A stretch of 60,524 bases of DNA, from IMG/VR virus record IMGVR_UViG_3300032156_000008, positions 1 through 60,524 of that record. One strand, 5' to 3'. This DNA comes from a virus. The translations under genes were made by a program, and so were the position numbers. Below the pieces are notes generated by a model. The model saw nothing but the letters and a program-made list of their open reading frames with translations. It ran no database searches and had not been told where the DNA came from. This document shows positions 1 through 60,524 of the stretch, piece by piece (positions within the stretch are counted from its first letter, which is position 1; every line of letters begins with the position of its first letter).

Positions 1-126
1 CGATGATGCAGCCGGCGCTCCCGACTCCACCCGTGTAGGCGGTGCCGGACGACATGGCCCCGCCGCCCCCCGCCCCCCTGCCCGCGGCGCCGTTCCCATT
101 GCCCTGAGCGGTCCTCCCGACCCCCC
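1..126. repeat. Terminal direct repeat, left copy (assembly overlap)
   Basis: Bases 1-126 are identical to 60395-60520. The copies then differ by one C in a C run (seven here, six in the right copy). The repeat lies inside the tail-fibre coding sequence, which reads without a break from base 1 into 60394. It is best explained as the overlap of a circular or circularly permuted molecule, not as a true genome end. Confidence 0.9.
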
Positions 127-2485
127 CGCCCCCGAGGGACGAGCCCGCGCCGTTCCCACTCACGGCCACCGTGCCGGAGGCCCGGTACGCCCACGCGCCC
201 CCGGTGCCGCTCCCGTTCAGGTCTCCGTTCGTGGAGACGCCCCCGCCGGCGCCCCCGGCGACGAACGCGACCGAGGTCCCGTAGGTCTGCCCGACCCCGC
301 CGAGGCCCCCGTTCGCGGTCACGGTGGTCCCGCCGACGACGAAGGTCGAGGTGCCCCCCGTGCCCCCCGTGCCCCCGGTGTTGGCCCCGGCGGTCCCCCC
401 GGCCCCACAGGTGTAGGAGTACCCGGTCGACCCCGCCACCGCGAAGAGCTTCTCGGCGTAGCCGCCCGAGCCCCCGCCCCCTCCCGCCGCGGCGTTCGAG
501 GACGACCCCGAGACCCCTCCCCCTCCCCCGCCGGCGGCCATCACCTGAATATAGATCTGCGTGGTCGCGGCCTGAGTGGTGAAGGTCCCGGAGGCGGAGG
601 TGAGAACGGTCACCCCGAGGAGCCGCCCGGCCTGAGAGGCGTGGACGTGGTCCCTCCTCGCGGCGACGAGCTGCGTGCCGGGCGCCGCCGTGCCGAGGGC
701 GGCCGGGTTCGTGTTGTCGAAGATGGGCTTGTCCGTGCGGGCGGTCTCGGCGTTGCCGATCCCGAGGACGCTCAGGAGGCCGGACGCCGGGGCGGTGGCC
801 CTCGGCGAGAGGCCGTGGGCCGTGGTCGAGGCGTTCAGGGTCGTGACGTCCGTCGGCGCCGCCAGCTCGTCCAGCTTGATCGGGTCGCCCCCGCCACTCT
901 TGTGCTGGGCCGCGTGGGTCGAGGCGGCCTTGCCCGCGAGGTCAGTCGTGAGGTTCGTCACGTCGGACTCGGCGTGGGAGTGAGTCGTCGGAGTCCGTGC
1001 GTTCGTGTTCCGTGAGTCGCCGTCGGTGACGAACTTGTTCCCCGACCCGGGCGTGCCCGACGTCCCGGCGAGCGCGGCCTTCTCCCCCGCCGACGGGTCG
1101 TTGGTGCTCGAGTGCGTCGGGTTGTTCAGCGCGAGCTGCGACTCCGTCGCGTTGATGGTCCCAGAGTGCTTGGACGAGCCGTGCGCCTGAGCGGGCGCGT
1201 TCCCCGAGCCGTCGAACCCGTGGACGCTCGACGAGGCCCCGGCGTGGGACGAGATCGCCGTGTCCCTCGCCGAGGGCGTGTCCTTCGCGGCGAGATCAGA
1301 GGTTAGTCCCGTGACGTCGGACTCTGAGTGAGAGTGAGAGGTCGGGGCCTTCCCCGCGAGGTCCGAGGCCAGCCCGGTGACGTCCGACTCCGAGTGAGAG
1401 TGAGACGTCGGGGCCTTGCCCGAGAGGTCGGAGACTAGTCCCGTGACGTCCGACTCCGAGTGGCCGTGGGAGGACGAGGCCTTGCCCGCGAGGTCCGTGA
1501 CGAGGCTGGTGACGTCGGACTCGGGGTGGGTGTGCGGGGAGTACCCGCCGGCGTCGCCCTTGTCCCCCTTGTCTCCCTTCGGCCCGGTCTGACCCTGCGG
1601 CCCGACGTCTCCCTGATCGCCCTCGTCGCCCTTGGGGCCGACGTAGCCCTGCGGGCCGGCGTCTCCCTGATCTCCCTTGTCTCCCTGCGCCCCCGTGGAC
1701 CCGGGCGGACCCTGCGAGCCCGTCTGCCCCGTCTGACCCTGAGCCCCGACGGAGCCCTGATCTCCCTTGTCTCCCTTCGAGCCCGCCTGCCCGGCCGGAC
1801 CCTGCTGACCCGTCTGGCCCGTCTGGCCCGTCTGGCCCTGAGAGCCAGTCTGACTCTGTGGCCCCTGTGAGCCGGTCGGACCCTGAGGACCAACGTAGCC
1901 CTGATTCCCGGGGTCTCCCTTGTCTCCCTTGGGGCCGGGCGCCGTCGAGTCGGCCCCGTCGGCCCCGTCGGCGCCGCGGTCTCCGATCATCCCCTGAGGG
2001 CCGGTCTGGCCCTGAGGGCCGACGGAGCCCGTGCCCCCGCTGGGGCCGACTGCTCCGGGGTCGCCCTTCTGGCCGTCGAACCCCCTCAGACCCTGAGGAC
2101 CCTGATCCCCCCTGTCGCCCTCGGGACCGCGGGCGCCCTCTGGCCCCCGAGGACCCGTAGGACCCTGAGAGCCCTGAGGGCCGACGTCACCCTTACCGCC
2201 CTGAGGACCCTGAGGCCCGTCTGCCCCGAGGGTGCCGTCCCGGCCCATCATCCCCTGCGGCCCGGGCTCGCCCTGAGGCCCGACGGGGCCGGGCGTGGAG
2301 GCGGTGGGGCCGAGCCCGCGCATATATGGCGTGTCGCTCCACCTCTTGCCCTCGCCCATCTTGGCCCTCCTCGTGTCGGTCTCCAGCCCGATCTCCCCCA
2401 TGTCGAGGATCGGGTCGATGTCCGCCCACTGCTGCGCCGTGGCGCAGGAGGCGTCGGGACCGTCCGGCATCGGCGGGACGCTCAT
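1..2485 (-). CDS. Collagen-like tail fibre / receptor-binding protein (C-terminus continues at 60394-60378)
   Basis: Starts with MSVPPMPDGPDAS at ATG 2485 (ATGA overlap with the 38-residue gene upstream). It continues through base 1, which equals 60395, to a TGA at 60378, giving about 833 residues. Domain order: a short N-terminal GEIGLETDT motif also present in the 49781-50788 protein; about 230 residues of collagen-like Gly-X-Y repeats (GPQG, GDKGDKGD); four copies of a 22-residue HSHSESDVTGLxSDLAGK repeat; then a polyglycine-rich C-terminal domain (GGGGGG, GGTGGTGGT) ending GCIIVSEYS. Gly-rich tips of this kind are typical of phage receptor-binding fibres. Role in host attachment is inferred from architecture; the specific receptor is unknown. 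Confidence 0.85.
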   Translation of the reverse strand, partial: MSVPPMPDGPDASCATAQQWADIDPILDMGEIGLETDTRRAKMGEGKRWSDTPYMRGLGPTASTPGPVGPQGEPGPQGMMGRDGTLGADGPQGPQGGKGDVGPQGSQGPTGPRGPEGARGPEGDRGDQGPQGLRGFDGQKGDPGAVGPSGGTGSVGPQGQTGPQGMIGDRGADGADGADSTAPGPKGDKGDPGNQGYVGPQGPTGSQGPQSQTGSQGQTGQTGQTGQQGPAGQAGSKGDKGDQGSVGAQGQTGQTGSQGPPGSTGAQGDKGDQGDAGPQGYVGPKGDEGDQGDVGPQGQTGPKGDKGDKGDAGGYSPHTHPESDVTSLVTDLAGKASSSHGHSESDVTGLVSDLSGKAPTSHSHSESDVTGLASDLAGKAPTSHSHSESDVTGLTSDLAAKDTPSARDTAISSHAGASSSVHGFDGSGNAPAQAHGSSKHSGTINATESQLALNNPTHSSTNDPSAGEKAALAGTSGTPGSGNKFVTDGDSRNTNARTPTTHSHAESDVTNLTTDLAGKAASTHAAQHKSGGGDPIKLDELAAPTDVTTLNASTTAHGLSPRATAPASGLLSVLGIGNAETARTDKPIFDNTNPAALGTAAPGTQLVAARRDHVHASQAGRLLGVTVLTSASGTFTTQAATTQIYIQVMAAGGGGGGVSGSSSNAAAGGGGGSGGYAEKLFAVAGSTGYSYTCGAGGTAGANTGGTGGTGGTSTFVVGGTTVTANGGLGGVGQTYGTSVAFVAGGAGGGVSTNGDLNGSGTGGAWAYRASGTVAVSGNGAGSSLGGGGVGRTAQGNGNGAAGRGAGGGGAMSSGTAYTGGVGSAGCII
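1310..1520 (-). repeat. Tandem 66-bp coding repeats in tail fibre
   Basis: Four consecutive copies of a 22-codon unit encoding SHSHSESDVTGLxSDLAGKAPT variants. Such repeats in fibres normally form a shaft and can expand or contract by recombination. Confidence 0.75.
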
Positions 2486-2598
2486 CGGCGAGCCCTCCTC
2501 TCGCGGGCCTCGTCGGCCTTTTTCTTGGCCTCGGCCTCGCTCTCCTCGTGACCGACAATCTCGATCTCGGCCTCGAATCGCCTGAGATCCCCGGTCAT
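2482..2598 (-). CDS. 38-residue charged peptide between ART-like protein and tail fibre
   Basis: MTGDLRRFEAEIEIVGHEES and onward, ending in a Lys/Arg-rich tail (ADEARERRARR). Both ends use 4-base ATGA overlaps, with the ART-like gene upstream and the tail-fibre gene downstream, which supports real translation by coupling. The protein is acidic in the middle and basic at the end, probably one long helix. No family recognised. Confidence 0.6.
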   Translation of the reverse strand: MTGDLRRFEAEIEIVGHEESEAEAKKKADEARERRARR

Positions 2599-3491
2599 TT
2601 GTGGACCTCCATCGTGAAGACTCGGATGAGGGTGCGTCCCCTCTGCTCCGACCACGCGAACTCCTTGTCCTCTATGGCGACGCATCGCATCCTCGTCCCG
2701 GGGGCCAGAATCATCTCGTGCTCCTCCTCGTCCTTGAATAGACCCCTCGTCCGCCCGTCGCCGACGAGGCGAAGAACCGGGACCTGCACCTCTGTGGGCG
2801 TGGCCTTGCCGAACGTCTGGGCGAACGTCGCGGCCACCGCCGGGGACGTGGTCCACGACTGGAAGGCCTTGTCGTCGCACACGTCCCCGACGCGCATCCT
2901 ATCGAGGAGCTCCCCGCCCTTCGCCCCACCCACGCCTCGGAAGAGCTGGGCGCCCTCGGGGATGGGCGGGGACTTGTCTATCGCCTCGGTCAGGGTGGCG
3001 ATCGCGTCGCTCGTCGACATCTTCCCGGGAGCGGATGGAGGGATCTCCTCACCCTTCCGTCTCCCACGGAGGATGCGGTTCATCCTAAACCCGTCGTAGA
3101 GATACTGACTGACCGCCTCGGCGTGCTCGGGTGAGAGCTCAGTCATGTTAATATTGAAGTCCTCCTCCTGCGACACGGCCATCTCGTCGGCGTCCTCGCT
3201 GAGCGGGCGGAACAGAGCACCGGCGGGCACGGGTGGGGCGCTCCGCCCCGCTCCGCCCCCGCCAGCGGTGAACCGCCCTCTCTCGTCTCTGACCATGTCG
3301 GGGTTGTACGCCTCGTGCCCGGGCTGGAAGACGTGCCGCCTGTCGCCCTCGGCGGGGTCGAGGCCCAGAACCGCGACAAGTCCCGCAGGGGTGGCCGATA
3401 TCTCGTCGTCGTCCTCGGAGTCGGGGTCAGGGATCTTTCTCCAGTCTACCGCGCCCCGCACGCGCCCGTGGTGCACGTCGTAGTCAAGCAT
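2595..3491 (-). CDS. Virion-associated ADP-ribosyltransferase-like protein
   Basis: 298 residues from ATG 3491, overlapping the end of the upstream MuF fusion by 8 bases. Residues 55-79 carry the tag FQPGHEAYNPDMVRDERGRF plus a Gly run, shared with two other head proteins. The C-terminal half matches the R-S-E class of ADP-ribosyltransferases: Arg185 in LFRG, a WTTSP motif at 213-217, and an ExE pair at Glu257/Glu259 in EEEHEMILAPGT. Such domains often accompany MuF proteins and are packaged into virions for injection into the host. The activity and its target are inferred; an alternative is an inactive ART-fold structural domain. Confidence 0.75.
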   Translation of the reverse strand: MLDYDVHHGRVRGAVDWRKIPDPDSEDDDEISATPAGLVAVLGLDPAEGDRRHVFQPGHEAYNPDMVRDERGRFTAGGGGAGRSAPPVPAGALFRPLSEDADEMAVSQEEDFNINMTELSPEHAEAVSQYLYDGFRMNRILRGRRKGEEIPPSAPGKMSTSDAIATLTEAIDKSPPIPEGAQLFRGVGGAKGGELLDRMRVGDVCDDKAFQSWTTSPAVAATFAQTFGKATPTEVQVPVLRLVGDGRTRGLFKDEEEHEMILAPGTRMRCVAIEDKEFAWSEQRGRTLIRVFTMEVHK

Positions 3492-6228
3492 GAGCCGTGT
3501 CCCTCCACCCCGTGAACACCTCGGGGGCGATGTACCTCTGGAGCGCCACGGTCGGGGTATTGCCCAGTCTGGCCGCAACCTCCTTGGCGACGGCCCTCAC
3601 CGACCTCTTGTAGGCCGTCTTGCTCGTGGGCGCCTCCGTGCGGGCGATGATCGACTTGGCGGTCGACGTGCCGAGGTAGGTGCGGAAGTCCTTCGTCTTG
3701 AAGCCCCCGCCGTCGAGGCCGTGGGCGTATTCGGAGAGCTCACTCGGCCCGACGGTGGGGAAGAGCTGCCCGTCGGGTCCGACGGCGCCCGCCCTCTCGA
3801 CGAGCATATCGGCGACGGACTTGTCGCCCACGGGGACGTCGGCGGCGACGCCCTTCTTGCCGACGAACTGGAGGCGGACGCCCGTCTCGGTCTCGACGAC
3901 GTGCCTGCCCTCGAGGGTCGTCGCCCCGTAGGCCCTGACCTCGCCCCTCGTGTCCTTCTCACTACCCGGCCGAATCCCGGTCTCCACGACGAGGGCCATG
4001 AGGTCGGCCCTCTCGCGGAGCTCGGGGTCCTGACGGTCGGCCCGGATCTGGCCGCGGACGCCGTCCATCTTCTCGTCGAGCTCGGAGATCCTCGCGAACT
4101 TCGCCGCCTGCTGCTCCGAGTCGTAGCGCTCGGAGTAGATGTACTGGGTCCGCCCCTTCTTGTCGTGCCCCTTCACGAGGAGATCCCCCTCGGGGTCGGG
4201 GTTGACCACGACGTCCGTCCACGCGGGCGGGATGCCCAGCGACTGGATGTGGGCGGGGGCCGGGGCTCCGTCGGCGGTGACCCACGCCTTGCCCGAGCGC
4301 GTGACGCCCACTGAGGGGCCTCCTCCCGAGGACCACTTGCCGCTCTCGTCGCGGGACATGTCGGGATTGTAGGCCTCGTGACCGGCCTCGAAGACGTGGG
4401 TCTTCTCACTCTTCCACCTCAGCCCCGTCTTGTACTCGAGCCCGCGGGTGGGCGCCCACTCCTTCGTGGCGGCGAGGATCTTCGCGTTGTCGTAGCCTCC
4501 CTCCCCGTGGCCCTTCTCCGCGAGGGCGTATATCTCCTTCTTTGTCGCGGCGAGGAACTTGGGCTTGTCGACGACCTCCATGGTCGCCATCGCCCCGCTC
4601 CTCGTGATCACCGCCATCTTCTCGTAGTAGCCGCGCTCGACCGACTGCTTGAGGCCGTAGATATCGCCCTCGGAGAACGCCGCCGCTGAGTCGGGGTCGT
4701 CCCCGACCTCGCCCGAGTGGCTGTGGACGGAGACGAGGCGCGGCCTCTCCTCGGGCGGGACGCTCTCGAGGTCCTTCCGCGAGTAGATCTTCCCAGACTG
4801 CGGCTCCACGAAGAACTCGGTCGCGGCGGTCGTCTGAGAGCCGAACCCGTGATACAGCCTGCGGGAGTCCTCACCGATCGCTCTGGCGATGCCACCGGCG
4901 AGCGCGCTCCCTCCTGAGGAGAACTTGCCCCTCTCGTCTCGGGACATGTCGGGGTTGAACGCGGGGTGGCCCGGCTGGAACACGCTCTCCTGCGCCGCCC
5001 TGACGACTGGCTTCCCGTCGCACTCGCACTTCGGGTGGACGGGGATCTCGGGGAAGTCGTCGATCGGGTAGATCCCGGGGCCGTAGCCGACGTCGGCCTC
5101 GGCGAGGGCGGCGCAGTCCCCGCAGGCCCTGTCCCCGAGGAGGTACTCCATCAGCTCGACGCCCTCGTCCGCGTATCTCTCCTTCTCTCCGATGTGGACG
5201 AGGCGGGACATCTCCGTCTTGGCGGTCAGCTCGGGGTCGTGCGCCTCCGTGTCGATGACGCCCCGAAGGTCTCTGGCGATCTCGCGGGAGCCCCTGCCCT
5301 CGCGGATGCCCGCCTCGATGGCGTCCACCACGGCCCCTCGGGCCGCGGTCGTTCCGTCTCGGAGCCACGGGGTGAACTCCCCCTGAATCGTCGTGCCGCC
5401 GCGGTTCTCCATGTCGTCGCGATACCTCTGGGCGAAGGCGACGGCCCGAGAGTAGTTCAGCTCCTCATAGTCTGAGCCGAGGCGCACCGCGCCCCTCCTG
5501 TCGCCCGCGAGGTAGGCGTCGATGCCCGCCTTGGCGAGGGTGCGGGCCAGCCCGATCTGGTACTCCTCGAAGGCCATGCCGATCGCCCGCACGGTCTTCG
5601 GGGGGACGAGTCGGCCCGCGTGCGCGTGGTCCCCGAGGACGGAGAGGAGGTCGGAGACGATGCTCGCGCACAGGGCGTGCGAGGACGGGAGCCTCTCGTC
5701 GACGACCCCCATCACGGCGGGGTCGCCCCCAGTCCAGTCGGCGAGCATGCCCGCCTTCATCTCGGGGTGGAACTGGACCGCCATCGCCCTGTCGCGGACC
5801 CAGCCGACCACGCGCCCGCGCCGGTCCCTCCAGACCGCCGTGGCCCCGGGCGGCATCGTGAACGACCAGTCGTGCCACTGAAACACGGAGAACACTCGGC
5901 CCGACGGGTCTCTCACGGAGTCCCACCCATACACTCGATCTCGGACGGTGCGCCCCCCGAGGGCCAGCGAGATCGCCTCGCCCCCGAGGCAGATGCCGAG
6001 GAGCGGCACCCCGAGGGCCACGCAGTCGGTGATGAGCCCCCTCTCGTCGATCGCCCACGGGCGCGTCTCGACGGGCTCCGTGCCTCCCATCAGGATCACG
6101 GCGTCGCCCTGTCGGACGTCGATCGGGAGCTCGCCCTCGTCGGCGCGGACGATGTGGAGGCCGCCCACGAGGTCGGCGATGCGCCCGGGGCCTCCCCCGG
6201 GGGCGTGGGCGACGACGTGGATAGTCAT
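3484..6228 (-). CDS. Four-domain head protein: class I amidotransferase - MuF - JAMM-like - topoisomerase IB
   Basis: 914 residues, ATGA-coupled to the portal gene. (1) Residues 1-185: class I glutamine amidotransferase fold with nucleophile Cys80 in GICLGG and His154/Glu156 in FHPE. (2) About 210-410: MuF/SPP1 gp7 head-morphogenesis domain with the typical CGDC...HPKCEC tail. (3) Linker tag FNPDMSRDERGKFSSGG at 424-440, then a JAMM/DUF4329-like domain with H502, H504, S519 and D522. (4) A second tag at 620-637, then a bacterial-type topoisomerase IB domain: IPPAW, Arg753 in GIRPG, GKKG near 790-793, Arg849 in KDFRT, and Tyr899 in LGNTP...RY. Catalytic residues of the amidotransferase and topoisomerase look intact. 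MuF proteins are minor capsid components, so the extra enzymes are probably packaged with the DNA. The fusion is unusual and could be cleaved at the tags. Confidence 0.85.
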   Translation of the reverse strand: MTIHVVAHAPGGGPGRIADLVGGLHIVRADEGELPIDVRQGDAVILMGGTEPVETRPWAIDERGLITDCVALGVPLLGICLGGEAISLALGGRTVRDRVYGWDSVRDPSGRVFSVFQWHDWSFTMPPGATAVWRDRRGRVVGWVRDRAMAVQFHPEMKAGMLADWTGGDPAVMGVVDERLPSSHALCASIVSDLLSVLGDHAHAGRLVPPKTVRAIGMAFEEYQIGLARTLAKAGIDAYLAGDRRGAVRLGSDYEELNYSRAVAFAQRYRDDMENRGGTTIQGEFTPWLRDGTTAARGAVVDAIEAGIREGRGSREIARDLRGVIDTEAHDPELTAKTEMSRLVHIGEKERYADEGVELMEYLLGDRACGDCAALAEADVGYGPGIYPIDDFPEIPVHPKCECDGKPVVRAAQESVFQPGHPAFNPDMSRDERGKFSSGGSALAGGIARAIGEDSRRLYHGFGSQTTAATEFFVEPQSGKIYSRKDLESVPPEERPRLVSVHSHSGEVGDDPDSAAAFSEGDIYGLKQSVERGYYEKMAVITRSGAMATMEVVDKPKFLAATKKEIYALAEKGHGEGGYDNAKILAATKEWAPTRGLEYKTGLRWKSEKTHVFEAGHEAYNPDMSRDESGKWSSGGGPSVGVTRSGKAWVTADGAPAPAHIQSLGIPPAWTDVVVNPDPEGDLLVKGHDKKGRTQYIYSERYDSEQQAAKFARISELDEKMDGVRGQIRADRQDPELRERADLMALVVETGIRPGSEKDTRGEVRAYGATTLEGRHVVETETGVRLQFVGKKGVAADVPVGDKSVADMLVERAGAVGPDGQLFPTVGPSELSEYAHGLDGGGFKTKDFRTYLGTSTAKSIIARTEAPTSKTAYKRSVRAVAKEVAARLGNTPTVALQRYIAPEVFTGWRDTAHA

Positions 6229-7970
6229 TTCTTCGTGAGCGCCTCCGACACGTCCGAGTAGAGCCTGTCCCTGAGTCGGGCGATGTCGGCCCGCGTCTCG
6301 GCGATCACGCGCTCCTCGACGGACCCGAGCGCCATCGTCCTGAGGGCGTTCTCCCTCTCGGCCTCGAGCTCGCCGTCGGGCTTCGCGGCGGGGTTCTGGG
6401 CTCCCCCGAGCTGGGGCGGTTCCCCGTCCCTCTTCTCGAACAGGGGCTTGCCGTCGGGGCCGAACTGCCCCTGCGGGGGGACGGGCATGCCCGTCGTCTT
6501 GACCTTGTTCCAGAACTCGGCGTTCTTCAGGAGGTAGGCCTCGACGGCGTCGTCGCCCTCCCCGTAGAGGTCCTCGGGGATGTCGATCTCGAAGTCGAGC
6601 TTCTCGAGGAGCTGGAGCGGGGGCGCCACGCCGGACAGGAGGGCCGTCGCCGCCTGCTTGATGCGGAGATCAGACTTGTCGACCTCGGCGGTCGGGAACT
6701 CGATGATCGCGTAGTAGCCCTCGTAGCCGTTCGCGTCGAGGTAGTACTGGGGGACGCGGCTCCACTCTCGGCTGAGCCACCCGCGCATCGCCTCGACGTA
6801 TGTGTGGTAGAGCCCCGTCGCGCCCACGGAGGAGCCGAGGGTCGACTGGTTCGGCTGGACGCTCTCCTTCGGGCTGAAGTAGTCGACGATGACCTGATTG
6901 AGCGCCTGCACCGTCTGGAGCCCGACGCTCTCGGAGCTCGACGTGTCGCCGAAGTTCACGGTCTCGACGGTCATGTTGGGGCGGAGGACGTAGCGGTTGT
7001 CCTTGCTCGCGTACTGGAGGATGGTGTTCGCGTAGTCGATGTCGCTCACGTAGCCGTTGACGGCGGACGGCCCCTGCGGGTTCTCGACCTTGATGAAGAA
7101 CCACGGCGCCCCCTTGCGGTTGACATACTGCATGTGCGAGTTGATCGAGTAGGTCATCATCTCGCAGAGGGGGATGATGGGCTTGCAGATGGGCTCGCCC
7201 GCGAGCTCGTGGCCGATCGGGTCGCGGAGCCAGAAGAGGGACTCCGAGTCGAGCATCTGCGGGTAGAAGTTGAAGACCGACTGACGCTGCCAGAACTCCA
7301 TCTGGCCCGTGTTCAGGCCCGTCGTGGGATCGCGCGCGAGGGTCACGCCCTGTAGCACGGGGGAGAACACGAGGGGCTGGCCGATCGGTGGGTAGTCGAA
7401 GGAGTGGGCGGGCAGCCTGACGAGGGCCTTCAGGGCGAGCTCGTTCCCCTCCCTCTTCCACTCCCACGAGAAGATGCCCATGCCGTAGCCGAAGACGTCG
7501 GCGAAGGAGAAGCGCATCTTCCTGACGAGGTCCACCCTCGGGTCGACGAACATCATACGGTGCAGCCTGCGCTGGATCTTGGACGCCGTCTGGTCGACCT
7601 CCCCCTCCTCGCTCACGATCTTCAGCCTGATGCGGAGGTCGGGCGTCTCGGAGAAGACCATGTTCATCTGCTTGACGAGGACGCCCTTCATCGCCCAGTG
7701 GTTCAGGAGGTTGTAGATCTTGTGCGCCGTGACCTCCTCGTTCAGCTGGAGCCACGAGACGAAGCTATACTGCGGCAGAAACGACGGGACGTAGTAGACG
7801 CCCTCGAGGCCCGTCTTGCTCGTCGGGGCCAGTGGGCTGGCGTCCGTGTCGCTCATGTTCTGTGGCAGCGCCGTCGTGAACCCCGGCACGTGCGTCGCGG
7901 GGACCATCGCCCTCGCGCTCACCCTCGACGTCAGCCTCGACACGCCGACGTCCCTCTCATCCTTTCTCAT
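6225..7970 (-). CDS. Portal protein
   Basis: 581 residues, between TerL (ATGA overlap) and the MuF fusion, the normal portal position. The protein has the mixed alpha/beta body and size of DUF935/SPP1-type portals, with a conserved-looking core (LLNHWAMKGVLVKQMNMVF, VDLVRKMRFSFADVFGYGMG, ISWEWKR-type segments) and an acidic, proline-rich C-terminal region followed by a helical tail. It would form the dodecameric ring at the DNA-entry vertex. The assignment rests on gene order and overall composition more than on a single motif. Confidence 0.8.
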   Translation of the reverse strand: MRKDERDVGVSRLTSRVSARAMVPATHVPGFTTALPQNMSDTDASPLAPTSKTGLEGVYYVPSFLPQYSFVSWLQLNEEVTAHKIYNLLNHWAMKGVLVKQMNMVFSETPDLRIRLKIVSEEGEVDQTASKIQRRLHRMMFVDPRVDLVRKMRFSFADVFGYGMGIFSWEWKREGNELALKALVRLPAHSFDYPPIGQPLVFSPVLQGVTLARDPTTGLNTGQMEFWQRQSVFNFYPQMLDSESLFWLRDPIGHELAGEPICKPIIPLCEMMTYSINSHMQYVNRKGAPWFFIKVENPQGPSAVNGYVSDIDYANTILQYASKDNRYVLRPNMTVETVNFGDTSSSESVGLQTVQALNQVIVDYFSPKESVQPNQSTLGSSVGATGLYHTYVEAMRGWLSREWSRVPQYYLDANGYEGYYAIIEFPTAEVDKSDLRIKQAATALLSGVAPPLQLLEKLDFEIDIPEDLYGEGDDAVEAYLLKNAEFWNKVKTTGMPVPPQGQFGPDGKPLFEKRDGEPPQLGGAQNPAAKPDGELEAERENALRTMALGSVEERVIAETRADIARLRDRLYSDVSEALTKK

Positions 7971-9448
7971 CTCATCCTCGGAACGAACCCCTGTCGGGGG
8001 TCATAGTCTGTTCTTATGCTCGGTATGCCCCTCTGCTGTATAGAGGGCGCCCTCGCGCCCTCGAGAGTCGGGGAGGCGGGCTGCACGCCGTACCCCCTCG
8101 ACAGCCTCTCGTGCGCGAGGCTGAGGGCGTCGACCTGATCGTCGTGCACGCCCACCGTCGGGAACGCCTCCAGCTCGGAGAGGAACGCGAGGTTCCACGC
8201 GCCCGCGACTATGCGGATGAGCCCGTGGGACGCCGCGGCGGAGGGCAGCATCGCCCTCGTCGCCTTGTCGCCCGTGGGCTTCTCCGAGAAGACACAGTAG
8301 CCGGGGAGCACGTCTCGGGCGTAGTGCTCGATCACGCTCTTCCCCGCGGACCCGCCCTCCTGCTCGAAGCCGATCTCCGTGCCGTAGCCGTCGACCGACG
8401 CGGTGTGCCTGATGATGCCCTCGACGTTGCCCGGGTTGACCCTCGCCCTGATCACGTCGAGCACGTAGAAGATACCGTCCGCCCAGCCGTAGAGGACGCC
8501 CGCCGTGTAGTCTGGGTCTCTGTTGGCCGCCGAGGGCTCGGTCGCGGCGAGGTCCCAGCAGCGGCAGGTGCGCAGGCCGGAGGGCACGCCGTCCGCGATC
8601 TGGAACCACTCGCGCCTGAACATGTTCCCCGCGGCCACTCTCATCGACCAGTCGCCGTAGAGCAGGCGCGCCCTGTCGACCGTCGACATCGCCTCCAGTC
8701 GGCCCCTGTATCCCGGGTCGACCGCCTCGAGGGCGGGATTGTCGGCGAGGCTCGCGGGGATGAAGGAGACGGACTTGGGGTCGCAGCCCGGGTAGACGCT
8801 CAGCAGCTCCGCCCTCGTGTCGCCCCAGACGAACTCGTCCGAGTCTCGAACGAACCAGCGCACGACGCCCGACTTGCTCTGGTCGGGGTAGCGCCCCTCC
8901 TTGTCGAGCCACCACGAGATGAATCCCCTGACCCACGAGTCGGGGTCGGGGTTGCACGTCGCCCTAACGTAGGGGCGCACCCCGCAGACGGACCTGTTGC
9001 GGCTCAGGAGGTAGAAGAACTGAAACTCGGTGAACGACTCGAGCTGGTCGAAGCAGAGCAGGCAGATCTGCGAGCCCTGATACTTATATACGTCCTTCTC
9101 GTGCTCGGCGTGCGCGAAGGAGACAGTGTCCCCGTGGGGAGGGAACGACCAAGACAGGTCGCTCTCCTTGGGCCTGCCCCCGACGAGGGGGTATATCTGG
9201 AACGACGAATCCCAGAGGGAGCCCTCCGACGTGATCTCGGGGTAGGTCCGCCTGAAGATAACGGCGCCGAAGCCCGGGGTATCGATCCAGTAGAGGGGCT
9301 CCATCTCGAGCCCGAACGTCTTGCCCCCGCCCGCTGCCCCCCCGTAGATCGTGATGTCGGCGGATGAGGAGAGAAAAGCGGTCTGAGGCCCCGCCTGAGG
9401 CTCGATGCGCGGGCCGTCGACTGACTCCACACGAGCTCCAGAGGGCAT
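7967..9448 (-). CDS. terL: Terminase large subunit
   Basis: 493 residues. The N-terminal ATPase has Walker A GGAAGGGKT at 36-44, a Walker B-like LLCFDQLESF and a coupling motif ATCNPDPDSW. The C-terminal RNase H-like nuclease shows CWDLAATE, DYTAGVLYG and a late HDDQVDALSLA segment carrying metal-binding acids. It powers DNA packaging through the portal and cuts the DNA. A TATA-like box (9470-9477) about 25 bases upstream of ATG 9448 suggests its own leaderless transcript. The next gene, the portal, overlaps by 4 bases. Confidence 0.93.
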   Translation of the reverse strand: MPSGARVESVDGPRIEPQAGPQTAFLSSSADITIYGGAAGGGKTFGLEMEPLYWIDTPGFGAVIFRRTYPEITSEGSLWDSSFQIYPLVGGRPKESDLSWSFPPHGDTVSFAHAEHEKDVYKYQGSQICLLCFDQLESFTEFQFFYLLSRNRSVCGVRPYVRATCNPDPDSWVRGFISWWLDKEGRYPDQSKSGVVRWFVRDSDEFVWGDTRAELLSVYPGCDPKSVSFIPASLADNPALEAVDPGYRGRLEAMSTVDRARLLYGDWSMRVAAGNMFRREWFQIADGVPSGLRTCRCWDLAATEPSAANRDPDYTAGVLYGWADGIFYVLDVIRARVNPGNVEGIIRHTASVDGYGTEIGFEQEGGSAGKSVIEHYARDVLPGYCVFSEKPTGDKATRAMLPSAAASHGLIRIVAGAWNLAFLSELEAFPTVGVHDDQVDALSLAHERLSRGYGVQPASPTLEGARAPSIQQRGIPSIRTDYDPRQGFVPRMR

Positions 9449-9469
9449 GGAAGGATTGCGTCGCGGGGG

Positions 9470-9477
9470 TATATAGC
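9470..9477 (-). promoter_or_regulatory. TATA-like box upstream of terL
   Basis: Minus-strand GCTATATA centred about 25 bases before the terL ATG at 9448, in a 80-base gap otherwise free of genes. This spacing matches archaeal promoters that produce leaderless mRNA. There is no obvious Shine-Dalgarno sequence in front of terL, which fits. Confidence 0.5.
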
Positions 9478-9493
9478 GCGATCGGAGGACGCC

Positions 9494-9524
9494 TCCCTGT
9501 GGGACTTGTCGCGGGGGACAGGGA
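9494..9524 (-). terminator. Possible hairpin between 39-residue gene and terL
   Basis: Inverted repeat TCCCTGT/ACAGGGA (7 bp) enclosing a GC-rich loop, just after the stop of the 9531-9650 gene and before the terL promoter. It lacks a clear T run, so it is only a candidate terminator or processing site. Confidence 0.3.
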
Positions 9525-9530
9525 CGGAGA

Positions 9531-9650
9531 CTAGCCCGCGCGTCTGGAGACTAGTCGGGCGATGCCTCGGGTCGCCCAGCACACCAGCGCCGCGGGCAAC
9601 AGGACGCAGTAGAGGACGACCCACGAGGCGGCGGCCGCCACTCTGCTCAC
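9531..9650 (-). CDS. 39-residue single-pass membrane peptide
   Basis: Starts at GTG 9650 in a GTGA overlap with the preceding gene and ends TAG at 9531. The peptide has one hydrophobic helix (AAASWVVLYCVLLPAALVCW) followed by a basic tail (RGIARLVSRRAG), i.e. a typical membrane anchor with a positive cytoplasmic end. Function unknown; position just before terL is not informative. Confidence 0.55.
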   Translation of the reverse strand: MSRVAAAASWVVLYCVLLPAALVCWATRGIARLVSRRAG

Positions 9651-9973
9651 GCCATCTCCAGACGGCTCAGAGGCGGTCGGCCTCGGACCCGCGCCAGAGT
9701 GGTCAGCCTGCGGTCCATCGCGGCGAACCAGTCGCCAACCTTGGGCGGGATGCCGTAGGGGTGGCGCGGCTCGAGGGCGAGAGCGATCGCGTCTGCGAGG
9801 CTCACCCTGACGCCCGTCTGGTTGAGGGGCGGGACGACGCGGCGAGACACGAAGCGAGTCGGCAGAGACCCGGGCGGCCTCTTCGGACCCTGACCGAGGG
9901 GTGGCGCCTCCTCGACGCTGCGGTACCAGACGGGCTGGGTCACGTCTGAGTCTGCCCTCACGGACGACCTCAC
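9647..9973 (-). CDS. 108-residue hypothetical protein
   Basis: GTG start at 9973, GTGA-coupled upstream, and GTGA-coupled to the membrane peptide downstream. It contains a helical segment (VSLADAIALALE) and a PPKVGDWFAAMDRRL region, with basic ends. No recognised domain. It lies in the packaging operon between the small and large terminase genes. Confidence 0.6.
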   Translation of the reverse strand: MRSSVRADSDVTQPVWYRSVEEAPPLGQGPKRPPGSLPTRFVSRRVVPPLNQTGVRVSLADAIALALEPRHPYGIPPKVGDWFAAMDRRLTTLARVRGRPPLSRLEMA

Positions 9974-10110
9974 CTACAGTGGTGGCACTTCGAGCAGGTG
10001 ATCGCGAGCCCGCCCGCCGACCGCTCCAGCCGCCTCAGCGCGTAGTCTGGGTCTTCCCTCGCCTCTGGCGGTATCTCCTCCAGAGGACGGAACATCCTGT
10101 GGGGCGTCAC
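9970..10110 (-). CDS. 46-residue protein with C-terminal zinc-type CxxCHHC
   Basis: GTG start at 10110 overlaps the terS stop (GTGA); ATG 10095 is an alternative. The chain has an acidic/proline N-terminal part and ends TCSKCHHCR, a plausible metal-binding knuckle. Overlaps on both sides support translation. Unknown function. Confidence 0.55.
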   Translation of the reverse strand: MTPHRMFRPLEEIPPEAREDPDYALRRLERSAGGLAITCSKCHHCR

Positions 10111-10571
10111 GTCGGGGCCTCGCTCTTCGCGGGGAGAACGACAACGCCGATCGGGTTGGCCCCGTCTCCCGAGTGCTCGCGTCTCTCCGTCCACCTCGGG
10201 CGATCCCTGTTCATGAGGAAGAAGCGAAGCGCAGTCGTGTCGGGCGGTAGGACCCTCGTGGTCGAGCGGAAGCCCCCGTCTGCGGTCTCAGTCGTGTCGA
10301 CTACCTCCTGCCCGCCGAGCGCCCTCTTGTAGAGGACCCGGGCCAAGCGCCCGCAACTCTCGACTGCGCCCTCCTTGATGGCATTGGAGAATTCGTGCTC
10401 TTTCTTCGCCCACTCGTAGAGGGTCTCGACTGAGATCCCCATCGCCTCGGCCACTTCCTCGTTGGTATAGCCCGACCGCCTCATGCCCTCCGCCCACGCC
10501 GGGTGCAGGTCGGGGTCGTATGGGCTCGGGTGGCCACGGCCCCTCTTCTGGCCGTCCTCTCGCCTCACCAT
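10107..10571 (-). CDS. terS: Terminase small subunit
   Basis: 154 residues from ATG 10571. The upstream ATG 10598 lies inside the TATA-like element, so the downstream ATG is preferred and would be nearly leaderless. A helix-turn-helix sits at about residues 30-50 (YTNEEVAEAMGISVETLYEWAKK), followed by a helical oligomerisation region, as in phage small terminases and Mu/Gam-like HTH proteins. It would recognise the packaging site, perhaps in the adjacent non-coding region. First gene of the packaging operon. Confidence 0.75.
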   Translation of the reverse strand: MVRREDGQKRGRGHPSPYDPDLHPAWAEGMRRSGYTNEEVAEAMGISVETLYEWAKKEHEFSNAIKEGAVESCGRLARVLYKRALGGQEVVDTTETADGGFRSTTRVLPPDTTALRFFLMNRDRPRWTERREHSGDGANPIGVVVLPAKSEAPT

Positions 10572-10595
10572 GGGAGAGGAGAGGCTCGCCGCCCT

Positions 10596-10604
10596 CATAT
10601 ACCC
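10596..10604 (-). promoter_or_regulatory. TATA-like box upstream of terS
   Basis: Minus-strand GGGTATATG centred about 28 bases before the preferred terS ATG (10571). Spacing again fits an archaeal leaderless promoter and sits at the boundary between the non-coding region and the packaging operon. Confidence 0.45.
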
Positions 10605-10928
10605 AGCGATCAGTCTGGGTAAACCATTGACGCGGCCTCTCTCCTCCGGCGATTTGTCAATGGTTCGCAGACGAGCGCAATCCCTTGCAGTAGAGAGCGA
10701 CCAGCACGTCTGGCCGATGCTGCCAGCCGTAACGGAGAGAGCCCCGCCCTCAGTCTGGACGTCTGGCGACCCCCCGCCACAATGGGTTGCAGTCTGGAAA
10801 CCATTGACACGAATGGGTCAGGCGTGGGGCACCCCACCCCCTCCACAGCGGGGGGGCGGACTCCAAGCCATTGTGACGTCAGTCTGCCGATTGACTGGAG
10901 GGGAGACGTAACGTCTGCTCCAGTCGTC

Positions 10929-11017
10929 AAAAGTAGAGGAAAGCCATTGTGACGCGCTCCTTGCGATTGACACTGTCAATCGCAAGTCGAGCGTCACAAT
11001 GGCTTTCCTCTACTTTT
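10929..11017. repeat. 89-base near-perfect palindrome
   Basis: Outer arms 10929-10955 and 10991-11017 are perfect 27-base inverted repeats (AAAAGTAGAGGAAAGCCATT onward). Inner arms 10960-10972 and 10974-10986 are perfect 13-base inverted repeats. They are separated by 4-base mismatched spacers and one central base at 10973. The structure could extrude as a cruciform, and each arm holds the CCATTGTGAC and GATTGAC elements found elsewhere in the region. Confidence 0.9.
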
Positions 11018-11102
11018 CTCGTCTGATCCAGACTTAACGTCTGATAGAGTGTCCCAAATCGTCTGAGGCCACAAGGGCTTGGAGATCGGGGGGTCGCTAT
11101 GA

Positions 11103-11128
11103 GCCTTTACTAGTAAAAAGAGGGGGGG
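11103..11128 (-). terminator. Possible oligo-T terminator after SWIM protein operon
   Basis: On the minus strand, about 20 bases after the stop at 11148, comes a C run then CTCTTTTTACTAGTAAAGG. It contains a T run and the perfect palindrome TTTACTAGTAAA (11106-11117). T-rich ends are typical of archaeal transcription termination. Confidence 0.4.
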
Positions 11129-11147
11129 GATTTGTTGTGTCTCGCCG

Positions 11148-12191
11148 TCACTTCTTCTTGACGACGGCGGACGCCCCGCCGATCTTGCCACGGATGACGC
11201 CGGCGCCCGCTCTGGGCGTGCCCGGGGGCGCCACGACGATCGGCCCCCTGGCGGGCGCCGCCGCCCCGATCACGACGCCCTTCTTCTGGACGACGGGCCG
11301 CTCGCCCCGAGCGGGGGCACTCGGGGCCTTCTTGGTGCCCTTCCCCTTGCGCTCGGAGCCCTCGCGCCACGTGAACCCACAGGCGTTGCAGTGCCAGATC
11401 TGGCTCTTCGTGCCGTCGGTGGTCGTGTAGGACCCCGACTTGCGGGTGTTGATCTCTCCGCACCGCACGCACGCGGGGTGTTGGTAGTCTCCCTTCTTCG
11501 ATGCCTCGGCGGGCGCCACCGCGGGCGCGCGCCCCTTGCCTGTCTTCTTCGCTGCCATAGTCTGTCCACCCGATCGGGCTCGGGTAGTTTCCCTTTGGGA
11601 GCCATCGGGACTTATACTCTTCTTCTCTCCTTGCGACTTGTCCACCGCGAGCCCGACGGCGAGGACGTGCTTGCACGGCACCCCGCCCCCGTATCTCGTG
11701 AAGTCGTAGCAGTCGCAGGTCAGGGCGACGCCGTCGGGGTTGGTGACGCTGTGCGCCTCCGACCCGGGGGCGCTCTGCACCAGCCACGAGTGCTTCGTGA
11801 CGGCGCTCACGAGCCCCGCCGCGACGATCTTCTGCGCCCTCTCGGCCTTGACCGACTGCCTCTCGGCCATCACGGCCCTCTGCGCGACCTGCTTCTCGGT
11901 CAGTGGCCTGCTCGCCTGCTCGCCGCCGAGGGACTTCTGCCCCGCCAGCGGCACGGAGGTGTCGAGCAGGCTCAGCACCGGCCTCGGCGAGAGGAACGTC
12001 GTCCGTGGCGTGAAGCTGTTCTCGAGGACCCTCTCCAGCCGCTCGGCCGGCACGGGCTCGGGACTTGTCTCGCCCCTCGCCGCCACATCGGCACGGATCT
12101 CCCGCAGCCTCTCGACGGAGACGCCCGTCCTGGACGACTCCGACATGAGCTCAGTGAGCTCCTCCGCCCTGTTGATACTCTTCTCTGCCAC
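11148..12191 (-). CDS. SWIM zinc-finger and zinc-ribbon protein
   Basis: 347 residues from GTG 12191, preceded by AGGAGG and overlapping the upstream TAG. After a helical N-terminal region, a SWIM-type zinc finger (ALTCDCYDFTRYGGGVPCKH: CxC...CxH) sits near residue 180-200. A separate zinc ribbon follows (CVRCG...CNACGF), then a long Lys/Arg/Pro/Gly-rich basic tail. SWIM fingers bind DNA or protein. An in-frame ATG at 11558, preceded by GGTGGA, could start a separate 136-residue zinc-ribbon protein. Last gene of the 17378-11148 operon. Function unknown. Confidence 0.7.
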   Translation of the reverse strand: MAEKSINRAEELTELMSESSRTGVSVERLREIRADVAARGETSPEPVPAERLERVLENSFTPRTTFLSPRPVLSLLDTSVPLAGQKSLGGEQASRPLTEKQVAQRAVMAERQSVKAERAQKIVAAGLVSAVTKHSWLVQSAPGSEAHSVTNPDGVALTCDCYDFTRYGGGVPCKHVLAVGLAVDKSQGEKKSISPDGSQRETTRARSGGQTMAAKKTGKGRAPAVAPAEASKKGDYQHPACVRCGEINTRKSGSYTTTDGTKSQIWHCNACGFTWREGSERKGKGTKKAPSAPARGERPVVQKKGVVIGAAAPARGPIVVAPPGTPRAGAGVIRGKIGGASAVVKKK

Positions 12192-12328
12192 TAGATCAGC
12201 CTCCTGACCAGCCTCGCGAGCGCCGACTCGACGGGCGGGTCGGCCGCTCTCCCGCGTCTCTCTATCTCCCTCTCTATAAGGGTATAGGAGGGGCACAGAA
12301 GCGCGCCCATGCCGCAGTCTCGCGTCAT
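12191..12328 (-). CDS. 45-residue hypothetical protein
   Basis: MTRDCGMGALLCPSYTLIER and onward; ATG 12328 in an ATGA overlap, and its TAG overlaps the next GTG. Helical, basic C-terminal half (LARLVRRLI). No domain recognised; support comes from the tight coupling on both sides. Confidence 0.5.
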   Translation of the reverse strand: MTRDCGMGALLCPSYTLIEREIERRGRAADPPVESALARLVRRLI

Positions 12329-12459
12329 CGCCTGAAGTCCCTCCCCACCGTCGTGCCGCCGCTGAGCGGCCGCCCGGCTATGAACACCTGCGGGGGCTCC
12401 GCCCACTCTAGGTCGGCGTAGGCCGCGGGCGTCGGCCACAGCGGCCCGTCTCGCGCCAT
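12325..12459 (-). CDS. 44-residue hypothetical protein
   Basis: MARDGPLWPTPAAYADLEWA and onward; TAATG overlap upstream and ATGA overlap downstream. Contains several aromatic residues and a possible short beta hairpin (QVFIAGRPLSGG). Unknown function. Confidence 0.5.
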   Translation of the reverse strand: MARDGPLWPTPAAYADLEWAEPPQVFIAGRPLSGGTTVGRDFRR

Positions 12460-12650
12460 TAGTTCATCGCCCCCACGCAGTCCACGATCTCGACGAGGGC
12501 CGAGGCCACCGCCAGACGAGACTCTTCCTCCCATCTGACGGCGAACTCGGCGCAGACGCCGTCGGGCCACTCATCTTGCGGGTCGAGCCCCCTCTCTGCC
12601 GCGAAGCACCGCTGGAACTCGACCAGTCGCCTGAGCAGCCCGATCGCCAT
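12459..12650 (-). CDS. 63-residue helical hypothetical protein
   Basis: MAIGLLRRLVEFQRCFAAER followed by an acidic region; TGATG overlap upstream, TAATG overlap downstream. The pattern (FQRCFAAERG, AEFAVRWEEESRLAVASALVEIVD) resembles small dUTPase-like or MazG-like helical phage proteins only vaguely; I make no assignment. Confidence 0.55.
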   Translation of the reverse strand: MAIGLLRRLVEFQRCFAAERGLDPQDEWPDGVCAEFAVRWEEESRLAVASALVEIVDCVGAMN

Positions 12651-12838
12651 CAGCGCCCCCCTCGGAGGCCGGACCTCGAGGGCGAGGCCGACGCCTTGCC
12701 GAGCGTCTTCGCCACGGCGGACCTGTTCGCGCGCAGCCGCCTCGACGCCCACCAGAGGGACGCGAGGAGGACGGCGAGGCACCCGACCGTCAGGGCCAGA
12801 GCGCCGTCGATCCAGTAGTCGCCGACGTAGACGATCAT
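12650..12838 (-). CDS. 62-residue membrane protein
   Basis: Starts MIVYVGDYWIDGALALTVG at ATG 12838. One membrane helix (ALALTVGCLAVLLASLWWAS) followed by a strongly basic tail, suggesting an N-out, C-in anchor. It follows the secreted Cys-rich protein gene by 4 bases. Function unknown. Confidence 0.6.
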   Translation of the reverse strand: MIVYVGDYWIDGALALTVGCLAVLLASLWWASRRLRANRSAVAKTLGKASASPSRSGLRGGR

Positions 12839-12842
12839 GGTC

Positions 12843-14396
12843 TCACCGAATGAGGATGCAGTTCCCCGACGGGGCGCAGTATGTGCCCGTCGCCTCAACC
12901 ACGTCGCCGTCCGTCAGCCTCAGAGATATCGCCACGACGCCGGGGTTCGACGCGTAGTAGGCGCGAATCTCGTCTATCGTCGCGTGCCTGAGATCCCAGA
13001 CGTCATAGATGGCGTGGCAGCACGTGGTGAACCGCGGCCCGGCCGCGCTGTACTGGTCGGGGCTCGCCGCGTCGTTGACGAACATCTTGTCCGCCGAGAG
13101 GACGCGGGCCGTGACGGGGTTCTCCGCGTCCGTCCCCGACAGGATGACGACCCACTGGGTGTTCTCCACGTCGTGCGGGCTCGACGCCTCGTCGATGAGC
13201 ATCATCGCCCCGCCGCTGGCGTCCACCCCGCCGCGGCCGTTCGCCACGGTCGTGAGGGGGTGCGCGTGGACGGGTCCGACGCGCGCGCCGTCCGGCCTGA
13301 TGATGGTAATGAACGCCTCCGTGGCGTTGCTGGTGAACCACGAGTATCCGTGGTACGTGCCGTTCGTGACGACGTGGAACATCCACTGGACGTAGCCGGA
13401 GCTCAGAGTCCCGTCCCCGAGCCCGTCGCCGGTGGCCCCGCCGCCGCCGATCGGCACCCCGTTCGGCACGCAGACGTTGTCGACGTTAGTGTAGCCCTCG
13501 CCGCACACCACGGGGGTGGGCGTCGGGGTGGGCGTCGGCTCGACGCACTGCCCGTCGACGCATATCCGGTCGCCGACGCAGGGCGTGCTGGGACAAGTCC
13601 CCGGCTGGGGGCCGACCCTGTAGTAGCGGAAGGCGATCGTCTGGCCGCACTGGTCAGAGGTCAGCCTGAATCCGCCCGGAGTCTGCGCGGTGTACGCGGG
13701 GTCGAGGGCGTGGTCGACGACCGTGACGTAGCTGTTCTCGTCCGACGGGGCGTTCCAGTGCTCCTCGTGCCAGACGAAGTCCCTGCCGTGCCACCTCAGG
13801 CGCCAGTATGAGCCGCTGGTCACGTAGCCGATCTCGATCTCCGTGGGCGAGCCCTGCGCGGAGGTCACGACCGATCGGTCGGTCACAGTCTCCGCCTGAG
13901 TGTAGTGGTGCTCGACGTGGGACTTGTCGCACTGCTGCTCCGTGATCGGGGTCGAGTCGTCGCCCCTCGGGCAGGAGTGGTCGTCGTCGATGGTCTTCAC
14001 GCAGTCGGTGCCAAGCAGGGTGTACCCGCTCGGGCACGTGTAGGTCGGGGCCACGTCTGGCTTGTGGCTCTTCTTGCACACGCCGCGGCTCAGGGCGTAT
14101 CCGCTCGGGCATGTCGCCGTGGCGTCCCTCGAGCACGTATATCCAGTCGTGACCGTCTTGTAGTGGTCGCACACGACGACCGGATTGTCGACGGTGTCGA
14201 TCCTCACCTTCGTGACGCTATAGGAGAAGACGTGCGTGTCGGCGATCGGGTTGTGAAACGCCGGGTCGCCCGTCACGGCGACGCTAATGGTCGCGTCACA
14301 GTCTCCCCCGAAGAAGCGACCGAGGCACCCGCAGCTCACTGCCGCGAGGGCGACGACCACCACGACGAGGGCGACGCTGATAAGTCTGTTCTTCAT
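12843..14396 (-). CDS. Secreted Cys-rich lipoprotein-like surface protein
   Basis: 517 residues. N-terminal signal with a hydrophobic core (VALVVVVVALAAVSCGC) and lipobox-like Cys. The mature part holds repeated small Cys motifs (TCPSGYxLxxxxC at least three times, and CGEGYTNVDNVC), a PTPTPTPT linker around residue 300, and a C-terminal beta-rich domain with NGT and NAT sequons. This organisation suggests an extracellular, disulfide-stabilised adhesion or exclusion protein. It is far from the virion genes and in an operon of small unknowns, so a host-surface role during infection is possible. Not matched to a known family. Confidence 0.65.
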   Translation of the reverse strand: MKNRLISVALVVVVVALAAVSCGCLGRFFGGDCDATISVAVTGDPAFHNPIADTHVFSYSVTKVRIDTVDNPVVVCDHYKTVTTGYTCSRDATATCPSGYALSRGVCKKSHKPDVAPTYTCPSGYTLLGTDCVKTIDDDHSCPRGDDSTPITEQQCDKSHVEHHYTQAETVTDRSVVTSAQGSPTEIEIGYVTSGSYWRLRWHGRDFVWHEEHWNAPSDENSYVTVVDHALDPAYTAQTPGGFRLTSDQCGQTIAFRYYRVGPQPGTCPSTPCVGDRICVDGQCVEPTPTPTPTPVVCGEGYTNVDNVCVPNGVPIGGGGATGDGLGDGTLSSGYVQWMFHVVTNGTYHGYSWFTSNATEAFITIIRPDGARVGPVHAHPLTTVANGRGGVDASGGAMMLIDEASSPHDVENTQWVVILSGTDAENPVTARVLSADKMFVNDAASPDQYSAAGPRFTTCCHAIYDVWDLRHATIDEIRAYYASNPGVVAISLRLTDGDVVEATGTYCAPSGNCILIR

Positions 14397-14668
14397 GCTA
14401 TCTGTCCTGCGAGGGCGATCTCCCTCGCGTCCCTCTCGAGTCTAACGGCGTCGAGAGCCGCCGATGCCTTGGTCAGTCCAGCCTCCAGCGCCGCGAATGG
14501 GTCGAGCCCCTCGCGGGCCAGAAGGACGGCGACGAAATTCGCGCCGTCGTTCAGTCGGCGGGCGAGGGCCTCGGGGTCTAACCCGTGCGCGGCGATCGCC
14601 CGTCTCGCGTTCTCTTCTCTTGTCATCGGATCTCCCGTGGTCCGCCCCTCGCGCGCTCCCGCGTTCAT
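14393..14668 (-). CDS. 91-residue helical hypothetical protein
   Basis: ATG 14668 is chosen because of its ATGA overlap with the upstream zinc-ribbon gene; ATG 14626, with a GGGAG sequence 5 bases upstream, would give a 77-residue protein. Helical throughout (AIAAHGLDPEALARRLNDGA), Ala-rich. ATGA-coupled to the secreted protein gene downstream. Unknown. Confidence 0.55.
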   Translation of the reverse strand: MNAGAREGRTTGDPMTREENARRAIAAHGLDPEALARRLNDGANFVAVLLAREGLDPFAALEAGLTKASAALDAVRLERDAREIALAGQIA

Positions 14669-14865
14669 CGAGGCGCCACCCGCGAGGGCTCGGACTCGTC
14701 TCCACCCTCGGTGTTCTCGTCCGGGCTGTAGAATGCCGACTGGGGCACGTCGGCGAGCCAGACCCTCCGGCAGCCGAGGCACCGCGCCCGAAGGACCACT
14801 CTGTCCTCGAGCACGTCGGCGCTCCTTATCGACAGTGGCTGGCCGCACGTCGGGCAGGCGACCAT
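14665..14865 (-). CDS. 66-residue zinc-ribbon protein
   Basis: MVACPTCGQPLSI...ARCLGCRRVW: two CxxC knuckles about 25 residues apart, a classic zinc ribbon, then an acidic tail. Its ATG directly follows the upstream TAG. Probably nucleic-acid or protein binding; specific role unknown. Confidence 0.65.
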   Translation of the reverse strand: MVACPTCGQPLSIRSADVLEDRVVLRARCLGCRRVWLADVPQSAFYSPDENTEGGDESEPSRVAPR

Positions 14866-15018
14866 CTACTGGCCCTCCTCGCAGTGGCACTCTTCGTTCG
14901 GCTTCCCACAGTAGGCGCAGTAGTTAAAGTAGGCGTTCGTGTCGACGTCCGGACCGAGGCACGCGCCCTCGTGCCCGTCGCCCTCCCCGCCGCATATCGG
15001 GCAGAAGTCGCCGTCCAT
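14866..15018 (-). CDS. 50-residue double-knuckle zinc protein
   Basis: MDGDFCPICGGEGDGHEGAC then YCAYCGKPNEECHCEEGQ: CxxC, H/C, CxxC and CxC groups that could bind two metals. TAATG overlap with the upstream gene. Very acidic. Unknown function. Confidence 0.6.
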   Translation of the reverse strand: MDGDFCPICGGEGDGHEGACLGPDVDTNAYFNYCAYCGKPNEECHCEEGQ

Positions 15019-15587
15019 TATCGCACCCTCCAGAGGGCGGGGCCTCCGCCCCGCCGCGGCCTGATGAGCTCGAGGGACGAGTCCCTCACGGAGATCTCCG
15101 CCGCCCCGAAGGGCATCTCGACGGAGTAGTGGAGGGCCTCCTCGGCCCCCCTGTGGCCCCCGGCGATGACCCCGGGCGGATGGCCCTGTCCCACCCAGCT
15201 GTCGCCGAAGAAGACGACGTCGCCCATCCTGACCTCCTCGCACGACGCGTGGGCGCCGATCGGCTCGGGCATCTCCATCAAGACGATCGCCCCCGGGTAG
15301 TCGAGGGTGTGGTCGGGCACCCCGTTCGAGTCGCCCTTCACGCCCCCGCAGCCACCGCAGACGAGGTCGATGCCGCCCCGCCTCGGCACGAGGGCGAACA
15401 GCGCGTATCCGCACTCGGCGCAGGTGACGGCCCCCGAGGGGGCCACGGGCTCCTCGTCGTGCTCGTGGGGGCTCATCCTCGCCTCATACCTCTCGAGCTC
15501 AGCCCTCGTGCAGTCGATGGTCTCCCTCACCACTCGGCGGAGCTCGGCGCCGTCGGCCTCTATCGTGTAGTCTGTCATCTCGATCAT
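15018..15587 (-). CDS. 189-residue protein with internal zinc ribbon
   Basis: ATG 15587 in an ATGA overlap. Helical N-terminus (ELRRVVRETIDCTRAELER), a zinc ribbon at about 55-85 (CAECGYALFAL...CGGCGG), and a beta-rich C-terminal half (MRMGDVVFFGDSWVGQ-like). The C-terminal part may be an SH3-like or small barrel. No family recognised. Confidence 0.6.
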   Translation of the reverse strand: MIEMTDYTIEADGAELRRVVRETIDCTRAELERYEARMSPHEHDEEPVAPSGAVTCAECGYALFALVPRRGGIDLVCGGCGGVKGDSNGVPDHTLDYPGAIVLMEMPEPIGAHASCEEVRMGDVVFFGDSWVGQGHPPGVIAGGHRGAEEALHYSVEMPFGAAEISVRDSSLELIRPRRGGGPALWRVR

Positions 15588-16033
15588 CCGAACGCCCCCG
15601 GGAAGTCGACGCCCTCGAGGTCCGAGGTGGCGTTCTCCAGCTCGTCGGCGATCTCGAGCAGCCTGCTGTGGTAGTCCTCCACGCTCTCGCCCTCCTCGGG
15701 CTCAGGCGCGGCGTCGAGGTCTCCGACGGTGCTGGCGATGTCCTCGAGGGAGCTCGCCGCCTCGTCGACGCGCTCATACTTGCTCGTCGTCTCGAGGTTC
15801 GTGCCCGACATGTTGTCGCGCCACGACTCCATCTCCTCCTGAAGGGCCTCGATCTCGTCGGACCCGACGCTCTCGAGGGCCTGCTTCGCCTGAGCCACCA
15901 CGTCGGCCATCGGCCTGAGGAGATTGCCCTCGTGGTTCTCGTAGATGTCTATCTCCCTCAGGGACGACGCCGCGTCGTAGAGAGCGCCAGCGGCCTCGGC
16001 CGCCCTCGTCGCCCTCGACTTGTACTTGCTCAT
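15584..16033 (-). CDS. 149-residue acidic coiled-coil protein
   Basis: Mostly helical and strongly acidic (EIEALQEEMESW, DAAPEPEEGESVEDYHSRLLEIADELENATSDLE), starting at ATG 16033 with ATGA coupling. Composition suggests a DNA mimic or an assembly partner, but this is only a guess from charge. No family recognised. Confidence 0.55.
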   Translation of the reverse strand: MSKYKSRATRAAEAAGALYDAASSLREIDIYENHEGNLLRPMADVVAQAKQALESVGSDEIEALQEEMESWRDNMSGTNLETTSKYERVDEAASSLEDIASTVGDLDAAPEPEEGESVEDYHSRLLEIADELENATSDLEGVDFPGAFG

Positions 16034-16920
16034 TCCTCTTCCTCCGTGGCCGCCGCGATCGCCCTCAGGATGGGTTCCATCTTCCTCTGGATGACCCCTC
16101 GGTCGGCCTGTATCTTCTGCCGCACCTTCTCCCACGCGTCGGCGTCGATGTGCTCCTCGACGGCGTCGCGGACTATCTTCTGGAGGACGTTCGGCTCCAG
16201 CGCGTCGAGCTCGACGACGTCGCGACCGTGCTGGGCGATGAACTTGCTGGCCCGGGCGTCTGTAGTCTTGACCGGCGCGGGGGGCAGCTTGTAGTCGGTG
16301 ATCTGGCCCTTCGTCAGGGCTATCCTGTGGACCTTGACGTGGGGAGCCCCGTATTCCTTCAGTCGACGGGTCAGGTCTCGGGTGATGTCGAGTCCCGACG
16401 GGTCAAAGTCGCCCGCGTAGATGATGATGGTGGGCTTATCGTCTGGCACCGCCGCGAGCCTGTCGACGGCCCTCTTGACGTAGGTGTAGGACGAGTACCC
16501 CCGCCCGACGCACGTCGTGACGCGGAGGCCGTCCGTCGCCGCGCGGAACAGGCGGCTGAGGGCGTCCTTCTCGACCCATACCTCGACGTATTCGGGCTGG
16601 TCGGCCCACATCTCCCTCGTGTAGCCGCTCTCGATGCTCTGGAGGCTCTCGAGCTTCGTCTTGATGAAGTCCTCGGGCGTCTGGTAGCCCCAGTCTCCGC
16701 CGTAGACCTCGCGCCCGCGGTCCTCCATGATATTGTCGTCGACCTCGCCCCTCTCCCTCGCGGTCACGAGGGTGCGGCTGAGGGACTTGTAGGAGTTCAG
16801 GTTGTTCGGGATGAGGTTCCTCGCGACCAGTCGATAGTAGATCTGACGGAGGGTCATCCGAGTGCGATACTGCGCCGCGATCTCTATGACCGCGCCGACT
16901 ATTTCTTCGTAGTCTGCCAT
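16030..16920 (-). CDS. TOPRIM (Spo11/TopoVI-A-like) domain protein
   Basis: 296 residues from ATG 16920. N-terminal winged-helix-like part (MTLRQIYYRLVARNLIPN...YKSLSRTLVTARERGEV) followed by a TOPRIM domain: catalytic-type Glu in VEVWVEKDALSRLF, then IIIYAGDFDPSGLDI with the DxD-type metal motif. This architecture occurs in small TopoVI-A/Spo11-like proteins of archaea, actinobacteria and phages. The topoisomerase Tyr and partner ATPase are not evident, so it may act as a nuclease or in RNA/DNA processing. ATGA-coupled to the acidic helical gene downstream. Confidence 0.7.
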   Translation of the reverse strand: MADYEEIVGAVIEIAAQYRTRMTLRQIYYRLVARNLIPNNLNSYKSLSRTLVTARERGEVDDNIMEDRGREVYGGDWGYQTPEDFIKTKLESLQSIESGYTREMWADQPEYVEVWVEKDALSRLFRAATDGLRVTTCVGRGYSSYTYVKRAVDRLAAVPDDKPTIIIYAGDFDPSGLDITRDLTRRLKEYGAPHVKVHRIALTKGQITDYKLPPAPVKTTDARASKFIAQHGRDVVELDALEPNVLQKIVRDAVEEHIDADAWEKVRQKIQADRGVIQRKMEPILRAIAAATEEEE

Positions 16921-16922
16921 TC

Positions 16923-17114
16923 TCAGAACCTCCCGACGGTGCCCAGTCGGGTCATTAGCTCGGTGTATGCGTGATCGAATCGCATGCTGGACAGGAGGGA
17001 GTCTTCCTCCGTGTATCCGCGTCGGGCCATGATCCTGTTGGCCCTCTCGGCGGCGCGGTTGAAGGCTGACGCATGACTGCGGACCCTGTTCAGGTAGTCT
17101 CGCGTCTGAGTCAT
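16923..17114 (-). CDS. 63-residue basic helical protein
   Basis: Starts MTQTRDYLNRVRSHASAFNR directly after the upstream stop (TGA-ATG). Basic and helical; ends LMTRLGTVGRF. The upstream neighbour ends VGRL, and both share a similar C-terminal helix plus GRF/GRL end, so they may be related. Unknown function. Confidence 0.55.
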   Translation of the reverse strand: MTQTRDYLNRVRSHASAFNRAAERANRIMARRGYTEEDSLLSSMRFDHAYTELMTRLGTVGRF

Positions 17115-17378
17115 TCAGAGCCTCCCGACGGCGTCCCCGTGGATCGACTGGTGGAGGGCGCGGGCGTAGGAGATAGTCTCCGCGAGCTCGCGGTCGCCCT
17201 CGACGGCGCGGGCCAGACTGGCCTCCGCCGCTCGCCTCAGGCTGGACCCGTCGGCGAGGATGTGGGCCGCGCAGACGGTCATGTTCTTCTCTCTCAGGCC
17301 GCACGGGCCGGCGCCGTGCAGGCAGCTGCCGCAGGCTCCCGGCCCCTCTTGGTTCGTCTCAGTGCTTCGCATAAACAC
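17115..17378 (-). CDS. 87-residue Cys-rich protein, first gene of operon
   Basis: GTG 17378 is about 28 bases from the TATA box centre and would be leaderless; ATG 17372 is the alternative (85 residues). N-terminal cysteines (CGSCLHGAGPC...CAAH) suggest a zinc or Fe-S site, followed by a helix (AAEASLARAVEGDRELAETI). First gene of a run of 14 overlapping genes down to 11148. Unknown function; possibly an early regulator. Confidence 0.6.
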   Translation of the reverse strand: MFMRSTETNQEGPGACGSCLHGAGPCGLREKNMTVCAAHILADGSSLRRAAEASLARAVEGDRELAETISYARALHQSIHGDAVGRL

Positions 17379-17402
17379 CGAAAGACAGGTCTACTCGTGC
17401 GC

Positions 17403-17410
17403 TTATATAC
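17403..17410 (-). promoter_or_regulatory. TATA box of the 17378-11148 operon
   Basis: Minus-strand GTATATAA in the 118-base gap between the 17497-17895 gene and GTG 17378. Centred 28-29 bases upstream of that GTG, the spacing expected for archaeal TBP/TFB promoters with leaderless transcripts. Confidence 0.6.
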
Positions 17411-17496
17411 CTTCCTGCGACTCGCCATCCTTGCGACCCTGCGCGCGGCGCGGCGCCCCCGGGCCTCCCTCTGACGGACTTGTCGACCCGCCGCAC

Positions 17497-17895
17497 TCAG
17501 TCTTGAACATCCTTCCTCCATCTCAGGGTGTGCGTCAGGCGGCACTCCCCTCCGTGCTCGGCCTCCATCAGTCTGGCGATCGCCGTCGACCGCCTCGGGT
17601 GGGCCTCGACAGCCTCGCCCCTCGCGAGGGCTCCGAGGATGTCCGAGTCGGCCCGTCCGAGCAGGGCCATGATCGTCAGCTCCCTCTGGCGAGCGAGGGT
17701 CTTTAGTCCCTCCAGACGCCTGATCGGAACTCCGTCCCCCAGAAACCTCTTGGCCGCGTCCTCGGGGTCGGACCCCCTGAGGAGGAGGTCGTCGAGGCAC
17801 TCCGCGTCGTAGTCGTCCACGCGGCCCATCCTCCTCGCGGCCCTGACGGGGTCCTCACCCTGTAGGAGCTCTTCGACCGAAAGGCCGAACCTCAC
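17497..17895 (-). CDS. 132-residue helical hypothetical protein
   Basis: Starts MRFGLSVEELLQGEDPVRAA, overlapping the upstream gene by 41 bases in another frame. Basic and helical with a REL/ALLGRADSDILGALARGE segment that looks like repeated short helices. Last gene of the long replication/modification operon; followed by the intergenic promoter. No family recognised. Confidence 0.55.
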   Translation of the reverse strand: MRFGLSVEELLQGEDPVRAARRMGRVDDYDAECLDDLLLRGSDPEDAAKRFLGDGVPIRRLEGLKTLARQRELTIMALLGRADSDILGALARGEAVEAHPRRSTAIARLMEAEHGGECRLTHTLRWRKDVQD

Positions 17896-18106
17896 GGAGA
17901 ATCACCTTCTCGCACCTGTATCCGTCGTGCACGCAGTGGAACCCCGCCCTGCCGACGTCCTCCGCTCTTATCCTGAAGTCGAAGACGTGCTCGGGGGTAG
18001 ATGGGCAGACGAAGCGAACGTTCGGGTTCTTCGGCGGGGCGGCCGAGCGCCGCACCTTGGGCTTCGGGCGCCATAGTGTCTTCTTCCTCCTGCGCCTACC
18101 GCCCAT
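17855..18106 (-). CDS. 83-residue basic protein
   Basis: Strongly basic N-terminus (MGGRRRRKKTLWRPKPKVRR) followed by a beta-rich domain with one Cys pair (VCPSTPEHVFDF, HCVHDGYRCEKV). Overlaps both neighbours (11 and 41 bases). Possibly nucleic-acid binding. Unknown. Confidence 0.5.
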   Translation of the reverse strand: MGGRRRRKKTLWRPKPKVRRSAAPPKNPNVRFVCPSTPEHVFDFRIRAEDVGRAGFHCVHDGYRCEKVILREVRPFGRRAPTG

Positions 18107-18548
18107 CGGGCGCCCCCGGCTCCTTCTTTTTCAGCGCGAGGGGGTTCGTCAGTACGTAGTCGCTGCACGGCACCACCGTCGTCGTTCCCGACGCCCACGG
18201 CGTCAGCCCCGGCGGGCGGTTCCGCTCCTCGACGAGGGCCGCCAGCAGCACGAGGTAGTTCCTCGCGTCGGAGATCCTCTCGGCGAGGGTCTCTCCGCCG
18301 GGCCTCGCCGAGTCCAGAGTGGCGGACTTGTCGCCCATGACGGCCTCGCTCACCGCCTGCACGTGCTTCATCAGGAGGACGAGGCACACGCCCTCGGGCG
18401 TCGCCCCCCGGCCCAGCGCCGTCGCCGTGACCTTGAAGTTTCGGAGGACGTCCTCGCCCCCCGCGTACTCGGCCCTCTTGCTCACCAGCAGCGCCCTCTC
18501 GGCGCCCTCCAGCCGCCCGTAGACGGCCTCAAACTCCTCTCTCCTCAT
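18096..18548 (-). CDS. Nmad1/DUF1599- or DUF6378-like protein (nucleotide-modification associated)
   Basis: 150 residues from ATG 18548 (ATGA overlap). The pattern KRAEYAGGEDVLRNFKV...VCLVLLMKHVQAVSEA...ERISDARNYLVLLAALVEE resembles small all-helical phage proteins annotated as nucleotide-modification-associated or DUF6378, with a conserved Lys-His and a D-x2-NYL element. Family membership is from memory of the pattern, not a search. It would fit a virus with modified DNA, but its biochemical role is unknown. Confidence 0.45.
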   Translation of the reverse strand: MRREEFEAVYGRLEGAERALLVSKRAEYAGGEDVLRNFKVTATALGRGATPEGVCLVLLMKHVQAVSEAVMGDKSATLDSARPGGETLAERISDARNYLVLLAALVEERNRPPGLTPWASGTTTVVPCSDYVLTNPLALKKKEPGAPDGR

Positions 18549-18853
18549 GGTCCACCCGTGAGATTGACTCCGTAGTTCAGGCCCGGGGTCTCCCACTCCT
18601 TGCAGTTGGCGAACAGGGACCTGAGCTTCTGGTCACACTGGGCGTTCGCCTGCTGAATCCCCTTGGCCTCCCCGACGGCGTAGCCCTGATCGTAGATCTG
18701 CTTGACCGCGATGGCGGTGCCGTCCGTGGCGACCCGCCCCCCAAGGTAGAAGGCCCCCGCCATGCCCCCGATGAACATCAGGAGGACAATGTAAACCTCA
18801 TACCTCTTCGCGCCCGTGAGGGCGTCATATCTTCCCCATGCCATTCCTCTCAC
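18545..18853 (-). CDS. Small membrane protein, spanin- or holin-like size
   Basis: GTG 18853 overlaps the upstream stop (GTGA); ATG 18844 is an alternative. One transmembrane helix (YEVYIVLLMFIGGMAGAFYLGG) after a short basic N-terminus, then a helical outer or inner domain with two Cys (NAQCDQKL, ANCKEW). 102 residues. Role unknown. Confidence 0.55.
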   Translation of the reverse strand: MRGMAWGRYDALTGAKRYEVYIVLLMFIGGMAGAFYLGGRVATDGTAIAVKQIYDQGYAVGEAKGIQQANAQCDQKLRSLFANCKEWETPGLNYGVNLTGGP

Positions 18854-19134
18854 CTTCGGAACCCGAGACGGCCCAGTATACCGGGTCGCCTCTTTGCGCG
18901 AAGCTGCTTTTCTCGCTTTCTCTCTTCAGTTATTATGTCGTCGAGGTTTTCCCTGACGTCTGCTTCCTCTTTGACTCGGGCGAGGTGCTTTCCCGAGGCG
19001 AACTCGCGAAGCCCCTCGATGAAGTCGCAGCCCCATCGGGAGCATCGCACAACACCATGCCCGGCCTCCAGCGAGTCCCCGCACGTCGGGCATTTCCCGA
19101 GACCCTCTTGCTTCTCTCCTGCGTCAATCGCCAT
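18850..19134 (-). CDS. 94-residue zinc-ribbon and coiled-coil protein
   Basis: Zinc ribbon at the N-terminus (KCPTCGDSLEAGHGVVRCSRWGC) followed by a charged helix and a basic tail (KREKQLRAKRRPGILGRLGF). TAATG overlap with the upstream gene. Unknown. Confidence 0.6.
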   Translation of the reverse strand: MAIDAGEKQEGLGKCPTCGDSLEAGHGVVRCSRWGCDFIEGLREFASGKHLARVKEEADVRENLDDIITEERKREKQLRAKRRPGILGRLGFRR

Positions 19135-19250
19135 TAGCCGCTCCTCCTTAGCTTCATAGTCAGCCGCCGCACCGGGTCGGGCGCCACGTAGGTGGGGCAC
19201 CCTCCCTTCGGCAGCCTCTTCGCGTCGCGCCGACGCTGCGCTCTGCTCAT
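19134..19250 (-). CDS. 38-residue basic peptide
   Basis: MSRAQRRRDAKRLPKGGCPT and onward, very Arg/Lys-rich. ATGA overlap with the methyltransferase-like gene upstream and TAATG overlap downstream support translation. Unknown. Confidence 0.45.
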   Translation of the reverse strand: MSRAQRRRDAKRLPKGGCPTYVAPDPVRRLTMKLRRSG

Positions 19251-19810
19251 GGCCCCCTCCTCAGAATGGTCGCGCACCGAACCCGGTGGTTCGTCGACTG
19301 CGACAGCCCGATCGTGCCCGCGAGGGACCACCCGTCCGACTTGGACCATATCGGGATGACCGTGTCGAGCCAGACGAGATACCCGCCCGGCTCCACCGCC
19401 CCCGAGCACGCCCTGACGATCTTCCTCCTGTTGATCGGCGCGGTCCCGTAGCGGACGTGCTGACCCTCGTAGGGCGGGTCCGCGAGGACTAGGTCGAAGG
19501 CCGCCATGAGATCGCCGACCTCGGCCGCGTCCATCGCGAGGTCCGCCCCCGCCTCGGGCCGAATGTCCAGCGTCGTCTCGTGCTTGGTCGACTCGATCGA
19601 GCCCGAGAACAGGTGGAGGACTTGTCCGCGCCCGAACTCGTCGGGGAACAGGAGGCGCATCCTCTTGAGATACCCCGGCGGGTAGGTCCCGTAGAGCCTC
19701 GACCTGTTCCTGTAGTCCGCCCCGACGAGCCAGAACCCGCAGGCGACGCCGTTGTGCTCGACGAGCGGCGACAGCGGCCCCCGGCTGGCGTTATAGTGCT
19801 CGACGTTCAT
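19247..19810 (-). CDS. Small DNA methyltransferase-like protein (DPPY)
   Basis: 187 residues from ATG 19810. A Rossmann-like fold with LHLFSGSIES (motif I-like) and FDLVLADPPYEG (motif IV, the DPPY of amino-methyltransferases). It lacks an obvious target-recognition domain and is short. Possibly an N6-adenine or N4-cytosine methyltransferase. ATGA-coupled to the 45-residue gene upstream. If adenine is replaced by diaminopurine in this virus, its substrate would be unusual. Confidence 0.65.
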   Translation of the reverse strand: MNVEHYNASRGPLSPLVEHNGVACGFWLVGADYRNRSRLYGTYPPGYLKRMRLLFPDEFGRGQVLHLFSGSIESTKHETTLDIRPEAGADLAMDAAEVGDLMAAFDLVLADPPYEGQHVRYGTAPINRRKIVRACSGAVEPGGYLVWLDTVIPIWSKSDGWSLAGTIGLSQSTNHRVRCATILRRGP

Positions 19811-19944
19811 AGCCCCTCCGAGTCGGCGATCTGGAGGAGGTCCTCGACGAGCTGGTCGTCCGACCAGCACGCCATGCGCGAGAAGTCCTTCTTCCTCTGA
19901 TGCAGCCTCGTCGCGGTCTTTCTCTTTATCCTTATCCACACCAT
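19807..19944 (-). CDS. 45-residue hypothetical protein
   Basis: Starts MVWIRIKRKTATRLHQRKKD at ATG 19944, directly after the upstream TAG, and ends with a CTATGA overlap onto the methyltransferase gene. Basic N-terminal half, acidic helical end (DDQLVEDLLQIADSEGL). Unknown. Confidence 0.45.
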   Translation of the reverse strand: MVWIRIKRKTATRLHQRKKDFSRMACWSDDQLVEDLLQIADSEGL

Positions 19945-20130
19945 CTACGTCAGCCTCGTCTGCTTAGTCTTCTTCCTCGTCGCCCTGACGTGTGGAGGGC
20001 AGTCTACCCCGCCCGGGCAGTCCCTCATGGACGTGCACCTGTCGGGCGCCAGCACGAGGTGCGGGCACGGCCTCTCGACGCGGGCGGACGCCTCCGACTT
20101 GGTGACTACGCCGTTGCCTCTACGAGCCAC
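19945..20130 (-). CDS. 61-residue Cys-rich basic protein
   Basis: GTG start at 20130; overlaps the upstream HTH gene by 25 bases. A Cys/His group (CPHLVLAPDRCTSMRDCPGGVDCPPH) resembles a small zinc site. Basic tail KKTKQTRLT. Unknown. Confidence 0.5.
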   Translation of the reverse strand: MARRGNGVVTKSEASARVERPCPHLVLAPDRCTSMRDCPGGVDCPPHVRATRKKTKQTRLT

Positions 20131-20354
20131 ACGGACCCCCTCGGCGAGCGCTGGGCGCCCACCCAGTGCACGATGCGAACCCCGTCGACGCCACGACTAG
20201 CGAGGCGCGCGACCCTCTGCCCGACCATCTTGTTCGTCATCCTCAGCCTGCGGGCGATAGCGCCCGTCGATATGAAGACCCTCCCCGCCGACGCGGCCTC
20301 CTGCTTCAGGAGGTTCTCGATCAGGAACGACGGATACGGGTCGGCCCTAGCCAT
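20106..20354 (-). CDS. Winged-helix DNA-binding protein
   Basis: 82 residues from ATG 20354. A helix-turn-helix (FISTGAIARRLRMTNKMVGQ) precedes a beta hairpin (GVRIVHWV...GSVWLVEA), a compact winged helix. It overlaps the end of the methyltransferase gene by 8 bases. Probable transcriptional regulator or accessory to the methyltransferase. Confidence 0.6.
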   Translation of the reverse strand: MARADPYPSFLIENLLKQEAASAGRVFISTGAIARRLRMTNKMVGQRVARLASRGVDGVRIVHWVGAQRSPRGSVWLVEATA

Positions 20355-21405
20355 ACAGTCTCTCCACAATCCCCTGCGCGTAGTCGTGCCTGAGCTCGAT
20401 CGACACCGAGTTTCGCCCCAGCCTCTTGGCGACGGCCGCCACCGTGCCCGACCCGGCGAATGGGTCGAGGACCCACCCGTCGAGGGGGCAGCTCGACAGG
20501 ATAAGCGGCTCGACGAGGTCCTCGGGGAACGGCGCGACGTGCCCGCCGTAGCTCTTCGACGCGAGGTGGACAGTCCACACGGTGTCTCTCTGCCGTCCCT
20601 TGGGGTCTCCCCAGACGCGCTTCCCCTCGGAGAACTGAGATCCCCCTCTGATGCACCTCGGCTCGCCCCCGGCGTTCCTCACTCGAGGCTTGGTCTTGAG
20701 CGGGATTCTCGTCGCGTCGAGGTCGTAGTAGCACCGGGCGCTCTTCGTGAGCTGGAACACCTGCTCGTGAGCCCTAGTCGGGCGGTCGCGCACGGACTCG
20801 GGCTTGTGGTTCGGCTTGTGCCAGATGTTCTCCGAGCGCAGCCACCACCCGTCGTCCCTGAGCGCGAACGCCGTCATCCAAGGCACGCCTATGAGGTCCT
20901 TGTTCTTCAGCCCCACGACGCGGGTCAGTCGCGAGGAGAATCCCTGACGTCCCTCCTGCCCCTGTATGCCGGTGCGCCCCGACGGACCCTTGCCGCTCCC
21001 GCTGTAGCAGTCTCCGATAACGAGCCACAGGGTGCCCGACGGGCGCAGCGCCCCCCGCACCCCGCGGAAGGCCTCGACGAGCCTCTCCACGTAGGCCTCG
21101 GGGGTGGTCTCGGACCCGACCTCACTGCTCACGAAGACGGCGCCACACTTGGAGCACGACGGAGCAGGGTGAGAGTCCGGGAATCTCGCCTCCTTTGGGT
21201 TGGTCCCGGACCCTCCCCTACCTCTCCTCGACTTAATCGTGTCGTGCTCGCACTCGGGGTCGCCCCCGACCCACTCGCCGATGCCGTAGTTCCTGAGCCC
21301 GTAGTAGGGCGGCGAGGTGATGCAGCAGTCGATGGACTCGTCACCGATCATCGCCAGCCCGTCCATCACATCGCCCTCGATCACGACGTGCTCCGTCTCA
21401 GCCAT
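20347..21405 (-). CDS. DNA amino-methyltransferase (SPPY type)
   Basis: 352 residues. CCITSPPYYGLRNYG gives the SPPY motif IV near the N-terminus, and DPFAGSGTVAAVAKRLGRN near the C-terminus gives the AdoMet-binding motif I. This is a permuted (beta-class) arrangement of N4-cytosine/N6-adenine methyltransferases. A CxxC pair (CSKCGAVF) lies between. No restriction partner is nearby, so it is probably an orphan enzyme for self-protection or regulation. Overlaps the polymerase gene by 8 bases. Confidence 0.85.
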   Translation of the reverse strand: MAETEHVVIEGDVMDGLAMIGDESIDCCITSPPYYGLRNYGIGEWVGGDPECEHDTIKSRRGRGGSGTNPKEARFPDSHPAPSCSKCGAVFVSSEVGSETTPEAYVERLVEAFRGVRGALRPSGTLWLVIGDCYSGSGKGPSGRTGIQGQEGRQGFSSRLTRVVGLKNKDLIGVPWMTAFALRDDGWWLRSENIWHKPNHKPESVRDRPTRAHEQVFQLTKSARCYYDLDATRIPLKTKPRVRNAGGEPRCIRGGSQFSEGKRVWGDPKGRQRDTVWTVHLASKSYGGHVAPFPEDLVEPLILSSCPLDGWVLDPFAGSGTVAAVAKRLGRNSVSIELRHDYAQGIVERLYG

Positions 21406-23875
21406 CGTACACCTTCTCCAGCTCGCCCCAGCTCGGCCCCGTCTGAATCTCGACCGAGAACGGGACCTCCGTCTCGAATGGGACGTGATGCATCTTGTTC
21501 ACCGTCAGGTCCCTCGCCTCCCTGACCGCGCCCTCCGGCACCTGAAAGTAGAAGCCGTCGTGCACGTGCGGCCATAGAAGGACCGGGATTCTCCTCGCGT
21601 CCAGCTCGTCGACGACGGCCATATAGGCGAGCAGGGTCATGTCCGAGACGGCGGACTGGACGGGGAAGTTAACCGCCTGACGCTGGATCTCGGCGGCGTG
21701 CCTCCTGTCGATCACCAGAGGGAATCTCCTCTTGCGACCAAAGATGGTCGTGACCTCCCTCTCGCGCATGACGAGGGCGTGCTGCCGGGATATCCACCGC
21801 CTGACGCCGGGCATCATCGAGAAGAAATCCCTCATCATAACCTCCGCCTCCCGCGCCGTCACGCCCATCTGTGGCGCGATCGACTTGGCGCTCCGCCCAT
21901 AGATGAGGCCGAAGGTAATCGTCTTGGCCGCTCTCCTCTTAATCTCGCGCTCCTCGCCGGGCATCGCGTCGAGCTCGTCGTCGGTCAGCCTGAACAGGCG
22001 CTTGGAGATGGCGCGGTGAATGTCGTGCTCTCCGAGGGCGCGAATGAGGGACTTATCGCCGGCGAGGTGCGCGACCATCCGCACCTCCGCCTGACTGTAG
22101 TCTGCCGACACGATGCGGAACCCCGGGTCCGCGACGAAGATGCGCTTGATCTCCTTCCGTCGTGGCATGCCGTGGATGTTGGGGTCGGTCGAGGACAGGC
22201 GCCCCGTCCGCGTGCCGTGCAGTCGATACCGAGGCCGGATTCGGCCCTCGTGGTCCATCAGCCTGACGTAGCCGTCGTGGTAGGCGCCATACTGCTTGGC
22301 CAGCAGCCTGTGGCGCACCATCATCCTCGGGAACTCGTGCTGCTGGGCGAGCCACCACAGCATATACGTCCCCGTTGAGTGATCGCTGAGTCGCTTCGCC
22401 TGCGCCGTCCGCCAGAACTCCTGCGCGTCCTCGTCGGCGATATCGGCGGTCAGTACCGCCACCACGTCGGGGGCGATCACCCCGTCCGCCGCCGCCCCGG
22501 GCATCGGCGCGAGCCCGAGGGTATCGTAGAGGAACTCACGGACCTGCTTCGACGAGCGGAGGTTCAGGCCCTCGGCGCCGGGGTAGGCGTGCAGCCCCTC
22601 CTCGATCTGAAGGATCTCCGCCATCCACCTCTTGCCCGCGTCCTTGAGGTAGTCGGCATCGACGAGCATGCCGTCCCTCTCGAAGCGGATGAACAGTCTC
22701 GCCGCGGGCAGTAGGATGCGATCGTGGACCGCCGTCACGCCCTCCTCCTCCATGGCCTCTCGCAGGAGGAACTTCAGTCGGTGCGTGTAGTAGGCATCGG
22801 CCCCGTTGTAGCGCATAACGGTGTCGCGGAAGTCGGGGTCGTCGCGCCACTGCTCGACGGTGAGCTCCAGAGGGAGCTTCCTCCCGTCCTCGTCGGTGCG
22901 TCTGAGTTCGGCGTCATATTCGGGGGCCGCGAAGGCCGCGGTCGCGAGCTTCTTCAGCCCGTGGCTTCCTCTCCTCTCGTCGACGCAGTAGTGGGCCAGC
23001 ATGGTGTCGAAGACGAGGCCGGCCGGGACTCCGTTGGCCCACAGCCACCCGAGATCAAACTGGCAGTTGTGGAACACGCCCTCGCAGCCGTCCATCGCGC
23101 CCGCGACTAGTCCGCGCATCCGCTCGTCGGCCCACACCCAGTCGAGGACCATGACCTGATCGGGCTCTGGCCCCTCGCCCCACGCGAACGCGGACGACAG
23201 GATGGAGCCCTCGTCGGGGTGCAGTCCCTCCGTCTCGAGGTCGATGGAGACCTCTCCGCCCTCCTTCAGTCGAGCCAGCAGGGCGCGGAACGTCGGCTTG
23301 CTGCGGACCATGACGAACTGATCGTAGGGCGGCTCGACGACGGGCTCGACGCCCCCCGCCGATATGCGCTGGGCGAGGGCCACGTCGTTGACGAGGTCCC
23401 TGAATCCGTCCGGAGCCCGCAGGATGCCCGCGGGGTGCAGGCTGGGGACGACGCCGCACACCTCGGTCTCGACGTATATCCCGCGTCTCTTTGTGATCCC
23501 CGTCGCGCCACCGAGGAGGGAGTTTAGGGCCGTGTTCCCGAGGGCCATGATAACCCTCGGCTGGACGGTCTCCAGCTCCTCTATTAGCCTACTGTGGCAG
23601 GCGTTGACCTCATTCCTCTTCGGCGTCCTGTTGCCCGGCGGGCGGCACAGGCAGGCGTTGGTGTAGTAGACGCGGGACGTGTCCACCCCGAGCCCCGATA
23701 GGATCTCGCGCAGGAGGCGGCCGGCGCGCCCGACGAACGGCTCGCCCTGCTCCAGCTCCTCCAGCCCCGGGGCCTCTCCGACGAAGGCGATGTCGGGCCT
23801 GCGACTGCACCCGCTCGGCGGAACGAGCTTCGCCCTGTCGAGGGTGCAGCTATCGCAGTCCCCACACGTAGTCAT
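21398..23875 (-). CDS. polA: Family 4 uracil-DNA glycosylase fused to family A DNA polymerase
   Basis: 825 residues from ATG 23875, overlapping the PurZ/PurA gene by 26 bases. Residues 1-180 form a UDG family 4 domain: Fe-S-type cysteines (CGDCDSC, CLCRPPGNRTP, EVNAC), GEAPGLEE with PFVGRAG, and the HPAGILR motif. A 3'-5' exonuclease follows (SIDLETEG, FHNCQFDLGW, YNGADAYYT). The polymerase has motif A SADYSQAEVRM, motif B RRAAKTITFGLIYG and motif C HVHDGFYF, where the usual HDE is HDG. SPO1 polymerase also has a UDG-like N-terminus. PolA beside a PurZ-family gene is a hallmark of diaminopurine phages (DpoZ). Confidence 0.92.
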   Translation of the reverse strand: MTTCGDCDSCTLDRAKLVPPSGCSRRPDIAFVGEAPGLEELEQGEPFVGRAGRLLREILSGLGVDTSRVYYTNACLCRPPGNRTPKRNEVNACHSRLIEELETVQPRVIMALGNTALNSLLGGATGITKRRGIYVETEVCGVVPSLHPAGILRAPDGFRDLVNDVALAQRISAGGVEPVVEPPYDQFVMVRSKPTFRALLARLKEGGEVSIDLETEGLHPDEGSILSSAFAWGEGPEPDQVMVLDWVWADERMRGLVAGAMDGCEGVFHNCQFDLGWLWANGVPAGLVFDTMLAHYCVDERRGSHGLKKLATAAFAAPEYDAELRRTDEDGRKLPLELTVEQWRDDPDFRDTVMRYNGADAYYTHRLKFLLREAMEEEGVTAVHDRILLPAARLFIRFERDGMLVDADYLKDAGKRWMAEILQIEEGLHAYPGAEGLNLRSSKQVREFLYDTLGLAPMPGAAADGVIAPDVVAVLTADIADEDAQEFWRTAQAKRLSDHSTGTYMLWWLAQQHEFPRMMVRHRLLAKQYGAYHDGYVRLMDHEGRIRPRYRLHGTRTGRLSSTDPNIHGMPRRKEIKRIFVADPGFRIVSADYSQAEVRMVAHLAGDKSLIRALGEHDIHRAISKRLFRLTDDELDAMPGEEREIKRRAAKTITFGLIYGRSAKSIAPQMGVTAREAEVMMRDFFSMMPGVRRWISRQHALVMREREVTTIFGRKRRFPLVIDRRHAAEIQRQAVNFPVQSAVSDMTLLAYMAVVDELDARRIPVLLWPHVHDGFYFQVPEGAVREARDLTVNKMHHVPFETEVPFSVEIQTGPSWGELEKVYDG

Positions 23876-24923
23876 AGTAGTCTCCACCTCCCAGTGTGCG
23901 CAGAGCTCCCCTTTGGACGCCATCGGATATGAGCCTGACGGGCACGCCGAGCCACGAGTGGATCTTCTCGGCGAGCTCGGACCAGTGGCACGACGTCGTG
24001 CGCCCCGTGCAGTCCACGAACGGGACCGAGCTGAGGTGCTCGGCGATGTCCATGTGAGTCACGGCGATCGAGTCGACGCCGTTCACCCAGCAGGCGCGAT
24101 GGATGGCTCGGAGGTCGAGGATACCGATGCGCCTCGGGCGCCCCGTCGTCGTGCCATACTCGTGGCCCTCCTCGCGAATATAGTTCTCGACGGCTGGCGC
24201 GAACGACTGGGTGAACGGCCCCGCGCCTATCCTCGTCGAGTAGGGCTTCATGACGCCCACGACGTGCCGAATCTTCCTCGGGTCGAACCCGCCGCCCGTG
24301 CCGACGGCGCCGATGCCGCACGACGACGACGTCACGTATGGGTAGGCTCCGTGGTCGATGTCGAGCTCGAATCCGTGGGCGATCTCGAACAGGATGCGAA
24401 ACCTCGCCTCGTGCTTCGACAACGCCATGAACGTCACGTCGACCATCCGCGCCCTCAGGGGTCCGTCCTCTGTACCCTCGAACCTGACGCCCACCCTGCG
24501 AGACTTATCCGCGTAGGCGGGACCATTGCCAGTCTTGGTCGTCCCGATCGCGAACTCTCCTCTGGCTCTCTCGGCGATGGCGTCCTCCTCTTTGTGGCGA
24601 GGGAGGATGAGATGAGCCGCTCTGTCTATGAAGAGCCTCTCCATGACATTGACCCCGAGGGCCTCGGCGTCTGCGATCTCCTTCTTCAGCTTCTCGACGT
24701 CGATCACCGCGCCCGGGCCGATGGCGAGGAGTGCCTTGGTGAAGACACCCGACGGGAGCTGGTGCACGGCGAAGGACCCTCCGCCCTCGAGCGGGATGGT
24801 GTGCCCGGCGTTCGCCCCGCCGTTCACCCTGACGACCATGTCCGCCTCCTGCGCCAGCCAGTCGACGACGCGGCCCTTGCCCTCGTCGCCCCACTGGAGC
24901 CCCATGACCGCGATCGCCGTCAC
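23850..24923 (-). CDS. purZ: Adenylosuccinate synthetase family, archaeal/PurZ type
   Basis: 357 residues from GTG 24923 (GTGA overlap). The N-terminal loop GLQWGDEGKG carries Asp13, the PurA catalytic base that, to my knowledge, is usually replaced in phage PurZ. RVNGGANAGHTI follows. The length is that of short archaeal PurA and PurZ, not of the ~430-residue bacterial enzyme. PurZ joins dGMP and aspartate to make the precursor of 2,6-diaminopurine deoxynucleotide, while PurA makes AMP from IMP. Context (PolA, MazG, ribonucleotide reductase) favours a PurZ or PurZ0-like role; the retained Asp favours PurA. The symbol is provisional. Confidence 0.8.
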   Translation of the reverse strand: MTAIAVMGLQWGDEGKGRVVDWLAQEADMVVRVNGGANAGHTIPLEGGGSFAVHQLPSGVFTKALLAIGPGAVIDVEKLKKEIADAEALGVNVMERLFIDRAAHLILPRHKEEDAIAERARGEFAIGTTKTGNGPAYADKSRRVGVRFEGTEDGPLRARMVDVTFMALSKHEARFRILFEIAHGFELDIDHGAYPYVTSSSCGIGAVGTGGGFDPRKIRHVVGVMKPYSTRIGAGPFTQSFAPAVENYIREEGHEYGTTTGRPRRIGILDLRAIHRACWVNGVDSIAVTHMDIAEHLSSVPFVDCTGRTTSCHWSELAEKIHSWLGVPVRLISDGVQRGALRTLGGGDYYDYVWGLR

Positions 24924-25720
24924 TCGTAGGCCCCCCGGGCGACCACGGCCTTCCATCGTCTGAGGTTCGTCGCGAGTCTGTCCGCCCTCCAGAACCCGAC
25001 CGGCCCACCCTCCCCGGCCCTCTGCACCCTGACGTCCATCGGGGGGTCGAAGTCGAGGTCCACCCTCGGTCGCGGCGCCTCCCCGAGGACCAGCCCGGCC
25101 TGCGTGTATATGGCGGCGATGCCCGAGTCGCAGCCCCGTATGCGCCCGGGCAGTCTCTGCTCCGTCCGCCAGATCTCCGTCGGGTCGCTACCCAACACCC
25201 CGAGGAGGTGGAGATCGAGGTCGCTGTCGACGAGACCCGGGACGTTCTCGATGGCGTCGGCGCGACAGGCGACCTTGCCCTCGAGGAACTTGGTGATGCC
25301 CATCGCCGTGACTCCGTCCGTCACCTCCGCGGCCCTCAGCATGTGGGAGGCGCAGGAGATCCACTCCTCGAGGGTCTCTCCCTGCGGGATGGCCATCGTC
25401 TCGAACCCCGTGGACTTGTCCCACTGACTAACCGCCGAGCGGAACAGGGCGAGGGTCGCCCGCCTGTCGTTGATCGAGTCGGGCAGGCAGACCTGAGTCG
25501 GGTGGACGGCATCGGCGAGCGCGAACAGCTCCGCAGTCGGCTTGGCGAACCCGGTCTCGACGACGCCGTTGTCCATGAGGACGAAGTGCCCCATCTGCGC
25601 CTGAGCGACGAAGAAGTCTCGGTAGGCTCGGTGGTGCAGGAGGTGCGCGAGGCACATGTGGTAGTCGTCGCTGCCCACCAGAGGCAGGAACGGTATCGGC
25701 AGGATGGTGGCTACTCTCAT
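24920..25720 (-). CDS. dpdA: DpdA-like 7-deazaguanine DNA transglycosylase (TGT superfamily)
   Basis: 266 residues, ATGA-coupled to ribonucleotide reductase and GTGA-coupled to the PurZ-family gene. The order of motifs matches viral DpdA proteins: CLAHLLHHRAYRDFF, then FVLMDNGVVETG (residues 47-57), CLPDSINDRRATL, IPQGETLEEW (111-120), MGITKF, and LHLLGVLGSDPTEIW. DpdA exchanges guanine in DNA for a 7-deazaguanine base. FolE, QueE and QueD in the same operon would make the base. The match is by pattern from memory, so a structure comparison is needed, but context strongly supports it. Confidence 0.8.
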   Translation of the reverse strand: MRVATILPIPFLPLVGSDDYHMCLAHLLHHRAYRDFFVAQAQMGHFVLMDNGVVETGFAKPTAELFALADAVHPTQVCLPDSINDRRATLALFRSAVSQWDKSTGFETMAIPQGETLEEWISCASHMLRAAEVTDGVTAMGITKFLEGKVACRADAIENVPGLVDSDLDLHLLGVLGSDPTEIWRTEQRLPGRIRGCDSGIAAIYTQAGLVLGEAPRPRVDLDFDPPMDVRVQRAGEGGPVGFWRADRLATNLRRWKAVVARGAYE

Positions 25721-27423
25721 ACGCCGCACGCCTCGCAGTAGACGCCCTCGCCCGACTTGTCCCGATACGCGGTGACGCCCTTGCACCCCTCGTCGTAGGC
25801 GAGGCGATAGATGATCTCGAAGTCCTCTGGCGTCGCCGCCTCGGGGAGGTTCACGGTCTTCGACACCGACGCGTCGACGAAGGCCTGAATCGCCGCCTGC
25901 ACGGAGACGTGCTCGAACGGCGTGACCTCCTTGGCCGAGACGAAGGCCGACGCGTGGGCCAGCGGGTGCTCCACGACGTGGCACCCGGTCGCGTCGGTCC
26001 TCGTGTATTTGGCCGCGAAGATCGGCTCGATGCCGCTCGACGCGCCCGCGAGGGTGCTGGTAGTCCCCGTGGGTGCCTGCGTCAGCAGGGTGAGATTGCG
26101 GATGCCATATTCGGCGATGGCGTTGCGGACGTACTCGGGCAGCGTCTGAGCGAACCCCGAGTCGAGGAGCTGGGGCGTGTACCCGGGCGCCGGCCCGAGC
26201 TCCTCGGCGAGGGACGCGCTCTTCATATACGCGGTGTCCCGTATGAACTCGTAGAGGTCGCCGATGAAGTCGATACTGCGCGAAGACCCATATCTGATGC
26301 CGTGCAGGATGAGTACGTCGGCGAGGCCCATCGTGCCGAGGCCCACCCGCCTGCACGCCGCCTGCTCCGCCGTTATGCGTGCGTCGACCGGGGCGCTCAC
26401 GTCGACGATGCGGTCGAGGAACTCGACGGCGTCGCCCACGCAGTCGCGCAGCGCCTCCTTGTCGAGCGCCCCCGCGGGCTCGTCCCAGAAGGCGGTGAGG
26501 TTGACGGCTCCGAGGTTGCAGCAGCCGTCCTCGGGCAGGGGCTGCTCCCCGCACGGATTGGTCCCGACGATGCGCCCGCGATACCACGTGTTCGACGCCC
26601 TGTGGCAGCGATCCATGAAGACGACCCCCGGGCTCCCGATGGCGTGCGCCGACTCGGCCATGTCCGCCCACATCATCGACGCGGGCAGGCAGTCGTGCTC
26701 CTCGACGTCGCCGCTCCAGACGTGGTTTCCACCGCACCAGTCGCGGTTGTAGTTCGGGTCGTCGGTCCTCGGAAAGATGGTGTGCCAGTCGCGCCCGGCC
26801 GCGAGCGCCCCCATGAAGGCGTCGGAGATACCGAGGGAGAAGTTGGCCCTCAGAAATCTCGCGCGGGTCCGCGCGAAGTCGGGCGCGTCGGGGTGCCAGT
26901 CGTCGAGCATGAACATGAGGGCCGCCGTCCTCGAGCCGCCCTGACGGATCTGGTTGGACAGGGCGTCGGCCCCGCGCATCCAGCCGTTCGGCCCGGTCGA
27001 GTTGCCGTCGACGCCGCGAATGTAGGCGCCGGCCGGCCTGAGGGCGGACCAGTTGATGCCCACGCCGCCCCCTCTGGCGTTGATCTCCACCATCCTCGTC
27101 ATCATCCGCATGATCGCCACTCTGCTGTCGCACCCGTGGTGGCCCGTCGGGTCGCGGGGGCCGATGACGAAGCAGTTATAGAGGGTGGCCGACGCCTTGC
27201 CCCCGGCCCCGGCCAGTATGCGCCCACCGGGGACGAAGGCGAACTCCCCCATCCAGTCGGAGAACCTGCCGGCCTGCTCGGGGTCGCGGGCCACCGCGTT
27301 GCAGACGCGGGCCACGGTCTCCCCGTAAGAGGTCTCGAGCTCGCGCCCGTCTGGTCTCTTTAGCGCGTATCGGTCGAGGAAGACCTTGTGGCGATGCCCG
27401 TCGTACTCGAAGATCTGGTGCAT
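25717..27423 (-). CDS. nrdJ: Class II (B12-dependent) ribonucleotide reductase
   Basis: 568 residues, TGATG overlap with the MazG fusion upstream. Catalytic barrel features: Cys84 in TLYNCFVIG, GGGVGINWS, Cys291/Glu293 in NPCGEQPLPEDGCCNLGAVNL, and a C-terminal CEACGV pair for reduction by thioredoxin-like partners. It lacks class I partner genes, as expected for the adenosylcobalamin enzyme. It makes deoxynucleotides, including the dGDP/dGTP pool that feeds purine modification. Monomeric class II enzymes are common in phages of hosts with B12. Confidence 0.93.
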   Translation of the reverse strand: MHQIFEYDGHRHKVFLDRYALKRPDGRELETSYGETVARVCNAVARDPEQAGRFSDWMGEFAFVPGGRILAGAGGKASATLYNCFVIGPRDPTGHHGCDSRVAIMRMMTRMVEINARGGGVGINWSALRPAGAYIRGVDGNSTGPNGWMRGADALSNQIRQGGSRTAALMFMLDDWHPDAPDFARTRARFLRANFSLGISDAFMGALAAGRDWHTIFPRTDDPNYNRDWCGGNHVWSGDVEEHDCLPASMMWADMAESAHAIGSPGVVFMDRCHRASNTWYRGRIVGTNPCGEQPLPEDGCCNLGAVNLTAFWDEPAGALDKEALRDCVGDAVEFLDRIVDVSAPVDARITAEQAACRRVGLGTMGLADVLILHGIRYGSSRSIDFIGDLYEFIRDTAYMKSASLAEELGPAPGYTPQLLDSGFAQTLPEYVRNAIAEYGIRNLTLLTQAPTGTTSTLAGASSGIEPIFAAKYTRTDATGCHVVEHPLAHASAFVSAKEVTPFEHVSVQAAIQAFVDASVSKTVNLPEAATPEDFEIIYRLAYDEGCKGVTAYRDKSGEGVYCEACGV

Positions 27424-28340
27424 CAGCGATACCCCTTGTCCCACATCGTGCGGGCGAGGTCCGCCACCATCATCGCCCTGTTCGCCACGTCGGCGGCCTC
27501 GGCGATCACGGCGTCTCGCTTCTCGGCCGTGGCGGGGCCGTCGATGAATCTTCGGACGGCGTCTCCGAGCTCGCGATACTCGGCGTCCACCTCGCCGAGG
27601 AGGACGTTCAGCCCCTCCCCGAGCCACCCGCCCTTCGAGGCTCTGGCGAGCAGCTTCGTCTCCATGTGGCCGTAGAACCAGAGGAGCGTACCCCTGTCGA
27701 TCGCGAACTGCGGGTATCTCCACCTGACCGGGAGCCCGAGCCGCCACGCCAGACGGATCTCCTCCGACGTGCTATGCCCGACGTAGCCGTCGACGTTCAC
27801 GACGTAGATAGAATCGCTCATGCGTATCTTCGCCTTGTGGAGTGCGTCGAAGGCGGCCTTCTCGGCGGCGTCGGGCGCCCACTCCTCGGCGTGCGGAAAT
27901 CCACCGACGGAGAGGACTGCCTTGCCCTCCCTCTCCAGCTGGAGTATGGCCTGCTCCGTCGCGGCCTTGAATCTCGTCGAGCCGCACACGGTCACGACCT
28001 CGGGCCTGCTGGCCTCCCCTCTGGTGACCATCGCCCCGTGGCGGTCGTCCTCGTTGACGGTCACGGCGTCGGCCCTCGGCGTCGAGTCGAGGATGGCGAG
28101 GGCGATGCTCTCGCAGGACATGTCGCCGAACTCGCCGAACGGCGCCATCGCGTCGAGGGCCGCGTCGAGCTCCTCTCTCAGGCTGTGCAGCTCGATCTCT
28201 CTCTCAGGGCCTCCGACGCTGACGGCTATGCCGACCTCGAACTCGTGGTGGTGGCGCTCCCTGAGGTATGACCTCGTGTCGGGCGCCCCGGGCCAGCGGT
28301 GGAACCCGTCCTTCTTCGTGGATACCTGTAGTCTAATCAT
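27423..28340 (-). CDS. Three-part fusion: PTPS-like, nucleoside 2-deoxyribosyltransferase-like, MazG
   Basis: 305 residues, ATGA-coupled to folE. Residues 1-95 look like a reduced 6-pyruvoyl-tetrahydropterin-synthase (T-fold) domain: HHHEFEVGIAVSV and SCESIALAIL echo the HGHTYR and PTAENL regions of QueD. Residues ~115-215 match the deoxyribosyltransferase/DUF4406 fold (VTVCGSTRFKAATEQAI, SDSIYVVNVDGYVGHSTSEE). The C-terminal ~85 residues are MazG-like (EVDAEYREL...EAADVANRAMMVADL) with the acidic metal motif. A MazG dGTP pyrophosphohydrolase (MazZ) supplies dGMP to PurZ in diaminopurine phages. The PTPS-like call is tentative. Confidence 0.7.
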   Translation of the reverse strand: MIRLQVSTKKDGFHRWPGAPDTRSYLRERHHHEFEVGIAVSVGGPEREIELHSLREELDAALDAMAPFGEFGDMSCESIALAILDSTPRADAVTVNEDDRHGAMVTRGEASRPEVVTVCGSTRFKAATEQAILQLEREGKAVLSVGGFPHAEEWAPDAAEKAAFDALHKAKIRMSDSIYVVNVDGYVGHSTSEEIRLAWRLGLPVRWRYPQFAIDRGTLLWFYGHMETKLLARASKGGWLGEGLNVLLGEVDAEYRELGDAVRRFIDGPATAEKRDAVIAEAADVANRAMMVADLARTMWDKGYR

Positions 28341-28924
28341 CTCTTCACTCCCTCCTCGATCAGTCGGAGGAACTCCGCCCTCGTCTTCGGATCGTCCTTG
28401 AAGAGGCCGCGCATGGCGCTGGTCACCGTCTTGGACCCCGGCTTGTTCACGCCGCGCATGGTCATGCACGTGTGCTCGGCGGCGAGGATGACCCCGACGC
28501 CCCTCGGCTTGACGTGCTCCATGAACGCGTCCGCGATATCGCTCGTCATTCTCTCCTGAAGCTGGAGTCTCCTCGCGTAGCACTCGATCAGTCGGGGGAT
28601 CTTGCTGATACCGAGTATCTTGCCGTCCGGGATGTAGCCGACGTGAGCCGTCCCGATTATCGGCAGCATGTGGTGCTCGCACATCGAGAAGAACGGGACG
28701 TGCCCGACGACGACCATCTCGTCGCTCCCAGACTTGAATGCCCTCCCGAGGATAGTGGACGGGCTCTGCTCGTAGCCGCGATACAGTTCGCGCATGGACC
28801 TCGCCACTCGGTCGGGCGTGTTCCGCCTCGCCTCCTCGTCGATGCCGTCGATCGAGATGGTCATGAGGAGCTCGACGATCAGCTCCCTGACCCTCGCATC
28901 TCTCTCAGACGCCACGGCGGTCAC
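28337..28924 (-). CDS. folE: GTP cyclohydrolase I
   Basis: 195 residues from GTG 28924, overlapping queE by 20 bases. Zinc ligands Cys82 and His85 in MCEHHMLP and Cys153 in HTCMTMRGV are all present, as is the substrate-binding LQERMTSDI. It converts GTP to 7,8-dihydroneopterin triphosphate, the first step of 7-deazaguanine synthesis and of folate. Its place beside QueE and QueD points to the deazaguanine role. Confidence 0.95.
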   Translation of the reverse strand: MTAVASERDARVRELIVELLMTISIDGIDEEARRNTPDRVARSMRELYRGYEQSPSTILGRAFKSGSDEMVVVGHVPFFSMCEHHMLPIIGTAHVGYIPDGKILGISKIPRLIECYARRLQLQERMTSDIADAFMEHVKPRGVGVILAAEHTCMTMRGVNKPGSKTVTSAMRGLFKDDPKTRAEFLRLIEEGVKR

Positions 28925-29573
28925 CCCATATCAGTCTGTGCAGCTGGGGCAGGAACCTGACGCCCCGCCCCCACTCGGGGTCGGACGCGACGTGCTCGGC
29001 GAGGTTCGCCAGCCCGTATGGGTAGAGGGACTTGGCGCAGTCGTAACCCGGCTGGATGGTCATCGGCACGTCGGGGAACTGCTTGTGCAGCGCCTTCGCC
29101 AGCCTGTAGTCTGCCCCGTCGAACACGACGTATTTCAGCTGGACGTCGGCCAGCATCTGCGTGTCGTTCACGGCCGCGACCGCCGCCGCGAGGTCGGCCT
29201 CGAAGGCTATCTTCGGGCAGATGGTCACGAGGACTACGTCGCGGAGCCAGTAGGGGACGACCGTGCCCTGTGTCTCCACGTGGACCTCGCGCCCCCTGAG
29301 CTTCAGCTCGTGGACGAGCTCCCCGCAGTCGTGGATGCACGGGTTGCCGCCCGTCAGGACGACGATCTTGGCGTGGGCCAGCGCCTCGACCGCGGACACG
29401 ATCTCCGCGGCGGTCATCCTGTGACCCCCGCCCCTCGCGTACTTGGTGTCGCACCATACGCAGTCTGAGTCGCACCCAACGGTGCGGACGAAGACCGCGC
29501 GCCGCCCGACGTGGATGCCCTCGCCCTGAAGGGTCGGGCCGAAGATCTCCGAGATCGGTATCGTCGAGTCCAT
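28905..29573 (-). CDS. queE: 7-carboxy-7-deazaguanine synthase (radical SAM)
   Basis: 222 residues from ATG 29573, TGATG overlap with queD. Radical-SAM cluster motif CDSDCVWC (Cys34, Cys38, Cys41), preceded by SEIFGPTLQGEG, the canonical QueE N-terminus, and followed by LTGGNP and HVETQGT. It converts CPH4 from QueD to 7-carboxy-7-deazaguanine. All core motifs intact. Confidence 0.95.
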   Translation of the reverse strand: MDSTIPISEIFGPTLQGEGIHVGRRAVFVRTVGCDSDCVWCDTKYARGGGHRMTAAEIVSAVEALAHAKIVVLTGGNPCIHDCGELVHELKLRGREVHVETQGTVVPYWLRDVVLVTICPKIAFEADLAAAVAAVNDTQMLADVQLKYVVFDGADYRLAKALHKQFPDVPMTIQPGYDCAKSLYPYGLANLAEHVASDPEWGRGVRFLPQLHRLIWGDRRGV

Positions 29574-29929
29574 CACGACCACGCCTCCGCGAAGGAGTCC
29601 GCCGTCTCGTACAGCCTGATGCTCACCAGCTGAAGCCCGAGGGGGAGGGCGGAGATAATCTCGTCGGCGAACACCTCGACGAGGTTCTCCGCCGTCGGCC
29701 TCGTGTTCGGGAACATGTCGTTCAGGACCTTGTGGTCGACTCTGTCGAGGACGGCCCTCTGGACCATGACGTCGAAGTCGCCGAAGTCGAGCACCATCCC
29801 GTTCGGCTTGGCCTGCCCGCGGATGCGGACCTCCATCCTGTAGGTGTGCCCGTGCATCCCGGCGCACTTGCCCGGGTGGTCGGGGAGGAAGTGGGCCGCG
29901 TCGAAAGTAAACACCTTGCCGATGATCAC
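29573..29929 (-). CDS. queD: 6-carboxy-tetrahydropterin synthase
   Basis: 118 residues from GTG 29929 (GTGA overlap with the HTH gene). Zinc/active-site pattern: His13 in FDAAHFL, Cys22 and HGH (26-28) in KCAGMHGHTY, a GMVLDFGD strand, the VDHKVLND segment and PTAENLVE. It makes CPH4 for QueE. Full-length for the family and apparently functional. Confidence 0.94.
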   Translation of the reverse strand: MIIGKVFTFDAAHFLPDHPGKCAGMHGHTYRMEVRIRGQAKPNGMVLDFGDFDVMVQRAVLDRVDHKVLNDMFPNTRPTAENLVEVFADEIISALPLGLQLVSIRLYETADSFAEAWS

Positions 29930-30114
29930 GCGCCCCGCCCCCTCGTCTCGAACGCCTCGACGGCCTCGGGCCGCACCCGCCACTGCCTCTTGATCTTGAA
30001 GCCCTCGAGCCTCTTCTCACGGAGGAGGGCGTGGACCGTGTGGACGCTGACGCCCAGCTCGGTCGCCACCTCCGCCGACGTGAGCGCCTTCTCGCGCTCC
30101 TTCTTCTCGTTCAT
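29926..30114 (-). CDS. Excisionase-type helix-turn-helix protein
   Basis: 62 residues, ATG 30114 preceded by AGGAG. LTSAEVATELGVSVHTVHALLREKRLEGFKIKRQWRVRPEAVEAF is the HTH_17/MerR-like excisionase fold. No integrase is present, so it is more likely a transcription factor. Being first before queD-queE-folE, it may control the modification operon. Confidence 0.75.
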   Translation of the reverse strand: MNEKKEREKALTSAEVATELGVSVHTVHALLREKRLEGFKIKRQWRVRPEAVEAFETRGRGA

Positions 30115-30142
30115 GGTAGTTCTCCTATCCTCGCCGCGCCGC

Positions 30143-31708
30143 TCATACCCAGTCCACCGCTCTCGGTGTGCTCGGATAGCACAGCTCCAGTCGATCCCGC
30201 GACCTCGTCATGCCGACGTAGAAGAGACGGATTATCCTGTCTCGATGGTCGTAGGACGCGTATTCCGCGTAGCCCGCGGGTGATAAGTCGGGGAACAGGA
30301 CGACCGTGTCGGCCTCTCCACCCTTCACCGAGTGAATCGTCCCGACTATGACCCATGGCTCCACGTCTACTCCGTGCGCCTTGGCGACTCTGATCGCGTA
30401 GGGCCAGTCGCCCGTGGCCCCCGTCATCCTCATCCTCTCGAAGAGGGCGATATCCTGCGAGATCGCGAGATCCTCGGCGTCGCTCGACATATGCTCGCCG
30501 ACAACCCCGACGGGGAGCGGGCGATGCCCCGCGTCTCGGCAGGCGTCGAGGAGCGCCCTCTTGCCGCCCTGATAGAACGCCCTCTTCTCGGAGAGCACGG
30601 ACGCCCACCTGAGCGCCTCGTTCCCCGTCCACTCGCGATCTCCGACGGTCAGGCATCGCATCGTCTGAAGCGGGCCATCGAGGGGATTCCACTGGGCGGA
30701 GGCCCTCCGATATGGGTTGTGGAACGGGATCGTCGCGGCCCTGAGGGCGTTCGCCACGTCTGCCAGCATGTATGAGCACGACGCGAGGAACATGGTCCGC
30801 CTCTCGGGGTCGAGTGCCGACTCGGGTATCTCGCCCGTCCTCGCGTGGAACAGGCTGTAGGTCGAGTATTCGAGCTCGCCGTCGGCGTCTCTCGGCTGAT
30901 ACTCCTTCTCCTTGCGATAGGAGAGAGCGCCGATCCACTTCGACGCGACGCCGTGGACGGCCCTCGGGACTCGGAACGACTGGGAGAGGACCATCTCATG
31001 CTCCTCGGGGAGTGGTGGCTCGAGGAATCGCCGCGGGACCGCGCCGCTCCACTCGTAGAGGTTCTGATCGTCGTCACCAACGAGATATCGGCGGCGGACG
31101 CTCCACGACCTGACGACCGCGAGCTGGAGGGGCGTGTGATCCTGCGCCTCGTCGACGAACAGAATCTGCTGGGGAGGTAGCACGTCTGTGCCGTTGCACG
31201 CCTCCAGCCACCCGGTGAAGTCGAGGAGCCCCTCGCGCGCGCACCACTCCTCCCACACGGCGTACCAAACGGATACGCTCGCGCCCCACTCGCTCCGGGG
31301 CATCATCAGCTGCCTCAGAATCTGCGCCTGTTCGTAGAGGGTGATCCCACCGCCCGACAGGAGGGTCTCGTCCGAGGTGTCCTCGACGGGCTGATTGCGG
31401 ACTAGTCCGCGGGGCATGCACTCCTCCGTGGCATACGATGGGTGCTCCTTGGCGAAGGCGCGGGCCTCGGACTCGGCGGGCTTCCCCGCCATGAGTGTTC
31501 TCTTGCACCTCGCGTGCAGGGTGGTGATGTTCTCGCTCGGTATCGGTAGGTCGCGCCCCATGATCTCTCGGATGGCCGCCCTCGTCAGCGAGACTATCGA
31601 GACCTGATCGGCCCCGAACTCGTCCGCGAGCTCCTCGGCCCTTCGCCCGATCCATGTCGTCTTGCCCGTCCCGGGCGGGCCGTATACCCTCCTCTCCTCA
31701 GCCTGCAT
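30143..31708 (-). CDS. UvrD/PcrA-type superfamily 1 DNA helicase
   Basis: 521 residues. Walker A GPPGTGKTT (10-18), Walker B FVDEAQDHTPLQ, LVGDDDQNLYEWSGA, VGTIHSVKGGEADTVVLF and FYVGMTRSRDRL cover motifs I, II, III, V and VI. A 3'-5' helicase acting in replication or repair is expected. It overlaps the prim-pol gene by 11 bases and is followed by a 28-base gap before the HTH gene. Confidence 0.9.
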   Translation of the reverse strand: MQAEERRVYGPPGTGKTTWIGRRAEELADEFGADQVSIVSLTRAAIREIMGRDLPIPSENITTLHARCKRTLMAGKPAESEARAFAKEHPSYATEECMPRGLVRNQPVEDTSDETLLSGGGITLYEQAQILRQLMMPRSEWGASVSVWYAVWEEWCAREGLLDFTGWLEACNGTDVLPPQQILFVDEAQDHTPLQLAVVRSWSVRRRYLVGDDDQNLYEWSGAVPRRFLEPPLPEEHEMVLSQSFRVPRAVHGVASKWIGALSYRKEKEYQPRDADGELEYSTYSLFHARTGEIPESALDPERRTMFLASCSYMLADVANALRAATIPFHNPYRRASAQWNPLDGPLQTMRCLTVGDREWTGNEALRWASVLSEKRAFYQGGKRALLDACRDAGHRPLPVGVVGEHMSSDAEDLAISQDIALFERMRMTGATGDWPYAIRVAKAHGVDVEPWVIVGTIHSVKGGEADTVVLFPDLSPAGYAEYASYDHRDRIIRLFYVGMTRSRDRLELCYPSTPRAVDWV

Positions 31709-33086
31709 CGCCCACTCCCCACATCTCTCTCGTAGTCCCGTCCCTCGCGCTAAACTTCTTCGGCTCGATGCCCATCGCCCTCAGGCTCTGCGCGAGGTGC
31801 GAGGTCTTCTGAACCCTCGCGCCCCACCTCGCGTTGCTCCTCTGCGTTATGTCGGCGAGGGAGATCCAGACTCGGCCTCCGACCCTGAACGGGCCACTGA
31901 TCGGGACCACCTCGCCCCCCCGGACCTCGGGGATGGCCGACTGGTGGGCCACGAGGGAGTGCACGATGGCGAGTAGCTCCCCGTGCCACGTCGAGTCGCG
32001 CCCGGCGTCCTCGTCGGTTGATGCCCTGAGGATGGCCTGAGCCAGCTCCTCGTGCGACGGCTTCGTCTTGGACGACCTCTTGGGCACGACCACCTTCGTC
32101 GCCTCGGCCACCGCCGTCTGGAACATGACGGGCGATAGGAGGTCGGCCGTGGTCACGGTGCATCTCCCCTTCTCGAAGTCCATGATTATCTTCGGCTCGT
32201 CCCCGGTCACCCGACGAATGCTCGTCACGGGGGCCGCGAGGGCGCTCGATATCCACTCCAGCCCCTTCTCCTTGCTGTCTTTCCTCTGGACCGACGCGAT
32301 CACCGCCTCGATCTCCGAGTCGGGCAGGGGAGGCTTGTTGTTCTGGTTCCACGCCTCCAGCAGGCGCTCGACCTCCAGCGGGACTAGTCCCATGGCGAGG
32401 TAGCGGCCCGCCAGCCGTGTGGCCGACGAGTTGCGAGCCCCCTCTGAAACCCCGAGGAGAAGCTCCTCGAACCAGTCGGGGCTGATGACGTGGACCCTGA
32501 CCCTCTTGGTCTCGGCCTCGGGCGGGGCCGCGCCGTTCGCGAGGGTGGCCACGTCGAACTCGGCGAGGCCGATGTCGTCGAGCCTCCTGTCCTCCACCCA
32601 CTCATACCTTGCTCCAGACTTGTGGACGGATGGGGGGGCGATGACGAACCCTCCCTCTGCGCGGATGTCCACCTTGGGCAGGATGCCGGCCTGAGTCTTG
32701 ACCACGCCGGCGTCGGGGTATGCGTAGTAGAGGTGGATGCCCCCGCCGCCCGTCTTCACGGATGGCGTGGGGGGCAGCGACTCCAGAGGGCATCCGGCCT
32801 TTCTCAGGGACTCGAGCCCCTCCTCCCCGTCTATATCTATGACGAAGACCCCCGATATCGGGCCGGTCGCGACTCCTATGTTGCTCTTCGGGTTCCGGGT
32901 CAGCTCCCTCTTGATGGCGGCGGGTGTCATTCGAGCGCTCTGGCTCTTCCTCCACTCGCCACGAGGGTGCTTACCCGCCGACCGACAGGATGGGTTCCCG
33001 CAGGAACACTTGCCGTTGGCGCCGACGGAGTGCGCGAGGACCACGGATAGCCCAAGCGCCTCGTATCTCAGCGCCTCCTTGAGCAT
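31698..33086 (-). CDS. Prim-pol (bifunctional primase-polymerase) with PriCT-like domain
   Basis: 462 residues. N-terminal zinc-type motif CSCGNPSCRSAGKHP (27-41) and prim-pol catalytic DID at 84-86 (FVIDIDGEEG) with His118 in GGGGIHLYY. A PriCT-1-like segment follows (RLAGRYLAMG...LPDSEIEAVIASV). The C-terminal 180 residues are not recognised and have no helicase motif, so the helicase is probably the separate UvrD protein. It would prime viral DNA replication. Confidence 0.85.
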   Translation of the reverse strand: MLKEALRYEALGLSVVLAHSVGANGKCSCGNPSCRSAGKHPRGEWRKSQSARMTPAAIKRELTRNPKSNIGVATGPISGVFVIDIDGEEGLESLRKAGCPLESLPPTPSVKTGGGGIHLYYAYPDAGVVKTQAGILPKVDIRAEGGFVIAPPSVHKSGARYEWVEDRRLDDIGLAEFDVATLANGAAPPEAETKRVRVHVISPDWFEELLLGVSEGARNSSATRLAGRYLAMGLVPLEVERLLEAWNQNNKPPLPDSEIEAVIASVQRKDSKEKGLEWISSALAAPVTSIRRVTGDEPKIIMDFEKGRCTVTTADLLSPVMFQTAVAEATKVVVPKRSSKTKPSHEELAQAILRASTDEDAGRDSTWHGELLAIVHSLVAHQSAIPEVRGGEVVPISGPFRVGGRVWISLADITQRSNARWGARVQKTSHLAQSLRAMGIEPKKFSARDGTTREMWGVGDAG

Positions 33087-33096
33087 TCAGGAGGCC

Positions 33097-33564
33097 TCAG
33101 AACGGCATCTGCCCCTTGCCCTTGACTCCTGCGGCGGGCTTGGACCCGCTCTTCGTGACCACCGGCCCCGCCGTGGCCTTCTTGGCGGCTGGCAGGATGG
33201 TGTTGACGCGGTTGACCTCCATGTCCTCGTCGGTGTTGCGGTTCTTGATCACCTTGGTGCCGACGACGAGGACCGCTGGCTTGCCGATGAGCTTGTCGGT
33301 CTCGACGTCGATCTCCCCCGAGATGCCGAAGGCCTCGAGGTGCTGCTTCAGCCCGAAGAGGGCGTGGGCCTGAAGGGATGTGTAGGATCTTAGCTCCGTC
33401 CCCTGATAATCTCCAGACGTGATCTCCCACGTCCACTGGAGCATGGGGTTGCCGGTCGAGGACTCTTCCTCGGTGATGTCCGTTACCTTCGCTTCGTAGC
33501 GACCGGCCGGTATGACGGCGCGGGCCGTCCCGACCTCGTCGAGGTTTACGTTCAGTCTAACCAT
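33097..33564 (-). CDS. DUF669-like single-strand DNA-binding protein
   Basis: 155 residues from ATG 33564. Beta-rich core (VIPAGRYEAKVTDITEEESS, MLQWTWEITSGDYQGTELRSYTS) matches phage DUF669 proteins, which occur next to Sak4/prim-pol genes. The basic tail ends GKGQMPF, echoing the C-terminal partner-binding tip of SSB proteins. Likely coats single-stranded DNA during replication/recombination. Confidence 0.7.
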   Translation of the reverse strand: MVRLNVNLDEVGTARAVIPAGRYEAKVTDITEEESSTGNPMLQWTWEITSGDYQGTELRSYTSLQAHALFGLKQHLEAFGISGEIDVETDKLIGKPAVLVVGTKVIKNRNTDEDMEVNRVNTILPAAKKATAGPVVTKSGSKPAAGVKGKGQMPF

Positions 33565-33566
33565 AG

Positions 33567-34925
33567 TTATTCTCCGATAATGTCTCTGGCCGCGAGAATC
33601 CCTGACGTCGCCGCGGCCACGAGCGAGTCGAGGTATCCTGATGCGTTCCCGATCACGTAGAGGCCCGGCACGTCGACGCTCTGCCACCCCGGGGTCAGCG
33701 CCACTCTCGGCGAGTAGTACTTGACCTCGGGGGCGTAGACGACCGAGAACTCCCCGATCACCCCGGGGACGAGCCTATCGAGGGTCAGGATGTAGTCCCT
33801 GTAGTCCCTCGCCAGCCCGTCGATCCCGTCGAGGCACCGCCCGATGTCCACTCGGGGGCGTGCCTGATTGTTAGTGATAAACTCGTTGTGCATGATCGAC
33901 GTGCCCATCGTCTTGCGCCCGCAGAGGAAGTCCTCCACGCGCTGCACGACGGTGTGCCCGCCCGCCTCCCCATTGACCGCTCTGGCCAGACCCACGACCA
34001 TGCCCTGTGGGTCCTCCGTCATCGCCGTCGTCACCTTCGCCATGATAGCAAAGTTGGACGACTCCGTCTTCATCGTCGGGTTGAGGAACGAGTGCCCATT
34101 CACGTTCCGCACGCCGAGGCTCGCGTGGTTCTCGTTGAGCACGAAGCCGCGGTTGTTGCAGCAGAAGGAGCGCAGGCGACCCCTCTCCATCTTCCAGTCG
34201 TAGAAGGCGTCGAAGAGGGGCGCGAGCGCGTCGGCCGGCGCCTCGAGGCGGAGGGCGATGCCGGCCGGCCCCGGCTTGAACGAGCAGCCGAGGCGCACCA
34301 GCTCGTCGTGGAGCCACGGAGCGCCGTCGAGGCCTGTCGCCGCGACCACCACGTCTCCGAATAGCACACCCCCGTCGCTCAGGGCGACCGACGGGGCGTG
34401 GCCGTCTCTTATCACGATCGAGGCCGCCTCCGTGGCGTCGATAAACTCCACGCCGAGCTCGAAGAGGTCTCGCCTCATGTTGTCGGCCCATCGGCGGATG
34501 CCGTCGGACCCGAGGTGGCGGAGCGGGTAGCTCGAGAAGACGAACCCCAGTCGGCTGAACTCGGGATACATCATCGACTGCTTGCCATCGAAGACGACCC
34601 CGCCGCCCCCGGCGTAGGCCGCCACGGAGGCGTCGACCTCTCGCATGATGGACACGTCCTCGGGCCTGAAAAGGTCCTCGCCCTGTGTCCCCCGCCCGAC
34701 GCTGATGGTGTTCTTCCCGTCGGAGAGCCCCCCGGCGCCCCCCGTTCCGCACAGGATGGCGCACGGCTTGCAGTCGCACTCCTCCGTGGCCGGGCACTCG
34801 CGGCTCCTCATGCCGTAGCCCTTCTCGACGATCACGACGCCGATATCGGCGTCTGCCCTCTTGAGCTCCCACGCGCAGTACATCCCCGCCGGGCCGGCCC
34901 CGACGATAGCGACGTTAGTCCTCAT
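33567..34925 (-). CDS. FAD-dependent dehydrogenase, COG2509-like
   Basis: 452 residues. N-terminal dinucleotide fold VAIVGAGPAGMYCAWEL, then a Cys-rich segment (CPATEECDCKPCAILCGTGGAGGLSDGKN) and a C-terminal GLYVIGNASGYLDSLVAAATSGI flavin motif. The pattern fits the uncharacterised FAD dehydrogenase family COG2509, which is chromosomal in most genomes. Its place between the SSB-like and Sak4-like genes in a virus is unusual. It could be a redox step of a base modification, but nothing in the sequence shows its substrate. Confidence 0.75.
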   Translation of the reverse strand: MRTNVAIVGAGPAGMYCAWELKRADADIGVVIVEKGYGMRSRECPATEECDCKPCAILCGTGGAGGLSDGKNTISVGRGTQGEDLFRPEDVSIMREVDASVAAYAGGGGVVFDGKQSMMYPEFSRLGFVFSSYPLRHLGSDGIRRWADNMRRDLFELGVEFIDATEAASIVIRDGHAPSVALSDGGVLFGDVVVAATGLDGAPWLHDELVRLGCSFKPGPAGIALRLEAPADALAPLFDAFYDWKMERGRLRSFCCNNRGFVLNENHASLGVRNVNGHSFLNPTMKTESSNFAIMAKVTTAMTEDPQGMVVGLARAVNGEAGGHTVVQRVEDFLCGRKTMGTSIMHNEFITNNQARPRVDIGRCLDGIDGLARDYRDYILTLDRLVPGVIGEFSVVYAPEVKYYSPRVALTPGWQSVDVPGLYVIGNASGYLDSLVAAATSGILAARDIIGE

Positions 34926-35727
34926 GGCAGAATCCCCCGACGATGTCGCAGATGGTGGGATTCCAGAGGAAGAGGCCGAGCCTGCCCGACCTGTCCTTGC
35001 CCATGTGGCGGACGTCGATGTCGTTGATGTAGTCGTCGAGCAGCAGGTGGCGATGGACCTCGACGACCTCCTCGCCGTCTCTCTCGACCGTTACGCTCTG
35101 CCTCGACAGGCGGGCCAGCACGTCGACGAAGGCGCCGCACTCGTTGCCGAGGGTGCCGGAGAGCTGCGGGCAGATAACCTTCCTCTTCTCGTCGTATTTC
35201 TCGAGGGCCACCATGACGACGTGCACCCTGCGGGGCTCGTCCTCGAGGTAGGCGAGGTCGCGGAACGCTCGGATGAGCTTCCGCATCTGGTCGCCCGTCT
35301 TCATCCAGTCCTGCCTCGTTGGGACGATGGTCGCCCCGAGGTCGTTGTAGTGGTCGGCGTCCTTGGAGATCTCCCCGAGGATGGTGCCCATGCTGAACTT
35401 CCTCTGAATCTCGGTCAGGCTGTCGATGACGACGCACTTGTAGTAGGTATTCTCATGCAGGAGGAAGTCGTAGACCTGCTGGATCTCACCCCACGACCGT
35501 GGGCGAACGACGTCGATCTCCCTGCCGGCGAGGGTCGCCATGCCCGAGTCCACGTCGATGAACAGGACGGGGCTCGTCGCCTCACACTCCTGCGCGGTGC
35601 CCGCGAGCCACGTCTTGCCCGCGCCGCTATCGCCGTATAGAATGATGTTCAGGAATCTGCTCGCCTGCGGCCTCTCGACGCGAATGGGCATCTCGGGCCT
35701 CTGCGCTGAATCTTTCTTCTTCACCAT
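34915..35727 (-). CDS. Sak4-like RecA-fold ATPase
   Basis: 270 residues from ATG 35727. Walker A ILYGDSGAGKTWLAG, Walker B-like KCVVIDSLTEIQRKF, and a late ICPQLSGTL/DVLARLS region fit the AAA_24/Sak4 group of phage single-strand annealing and recombination ATPases, which pair with DUF669-type SSBs. Overlaps the FAD protein gene by 11 bases. Confidence 0.8.
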   Translation of the reverse strand: MVKKKDSAQRPEMPIRVERPQASRFLNIILYGDSGAGKTWLAGTAQECEATSPVLFIDVDSGMATLAGREIDVVRPRSWGEIQQVYDFLLHENTYYKCVVIDSLTEIQRKFSMGTILGEISKDADHYNDLGATIVPTRQDWMKTGDQMRKLIRAFRDLAYLEDEPRRVHVVMVALEKYDEKRKVICPQLSGTLGNECGAFVDVLARLSRQSVTVERDGEEVVEVHRHLLLDDYINDIDVRHMGKDRSGRLGLFLWNPTICDIVGGFCHED

Positions 35728-35731
35728 AATC

Positions 35732-36622
35732 TCACTCTGATACCACTTTCCTCTGCTCACGGCTGGTGAACATCTCGTCGAGTATAAACTGGTAGTCCCC
35801 ACCCCTCGACCACTCGACGCAGACCTCCTTGAACTCGCAGGACCCGCATCGTATCGGGTTGGGCGACTGGAATATCTTGACGTCGTCGCTCGACAGCTCG
35901 TGGCACGTCCAGTATGCCCTGAAGAGCATCACGGCGATCTGCCAGTCATTGCGGTATATCTTCTCTCTAACGAAGAGAGGGTCCTTGACCCTCGGCCCGG
36001 GCGCCTTCTTGCGGAGCCCGTTGTAGAGGACACCGATGATGGGCTCGTCGAGCCCGAGGGACTCCACGAGGTCGCGTCCCAGCCAGACCTGAGTCGTGAA
36101 CTGGTGGTCGAGGTCGAAGTAGGAGGGGTTGTATCGAGCGAACGTCTTGTGCTCGAGAGAGAATAGCTTCCCCGTCGAGGAGTCGCGAACGATGCCATCG
36201 AGCCTCGCGGTGATGGTATAGTCGGAGTCGTCCTCCGTCTCGGGTATCGGGATCTTCTTCGTCAGGGTGTGCTCCGTCGCGAGCACCTCGATGGACTTGT
36301 CGCGGGAGCCCCACTGCTCGACGTAGCCCTCCAGCATGACAACCCCGAGGCCCTCGACCTCCGCCATGGCGTTCAGGTCGTCGATCCACTCGGGCCTGAG
36401 CTCCTTCCGTCTGTCCTTGCACCACTGGGTGAATGCCTCGACGGGGTCGGCCCCGTCCGCGTAGTGGGCCTCGAGGGCGGCGTGCACGCCCGTTCCGAGA
36501 TCCAGACTAATGGTCACCCTCGCGGCGCGATAGCCCAGCCTATAGCCGAGGTACCACGCGAGTCTGCACGTCGACGCCTCCAGCTGGCTCGGGCTCACAC
36601 CTACAAAGTCTGAGTTCCTCAT
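35732..36622 (-). CDS. Cas4/RecB-like Fe-S nuclease
   Basis: 296 residues from ATG 36622. PD-(D/E)xK core: ITARLDGIVRD followed by LFSLEHKTF. Fe-S ligands: an N-terminal Cys in STCRLAWYLGYR and three C-terminal Cys in RCGSCEFKEVC, the Cas4/AddB arrangement. A 5'-3' exonuclease providing single strands to Sak4/SSB is the likely role. Preceded by an ATGA overlap with the 61-residue gene. Confidence 0.82.
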   Translation of the reverse strand: MRNSDFVGVSPSQLEASTCRLAWYLGYRLGYRAARVTISLDLGTGVHAALEAHYADGADPVEAFTQWCKDRRKELRPEWIDDLNAMAEVEGLGVVMLEGYVEQWGSRDKSIEVLATEHTLTKKIPIPETEDDSDYTITARLDGIVRDSSTGKLFSLEHKTFARYNPSYFDLDHQFTTQVWLGRDLVESLGLDEPIIGVLYNGLRKKAPGPRVKDPLFVREKIYRNDWQIAVMLFRAYWTCHELSSDDVKIFQSPNPIRCGSCEFKEVCVEWSRGGDYQFILDEMFTSREQRKVVSE

Positions 36623-36804
36623 GCCATCCCACCGTTGGGCTGCCCGTCCCAATCTACCCCGCAGGCGACAGGTCCCAGAGAGCGTGGCTGGGTCCAGAAT
36701 AGACTGGCATTGAGGAGGACCCCGCCGCGCGGGTGGGGGGCCGGTCTGTTGGCCGTCCCCACCACAGGTGTGGGTGAGCCCCGTCCGCCCATATACCCTG
36801 TCAT
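36619..36804 (-). CDS. 61-residue hypothetical protein
   Basis: ATG 36804 overlaps the helicase stop (TAATG) with AGGAG upstream; the stop overlaps the Cas4-like start (ATGA). Starts MTGYMGGRGSPTPVVGTANR; Gly/Pro-rich with a Trp-containing end (VACGVDWDGQPNGGMA). Probably disordered. Unknown. Confidence 0.5.
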   Translation of the reverse strand: MTGYMGGRGSPTPVVGTANRPAPHPRGGVLLNASLFWTQPRSLGPVACGVDWDGQPNGGMA

Positions 36805-38387
36805 TATATCTCCTCTACGGGGCTCGAGACCCCGCCCCTCTGAATAATCTCCGTGATCGTGACGGGCCTCTTCTCCGCGACGATGTCCCGGACGTGGTCC
36901 TCGATCGTGCCGACGGAGTGTAGATAGGTGATCTGAGTCCTGTCGCTCAGCTGCCCGGGCCGCAGGATGCGCCGCATGGCGTGCTCGTTCCCGGCCGGGT
37001 GCCACGCGAGGTCGAGGAAGATAGCCCTGTCGGCGTTCTCGAGGTTGAGCCCCTCGCCGCCCGTGCCGTGGGTCACGACGAGAACCTGCGCCGCGCCCAC
37101 CCTGAACGCGTGGAGCGCCTCCTCGCGGCGGGCGTCCGACAAGTCCCCGGTCAGGGCCAGCGCCGAGACGCCCTCCGCCATCAGCCCGTATACCGCCCGC
37201 CCGGCGAGCTCGGCGAACGACGTGAAGACGACCACCTGCCCCGGGCGCTCCCCGACGAGTCCGGGCAGGGCGTCGAGCTTCGACGGGCCGTCGTAGGAGG
37301 CGAACAGGAGCCCGGGGTCGAGAGCGAGCTGCCGCAGCCTCGTCACCTGAGCGAGCACGTCGAGGACCTCCACGGACTCGTCCCCGCAGCAGCACAGCCC
37401 CGTCTTGCCCATATCGGTGTATAGCCTCTCCTGCTCGCCCTCGAGCCTGTGCTCGATGATGCGCGACTCAGACGGGTTGAGGCCGAGGAGCCCGTGCCGC
37501 CTCAAGACGTATGGCTTGAGGATGCGGTCGAGGCTCTCGGCCTCTCCGTCGGCTATGCCCCCGATCTTGAGCCCGAAGCCATCGTCGGCGACCTCGCAGA
37601 AGCGGAACACGAACCCCCAGAAGGAGCCAAATCGCCTCGGGTCGCACATGGCGAGGAGGGGCCAGATGTCGGGGACGTTGTTCACCGTCGGGCTGGCCGT
37701 TAGAAGGAATAGAAGCTCGGCCCGTCGGGCGATGCGCCGGATCGACTCGGACACCCCCGTCTTGCGATTGCGGGCCTTGTGGGCCTCGTCGATGATGACA
37801 AGGTCGGCGCTCAGTCGGGCCTCCTCCAGCTCCGCCCGGGCGTAGTTGGTCACGAGGAACCCGCCCGACTCCGACCAGTCGGCTATGACGGCGTCTCGCG
37901 AGGACTTGTCCTGAGGCATGTAGAGCTGCGGGTAGTCTGGCGCCCACTCGCCGATGTGCTCACCCCAGCTCGGCACGACGGAGCCCGGACAGATCACCAG
38001 CACCCTCTCGGGCGCGGCCTCCGTCGCGGCGACTATCGCCTCCACCGTCTTGCCGAGGCCCTGCTCGTCCGCGAGGATGCCCCGGCCGACCTCGAGCAGC
38101 CAGCGGACCCCGACCCGCTGGTAGGGGAACAGGCGCTCGTCGCCGTCGCAGTCGGCCATATCGGCGATCGCCAGAAGAGGCTCCTGCTCGGCCCGGACCC
38201 GCTCGAGCTCGTCGAGCAGCTCCTCGGAGATCTCCAGCCCGGGGTCGGCCTCCATCAGGCGTCTGGCGATGTCCCCGCAGACGGGGAAGGAGTGCCTCCC
38301 GTCCTCGCCCCGATATGAGTGGAGCTCGCGCGGGACTAGTCCGCCCCGCAGGGTCATCCTGTAGCGCTTGGCGTCAAGTAGTAGCAT
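36804..38387 (-). CDS. SNF2-family (SF2) helicase
   Basis: 527 residues. Motif I DEQGLGKTVEAIVA, Ia ICPGSVVPSW, II DLVIIDEAHKARN, III LLTASPTVNN, V THGTGGEGLNLENADRAI and VI HAMRRILRPGQ are intact. An N-terminal ~70-residue extension (YRMTLRGGLVPRELHSYRG) may be a HARP-like DNA-binding part. Phage SNF2 proteins are usually linked to replication or fork remodelling. Overlaps the RuvC-like gene by 14 bases. Confidence 0.9.
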   Translation of the reverse strand: MLLLDAKRYRMTLRGGLVPRELHSYRGEDGRHSFPVCGDIARRLMEADPGLEISEELLDELERVRAEQEPLLAIADMADCDGDERLFPYQRVGVRWLLEVGRGILADEQGLGKTVEAIVAATEAAPERVLVICPGSVVPSWGEHIGEWAPDYPQLYMPQDKSSRDAVIADWSESGGFLVTNYARAELEEARLSADLVIIDEAHKARNRKTGVSESIRRIARRAELLFLLTASPTVNNVPDIWPLLAMCDPRRFGSFWGFVFRFCEVADDGFGLKIGGIADGEAESLDRILKPYVLRRHGLLGLNPSESRIIEHRLEGEQERLYTDMGKTGLCCCGDESVEVLDVLAQVTRLRQLALDPGLLFASYDGPSKLDALPGLVGERPGQVVVFTSFAELAGRAVYGLMAEGVSALALTGDLSDARREEALHAFRVGAAQVLVVTHGTGGEGLNLENADRAIFLDLAWHPAGNEHAMRRILRPGQLSDRTQITYLHSVGTIEDHVRDIVAEKRPVTITEIIQRGGVSSPVEEI

Positions 38388-38745
38388 GCTTCCTCGTATA
38401 GTATGAGACGTGCGCCGCCGCGGCCCTGACGTGGCGACTCCTGTGGAGCCCGATCTGAGCCCCGAGGGTCATCCGCAGGATAGACGGCGACTGGACGACC
38501 ATGGGCGTCCGCCTCCTCTGGCAGAGGAAGTCGACGACCCCGATCATCCTGATCGACGGGTGGTAGTCGGACGGCTGCCCGCGCCTCACCCTGAAGTCCT
38601 CGATCACGACCACGTCGGGGTCGAGCCTGTGGATAAAGCTGACAACCTCATCGTACGACTTGGCCTCCACGCCCTCCCGGAACTCTCCGTCCTCGAAGGC
38701 GCACAGCCCCGTGACCCTTCCCGGGTCCACTCCGACTACGATCAT
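38374..38745 (-). CDS. RuvC-like RNase H-fold protein, possibly inactive resolvase
   Basis: 123 residues. VVGVDPGRVTGLCAFEDGE and VVVIEDFRVRRG give the first two acidic clusters of RuvC-like phage resolvases. In the C-terminal helix, where HVRDA.AH is usual, the sequence is HVRAAAAHVSYY, so the last catalytic acid seems lost. It may still bind junctions, or another residue may substitute. First gene of the replication operon after a 116-base gap. Confidence 0.7.
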   Translation of the reverse strand: MIVVGVDPGRVTGLCAFEDGEFREGVEAKSYDEVVSFIHRLDPDVVVIEDFRVRRGQPSDYHPSIRMIGVVDFLCQRRRTPMVVQSPSILRMTLGAQIGLHRSRHVRAAAAHVSYYTRKHATT

Positions 38746-38833
38746 ATGAGGGACTGGCCGGGGGCGGCGTTGGACCGCGAACCACCTCTCAGAGGATGCT
38801 GACGTGCAGTTGATTATCCCCGGCCACGAGGAT

Positions 38834-38852
38834 GGTGGGGATGGCCCCCACC
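38834..38852 (-). terminator. Hairpin after the papain-like peptidase gene
   Basis: GGTGGGG/CCCCACC 7-bp stem with a 5-base loop, 10 bases past the peptidase stop and before the RuvC-like operon. There is no T run, so it is a candidate terminator or transcript-end stabiliser. Confidence 0.4.
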
Positions 38853-38861
38853 GCGCCCGAC

Positions 38862-40205
38862 TTACTTACCGAGGAGTCCCTTCAGGATGGCCCAGAGGGC
38901 CTTGAGGAACTCTACGACTGGGTTGGGGCTCGGAGTGGGAGGGGGCGTGGGGTCCGTGGGTCGGAAGGTGAACTCGACGGTGATCACGGGCTTGCCCGCG
39001 GCGTCGACGACCTCCTGCGACTTGTTGGGGATAAACGACACGGTCCCGTCCGTCTTGATCTGGAGCGCCGGGCTCCCGCTGATAACCACCGTCGGGGGAA
39101 TCTTGACGCTCGACGGGTCGAGCGGCGCCGCCCTGACCGTGGTGATACTCCCGTCGAGGACGCTCACCCTGCCGTCGGCGCACTCCCTGCCGTTCACGAC
39201 GAACCCGCAGGGGACGTTGCACGTCGCGGCCATGGTCGAGTAGATCTGCCTCCCGACGGCCACGTCGGACGCGTCGATCGGCACGTACGCCGCCGAGGCG
39301 TTCGCGACGTGGTAGTTGCGGGTCCACCCGTTTAGGAGGGGCCAGTCCCTGTCGTTGTCTCCCCACGAGGCCGCGACGACGAGGATGCCCTGATCCATGT
39401 CGTAGCCGACGATGCACTGGGCGTGCCCGCCGACGTCGGTGCCCGACTTGCCGGGGTAGATATAGACCGAGGCCCCGTCCACCGTCTTGGGCATCAGGTT
39501 CTGGTAGTCCTCCATGATGTTGACGCCGACGAGGGCGGCCCCGCCCGTCCCGGCCTCGTACCCACGGAAGATCGCCTCGCATATTTCGTCGAAGGTATCG
39601 CAGATCGCGTATCCGTCGGCGAGGTGGAAAAGCGCCTCGGCGTCTATCTGCTCCCTGCTAATGCCGAGGTCGTTATCATACGACGGCACGCAGTCGGGAT
39701 TCTTGGAGGTCCTGTACCACCACTCGGGCACCCAGCCCCTCTTGGTCCACGCGATCATGCACGCGTCGACCCATCCGCCATCGGGAGGCCTGTCCGCCGG
39801 GTCGGGCCACGCCTGCTCGCGACCCAGCTCGTAGGCTCTCTGCATAGAGGGCATGAGCCCAACGACCTTGTCCCAGAACATGGCACAGCGCCAGCCGTCC
39901 TTCTTGATCTGGACGTCGCGCCGTATGGCGGCGAACTCCTCAGCGGTCGGCCTCTGGCCGAGCAGGCGGAGGATGACGACGAGATACTGAGCCATCGCGG
40001 TCGCGAACCCCGTGCACGTCCCCCTCTTGTCCTGATTCAGCCTCGTCGGCTTCAGGAACGGGAGGACCAGTGGGTTTATCCACGCACGGGGTATCGGAGG
40101 GCGCGCCTCCGCCTTCGCCCTCTGAATGGCCCTGTAGCTGAAGTGCGGCCTCTCCGCGAGCTTGTGCTTCGGGAGGACCGGGTCCAGCTTCGGCTTGAAG
40201 GGCGT
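38862..40205 (-). CDS. Papain-like cysteine peptidase (probable lysis enzyme), non-AUG start
   Basis: The conserved N-terminus lies upstream of the first ATG (39995). Reading in frame from ACG 40205, which follows GAGGTGGAAAC, gives 447 residues. Gln58 and Cys64 in QDKRGTCTGF form the oxyanion/nucleophile motif of C1 peptidases, and the His is in GGHAQCIVGYD. The usual NSWG Asn position reads ASWG. The protein ends with a Pro linker and an amphipathic helix (EFLKALWAILKGLLG). The upstream frame is closed by the TGA of the membrane-protein gene. With that membrane protein it may form a lysis module against a protein cell wall or S-layer. Confidence 0.7.
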   Translation of the reverse strand, partial: TPFKPKLDPVLPKHKLAERPHFSYRAIQRAKAEARPPIPRAWINPLVLPFLKPTRLNQDKRGTCTGFATAMAQYLVVILRLLGQRPTAEEFAAIRRDVQIKKDGWRCAMFWDKVVGLMPSMQRAYELGREQAWPDPADRPPDGGWVDACMIAWTKRGWVPEWWYRTSKNPDCVPSYDNDLGISREQIDAEALFHLADGYAICDTFDEICEAIFRGYEAGTGGAALVGVNIMEDYQNLMPKTVDGASVYIYPGKSGTDVGGHAQCIVGYDMDQGILVVAASWGDNDRDWPLLNGWTRNYHVANASAAYVPIDASDVAVGRQIYSTMAATCNVPCGFVVNGRECADGRVSVLDGSITTVRAAPLDPSSVKIPPTVVISGSPALQIKTDGTVSFIPNKSQEVVDAAGKPVITVEFTFRPTDPTPPPTPSPNPVVEFLKALWAILKGLLGK

Positions 40206-40214
40206 GTTTCCACC

Positions 40215-40625
40215 TCAGGCGGGCGGACCCTTCATCCGCTGGACCTGAAGGGCTCCCCTCTGGTATCCCATCTGGGAGCCCTGCGTGTATCCACCGAGGG
40301 ACGCGATGAGCAGCACGACGGCCTGCATGGTTGCTCCGTCGATGCCCTGAAGCAGCGCGTAGATCTCGATAACGCCGAGGACGATCATGGCGAGGACGAC
40401 CCTCATCGTCAAGTCGGTGAACTCGGCCCCGACAAGTCCCACGGCCCGGCCTACGCCGTGACCAAGGGAGTGCGTTACGATGCCGGCGATGACCGCGAAG
40501 ATGATCGCCGTCAGTCCGCTCTCCGTGGTGACCACGCCCGTGCTCATCCCCGCTATGAGGATGACAGCGATGATCACTACAGAGGACACAGTCTTGATAG
40601 TTCCGTCTGGATCAGTGAGGCTCAT
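40215..40625 (-). CDS. Multi-span membrane protein, holin-like
   Basis: 136 residues from ATG 40625 with GGAG upstream. About three to four hydrophobic helices (VVIIAVILIAGM, AIIFAVIAGIVTHSLG, VVLAMIVLGVIEIYALL, AVVLLIASLGGY) and a soluble Gln/Arg tail. Its position directly before a secreted-type cysteine peptidase suggests a holin, though size and topology also fit other membrane roles. Confidence 0.6.
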   Translation of the reverse strand: MSLTDPDGTIKTVSSVVIIAVILIAGMSTGVVTTESGLTAIIFAVIAGIVTHSLGHGVGRAVGLVGAEFTDLTMRVVLAMIVLGVIEIYALLQGIDGATMQAVVLLIASLGGYTQGSQMGYQRGALQVQRMKGPPA

Positions 40626-40820
40626 GAGCCAATCTCCACGATACCGTCTGATGCGGGCGCGCGGGCAGCACAGTCTCCCCACCCGAGCGCCCTCTGACCA
40701 GCCGACGGTCGGGTACCTGCGACCCATCGGCACTTGGGGATTGGCGCGGGGCGTGATAGACCCCGGCTCACGCTGTCAGCGGGTCCAGACGACGTCGTCG
40801 AGATATACCTCGATAGCTGC
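40626..40820. other. 195-base gap with a remnant of a jelly-roll domain end
   Basis: No intact gene. Right after the TAG of the upstream protein (40821), the minus strand reads EVYLDDVVWTR then stop, closely resembling the end of that protein (TVYLDDVSINCG). This looks like the relic of a second copy of the same beta-sandwich domain. The rest shows no gene or clear promoter. Confidence 0.5.
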
Positions 40821-41570
40821 CTACCCGCAGTTTATCGAGACGTCGTCCAAGTAGACAGTCCCCGTGGCGGGCCAAGGGTAGGCGTCGTCGAGCCACACAT
40901 CGATCTGGATCGCGTGCGGGGCTCCGAGGTGCTGCATGGCCGGGAGGACCCACGTTTTTAGGTCATACGTGCCGTAGATCCGTTCTATGTATGGGGCCGA
41001 AGCCTCTCCGACCCACGCAGCACCGTTCCACCACACGATGGCTGACATCACGAGAGTATAGTGGGGGAACTCTAAGGTCCTGATCCGATACGTGAGCGTG
41101 TCGCCCTCGGCCCAGCGGCACGACGAGGGATTGACGAGACTCGCTTGGTAGACTCGTTCTGGCATATAACCGGGCGGCCCGACGCGGACTAGGTTAATCT
41201 GAAGACCGTAATCCCCCGAATATTTCGCGGCCGCATTCACCTCGTCAGAACCGGCGTCGTGACTCTGGTAGACCAGCTCCCACCCCGTCATGTCCCCGGT
41301 CTCGAAGCCCCCGTTGATCAGGGCGCAGCACTCTGGCACGAGGGGCGCGCCCCCGGTGATGGCGTATACGGGCTGACCGCCTATTGGGATAAGAACACAC
41401 TCGCCCCCCTCGGTCGGGACGCCCGGGGAGACGGCGTAGTACTCGCCCCTGTTCCCCGTGGGCACGAGGAGACACTGCCCACCCTCTCTCGGCGTGCCCG
41501 GGCCGTAGGCGGCGTACTCGCCCCTGTTCCCCGTGGGCACGAGGACCGTTCGATCGCCGAGGCCGGTCAT
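40821..41570 (-). CDS. Virion protein with carbohydrate-binding-like jelly-roll
   Basis: 249 residues, ATGA-coupled. The N-terminus has three degenerate 24-residue repeats (VLVPTGNRGEYAAYGPGTPR, LLVPTGNRGEYYAVSPGVPT, VLIPIGGQPVYAITGG). The C-terminal ~165 residues form a CBM-like sandwich beginning INGGFETGDMTGWE and ending VYLDDVSIN; the 1299-residue tail-tip protein has the same type of domain. A tail-tip decoration binding cell-surface sugar is likely. Confidence 0.65.
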   Translation of the reverse strand: MTGLGDRTVLVPTGNRGEYAAYGPGTPREGGQCLLVPTGNRGEYYAVSPGVPTEGGECVLIPIGGQPVYAITGGAPLVPECCALINGGFETGDMTGWELVYQSHDAGSDEVNAAAKYSGDYGLQINLVRVGPPGYMPERVYQASLVNPSSCRWAEGDTLTYRIRTLEFPHYTLVMSAIVWWNGAAWVGEASAPYIERIYGTYDLKTWVLPAMQHLGAPHAIQIDVWLDDAYPWPATGTVYLDDVSINCG

Positions 41571-42418
41571 GACGCGTCGTAGAACCCCGCGAGTTGGACG
41601 TAGCACGTGTGCCCGCTCGGGCACGGTGTGGGTATAGTGTAGGACTGGATGCTGTTGACGTATACGTAGCCCACCAGACTCTGATAGACTCCTGCGGTCC
41701 CGTCGAAGAAGTAGTATGGGAACGCGACCACGGTATATGTCTGGGTCGCCGGGTTGACCGGGACTCCCCAGTACAGGTTCGTCGTCGCGGTCGTGTTTCC
41801 CGTGAAGGAGGCGCTAATAATGAAGTGAACCGTATTCCCGTCTCTGCTGTATCGCGCACTCGATGAATATCCAGTGGGCACTCCCCCAGCCCACTGGAGA
41901 TACGGAGACCACGCCCCCCACGAGGCGCCGGCGTCGACGTAGGTCTTGTTAACGGCCCCGGTCCCGAGGGTAGACGATACCACTCCCTCGATCTTATGAC
42001 CCAGAAGATCCACATACGGAGTATCGGTGACTCCCGCAATCTGCATCGCGTAGACGGCCGTGGCCTTCGTGGCATTGGGAACACCAAGTATCACGCTCCC
42101 CGGATAAGCCCCGCTGGTGGAGCCGAAAAACAAAGCAAACGCCCCATGCCCCGACGCGTATTGGCCCCCCGAGAGGTAGAAGTAGCTATTGTCGACGTTC
42201 CGATAGAACGCCGTTCCCGTCAGTGGCCTCGAACTATCCAGCCGAACGTCTTGCGTCTCGTTGGAGATCAGCGCGTTGATCGTGTCGCCGAGGTATCCGG
42301 CCCCGAGGGGGCCTGCGGGCCCGCGCCCCTGCGGGACTAGTCCCGCATAGAGGGCTCCGATCGCCACCGCCTGAATGGCTACGGCGATCGCCAGAATCTG
42401 GATTGCAGTCGGTCTCAT
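41567..42418 (-). CDS. Tail-associated protein with N-terminal membrane/signal segment
   Basis: 283 residues. Starts with a hydrophobic helix (IQILAIAVAIQAVAIGALYAGL), a short GPAGPLG piece, then a beta-rich body with sequons (NET, NKT, NTT) and an ending with CPSGHTCYVQLAGF. ATGA overlaps on both sides. A signal peptide in a tail-module protein is unusual; it may be a surface-exposed accessory fibre. No family recognised. Confidence 0.6.
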   Translation of the reverse strand: MRPTAIQILAIAVAIQAVAIGALYAGLVPQGRGPAGPLGAGYLGDTINALISNETQDVRLDSSRPLTGTAFYRNVDNSYFYLSGGQYASGHGAFALFFGSTSGAYPGSVILGVPNATKATAVYAMQIAGVTDTPYVDLLGHKIEGVVSSTLGTGAVNKTYVDAGASWGAWSPYLQWAGGVPTGYSSSARYSRDGNTVHFIISASFTGNTTATTNLYWGVPVNPATQTYTVVAFPYYFFDGTAGVYQSLVGYVYVNSIQSYTIPTPCPSGHTCYVQLAGFYDAS

Positions 42419-45400
42419 GGTCCCACCTGAATGTATGACGCGTCGAAGCTCGTCGCGGGCACGCGCGGCACCGTCGCGGAGTTGACGACGTTATACTCGG
42501 AGACGAAGCAGTTGCCCACGGAGTTGACGCCCGTGCCCGTCGGGGCGAGAATGGCCCCGTGGTAGAAGATCACGTAGGCGAGGGACACGACTCGAATGCC
42601 GTTGCCCCCGGCTGTCCCCCTGAGGACGCTCAGCACTATACTCGCCGATCCCGAGTACCCGAAGGTGAAGGCGTCGGCCGTCGCCCCCGTGGAGTCGAGG
42701 ACGCTGCCCGTGCTGAACACCCACCCGGACCCGACCCCGACCACCGAGTTGTACAGGACATAGAGGGGGGAGTAGCCCCTGACGTAGCTCGAGTTGACGT
42801 ATGCAGCGCAGAAGGCCATCCCATACAGCCCACTCGCCCCATAGGTATTGTCGGCGAGCAGGACCGACGCCGTGACGGTCACCCCGCTCCTCACGCCGAT
42901 GTAGACGCACCCGCCCGGCCCGGCGTTGAGGCTCAGCCCGGTGATGCTCAGCATGGCCGAGTTGTCAGTGACGACGTATCCAGAGGAGGTCGTCACCCTC
43001 GTTCTGACGATAGTGTACCAGTCGCTCCCGGCGGTGGTGATGTTGCCCCACGGCGCCGCGTCGTCGATCTCGATCTCCCAGACGTTCGAGCCCTTGTCGA
43101 CCGTCGCCTTCACCGTCGAGTAGACGAAGCTAGTGGCGGCGTGGCGGACGAGGATTGGATCTCCTACCGTCACGCTCGCCCCGTCGGAGGCCGTGAGATT
43201 AAACTTCGTCGAGGACGGTGTGGCCGCGTCGGCGCACGCCCCCGCCCAGTAGAGCTCCCCACGGATCTCCAGCGTGCCGGACCCGATGATCCTCTGGACT
43301 GCGAGGTTCTCCGCGTAGTCGGTTCCGCCCTTGCGGACCTTAATCGACGTGACGTGGTCGATGATCGACGGGAGGGAGTCGATCGCCGCCTGAATAGTCG
43401 TGAAGGCGTTCGTCCAGTCGACGCCCGTCCCCGCGCCAGCCGCCGCCTTGTCGACGTAGATGGTAGCGGCGGCGGTCGTCCTCGTCGCCGCGTTCGCCAC
43501 CCCCGGGGGGGTCGCCCAGTCGCCCGCCCCGTTCAGGAAGTGAGATGTGTCGGCGTCGAAGGCCTTCACCGCGACGTGGCTGCCATCCCCCTCGAGGAGG
43601 CCGGTGAGGTCGGTATCGGTCGCCGTCGTGATGTTGTCTGGCCCCGCAGGACCCATGATGTTCTCGATCAGGACCCACGCGCCCGTCTGCTTCTGGTAGA
43701 CGTCGCCCGAGTCGATGTCGAGATAGTAGTCGCCATCGACGCCGATGCCGGCCCCTCCCACTGAGAAGTCGTCGAAGTCGGCCTCGATAACCTCCATCCC
43801 GTCGTCGCCCACGGCCTCCGCGTAGACGACGGCCTTCAGCCTCGCGGCCTCGTAGGCCGACGTCGTGGTGCCGGTGACCTCGGTCCACCCGACCGAGCCG
43901 CCGTCGGTCACCTCCAGCAGGACCTCCTGATGCGGCGCTCCCGACTCGTCGGAGAGGATGACCGACACCGTGTAGGAGTAGGTCCAGTCGGTGGCGTCGA
44001 TCCTGTACCAGAAGGAGAAGTCCTGCGCGTCGGGCAGCGCCCCGAGGTCCTGATAGGCGTCGGACGTGTCGGGGTCGATCACGCCCGGGATGATCAGGCT
44101 GAGGATCTGGAGGCTATACGTGCCGGAGTGCTTCTCGGCTGTGACCACGTTGACCGACCCGCCCACCACCTCCTCGGCGACCCACGGTGTGAGCTCGCCC
44201 GTCTCGAACCCGCCGTTGACGACGTATTCCCCGACGGGCGGTGGACCCTCCCCGTTCCACCAGACGCTCCCGACGACCCCGGCCGGCCCCGCAGGACCCA
44301 TTACGTTGCCGAAGAGCCCCCACGAGCCCCCCGTTTTCGTGTAGACGTCCCCGCTGAGGGAGTCGAGGTAGTAGTCTCCGTTGTCCCCGATCCCGAACCC
44401 GGGCGGACCCTCGTCGTTCCACCATGTCGAGCCGGGGTCGCCGGGCGGCCCCTCCGGACCCATGATGTTCTCGACGACGGACCACGTGCCATCCCTATAG
44501 TAGACGTCCCCGCTGGCGACGTCGAGGTAGTAGTCCCCGTCGACGCCGGTGCCCGGGTCCGGGGCGCCCGAGCCATTCCACCAGACGGAGCCCGGGGCTC
44601 CCGCCGGGCCGGCGGGTCCGTCTGGTCCGTCGGGTCCTGCCGGCCCGGGCGGCCCCTGCTCGCCGGGCGGCCCGTATCCGCCCTCCATGACCCTGACCTT
44701 CAGGGTGCGCCCGTCCTTGTCGGAGATCACCGTGCCACCCCCGACGCCGTCGAGTGTGTCCACCGTGCCGGTCAGCACCTCTGGGACCTTCTCCTTGATG
44801 GCCTGCGTCGCGATGTTCTTCGACGCCGTCGTCCTGTCCTGCACGAGGGTCTTGTAGGCGAGCTGAGACGTGAAGTTAGAGTCCTTCACCGACTGAATAT
44901 TAACGTAGACGCCCGCGAGCTCCCTGACGTATTCGACGGAGATCACCCGCATGGTGTCGTCGGGGATGCCGTCGAACCCCGTCAGGGAGATCTTCTGATA
45001 GAGCTCGATGTCGGGGCGCCCCCTGACGGTGAACGAGTAGACGGTGGGTGGGTGGGTGACGAGGGCGAGGATATCGGTGGCGATCGCGTCCGCCTCCGCC
45101 TCGTCCGCCACCTCGGGCCTCTTGACGTTCAGGGTGATGCGGAACTCCGTGTCCCCCAACACACCCGCTGTGCAGGCGTAGCCCCGTACCCACTGGTTCG
45201 TGAACTCGTCTATCGTCATCCCGATAACAACGACCTCGTTGATGTACTCGTCTGCCCTCTCATCGGCGTCGACCGACTCGACGAGGCCGTCGGTGTAGGC
45301 GATCGTCAGCTGCCCCGGGAGATCGAGCCCCTCCTCCTCGTCGTCGATGTTCGCGTAGGGCACGAAGTAGGCGCACGGGACCGGATCGCCGCCGACCTCG

Positions 45401-46314
45401 ACGGGGCCGGCCTTCACGAGGAAGATGTGGGAGCAGTGGTCACAGATCTGGTCGATCGTCTGCTTGACCGTCGTGTTCTCGTCGACGGTGAACATTTTGT
45501 AGGGAATCGTCGTGCCCCAGCCGACCATGCCCCCGAGGCGCGTCACCCTGTAGGGGAGGACGCCGGTGTACCAGTCCCAGTCGGTGCCGAGCGGGTCGCG
45601 CCCGAGCATCCTGTTGATGAGCTCCGACGGCTCCGTCGTCTCGTCCACCTCGGGATAGATGAGGTCGGGCGGGGTGTCCCACGCTCGGAGGGTCTCGAAG
45701 GAGCCATACTGCTTCCCGAGATACCACGTCTGGTCCATCCCCGAGACGAACGAGTAGCGGTCCCCGGGCCTCCACGACTTCTTCGACGGGAGGGTGAACC
45801 CGTGGAAGACGGTGACCGGCCCCGTCTCCTCCGACGTCATCTCGACGGTGAGGTCGGCGAGCGCCACCGGGCGGACCAGTCCCACGAGGTCCATCTCCAG
45901 AGAGCGAAAGGTGTCCCCTATCCTCTGCGAGACGCGGACGCCCTGCGCCCCGAGGGTGTAGGCGACGAGCTCCGACTGGCCCCTCGAGAACTCGACCGTG
46001 TACTCCAGTTGGGCCGGGGTGATCTCCTTCTCCGCGAACCCCGTGATAAAGACGAAGTGGATGGTCTCGCCGTAGAGAACAAGATCGTATGGCCCGTTGC
46101 CGATGAGCGCCTTGATGTCGTCGATCTCCGTCTGAGAGTAGGGCCAGCAGGTGAACGTCCACGACCGCCCATATCCCGTCGGGGAGATGACCCTCTGCTG
46201 CCCGTCGAGGGAGATGCGTATCGTCTGACGGATGTCGAAGAGCGGCGCGTGGGGCGACGGCCTCGACAGGGGGATGGAGTCGTAGGTGACGACCCCAGTC
46301 GGTGTGTTGGTCAT
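42415..46314 (-). CDS. Large tail-tip / baseplate hub-fibre protein
   Basis: 1299 residues from ATG 46314 (ATGA overlap). The N-terminal ~110 residues resemble the separate 119-residue protein upstream. A ~450-residue hub-like part follows (YTVEFSRGQS..., QKISLTGFDGIPDDTMRVISVEY, typical of tail-associated siphovirus proteins). Then come collagen-like pieces, three ~45-residue repeats (VDGDYYLDxxSGDVY), a jelly-roll beginning VNGGFETGELTPW inserted within the third repeat, and a C-terminal beta-helix (TIYVDKAAAGAGTGVDWTNA). It is probably the host-contacting tip of the tail. Confidence 0.8.
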   Translation of the reverse strand: MTNTPTGVVTYDSIPLSRPSPHAPLFDIRQTIRISLDGQQRVISPTGYGRSWTFTCWPYSQTEIDDIKALIGNGPYDLVLYGETIHFVFITGFAEKEITPAQLEYTVEFSRGQSELVAYTLGAQGVRVSQRIGDTFRSLEMDLVGLVRPVALADLTVEMTSEETGPVTVFHGFTLPSKKSWRPGDRYSFVSGMDQTWYLGKQYGSFETLRAWDTPPDLIYPEVDETTEPSELINRMLGRDPLGTDWDWYTGVLPYRVTRLGGMVGWGTTIPYKMFTVDENTTVKQTIDQICDHCSHIFLVKAGPVEVGGDPVPCAYFVPYANIDDEEEGLDLPGQLTIAYTDGLVESVDADERADEYINEVVVIGMTIDEFTNQWVRGYACTAGVLGDTEFRITLNVKRPEVADEAEADAIATDILALVTHPPTVYSFTVRGRPDIELYQKISLTGFDGIPDDTMRVISVEYVRELAGVYVNIQSVKDSNFTSQLAYKTLVQDRTTASKNIATQAIKEKVPEVLTGTVDTLDGVGGGTVISDKDGRTLKVRVMEGGYGPPGEQGPPGPAGPDGPDGPAGPAGAPGSVWWNGSGAPDPGTGVDGDYYLDVASGDVYYRDGTWSVVENIMGPEGPPGDPGSTWWNDEGPPGFGIGDNGDYYLDSLSGDVYTKTGGSWGLFGNVMGPAGPAGVVGSVWWNGEGPPPVGEYVVNGGFETGELTPWVAEEVVGGSVNVVTAEKHSGTYSLQILSLIIPGVIDPDTSDAYQDLGALPDAQDFSFWYRIDATDWTYSYTVSVILSDESGAPHQEVLLEVTDGGSVGWTEVTGTTTSAYEAARLKAVVYAEAVGDDGMEVIEADFDDFSVGGAGIGVDGDYYLDIDSGDVYQKQTGAWVLIENIMGPAGPDNITTATDTDLTGLLEGDGSHVAVKAFDADTSHFLNGAGDWATPPGVANAATRTTAAATIYVDKAAAGAGTGVDWTNAFTTIQAAIDSLPSIIDHVTSIKVRKGGTDYAENLAVQRIIGSGTLEIRGELYWAGACADAATPSSTKFNLTASDGASVTVGDPILVRHAATSFVYSTVKATVDKGSNVWEIEIDDAAPWGNITTAGSDWYTIVRTRVTTSSGYVVTDNSAMLSITGLSLNAGPGGCVYIGVRSGVTVTASVLLADNTYGASGLYGMAFCAAYVNSSYVRGYSPLYVLYNSVVGVGSGWVFSTGSVLDSTGATADAFTFGYSGSASIVLSVLRGTAGGNGIRVVSLAYVIFYHGAILAPTGTGVNSVGNCFVSEYNVVNSATVPRVPATSFDASYIQVGP

Positions 46315-46670
46315 GAGACCACTCCGGCCGTCGACTCGGCGAACTCGACGGTGTACTCGCAGAGGGTGCCTCCGGTCCCGGGGGTCTCCCTCGCCTCCAG
46401 AGAGACGATCGTGCAGTAGCCCTGCGGGTCGCCGTCTATAGTGAGGGTGGTCCCGTAGACACCGATGCCGATCGCCGCCTCCAGCGCGTTGGCCTCCGCC
46501 CAGCCCTCGGCGAGGCAGGAGAACCTCCACCTGCGCCCGAGCGACGGGGTCTCGAACACCTGCTGCGTGCCGTCGAGGAGAGCCCTCCTCTTGGCCCGCA
46601 CGTCGGTGCCCGGTGCCTTCGGGGAGGGATTGGAGAGGGTCGTCGACCCGTAAACTACCTCTGTGACCAT
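46311..46670 (-). CDS. Distal-tail-like protein, paralogue of the tail-tip N-terminus
   Basis: 119 residues from ATG 46670. VVYGSTTLSNPSPKAPGTDV...GRRWRFSCLAEG...YTVEFAES aligns in order with residues 8-115 of the tail-tip protein (SIPLSRPSPHAPLF...GRSWTFTCWPYS...YTVEFSRG). Siphovirus distal tail proteins sit between tape measure and tip in just this position. The two genes probably arose by duplication. Confidence 0.65.
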   Translation of the reverse strand: MVTEVVYGSTTLSNPSPKAPGTDVRAKRRALLDGTQQVFETPSLGRRWRFSCLAEGWAEANALEAAIGIGVYGTTLTIDGDPQGYCTIVSLEARETPGTGGTLCEYTVEFAESTAGVVS

Positions 46671-46674
46671 GGTC

Positions 46675-48240
46675 TCACGTCGCCGACTGCGTCGGCACTC
46701 CCCTCTGCTTGCTGTCGTCCATGTCCTCTCCACCCTGACGCCTCATCCACTCGCGGAATCTCGCGTCCGTGGAGAAGTCCGCCGTCAGACCATTGATGAC
46801 GATCGACTTGCCCCTACCGAGCATCCCACCACCCTGCGTCGTCGCTCTCCACTCAGATGAAAGCCAGTCCATCGTCCCCTCCCCAGCGCTCCGCACGGCC
46901 CCCTTGCCGGTCAGCCCAAGAAGGCCTGCCGACTCGAGCCCGTAGACACCCGCGAGGCCGAGACTGAGGCCCGCCCCGACGGGGCCGAGCATACCCAGTC
47001 CCCCGAGCCCCCCGAGGCCCCCCCCCCCGCCCGCGCCCCCCGCCCCGCCGATAACGCCCAGCCCCTTTAGGAGGACGTAGGCGGAGGCGAGCTTGGTCAC
47101 CCCGTCGGACGCGGCCGACGCGGAGTCGGCGAGGGGGCCGAGGACAGTGAGCTGCTGGTGAATAGCGGCGTTCGTCCTCTCCGCACCCGTCGCCGTCATG
47201 TCCTCGGCGTTGGCGAACCTCTCGGTCGCGCCCGCCGACGCCTCCAGCTTGGCGCCCGCCGTCGAGAGCTCCTCGCCGGTGAGTCCGAGGGACTTCATCA
47301 GGACGGAGTGCGCGTCGGCGGCGCCCAGCGTCGACGGCTTGAGGTCCTTCATCTTCTGATCGACCACGGCCTGCTGTGTCGTGTAGTGTCCGAGCTCCTG
47401 CTTCAGGCCGAAGATCTCGTTCTTGTAGGCCTTGCTCGAGACGAGGCCGGCGTCGACCCTCTCGTTCAGATCGCCCCACCTCTGCTTGACGCCGTCGATC
47501 TTCTCCTGAAGGGCGTCGTGCTCGTCGGTGAGCCCCTTCATCTCCTTGCCGGACTCTCCGCCCGCGTCGGCGACCTCCTTGAGGGCGGAGGTCATCAGCG
47601 ACATGGCCCTCTTGCCCGAAACCCCCCTCTCATTGAGGGCCATCAGGATGGTGATAGTGTCGTTTAGGGAGATACCCGTCGCCGCGAGCTGCGGCCCCAT
47701 CCGAGCCATCTGGCTGGAGAACATCGAGGCCGACAAGTCCGTCGTCTGGAACATGGTCGTCAGTCGATCCATGTACTGGGGCGAGTCCCTGACGTCGACG
47801 CCGAACTGCTTGAACGCCGGGGCCATCTGGTAGAGGAGGGTCGCCGCGTTCGTCTCGTTCGCGTCCCCGAACGCCTTGTACTTCTGGATGAGCGTCTCCA
47901 TGTCGTCGGCGTTGGTGACGTGCTCCTTACCGAGCTGCACCTCGAGGGCCGTGATGTCGGCCATCGAGTTGTGGACGTCCTGATACTTCTGCGCGAGCCC
48001 CTCCAGAGTGTCCCTCTGAATGCCCGTGATGAGCGCGGCCCTCTCGGCGGTGCCCGTCACGACGGCGTGCTCCTTCGCGAACTCCTGTATCCTGTCGTTC
48101 ACCCTGTCGATCTGTGCGATGATCGTGTCAGACGTGATAATAAAGCCCTGCTGCGCGGCGTCGAGCCCCTCGCCCGTCTCGTCCTGAGCGAAGATACTGT
48201 ATGCGACGCCGCCCATCGACCCGAAAATTCCTCCGAGCAT
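46675..48240 (-). CDS. Tape measure protein
   Basis: 521 residues from ATG 48240 with AAGGAGG upstream. Helical with a TMP-core-like region (AFKQFGVDVRDSPQYMDRLTTMF...MARMGPQLAATGISLNDTI...GVSGKRAMSLMTSALKEV), a coiled coil (YKNEIFGLKQELGHYTTQQAVVDQK), and a Gly-rich hydrophobic membrane-active segment (residues ~385-445). It follows the tail assembly chaperones. The short length predicts a short tail tube, roughly 75-80 nm at 1.5 angstrom per residue. Confidence 0.88.
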   Translation of the reverse strand: MLGGIFGSMGGVAYSIFAQDETGEGLDAAQQGFIITSDTIIAQIDRVNDRIQEFAKEHAVVTGTAERAALITGIQRDTLEGLAQKYQDVHNSMADITALEVQLGKEHVTNADDMETLIQKYKAFGDANETNAATLLYQMAPAFKQFGVDVRDSPQYMDRLTTMFQTTDLSASMFSSQMARMGPQLAATGISLNDTITILMALNERGVSGKRAMSLMTSALKEVADAGGESGKEMKGLTDEHDALQEKIDGVKQRWGDLNERVDAGLVSSKAYKNEIFGLKQELGHYTTQQAVVDQKMKDLKPSTLGAADAHSVLMKSLGLTGEELSTAGAKLEASAGATERFANAEDMTATGAERTNAAIHQQLTVLGPLADSASAASDGVTKLASAYVLLKGLGVIGGAGGAGGGGGLGGLGGLGMLGPVGAGLSLGLAGVYGLESAGLLGLTGKGAVRSAGEGTMDWLSSEWRATTQGGGMLGRGKSIVINGLTADFSTDARFREWMRRQGGEDMDDSKQRGVPTQSAT

Positions 48241-48363
48241 CTACGTTATCCTCCTTACGAGCACCGCCCCGCCCGTCCTCCACCACGACTCCCAGTAGGC
48301 ACGGATGTCCTCAGGGAGGCCCGCCCATGTTCGCGGGTCCAGCACCCCGAGGTCCCTGAGCAT
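48241..48363 (-). CDS. Tail assembly chaperone second frame (GT-type extension)
   Basis: MLRDLGVLDPRTWAGLPEDI and onward, 40 residues, overlapping the first chaperone gene in the +1 frame. The open frame extends upstream to at least 48400, so it may also be made by +1 (or -2) ribosomal slippage; UCC-UUU-CGG near 48402-48394 is a possible slip point. Two-frame chaperones just upstream of the tape measure are general in long-tailed phages. Confidence 0.5.
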   Translation of the reverse strand: MLRDLGVLDPRTWAGLPEDIRAYWESWWRTGGAVLVRRIT

Positions 48364-48886
48364 CAGGCCGTATTCCCTCCCCTCTCGGGTCGAGCCGAAA
48401 GGAGATAGCCCTGATCACCCTCTCCGCTCGCTGGCGGACGGAGCCCTCCTGCGACTCGAAGTATTGCAGCAGGACCTCGAGGAAGTCATTGGCCGCGAAC
48501 TTGTCGGGGTTCGCGAGCATCCACTCCTTGTTCAGTTCCTCGTCGACGGTGATGAGCTCGACGAGCTCGAACGCCGCCTCGGGGCGCCTCCTCGAGACCC
48601 ACTCGAGGAGCAGCTGCCCCGCCAGTCTCTCCTCCGTCTCGCTCATGCAGGAGCGAACGGCTATTCTGTCGCCACCCCGAAGGGTGATGTAGTCGGGGGC
48701 TGGCTCCTCGCGGACACGTCTCTCGAGGAGGGCGATGGCGCTGACCGCCTCTATCGCCTGTCTCCGTATGACCGCGTCTCGCCTGCGCCACTCAGTCGAT
48801 GACTCGTCCGCGTGACGGATGAACGCCGCCTTCTCGCTCGGCGTCATCACCCGCCCGAGCGCCCGAGCTGTCCCTCCTCCGGCCAT
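48311..48886 (-). CDS. Tail assembly chaperone (G-like)
   Basis: 191 residues, helical and charged (LLEWVSRRRPEAAFELVELI, LEVLLQYFESQEGSVRQRAERVI). Located between the major tail protein and the tape measure with an overlapping second frame, the conserved position of the lambda G/GT pair. Function by position. Confidence 0.65.
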   Translation of the reverse strand: MAGGGTARALGRVMTPSEKAAFIRHADESSTEWRRRDAVIRRQAIEAVSAIALLERRVREEPAPDYITLRGGDRIAVRSCMSETEERLAGQLLLEWVSRRRPEAAFELVELITVDEELNKEWMLANPDKFAANDFLEVLLQYFESQEGSVRQRAERVIRAISFRLDPRGEGIRPDAQGPRGAGPANMGGPP

Positions 48887-48897
48887 CGCTCGTCACC

Positions 48898-49683
48898 TCA
48901 CGGGGAGAGATCCGTCGTGTCCGAGACCGCCATGTCGGCGTCGGGGTCGAGGATGGTGAAGGCGATGTCCTCGTCGAGGAGCTTGTTGGCGTCCCCGGAC
49001 GCGAACAGCCCCTTCGAGATCCACGCGTGGTGGAAGAGGGCCATGATGAAGTCGCCCGTCACGGAGTCCTCCACGACGCACTCGAGGTCGTAGTACTTCG
49101 GCATCCCGACGGTGTACGACGTGCCCCCGACGATTGTGTTGAAGGACATCGTCCCATCGCCGTCGATGACGAGGCCGAGCGGGGTGAAGCTACTCACCGA
49201 CTTAAAGGTCCTCTTCCCGTCGAGGTTCTTCGTGGCGTCGGTGATGATCGGGACGTCGATGACCTCCGTCAGCTCCGCGTCGTTCACGTCCGTCCCGAAG
49301 GCGAGGATCTGCCCGGGGGTCGTGACGCCGTCGCCCGTGCCCTTCGCGAACTCGACGCGGAGGCGGGACGGGACGACGATGGGTTCTGAGTTGTCGATAA
49401 CCGTCCCCGCCGTGACCGCCCCCGCGGCGACGAGCTCGAGGTTAGCGCCCCCGGTCGGCGTGTTGTTTAGCATCCCGCCGATGAGGTTCGCGTTTCTCAA
49501 TATGCCCTTGGCCGTGACGACCATGGGTCCTATCTTGCCCGGTGCGGACAGATCGCTCCACGCGCCACCTCTGGCATGGGAGGCCGCACCCCTGCTGACG
49601 GGGATCTCGAAGATCGCGCTCGCGAGGAGCGTGTCGTCGACGAGGATTCTCCCCTGTTGCCCGGTGTAGTGTGAGACTACCAT
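48898..49683 (-). CDS. Major tail tube protein
   Basis: 261 residues from ATG 49683 with a strong AAGGAGG 8 bases upstream, consistent with high expression. Beta-rich sequence (GRILVDDTLLASAIFEIPVS, RTFKSVSSFTPLGLVIDGDGTMSF, YDLECVVEDSVTGDFIMALF). Position before the chaperone pair and tape measure identifies it as the tube subunit. No family motif is obvious. Confidence 0.7.
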   Translation of the reverse strand: MVVSHYTGQQGRILVDDTLLASAIFEIPVSRGAASHARGGAWSDLSAPGKIGPMVVTAKGILRNANLIGGMLNNTPTGGANLELVAAGAVTAGTVIDNSEPIVVPSRLRVEFAKGTGDGVTTPGQILAFGTDVNDAELTEVIDVPIITDATKNLDGKRTFKSVSSFTPLGLVIDGDGTMSFNTIVGGTSYTVGMPKYYDLECVVEDSVTGDFIMALFHHAWISKGLFASGDANKLLDEDIAFTILDPDADMAVSDTTDLSP

Positions 49684-49780
49684 AATAATTCCTCCTTGGC
49701 GCTCCAGCGAGCGCCGTCTGTGTGCTCGACATCCTGTGCCGGCCGGCTCACGGGGTGCCCCCCGATCATCGACGGCGGGG

Positions 49781-50788
49781 TCATAATCCACCCCAGAGAT
49801 AGGCATAATCGAAGACCATCTCCCCGGCGGTGTAGACACCGGGGTCGCTGATAACGAGGGACACCACGCGGTCCACGCCGTCCGCCACGAACGGAGAGTT
49901 AAGGAGGTGCCGAGTCGACGGCGCGCCCATGCTCAGGGGAGGGTCGGAGAAGGTAAAGGGGTCGACTGGCGCCGGGTCGGCCGGGTAGTCGATCGTGTAG
50001 GCGCCACTCCACTGAAGGATCGCCCACGCCCCCTTGATGTCCACTGCCCCTATTCCGTCTATGTATTGCACCCACTGGGCGCCGTCCCAGTAGTAACCGG
50101 ACTGAGACGGCCCGAAGCACGCCTCGACCTCCACGTAGTTGTCCGCGTCGATCGAGTCCACGCTCAGGGCGTAGGCCATGATGGTGTCGAGGCTGAAGTA
50201 GTGGTATGGGGGCGAGGCCTCGAACACATGCTCGACGAAGCTCTCCGTTAGGGCCGAGGCGGCCAGCGTGCCGAAGGTGTGGAGGAGCTCCCCCGTAGCG
50301 CCGTTGTATATCCCCACGGATATCGTCTGAGTGGGACTCCCGTGCTTGCGAAGGAAGAAGGAGGCACGCACGAAGGTGACGTCGGTGGCCGAGCCAACCG
50401 TCTCCCCCACTATCGAGTAGACCTTGCCGAGGGGGAACGCGGTCTTCTCCTCCCCGTCGATCGGGTATAAATACTCAGCCGACGGCATGAACCTCTCGGA
50501 GATCCTCGACGCGAGCGCGACCAGAGTGGACCCGCCCGGCAGGGTAAACAGGGGGAACGCCGTCTGGAGGGACAAGTCCTCGTGGGTGACGGTCTTGGAC
50601 CTCGACTGGACCCCGGGGCCGGCGTAGGACAGCCTCGACCAGACGCTCGCCCCGTCCCCGAACTTAAACTTCTTCGTGTCGGTCTCGTAGCCGATCTCGC
50701 CCTCCTTGAGGACGGGGTTCGCCGCGGCCCACGCCGCCGCGCTCCCCCGCCTCTGAAGCATCTTGGCTATGATTATCTCTTCCGTCAT
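49781..50788 (-). CDS. Fibre-like virion protein with GYETDTKKFKFGDG motif
   Basis: 335 residues from ATG 50788. The N-terminus KMLQRRGSAAAW...LKEGEIGYETDTKKFKFGDG is the common phage fibre/appendage attachment motif, also seen at the start of the collagen-like fibre. The rest is beta-rich (SVGIYNGATGELLHTFGTLA). Possibly a neck or tail appendage. ATGA-coupled to the upstream gene. Confidence 0.6.
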   Translation of the reverse strand: MTEEIIIAKMLQRRGSAAAWAAANPVLKEGEIGYETDTKKFKFGDGASVWSRLSYAGPGVQSRSKTVTHEDLSLQTAFPLFTLPGGSTLVALASRISERFMPSAEYLYPIDGEEKTAFPLGKVYSIVGETVGSATDVTFVRASFFLRKHGSPTQTISVGIYNGATGELLHTFGTLAASALTESFVEHVFEASPPYHYFSLDTIMAYALSVDSIDADNYVEVEACFGPSQSGYYWDGAQWVQYIDGIGAVDIKGAWAILQWSGAYTIDYPADPAPVDPFTFSDPPLSMGAPSTRHLLNSPFVADGVDRVVSLVISDPGVYTAGEMVFDYAYLWGGL

Positions 50789-51303
50789 GGACTCCCTCCG
50801 TCGTAGACCTCTCCCACGAGGGCCTCGGCCTCGATCTCGACCTGCGGGCCGCCCTCCCTGTGGTAGCGGAAGACGAAGTGGAGGGAGTAGTGCCATATCT
50901 GCGTGGCCTCCTCGGGGACTAGTCCGCCCCCGACTCTCTCCCACCCGTGCGTCTCGGCGACGTAGTCCGTCGGGTTGAGCAGGATCTCCTTGATCTTCTG
51001 CGCGATCGCGTCGGCGTCCTCTGGTAGGTTCGGCGGTGCGGAGTCGCCCCACGACACCCACACGTCGATCTGCACCGACGGCATACTCTCCCAGACTATC
51101 GCGTGGGGGACAGACCACGAAGCGACCCCGCCGGGGAACGGATCGTCCCTCTCCCCTGACTCCTTCACCGTCACCGACGGGACCTTTATCGGGGCGATTC
51201 GACTGAACCTGAATATGCGCGACTCGTCTCCTCTCAGCATGGCCACGAGGGCGTCGCTGGCCCTCAGCTTGGCTATGATGCCGTCGTATATGCTCGGCTT
51301 CAT
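50785..51303 (-). CDS. Minor tail / tail completion-like protein
   Basis: 172 residues. Helical start (IYDGIIAKLRASDALVAMLRGDESRIF), then beta strands including SVQIDVWVSWGDS and IWHYSLHFVFRYHRE, the layout of phage tail-completion (gpU/gp17-like) proteins. It lies after the HK97-gp10-like gene, which fits. Assigned by position and pattern. Confidence 0.55.
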   Translation of the reverse strand: MKPSIYDGIIAKLRASDALVAMLRGDESRIFRFSRIAPIKVPSVTVKESGERDDPFPGGVASWSVPHAIVWESMPSVQIDVWVSWGDSAPPNLPEDADAIAQKIKEILLNPTDYVAETHGWERVGGGLVPEEATQIWHYSLHFVFRYHREGGPQVEIEAEALVGEVYDGGSP

Positions 51304-51304
51304 C

Positions 51305-51832
51305 CTACCCTGACCTCGTAATGACCTCGCCGATCGCCTCTCTGAGGGGCATCTCGATGAGGTCCACTATCTCGTCGTGCGAGTCGAGGATCGCGTCGAG
51401 GACGAACGGGCGGGCGGGCACGACCCTGACGGTGCCACCCCCGTATTTCGCGATCGCCGACTCCGTCGACGATGTGTAGGCGACCGTGTGGCCCTCGTGG
51501 ACCGGGCGGGCGTAGTCGAGATCAGACCCGATCACGCCCTCGACCCACCGCGAGCCGACGCTCACCCTGCTCGTAACACTGCTCCTGAGGTCGCCGATGT
51601 CGAAGGGCGCCCCGCTCCTCAGGTTGCCCTGACGGTCGACCTTCGTCGGAAAGACCATCCAGTCGTAGGGGGACCTGCCGGGGGTGCAGTAGTCCTTCGC
51701 GACGCCCTCGACGTAGTGGGTGGCGTCCGTGACGCCCCTCTTGATGGCGTTTTTGCTGCCCTGCTTGAGCACGCCGAACTTCGCCACGAGCTCCCCCGGA
51801 GTCATCAGACTGCCGCGCGGCGCCCTCGCCAT
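51305..51832 (-). CDS. HK97 gp10-like neck/tail protein
   Basis: 175 residues. Helical N-terminus (FGVLKQGSKNAIKRGVTDATHYVEGVAK), then GDLRSSVTSRV, GVIGSDLDYARPVHEGH and VVPARPFVLDAIL, the ordered hallmarks of the HK97 gp10 family that connects tube and head. Good pattern match. Confidence 0.75.
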   Translation of the reverse strand: MARAPRGSLMTPGELVAKFGVLKQGSKNAIKRGVTDATHYVEGVAKDYCTPGRSPYDWMVFPTKVDRQGNLRSGAPFDIGDLRSSVTSRVSVGSRWVEGVIGSDLDYARPVHEGHTVAYTSSTESAIAKYGGGTVRVVPARPFVLDAILDSHDEIVDLIEMPLREAIGEVITRSG

Positions 51833-51833
51833 C

Positions 51834-52151
51834 TCAGATCAGCCCCTGCCTGAGCGCCTCGACGATGTCGTAGGCGCGCCCGCCCGCGACAAGGAAGACT
51901 ATGAGGAAGAGCAGGAGATCCTGATAGTGGGTGAATACCCAGTCTTTCAGAGTCCTGTTGGTCTTCTCCTTCTCGATCTCGGCCTCGACCGCGGCGTGGG
52001 CCGCCACGTCTGAGAGCTCCTTCTTGTGTAGCTCATCCTTCAGCCCATCGATAGAGGTCTGCACACTCGCGCAGAACGTCTGAATCTCTCCCCTCACTAC
52101 CTCCATCCTGTGATCGCATTGATCTGACGATACTGCTGCGTCTCCGTTCAT
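51834..52151 (-). CDS. Coiled-coil plus C-terminal membrane helix protein (XhlA-like)
   Basis: 105 residues: a coiled coil (MEVVRGEIQTFCASVQTSID, ELSDVAAHAAVEAEIEKEKTN) followed by one membrane helix (YQDLLLFLIVFLVAGGRAYDIV). This layout matches XhlA-type haemolysin/holin helpers. Located among neck genes, ATGA-coupled upstream. A lysis or virion-membrane role is possible. Confidence 0.55.
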   Translation of the reverse strand: MNGDAAVSSDQCDHRMEVVRGEIQTFCASVQTSIDGLKDELHKKELSDVAAHAAVEAEIEKEKTNRTLKDWVFTHYQDLLLFLIVFLVAGGRAYDIVEALRQGLI

Positions 52152-52696
52152 AACATCGGGACCTCCTCAAGGGTGGCCTCGTAGTGGTTAATGCCGTGCA
52201 GAAAGTGCGCGGCGTAGAGGCCCGTGATGCGGAACGTCTTGGCGAACCCGATGGTCGCCGACGTTATCCTGTGCTCCGTCGGGGTGATCGTCACCGTCGG
52301 CGGCACAATAACCTTAGTGTCGAGGTCCTGAAACTGCCCGGGGCCGATCAGCGCGATCGGCTTCCGAGTCGTGTAGAACCGGCACGGGACGTCGATCTGG
52401 TCGTCCCCCCAGTAGTAGTCGGGCGTGCCTCCCTGCGTCTCGAAGGCCGAGACGGTGTCGGAGATGGCCGAGGCGGTCTCATTCGTGATCGTCTCGGACT
52501 CCATAAAGATACCCTCCACGTCGCGCAGGACTAGTCCGCCCGTCAGCAGCCTGTCGACTATACCCACGGCCTCGGAGGTGCCGCCCTCGATGGCGTCGTC
52601 TATCGCGAACACCCCGCCCGTCAGACCGGAGTAGTCGATGCGGACCTTCCGGACTCTGGCTTGTATGGTGCACCTGTGGGTGAGGGCGAAGAGCAC
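52148..52696 (-). CDS. Head-closure-like protein
   Basis: 182 residues from GTG 52696. Beta-rich (CTIQARVRKVRIDYSG, DVPCRFYTTRKPIALIGPGQFQD, HRITSATIGFAKTFRITGLY). Size and position between the adaptor and gp10-like genes suggest a head-closure/stopper protein. No diagnostic motif. Confidence 0.5.
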   Translation of the reverse strand: MLFALTHRCTIQARVRKVRIDYSGLTGGVFAIDDAIEGGTSEAVGIVDRLLTGGLVLRDVEGIFMESETITNETASAISDTVSAFETQGGTPDYYWGDDQIDVPCRFYTTRKPIALIGPGQFQDLDTKVIVPPTVTITPTEHRITSATIGFAKTFRITGLYAAHFLHGINHYEATLEEVPML

Positions 52697-52700
52697 GGTC

Positions 52701-53189
52701 TCACGTCCCGTTCACGATCTTGATCGCCGAGTAGTCACCCTCGTAGAGGTCCTCGACCGCGAGCTTGTCGATGTGCACGTATGCAGAGGAGACGAAGTTC
52801 AGCTCCTCCCCGTAGGCGATCGGGACGACGAATGTATACGTCCCCCCCGCGACGAGCGCGACGCCCGCGTTTAGCTGCTCCACGGAGTCGTTATTCCCTC
52901 CGCCGTATCTCGTCACAGAGAGCACGACACTCCTGTTGGCCGACCAGAGCACCCCGAGATACATGAACGGCTGACCGACCCCGGACGGCAGACTCAGATT
53001 GGAGCTCAGAATGAGCGCGTTCGGAGCCGCCGTCGTGTTCACGGTGAGGTTCTGGACTAGTCTCCCGTTGAGCTGGGACGGGGAGACCCCGCCGACGCCG
53101 AGTATCGGCTTGGTCGGCGCGGTGCACCCCGCCGCCAGCAGCATCGCCGCGACGGCCACGGCGAGGAGGGAGAGGGTGATCGCCCTCAT
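52701..53189 (-). CDS. Putative lipoprotein, sequon-rich
   Basis: 162 residues from ATG 53189. Signal peptide with lipobox LLAAGC at the end of a hydrophobic core (ITLSLLAVAVAAMLLAAGC). The mature part has NLT, NTT, NLS, NRS, NDS and NGT sequons, suggesting N-glycosylation. Beta-sandwich-like. Encoded inside the virion gene block, so it may be a surface-exposed receptor or exclusion factor. Confidence 0.6.
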   Translation of the reverse strand: MRAITLSLLAVAVAAMLLAAGCTAPTKPILGVGGVSPSQLNGRLVQNLTVNTTAAPNALILSSNLSLPSGVGQPFMYLGVLWSANRSVVLSVTRYGGGNNDSVEQLNAGVALVAGGTYTFVVPIAYGEELNFVSSAYVHIDKLAVEDLYEGDYSAIKIVNGT

Positions 53190-53950
53190 GGCAGTCTCAC
53201 CCAGCTCATGACCGACCGCCCGTCTGGATCGGACACGACCGCCCATATGCCGTCGCCGAGGGCGTCGACCTTGCCGCACACCTTGACCTTCGTCGACCCT
53301 GTGGCCGCGTAGATCCAGTCGAAGTGCAGCGTCCGGTTGCCCGCCGCGTGGAACGTCGTGCCGGCTCTCTCCGAGTTCGTCACGGCCGAGGTGCCCGAGC
53401 CCGTGCACAGAATGTAGGACGACTGCGTCGCGGTGGACGTGACGGTGATGATCTCACGGATGTCGGCGCTGATCAGGTAGTAGCCCGCGCTCGGGACCGT
53501 GACGTTGAGCGCCTGCGTGGTGCCGACCGCCGCGATCTCCGAGAACGCCGCCGTCAGGTTGTAGTATGCATCCCGGTAGGCGGTGCTGTTCGTGTAGACT
53601 GCCGTCCCGTTCCCCGAGAGGGCCGTGACGTTGAGCGCCCCCGCGTCGATCGCCAGACTAGCGTTCTTGTCCGCGGCGTCGAGCGCCTTCGAGATGTTGA
53701 CGCTATTAGCGTCGGTGCTCTTCGTCAGGTTGGCGATGAGGTCCTCCACGAGGAACGCCCTGCGGGTGACGTTGTTCGCCATGTCGACCCAGTTGAGGGC
53801 CGTGATCTTCGTGATCGCGGGGTCGTTCCACGCCGAGCCATAGGGCGCCGGCTGGGCCGTCGGCTGCGACGGCAGGACAAGTCCCGCGAGGGACACGACC
53901 AGCGCCACGACGGCGACGACCGCCATCATCTTCTGCATGAATGGGGTCAT
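53186..53950 (-). CDS. Sequon-rich protein with N-terminal membrane anchor
   Basis: 254 residues. N-terminal hydrophobic helix (VVAVVALVVSLAGLVL), a helical stalk (FLVEDLIANLTKSTDANSVN...KALDAADKNASL) and a beta-rich head. About ten N-x-S/T sequons occur in its first 200 residues, a density typical of archaeal surface glycoproteins. ATGA overlaps on both sides. Function unknown; its location favours a virion spike or fibre. Confidence 0.6.
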   Translation of the reverse strand: MTPFMQKMMAVVAVVALVVSLAGLVLPSQPTAQPAPYGSAWNDPAITKITALNWVDMANNVTRRAFLVEDLIANLTKSTDANSVNISKALDAADKNASLAIDAGALNVTALSGNGTAVYTNSTAYRDAYYNLTAAFSEIAAVGTTQALNVTVPSAGYYLISADIREIITVTSTATQSSYILCTGSGTSAVTNSERAGTTFHAAGNRTLHFDWIYAATGSTKVKVCGKVDALGDGIWAVVSDPDGRSVMSWVRLP

Positions 53951-54540
53951 GGGATCGCCACCCAGTAGATAGTCTGCGAGGTCCCCGCCTCACCGAGGTT
54001 GGTCTTGATCGCCACGGTGAACGTCGTGGACGCGATCGACGAGACCGTGACGATCTCGCCGGCCACTGTGCCGCTGACGACCACGGCGGTGGGGGCCGCC
54101 GAGAATCCGTGGGTGATCGTGCTTCCATCCGTTCTGGACGCCGTCGCCCCGTATCGGGGGATGGCCGCCGAGCCACTGCCCGACCCGACCGACAGCTCCC
54201 CGACCGTCGTGTAGACCTTCCACCCGTCGGGGCCGTAGACTGCGGCTCCGTAGGCGGGGATCGTGAACGACGGGGTGATGCGATAGCCGTCCACCGTCAG
54301 GTAGACCCCCGTGACGGCGGTGCCAGACGTGTTCGCGAGAAACACCGCCTCCACCCTCCCGGGCGCCACCGTGGGCGCCGTGTAGAGGGCGGCCGCCGTG
54401 CCGGCGAGCTGACCCTGCGCGAGGGTCTTGACGTCGCGCTGGTCGAAGGGGGACTTCTCGGAGCCCATGATCGAGTAGTCGATCACGGACGCCGTGCCCG
54501 CCACCCCGGCGACCACGCTCTTCTTGCTGATTGTGATCAT
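53947..54540 (-). CDS. Beta-rich virion protein
   Basis: 197 residues, starts MITISKKSVVAGVAGTASVI. Beta sandwich-like pattern with Gly/Thr/Ser-rich strands, and a C-terminal half resembling fibre-tip repeats (GFSAAPTAVVVSGTVAGEIV, TVSSIASTTFTVAIKTN). Lies after the head-tail adaptor. Possibly an appendage protein. No family recognised. Confidence 0.5.
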   Translation of the reverse strand: MITISKKSVVAGVAGTASVIDYSIMGSEKSPFDQRDVKTLAQGQLAGTAAALYTAPTVAPGRVEAVFLANTSGTAVTGVYLTVDGYRITPSFTIPAYGAAVYGPDGWKVYTTVGELSVGSGSGSAAIPRYGATASRTDGSTITHGFSAAPTAVVVSGTVAGEIVTVSSIASTTFTVAIKTNLGEAGTSQTIYWVAIP

Positions 54541-54557
54541 CTCTCCTTAACCTCCCA

Positions 54558-55085
54558 CTAGGGGTACAGGGGATTCGGCCCCTGCCCGGCCGGCCTCTTG
54601 TTGCTGGGGTCCGGCATCTTCATGTTGTTGTCGTCGAAGTCCATGAGGGGCAGCCTCTGGTTGCTCGGGTGAAGCGCCCTCGCCGTCTGCGAGTCCGCCG
54701 CCACGACGCCCGAGGACGCCACGACTGCGCGACTTCCCTTGAGGGTGATCAGCGCCTTGTACTGCGACAAGAAGTTGGTCATGACCTCGCCCGTCTCGTC
54801 GTCCACCTTCTTCTGGTAGGACAGGTCGCCGATGCGACCCGAGACGAGATCGTTGGCCCCCTCGAACGCCATGTAGAGGAAGTGGCAGACGAGAAACTCT
54901 GTCGCCTGATCGCTCTCTCCCCCGCCGAGGCCGGGGTTCTCTCTCGCGAACCTCTCCTCGGCCCTCGCGAGGGCGCGATCAAACATCGACTGCGTGTACG
55001 TCATAGACGTGGCGTCCTTCGTGGTGCCGAGACTGAACGGGCTGTCCCCGTCGATCATATCGGTCGTGACCGTCAAGCGCCTCAC
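54558..55085 (-). CDS. Head-tail adaptor-like protein
   Basis: 175 residues from GTG 55085 (GTGA overlap). Helical bundle in the middle (YTQSMFDRALARAEERFARE, ATEFLVCHFLYMAFEGANDLV), the style of gp6/gp15-type adaptors, and an unstructured Pro/Asn-rich tail. Two genes after the major capsid protein, which fits. Assigned by position and fold pattern. Confidence 0.55.
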   Translation of the reverse strand: MRRLTVTTDMIDGDSPFSLGTTKDATSMTYTQSMFDRALARAEERFARENPGLGGGESDQATEFLVCHFLYMAFEGANDLVSGRIGDLSYQKKVDDETGEVMTNFLSQYKALITLKGSRAVVASSGVVAADSQTARALHPSNQRLPLMDFDDNNMKMPDPSNKRPAGQGPNPLYP

Positions 55086-55417
55086 CTCTTTGGCTTCTTG
55101 GAGACGAACTGACCGCCCGAGCCCCTCGGCTTGGCCTTGGGTCTCTCCTCGGGCGGCTCCGCCGCCGGCTCCTCCGCGGGGGGCTCCTTCGTCACCTTCG
55201 CCGCCACCCGCTCAGGCGGGGGCGTCGGCTTAGGCTCCTCGGGGAGCAGCTCGATGCTCCTCAGGCCGAGCAGATACTCCACCCTGCTCGTCGGGACCTC
55301 GACGATCATGCCCTTCTCGTTGGCACGATTGCCGTGGACCGACGTCTCGGTGGGTGGGTACCCGTCGACCACGAAGAATTTGCGGGCTCGCACCCGCGTC
55401 ATTGGGAATTCGTTCAT
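55082..55417 (-). CDS. 111-residue head protein with disordered tail
   Basis: A small beta domain (RARKFFVVDGYPPTETSVHG, IVEVPTSRVEYLLGLRSIELL) followed by about 50 residues rich in Pro/Glu/Lys ending GGQFVSKKPKR. The GSGGQFVSKK end resembles the Gly-rich tag ends of other head proteins here. Likely a capsid accessory. Unknown. Confidence 0.55.
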   Translation of the reverse strand: MNEFPMTRVRARKFFVVDGYPPTETSVHGNRANEKGMIVEVPTSRVEYLLGLRSIELLPEEPKPTPPPERVAAKVTKEPPAEEPAAEPPEERPKAKPRGSGGQFVSKKPKR

Positions 55418-55442
55418 TTCCGCGCCTCAGAGTGGGGAGAGT

Positions 55443-55464
55443 GAGGTGGACTAAAGTCCACCTC
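55443..55464 (-). terminator. Perfect hairpin overlapping the capsid gene stop
   Basis: GAGGTGGAC/GTCCACCTC, a perfect 9-bp stem with a 4-base TTTA loop, overlapping the TGA of the capsid gene. It probably attenuates transcription or stabilises the capsid mRNA, giving high capsid and lower downstream expression. Confidence 0.6.
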
Positions 55465-56443
55465 AGCCCTGCACCAGTGTGGTGATCTGGCAGGCTGCGT
55501 ATGTCTGCTTCAGGTGCGGGTAGACGATCGACGTCATCGTCGAGTAGATGGGGGAGTTGTTCGGGTCGCGGCTGTCGTAGCCGAGGCTCGTCTTGACGTC
55601 CTGGATGACGTATTCCTCATACCATGTCCTCGACGGGTCGTCCGGCAGGAGGAGGGCCGTGCCCTGCGCCATCGCCGTGATCGTCTGGGTCTTGCTGGTG
55701 AGCGGGTCCGTGATGGTCACGGCCGGGAGCTCCCAGATGCCGCCGGGGCCGGAGACTTCTCCGTGACGGAGGGTCTTGAGGACCGCGTCCATCTCCTTCA
55801 CCCCGAGGGTGCTGATGATCCCGTCGAGCCACGAGTAGTCCACGGCGTTCATGAACAGGTGGTAGTTCCCGTTCGGGGGCTTGACGCCCCGCGCCTTGAG
55901 GGCTCCGATGGACGCGCCGATCATCTTGTTGAAGTTCCCGTAGTAGTTCCCGTTCCCGAAGGTCGTCGAGGTGGTGTACTGGGTGTCCGCACCCTGATAG
56001 AACCCCTCGATGGCGTAGTTGGTGCCGTCGGGCGCCCACCCCTGAAAGATCAGGGCGTCCTCGAGAACCGCCATCTGGTAGGCCTGCGACGCCGCCCCGA
56101 TACGGGTGATGTCGATGGCCCCCCCGGCGTAGTTCTGGAGGGCGTTGAACTCCTTGCGGTCGATCTCGATCTGGTGCCGCAGGATGGGCAGCTGGACGTT
56201 CTCACGGCTGAGCCGCGGGGCGTCCTTGATGTCGTTGGGCCTCGGGAGCTGGTAGGCGATGGTCGCCGGGCCAGCGTCGGCCAGACGCACCGCGTCGACC
56301 GAGTAGATGCCCTCTCCCTTGATATTCGGGTTGGCGGTGATCGCCTGTCTCGCGATCGTCCACGCCCGAAGGGGCTGGATGATCTCGAGGTCGATCGCCT
56401 GACCAGCGCGGAACAGGAGAGGCTCGAGAGTAACGGTAGGCAT
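55463..56443 (-). CDS. Major capsid protein, encapsulin-like HK97 fold
   Basis: 326 residues from ATG 56443, with AGGAGG upstream. LPILRHQIEIDRKEFNALQNYAGGAIDITRIGAASQAYQMAVLEDALIFQGWAPDG is the core signature of family 1 encapsulin/linocin-like capsid proteins (E-loop and A-domain start, ED.liF.G). Followed by the 9-bp hairpin. Position after the scaffold and before the neck genes agrees. Confidence 0.85.
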   Translation of the reverse strand: MPTVTLEPLLFRAGQAIDLEIIQPLRAWTIARQAITANPNIKGEGIYSVDAVRLADAGPATIAYQLPRPNDIKDAPRLSRENVQLPILRHQIEIDRKEFNALQNYAGGAIDITRIGAASQAYQMAVLEDALIFQGWAPDGTNYAIEGFYQGADTQYTTSTTFGNGNYYGNFNKMIGASIGALKARGVKPPNGNYHLFMNAVDYSWLDGIISTLGVKEMDAVLKTLRHGEVSGPGGIWELPAVTITDPLTSKTQTITAMAQGTALLLPDDPSRTWYEEYVIQDVKTSLGYDSRDPNNSPIYSTMTSIVYPHLKQTYAACQITTLVQG

Positions 56444-56456
56444 GTCTCATCCCCTC

Positions 56457-57398
56457 CTAGAGTGCGCTCAGCGCGCGGATGTTCGCGGCGGAGCTGGTGG
56501 TCGTGACGCTCTCCATGGCCCGCCCGACGATGCGGAGGTGCGGGTGAATGAGGTGCAGCCAGATGCGGCCGCCGCACGCCGAGGAGCTACCCGGCGTGTA
56601 GACGATGGTGCGCCCGAGGGCGTTCGTCGTCCCCGCCCCGACCACGTAGCCGGGATAGAGGAGGAACTTCCCATACTTGGACGAGCCGCCATTATCCTCG
56701 CCCCCCATCAGGAGGTCGCCGATGGTCTCGGCCCCCGAGGTCGTGCCGAACTGGTTCGCCGCGACCGGGGTGGTGGCGTTGATGGAGATCCCGTCGAGGA
56801 TTCCGTCGACGTCGCCTCCCTCAGTGGTGTTGTCGAACCCCACGTCGATGGTCGTCGCGAGCGCGGTCGTGCCCTCGATGTATGAGTGGTGCCCGACCAT
56901 GCAGTCGACCGGCACGATAGTGGGTGTCTTGACGATCGCCGACGCCGTGGCGTAGGGGATCGAGAGGAAGATTCCACCCGGTGCCGGCTGGACCGGGCCG
57001 ATGACCTGCCCGTAGAACCAGTTCGCGAGGAGGTCGCCCTCCTTGACCGTCCGGTAGGTGGCGAGGCTGGCGTAGACACCGAACCCACCGCCCGCGTAGA
57101 TCCTCGTCTCCGCGGTGCTGGCGTATGCCGTCGCCACTGTGGCGGGGCGGAAGTTGGTGTCGACGTCGTCGTAGCCGATCCACCCGAGAGGCATCTGCGT
57201 CGGGAGGTGCGCCACGTATACGTCGTTGTCGCTGTAGCCGGTGCCGCTGCCGAGGCGTGAGCCAGAGGCCGCGAGCCGGCCGGGGAGGAACTCCGCGATG
57301 TTCGTGACCTCGGCGACGTTCCTCGGAAACGCCAGAGGTGGGTTCCCGTACCAGAGGATCTTGTTAATCAGCGGGTCGGGGAATCTTGATCCTGCCAT
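56457..57398 (-). CDS. Capsid decoration-like protein
   Basis: 313 residues between scaffold and capsid genes, the place of decoration (gpD-like) proteins. Mainly beta, Gly/Thr/Ala-rich (VYVAHLPTQMPLGWIGYDDV, VKEGDLLANWFYGQVIGPVQ). Longer than usual decoration proteins. No family recognised; virion role is inferred from position. Confidence 0.5.
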   Translation of the reverse strand: MAGSRFPDPLINKILWYGNPPLAFPRNVAEVTNIAEFLPGRLAASGSRLGSGTGYSDNDVYVAHLPTQMPLGWIGYDDVDTNFRPATVATAYASTAETRIYAGGGFGVYASLATYRTVKEGDLLANWFYGQVIGPVQPAPGGIFLSIPYATASAIVKTPTIVPVDCMVGHHSYIEGTTALATTIDVGFDNTTEGGDVDGILDGISINATTPVAANQFGTTSGAETIGDLLMGGEDNGGSSKYGKFLLYPGYVVGAGTTNALGRTIVYTPGSSSACGGRIWLHLIHPHLRIVGRAMESVTTTSSAANIRALSAL

Positions 57399-57400
57399 GC

Positions 57401-58009
57401 TTAGGCCTCCTTGCGGTAGGGCTCGAACGGCACCCAGTCGCGCTTGCCGGTCGCCGTGTTGAAGACGGCGCGTCCGACCGTGCTCTCTCCGGCCCTCGCG
57501 GGCTCGTCGGAGAGGCGAGCGCCGAGCTGGGCCGCTCTCGCCTTGATGGACTTCTCCGTGAGTGGACCCTCTCCGACGGCCGAGCCGCCGGGGACGTGCT
57601 CCAGACCGGTGAGGTCCGTCTCCCCGCCGCTGCCGGCGAGGGTGTTCGCTCTCGACTTCATGTAGCCGACGGGGTCGGCCTTGAACTCAGCGTAGAGCTG
57701 GTCTCCGGCCTTTAGGACCCCCGGCTTCAGGAGGTTCATGAAGTCTCTCTTCGTCGCCGCCTCCTTGATCACGGCGTCCTCGGACATACGCTTCTTGATG
57801 TCCGCGAGCTGCGCCTCCTGCGAGGCGAGCTTCTCCTGAAGGGCCTTCACGAGAGTGTTTGTCTCATCGCCCTTCTTCTGGTCCTCCTCGTCCTGCGCCT
57901 TGGCCGCGGCTATCTCCGCCTCGGAGCACTTGTTCGTCTGTGCTCCGGGGGCCGCGGGCGGAGGAGTCTGGAGTGCGGCGCCTGCCGCCTTCTTCTCTGT
58001 CTCGCCCAT
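57401..58009 (-). CDS. Nested capsid scaffold (internal start)
   Basis: In-frame ATG 58009 inside the protease gene, preceded by AAGGAGGAATCACCC, a strong ribosome-binding site. It would give a separate 202-residue protein: MGETEKKAAGAALQTPPP, a coiled coil (TLVKALQEKLASQEAQLADI), and a basic C-terminus. Same arrangement as lambda C/Nu3, where the scaffold is the C-terminal part of the protease gene. Confidence 0.65.
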   Translation of the reverse strand: MGETEKKAAGAALQTPPPAAPGAQTNKCSEAEIAAAKAQDEEDQKKGDETNTLVKALQEKLASQEAQLADIKKRMSEDAVIKEAATKRDFMNLLKPGVLKAGDQLYAEFKADPVGYMKSRANTLAGSGGETDLTGLEHVPGGSAVGEGPLTEKSIKARAAQLGARLSDEPARAGESTVGRAVFNTATGKRDWVPFEPYRKEA

Positions 58010-60049
58010 GGGTGATTCCTCCTTGGGTACTGTGTTCGTCTGACTGTTCTCGGCGGTCGTGCTGACTCGCCAGTGGCCCATCTCCTTGTGCCACGCGCGC
58101 AGGCCTTCCTCGGGGCTCTTGCCAGAGGCGTATTCCTTGATCCACGAGGCGGCGAGCGGTCTCGAGAGAACCACTCTGGCCGCGGCGGCGATCTTGCCCT
58201 CGCCGTGCTCGCGCAGGGCCTTGTCTACTCCGAGGCGGCCCACCTCCTGCATGGCGTAGATATCACTCTGACTCCTGCCCAGCATCTGCGTGACCGCGGC
58301 GTCGTGGTCCTGCTGGAGGACCTCCTCCGCGTGGGCCTCAGAGGCGATGTGGGGGGTCTCATCGGCGAATTTGGCTATGTCGCCCTGCATCTTCGGGTCG
58401 GCGAGCTGCTTCGTGTATGCGCGAGTGGCGCGGTCCTCCACGCCTCGGAACACATGCCCCTCCATCTCCTTCCGCTTGGCCTCGTAGGTCTCCTTGTCGC
58501 CCCTCTTGTAGGCCTCCTCGGACTCCGTGTAGGCCGCTCTCGCCTTCGCGTCCGAATCCGCCTGACGGGCCTCGAACCCCGCGTCGGACCCGCCTCCACC
58601 AGAGGTGAATCGACCGCTCTCGTCGTGATTCGGGTTGAAGTTCTCCCGCCGCGACAAAGTGTTCTCCTCCCATTGGTTGACGTCGAGCTCAGCGAGGTTG
58701 ACCGGGAACTCAACGAAGTTGTCCTTGTCGAGGGCCACGGTGAGCACGGCCTCATCCGAAGTGAGCCCCAGCTCCTCGCCGTGGAGGAGCCCGATCTTCC
58801 CCTTGCTCTTGGCGACGACCTCCTTGACGGACTCTCTCATCGCCTCGGCCTTCCAGCTCCCCTTCGGCAGCTCGGAGTCGTCCTTTGTCGTCGGGGGGCC
58901 GACGTCAGGGCCGGGCTCGTCGTACTGGTTGATGCCCATCTCGTTAAGGTCGACCGGGACGTCGATGAAGCTGTCCTTGTCGAGGTTTAGCCGCATCACC
59001 GCCGAGCCCTTCTCGCTGAGGGCGTCGTCGACGCTGATGAGCCCCTTGCTCTTCTTCGCGATCTCGCCGAGAGTCTTGCGGTTCTCCCCCGCCTTCCACG
59101 ACTCGCCCTTGGGTCCGCCCCTCGCTCTACCTCCTCCCTTCGAGGCGGCGCCTCCGCCCCCTCCCGAGGTGAATCTGCCACTCTCGTCGTGGTTGGGATT
59201 GAAGTTCTCCCTCGAGCCGCCCTCGACCGTCATGACGAGGTTGCTGAGGGCCGCGACAAAGGCGCTCATCCTGCCCACTGGTTTCTTCTGCTCTTCCGTC
59301 ACATCTTCTCGTCCTCCCATCTGATTCAGGGTGTTCAGCACGACCGCGGACAGATCTCTCTGCTCCGTTCCGCCGTCGGCGTTGCGGGGGAACAGGAGGA
59401 TGTGGTCCGGGTGGACGTCCCCGACCAGTCGCCTCCCGTCCTCCGTCTCGCGATCGGTGAATGCGCTGCTGATCCCGAGGCGCGCGTCGTCGTAGAGGTT
59501 CTGGACCTCGGCGTCGCATATGTCCCCGAGGTCCACTCTCAGCAGGGGCCTGCCGATATTCTTGTCCAGCAGCGCCACCCCGACCGAGTATCCGACGATC
59601 CTCGCCATGAGGTCGTCGGTGCTGATCTTCTTCAGGGTCTCCGCCGCGTTCGTCGCCAGCCCCCCGATGGCCGGGTGCTGGCCCGCGAACACGATCGGCA
59701 CGCCCTGCCCCCACTCCTGATGCGTCGGCTCGAACGCCGACTTGGGGTAGAAGGTCCCTTGGACGCGCCCCTCGTCGTCGGGCAGCCACTGGTCGAGCCC
59801 CTGTAGCACGGTGTTCTTGAACCTCGTGCACCTCGGCCCGACGTTTGTGGTGGCCCCTACTCCTCCGCTCGGGATCTGCATCATCGGAGAGAACCGCGCA
59901 TTCGTCTTCGTGCTCTTCTTGACCCACTTGCCGTCCTTGCCCTTCTTCCACTTCTCCTTGAGCTGGGACCAAGTGATCCTCGAAGCCCTCTCGGGCTTCT
60001 CCCCCGAGTCGATCAGGCCGGCGTATATCCGCTCCGAGTCTGCCCTCAT
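57401..60049 (-). CDS. Prohead protease (DUF2213-like) fused to scaffold, with tags and duplicated modules
   Basis: 882 residues from ATG 60049 (GGGAG upstream). Residues ~75-250 fit DUF2213 prohead proteases (GTFYPKSAFEP, VPIVFAGQHPAIGGLATN, RLGISSAF, VHPDHILLFPR). A FNPNHDESGRFTSGGGG tag follows, then two ~80-residue sister modules (SWKAGENRKTLGEIAKKSKG... and SWKAEAMRESVKEVVAKSKG..., each ending in DVPVDL/EFPVNL strands), a second identical tag, a helical part and the scaffold. The tags may be cleavage sites. Upstream 103-residue gene ends 20 bases before the start. Confidence 0.75.
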   Translation of the reverse strand: MRADSERIYAGLIDSGEKPERASRITWSQLKEKWKKGKDGKWVKKSTKTNARFSPMMQIPSGGVGATTNVGPRCTRFKNTVLQGLDQWLPDDEGRVQGTFYPKSAFEPTHQEWGQGVPIVFAGQHPAIGGLATNAAETLKKISTDDLMARIVGYSVGVALLDKNIGRPLLRVDLGDICDAEVQNLYDDARLGISSAFTDRETEDGRRLVGDVHPDHILLFPRNADGGTEQRDLSAVVLNTLNQMGGREDVTEEQKKPVGRMSAFVAALSNLVMTVEGGSRENFNPNHDESGRFTSGGGGGAASKGGGRARGGPKGESWKAGENRKTLGEIAKKSKGLISVDDALSEKGSAVMRLNLDKDSFIDVPVDLNEMGINQYDEPGPDVGPPTTKDDSELPKGSWKAEAMRESVKEVVAKSKGKIGLLHGEELGLTSDEAVLTVALDKDNFVEFPVNLAELDVNQWEENTLSRRENFNPNHDESGRFTSGGGGSDAGFEARQADSDAKARAAYTESEEAYKRGDKETYEAKRKEMEGHVFRGVEDRATRAYTKQLADPKMQGDIAKFADETPHIASEAHAEEVLQQDHDAAVTQMLGRSQSDIYAMQEVGRLGVDKALREHGEGKIAAAARVVLSRPLAASWIKEYASGKSPEEGLRAWHKEMGHWRVSTTAENSQTNTVPKEESPMGETEKKAAGAALQTPPPAAPGAQTNKCSEAEIAAAKAQDEEDQKKGDETNTLVKALQEKLASQEAQLADIKKRMSEDAVIKEAATKRDFMNLLKPGVLKAGDQLYAEFKADPVGYMKSRANTLAGSGGETDLTGLEHVPGGSAVGEGPLTEKSIKARAAQLGARLSDEPARAGESTVGRAVFNTATGKRDWVPFEPYRKEA

Positions 60050-60069
60050 CTCGGCTGGGGCTCCCTCTC

Positions 60070-60381
60070 CTACATTCGGCAAGTACTCACCTCGCAGAGG
60101 GGTAGGGCCTCCGCCCTCCCGGCGAGCCCGAGGCTCCAGAGGAACATCCACTGGACCTCCTGCCGACTCGCCGCCTCTATAGTCTCCTGCGAGCACTCCT
60201 CTTCCCACTCGGGCGGGACCGTCACAAACATGTTCAGCGGATTGTAGACGGCGAACCACGCCCACGCCCTCTCAGCACGCAGCCTGCGAACCTCATCGAG
60301 GAAATCCTCCACCGCCGCCTCCACGGGACTTGTCGGCGCGGGGAGGGTCGCTCCGAGGGTGGGCGCCGCGGCGGACATCAT
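60070..60381 (-). CDS. 103-residue protein after tail fibre
   Basis: MMSAAAPTLGATLPAPTSPV then helical (EAAVEDFLDEVRRLRAERAWAWF) with a VPPEWEEECSQETIEAAS middle; ATGA overlap with the fibre stop (60378). Possibly a fibre chaperone, as phage fibre genes are often followed by one, but no family is recognised. Confidence 0.55.
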   Translation of the reverse strand: MMSAAAPTLGATLPAPTSPVEAAVEDFLDEVRRLRAERAWAWFAVYNPLNMFVTVPPEWEEECSQETIEAASRQEVQWMFLWSLGLAGRAEALPLCEVSTCRM

Positions 60382-60524
60382 GAGTACTCCGACACGATGA
60401 TGCAGCCGGCGCTCCCGACTCCACCCGTGTAGGCGGTGCCGGACGACATGGCCCCGCCGCCCCCCGCCCCCCTGCCCGCGGCGCCGTTCCCATTGCCCTG
60501 AGCGGTCCTCCCGACCCCCCGCCC
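60378..60524 (-). CDS. Tail fibre C-terminus (continuation of the gene at 1-2485)
   Basis: The last codons of the collagen-like fibre, ending GCIIVSEYS-stop at 60378. Bases 60395-60520 repeat 1-126, so this is the same gene seen again through the circular overlap; only 60378-60394 is unique. Confidence 0.85.
   Translation of the reverse strand, partial: GRGVGRTAQGNGNGAAGRGAGGGGAMSSGTAYTGGVGSAGCIIVSEYS
60395..60520. repeat. Terminal direct repeat, right copy
   Basis: Identical to bases 1-126, followed by GCCC where the left copy has one more C. It marks the closing point of the circular map. Confidence 0.9.

Follow-up and report, generated by a model that had tools for sequence, protein, structure and literature searches.

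A conserved operon of a bacterial virus that very probably replaces guanine in the viral DNA by a 7-deazaguanine and encodes a predicted PurA-type, not PurZ-type, synthetase

Introduction

The window analyzed here is a stretch of viral DNA of 60,524 nucleotides (positions 1 to 60,524 of IMG/VR record IMGVR_UViG_3300032156_000008). On its minus strand, genes for making and inserting 7-deazaguanines share an operon with a PurA-family gene, a MazG-like domain, and a DNA polymerase A. An earlier note on this DNA read the combination as two gene sets, one for each purine, so that A would be replaced by diaminopurine and some G by a deazaguanine. Which purine, then, is this operon equipped to modify? 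We found that the 7-deazaguanine half of the proposal was supported, and the conserved operon of this bacterial virus very probably replaces guanines in its own DNA by a 7-deazaguanine. The diaminopurine half was not supported: the PurZ signature was absent, PolA scored far below the DpoZ models, and searches for DatZ, DutZ, and DmtZ gave nothing.

Results

Profile searches and ORF analysis recovered every gene claimed for positions 21398-30114, in the order HTH, QueD, QueE, FolE, MazG-containing fusion, NrdJ, DpdA-like, PurA-family, and UDG-PolA, with overlaps of 1-20 bases at nearly all junctions; all coordinates given below refer to the minus strand. The genes named in the earlier note were all present at the coordinates it gave, and two of its labels were imprecise, in that the MazG-containing fusion comprised three domains and the PurZ/PurA-family protein was PurA-type. 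Since the order from QueD to PolA was identical in four other IMG/VR contigs (hereafter the relatives; protein identity 34-80% pairwise), a chance arrangement was excluded. The first gene encoded a small HTH protein of 62 aa (29926..30114), read directly from the ORF and with a counterpart at the equivalent place in contig L003 (2804-2986); its stop codon was overlapped by the GTG start of the QueD gene. A class II (B12-dependent) ribonucleotide reductase, NrdJ (25717..27423), was identified by a score of 480 bits to TIGR02504, above the cut-off. At the far end, profile matches revealed a fusion of a family-4 UDG, a 3'-5' exonuclease, and DNA polymerase A (21398..23923, with its start at 23923 or 23875), which was 59-80% identical in the four relatives. 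An N4/N6 DNA methyltransferase gene (20347..21405; PF01555, 144 bits) overlapped the PolA gene and had no counterpart at the equivalent place among the ORFs of L003.

The genes for the early steps of 7-deazaguanine synthesis were intact. QueD, a 6-carboxytetrahydropterin synthase of 118 aa (29573..29929), scored 94 bits to TIGR03367, above the cut-off, with its Cys and HGH motifs in place. FolE, GTP cyclohydrolase I (28337..28924), likewise exceeded its cut-off with 214 bits to TIGR00063. The radical SAM enzyme QueE, 7-carboxy-7-deazaguanine synthase (28905..29573), scored 181 bits to TIGR03365, slightly below the cut-off of 206, matched the PHROG QueE family with 136 bits, and carried the CxxxCxxC motif.

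The gene at 24920..25720 encoded a predicted DpdA-like guanine transglycosylase of 266 aa, recognized by its model fold, conserved residues, and gene neighborhood; Pfam and PDB sequence searches gave no relative. The structure comparison with DpdA that had been proposed for this protein was carried out on a predicted structure with a pLDDT of 93. TGT structures occupied all 22 best Foldseek rows, followed by DpdA 7ui4, and VIA gave a Z of 17.5 over 229 residues to TGT and 16.8 over 236 residues to DpdA 7ui4, so that the model had the TGT-type barrel fold. Residues D50, D81, Q113, and D198 were invariant in 16 viral sequences, and by motif order rather than residue-level superposition they may correspond to TGT D102, D156, Q203, and D280. 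Fold and conserved residues, and these only, support homology of the modeled protein to known DpdA. Cellulophaga phi13:1, Weizmannia Youna2, and metagenomic viruses all had homologues of it adjoining QueD-QueE-FolE; in contigs L131 and L141, PolA followed the DpdA-like gene and PurA was absent from both. From this genomic context, the putative transglycosylase probably acts on DNA.

QueC was not found in the window or in the four relatives, which are fragments. The gene that follows FolE encoded a three-domain fusion of 305 aa (27423..28340; AlphaFold pLDDT 88), which was assigned domain by domain with Foldseek and VIA and for which a PDB sequence search gave no relative. Its first domain (residues 1-106, 28023..28340) was a QueD-like T-fold, which VIA aligned with E. 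coli QueD at a Z of 14.0 and an rmsd of 2.1 A (106 residues). His14, His30, His32, and Cys76 were invariant in 14 sequences, and the domain thus had the QueD/PTPS fold with its zinc-binding triple His; the catalytic Cys that precedes the HGH motif in QueD was missing, the invariant Cys76 lying elsewhere. Among 19 DpdA-like records, which are not phylogenetically independent, the T-fold gene was present in 15, QueC in 3, and both in 0. In phages Paride, MA9V-3, and Bakedbeans, the T-fold gene likewise had QueE or FolE close by. Because a conserved T-fold gene replaces QueC in 15 of the 19 records, it is suggested that 7-carboxy-7-deazaguanine (CDG) is processed further without QueC. VIA, the invariant residues, and the exclusion of QueC therefore mark the T-fold domain as a candidate enzyme acting on CDG, in what may be a QueC-less route through this intermediate.

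The most serious alternative is that the DNA receives carboxy-deazaguanine, or that a host QueC completes the route to preQ0 or amido-deazaguanine. With QueC absent from the window and the relatives, CDG itself could be used, as has been considered for Mycobacterium phage Bipper, in which only QueC is lacking (PMC6884629). QueC could also be missing through incomplete records or be supplied by the host, and the reaction of the T-fold domain is one that we infer. The conserved replacement of QueC by the T-fold gene speaks against this alternative, to which we give roughly one chance in three. As a possible source of amido-deazaguanine we also weighed a class I GATase, and rejected it because it is part of a fusion with a head/topoisomerase protein and has no counterpart in the relatives.

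The remainder of the fusion resembled enzymes of nucleotide handling. VIA matched the second domain (residues 111-216, 27693..28010) to the NDT/DNPH1-like fold, with a Z of 9-11 to NDT, DNPH1, and MilB and of 12.6 to 1t1j. As for the Tyr-Asn-Glu catalytic triad of NDT, Glu194 and Asn182 were invariant, and Tyr was absent from the start of the first strand as judged by sequence, not by superposition. The third domain (residues 213-305, 27426..27704) was a MazG-like pyrophosphohydrolase by its invariant motif, ExxE (254-257) followed by ExxD (281-284), and by a helical match to 2p06 (Z 10.3); blastp and phmmer found no similarity between it and the S-2L MazZ. The T-fold/NDT-like/MazG fusion is one of two oddities of the operon that remain.

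The gene at 23850..24923 (357 aa, GTG start) had been assigned to the diaminopurine set, and residue 13, model scores, and the tree all placed its product on the PurA side instead, so that a PurZ or PurZ0 identity was rejected. Ser occupies position 13 in all 147 phage PurZ/PurZ0 proteins (PMC12884076) and in the 7/7 PurZ/PurZ0 references compared here, whereas all five operon PurAs kept the catalytic Asp13. Asn38, His41, Thr129, Arg143, Thr239, T300/T301, Arg303, and Asp333 were kept as well, so that the His41, IMP-phosphate, and aspartate-loop residues expected of a PurA were present. In PurZ, deoxyribo preference goes with a displaced or replaced R303 and a loop insertion after V273 (PMC8342488); R303 was present and the insertion absent in every operon PurA. 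The protein scored 326 bits to the PurA model versus 143 bits to the NCBIfam PurZ model, which has a cut-off of 300.

The earlier note had also proposed a phylogeny against PurA and PurZ, naming a grouping with cellular PurA as the phylogenetic half of what would speak against its reading, and this grouping was obtained, a 100/100 branch setting the operon PurA on the side of bacterial-type PurA. An AU test rejected a clade of operon PurA with PurZ/PurZ0 (p 7e-6) when Pyrococcus horikoshii PurA was in the tree, and was weaker without archaeal PurA (p 0.06, PurZ clade not rejected). From its sequence, we predict that this viral protein is an adenylosuccinate synthetase of the usual type, presumably converting IMP to AMP.

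One active-site change, the second oddity of the operon, set it apart. Gln224 of the base pocket was His in 5/5 operon PurAs (His183 in the window), and Gln was kept in 104/104 other PurAs matched by motif; pattern and profile scans for further His224 PurAs gave only relatives already known. Since all five carry His where the base pocket otherwise has Gln, the substrate may not be IMP, and the loss of a residue expected of PurA lowers the claim for IMP. The PurA-like enzyme might instead use a 7-deazapurine nucleotide as in toyocamycin synthesis, with the NDT-like domain attaching the base to deoxyribose phosphate and PurA aminating position 6. Such an NDT-charged deazapurine (deoxy)nucleotide would yield a deazaadenine-type base besides the deazaguanine, in a toyocamycin-like and not a PurZ-like manner. 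Both the scheme and this double outcome appear improbable to us. They would fit the His at 224, found in the five operon PurAs and in none other checked, the presence of the NDT-like domain, and a Rhizobium cluster of the 7-deazaadenosine type (FolE-PurA-PurB-QueE-IMPDH-QueC), whose PurA also departs at 224 (Asn). Against them, searches of the window and the four relatives (fragments) gave neither GMP-reductase/IMPDH nor PurB, DpdA-type insertion needs no nucleotide, a single substitution is weak evidence, and the operon PurA grouped apart from the Rhizobium PurA, which fell on the archaeal/PurZ side of the tree and had archaeal PurAs as its best PDB matches. A ToyG-like lineage for the operon PurA was rejected by the same tree position. 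A search for further ToyG in 297 genomes, from the class of a Micromonospora, gave only ordinary-length PurA-type proteins among the best matches listed.

Still less probable is a role of the deazaguanine genes outside DNA modification, in the queuosine metabolism of tRNA or in host takeover. FolE, QueD, QueE, and TGT-fold enzymes are common to the tRNA pathway; however, the 266 aa enzyme is short and adjoins viral DNA polymerases in several lineages, and its DpdA-like relatives sit in phage 7-deazaguanine gene sets.

Least probable of all is the modification of both purines, in which the PurA/PurZ-family gene, MazG, and PolA would serve to replace A by diaminopurine: it has in its favor that these three share a conserved operon with the deazaguanine genes and that the only PHROG match of the PurA-family protein (1211) is labeled '2-aminooxy adenylosuccinate synthetase', and it fails because the supposed diaminopurine maker is an ordinary-type PurA with one active-site change, the two DpoZ models gave PolA scores of 94 and 49 bits, their cut-offs being 500 and 350, and DatZ, DutZ, and DmtZ were not found by blastp, phmmer, or a Pfam YfbR-like search of the window and four relatives (fragments).

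Discussion

We consider it likely that the operon makes a 7-deazaguanine base that is exchanged for guanine in phage DNA, and that its PurA is of the ordinary type and not a diaminopurine enzyme. This reading is built on what was observed: which genes are present and in what order, their folds and conserved residues, the phylogeny of PurA, and the finding that the T-fold gene and QueC exclude each other. FolE, QueD, and QueE would convert GTP to CDG, and in the absence of QueC the T-fold domain would process it, with decarboxylation to 7-deazaguanine as the likeliest reaction. The DpdA-like enzyme would then swap this base into DNA after replication by UDG-PolA, with NrdJ and the MazG-like and NDT-like domains possibly supplying and tidying nucleotides. 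The PurA-type synthetase was absent from 12/12 DpdA-like virus records outside the present lineage, and would have been inserted between DpdA and PolA in one lineage. A QueD-like T-fold domain may stand in for QueC across a widespread group of 7-deazaguanine phages, and an altered-pocket PurA within a deazaguanine operon raises the question of its substrate.

One close likeness was to the set of Cellulophaga phi13:1 and phiST, which comprises QueD, QueE, FolE, MazG, the T-fold protein gp034, a kinase, and the DpdA-like gp036. Its T-fold gene matched the N-terminus of the fusion (2.5e-8), its DpdA-like protein was a homologue (2e-10), both lay beside QueD-QueE-FolE-MazG, and QueC was absent from the whole phi13:1 genome. 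Unlike in the window, the genes are separate, PurA is absent, and class II RNR is absent from the cluster. In 2023, Cui et al. reportedly described a subfamily named DpdA3 and an enzyme, DpdL, that decarboxylates CDG. With the FolE-QueD-QueE-QueC-DpdA system of phage DNA modification (Hutinet et al. 2019, PMC6884629), the operon shares FolE, QueD, QueE, and a TGT-fold enzyme; it differs by having a QueD-like T-fold domain and no QueC, an extra PurA and NDT-MazG fusion, and a DpdA-like protein that matches no PDB chain or Pfam family by sequence.

Toyocamycin/sangivamycin-type clusters, such as that on Rhizobium leguminosarum plasmid NZ_CP030762, have FolE, QueD, QueE, and a PurA-family gene in common with the virus, and neither PurA has Gln at 224; PurB, IMPDH/GMPR, and QueC, in contrast, were not found in the virus, and the PurA lineages differ. 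The Z-genome system (PurZ/PurZ0, DatZ, MazZ, DpoZ, DutZ, and DmtZ; PMC8342488, PMC12884076) has in common with the operon a member of the PurA superfamily, a MazG-like domain, an NDT fold, and PolA, whereas the active site and phylogeny here are those of PurA, PolA is not DpoZ, and there is no similarity to DatZ, DutZ, or DmtZ. A gene of the PurA family next to MazG and PolA thus does not amount to a diaminopurine set unless it bears the Ser13 signature. The DmtZ-DutZ fusion of Arthrobacter phage Wayne, which degrades dATP through dAMP to adenine (PMC12884076), likewise joins an NDT-fold, N-glycosidase-type domain to a dNTP pyrophosphohydrolase in a single protein. The viral fusion has a MazG-like domain in place of the dUTPase and an additional T-fold domain, with no sequence similarity between the two proteins, and their common architecture suggests that a nucleotide-clearing design has been reused by phages of different chemistry.

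Conservation of the operon

The operon observed in the earlier note was confirmed in the window, an IMG/VR viral record of 60,524 bases. All of the genes named there were found on the minus strand in the order claimed, with short overlaps at nearly every junction. The order QueD, QueE, FolE, fusion, NrdJ, DpdA-like, PurA family and UDG-PolA was repeated in four other IMG/VR contigs (3300035701_000315, 3300002220_000297, 3300047196_000048 and 3300002163_000343). Since this order was identical in relatives whose proteins shared 34-80% identity with their window counterparts, the operon is a conserved unit, neither a chance grouping nor an assembly artefact.

An N4/N6 DNA methyltransferase gene (20347-21405, minus strand) overlapped the PolA gene and was missing from the corresponding place in the viral locus L003; another ORF, carrying a DPPY motif, lay nearby (19247-19939, minus strand). 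A FAD-dependent dehydrogenase-like protein (33567-34925, minus strand), for which no PHROG match was found, was 57-80% identical to counterparts in all four relatives. A 914-aa ORF (3484-6228, minus strand) combined a class I glutamine amidotransferase domain, seemingly intact (Cys80, HPE), with a Mu F-like head protein portion and a topoisomerase IB; searches of the four relatives found no amidotransferase. The protein at 49781-51118 (minus strand) had an N-terminal domain of the major-tropism-determinant type (Mtd_N), the kind found in DGR target proteins; the scanned window proteins included no reverse transcriptase.

Predicted 7-deazaguanine synthesis and insertion

FolE and QueD passed curated NCBI models, and QueE, with its radical-SAM cysteines present, scored 181 bits against a model cut-off of 206. 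QueC was not found in either the window or the four relatives, which are fragments. The 266-aa protein at 24920-25720 had no sequence match in Pfam, NCBIfam or PDB. Its AlphaFold model was confident (pLDDT 93), and its best 22 Foldseek PDB matches were tRNA-guanine transglycosylases (TGTs) throughout, followed by the DNA preQ0 insertase DpdA (7ui4). Asp50, Asp81, Gln113 and Asp198 were invariant in 16 viral sequences and, by motif order, presumably resemble D102, D156, Q203 and D280 of TGT. Homologues adjoined QueD-QueE-FolE in Cellulophaga phage phi13:1, Weizmannia phage Youna2 and several metagenomic viruses. We conclude that the protein is a predicted DpdA-type enzyme: the earlier guess was supported by the fold, the invariant residues and the gene neighborhood, as well as by the structure comparison suggested with it (VIA-align Z scores of 17.5 for TGT and 16.8 for 7ui4). 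Together with the FolE, QueD and QueE results, this makes an operon of the phage 7-deazaguanine modification type well supported as to kind, rather than as to the exact base.

The fusion protein (305 aa, 27423-28340, minus strand; model pLDDT 88) had three domains. Residues 1-108 formed a T-fold like that of QueD (E. coli QueD matched over 106 residues with Z 14.0 and rmsd 2.1 A), residues 111-216 resembled nucleoside deoxyribosyltransferases and DNPH1 (Z 9-11), and the last 90 residues were MazG-like helices with an invariant ExxE...ExxD motif. The T-fold domain kept the three zinc-type histidines and lacked the QueD cysteine preceding HGH; a separate cysteine, Cys76, was invariant. In other viruses the T-fold was usually a stand-alone gene alongside the DpdA-like gene, and it lay near QueE or FolE in the isolates Pseudomonas phage Paride, Chryseobacterium phage MA9V-3 and Vibrio phage Bakedbeans. 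Such genes were present in jumbo phages; that of Paride (L243 6001-6378), 1.3 kb from a QueE-like gene, is annotated as hypothetical. Among 19 records with a DpdA-like gene, 15 had the T-fold, 3 had QueC, none had both, and one, a 9.6-kb fragment, had neither. The chance of this split is 4/969 = 0.004 for independent records, a figure that overstates its strength as the records are related. On the simplest reading, the T-fold domain replaces QueC, acting on carboxy-deazaguanine. Cui et al. in 2023 reportedly predicted a carboxy-deazaguanine decarboxylase (DpdL), and the same work is said to cover a DpdA3 subfamily.

Relationship of the PurA-family protein to PurZ

The earlier note had also proposed that the virus may replace A by diaminopurine. 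In all 147 phage PurZ and PurZ0 proteins the catalytic Asp13 of PurA is Ser (PMC12884076). Residue 13 was Asp in all five operon PurAs (window and four relatives) and Ser in 7/7 PurZ/PurZ0 references compared. The selectivity of PurZ is based on a displaced Arg303 and a loop inserted after Val273 (PMC8342488); the operon PurAs retained Arg303 and had no such insertion. The window protein scored 143 bits with the NCBI PurZ model (cut-off 300) versus 326 with a PurA model. In the suggested phylogeny, which included an archaeal PurA, a 100/100 branch had the operon PurAs on its bacterial-type PurA side, where they made up a single clade (100/100). A topology joining them to PurZ and PurZ0 was rejected (AU p = 7e-6); the p value had been 0.06 in a smaller, earlier test that lacked the archaeal sequence. 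The window PurA (23850-24923, minus strand) lacked about 36 residues of a small helical region that its relatives retain; archaeal PurA and PurZ lack them too. A plasmid PurA homologue of Sinorhizobium medicae pSymA (NZ_CP140895; L212 6001-7038) had the PurZ signature, Ser for Asp13, and grouped with PurZ0 with weak support.

PolA fell far under the scores required by both DpoZ models, and no similarity to DatZ, MazZ, DutZ or DmtZ was found. Given also Asp13, Arg303 and the tree position of the PurA, the diaminopurine half of the double-modification reading is not supported. In two other viruses (L131 and L141) the DpdA-like gene was followed directly by PolA without PurA between them, and outside this lineage 0/12 records with a DpdA-like gene had PurA. 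Most likely, therefore, the PurA gene entered a pre-existing deazaguanine module and is no member of a diaminopurine set.

Position 224 is part of the base-pocket lining and corresponds to Gln190 of S-2L PurZ (PMC8342488). All five operon PurAs had His there, against Gln in 104/104 other PurAs matched by motif; two viral-contig scans for further His224 PurAs returned known operon relatives only. A Rhizobium leguminosarum plasmid (NZ_CP030762; L200 7375-15715) carried a toyocamycin/sangivamycin-type 7-deazaadenosine gene cluster, a reading that follows the pathway logic of PMC6112128, in the order FolE-PurA-PurB-QueE-IMPDH-nitrile hydratase-QueC-HAD-phosphoribosyltransferase-QueD. Several R. 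leguminosarum plasmids shared its folE-purA(-purB) part. The cluster PurA had Asn at position 224, which hints that this position may vary where the base is a deazapurine. That the operon PurA itself works on a deazapurine would fit this shared departure from Gln, but we regard it as very improbable, in that the viral and R. leguminosarum PurAs belong to different lineages and the virus is without the remaining enzymes of such a cluster.

Comparison with known systems

In Arthrobacter phage Wayne, a DmtZ-DutZ fusion converts dATP to adenine (PMC12884076), and the NDT-MazG arrangement of the window fusion is similar to it in design. No sequence similarity was found between the two. We would file the operon among the phage 7-deazaguanine modification systems as a variant new to them, one without QueC that has a T-fold/NDT/MazG fusion and an extra PurA-type enzyme.
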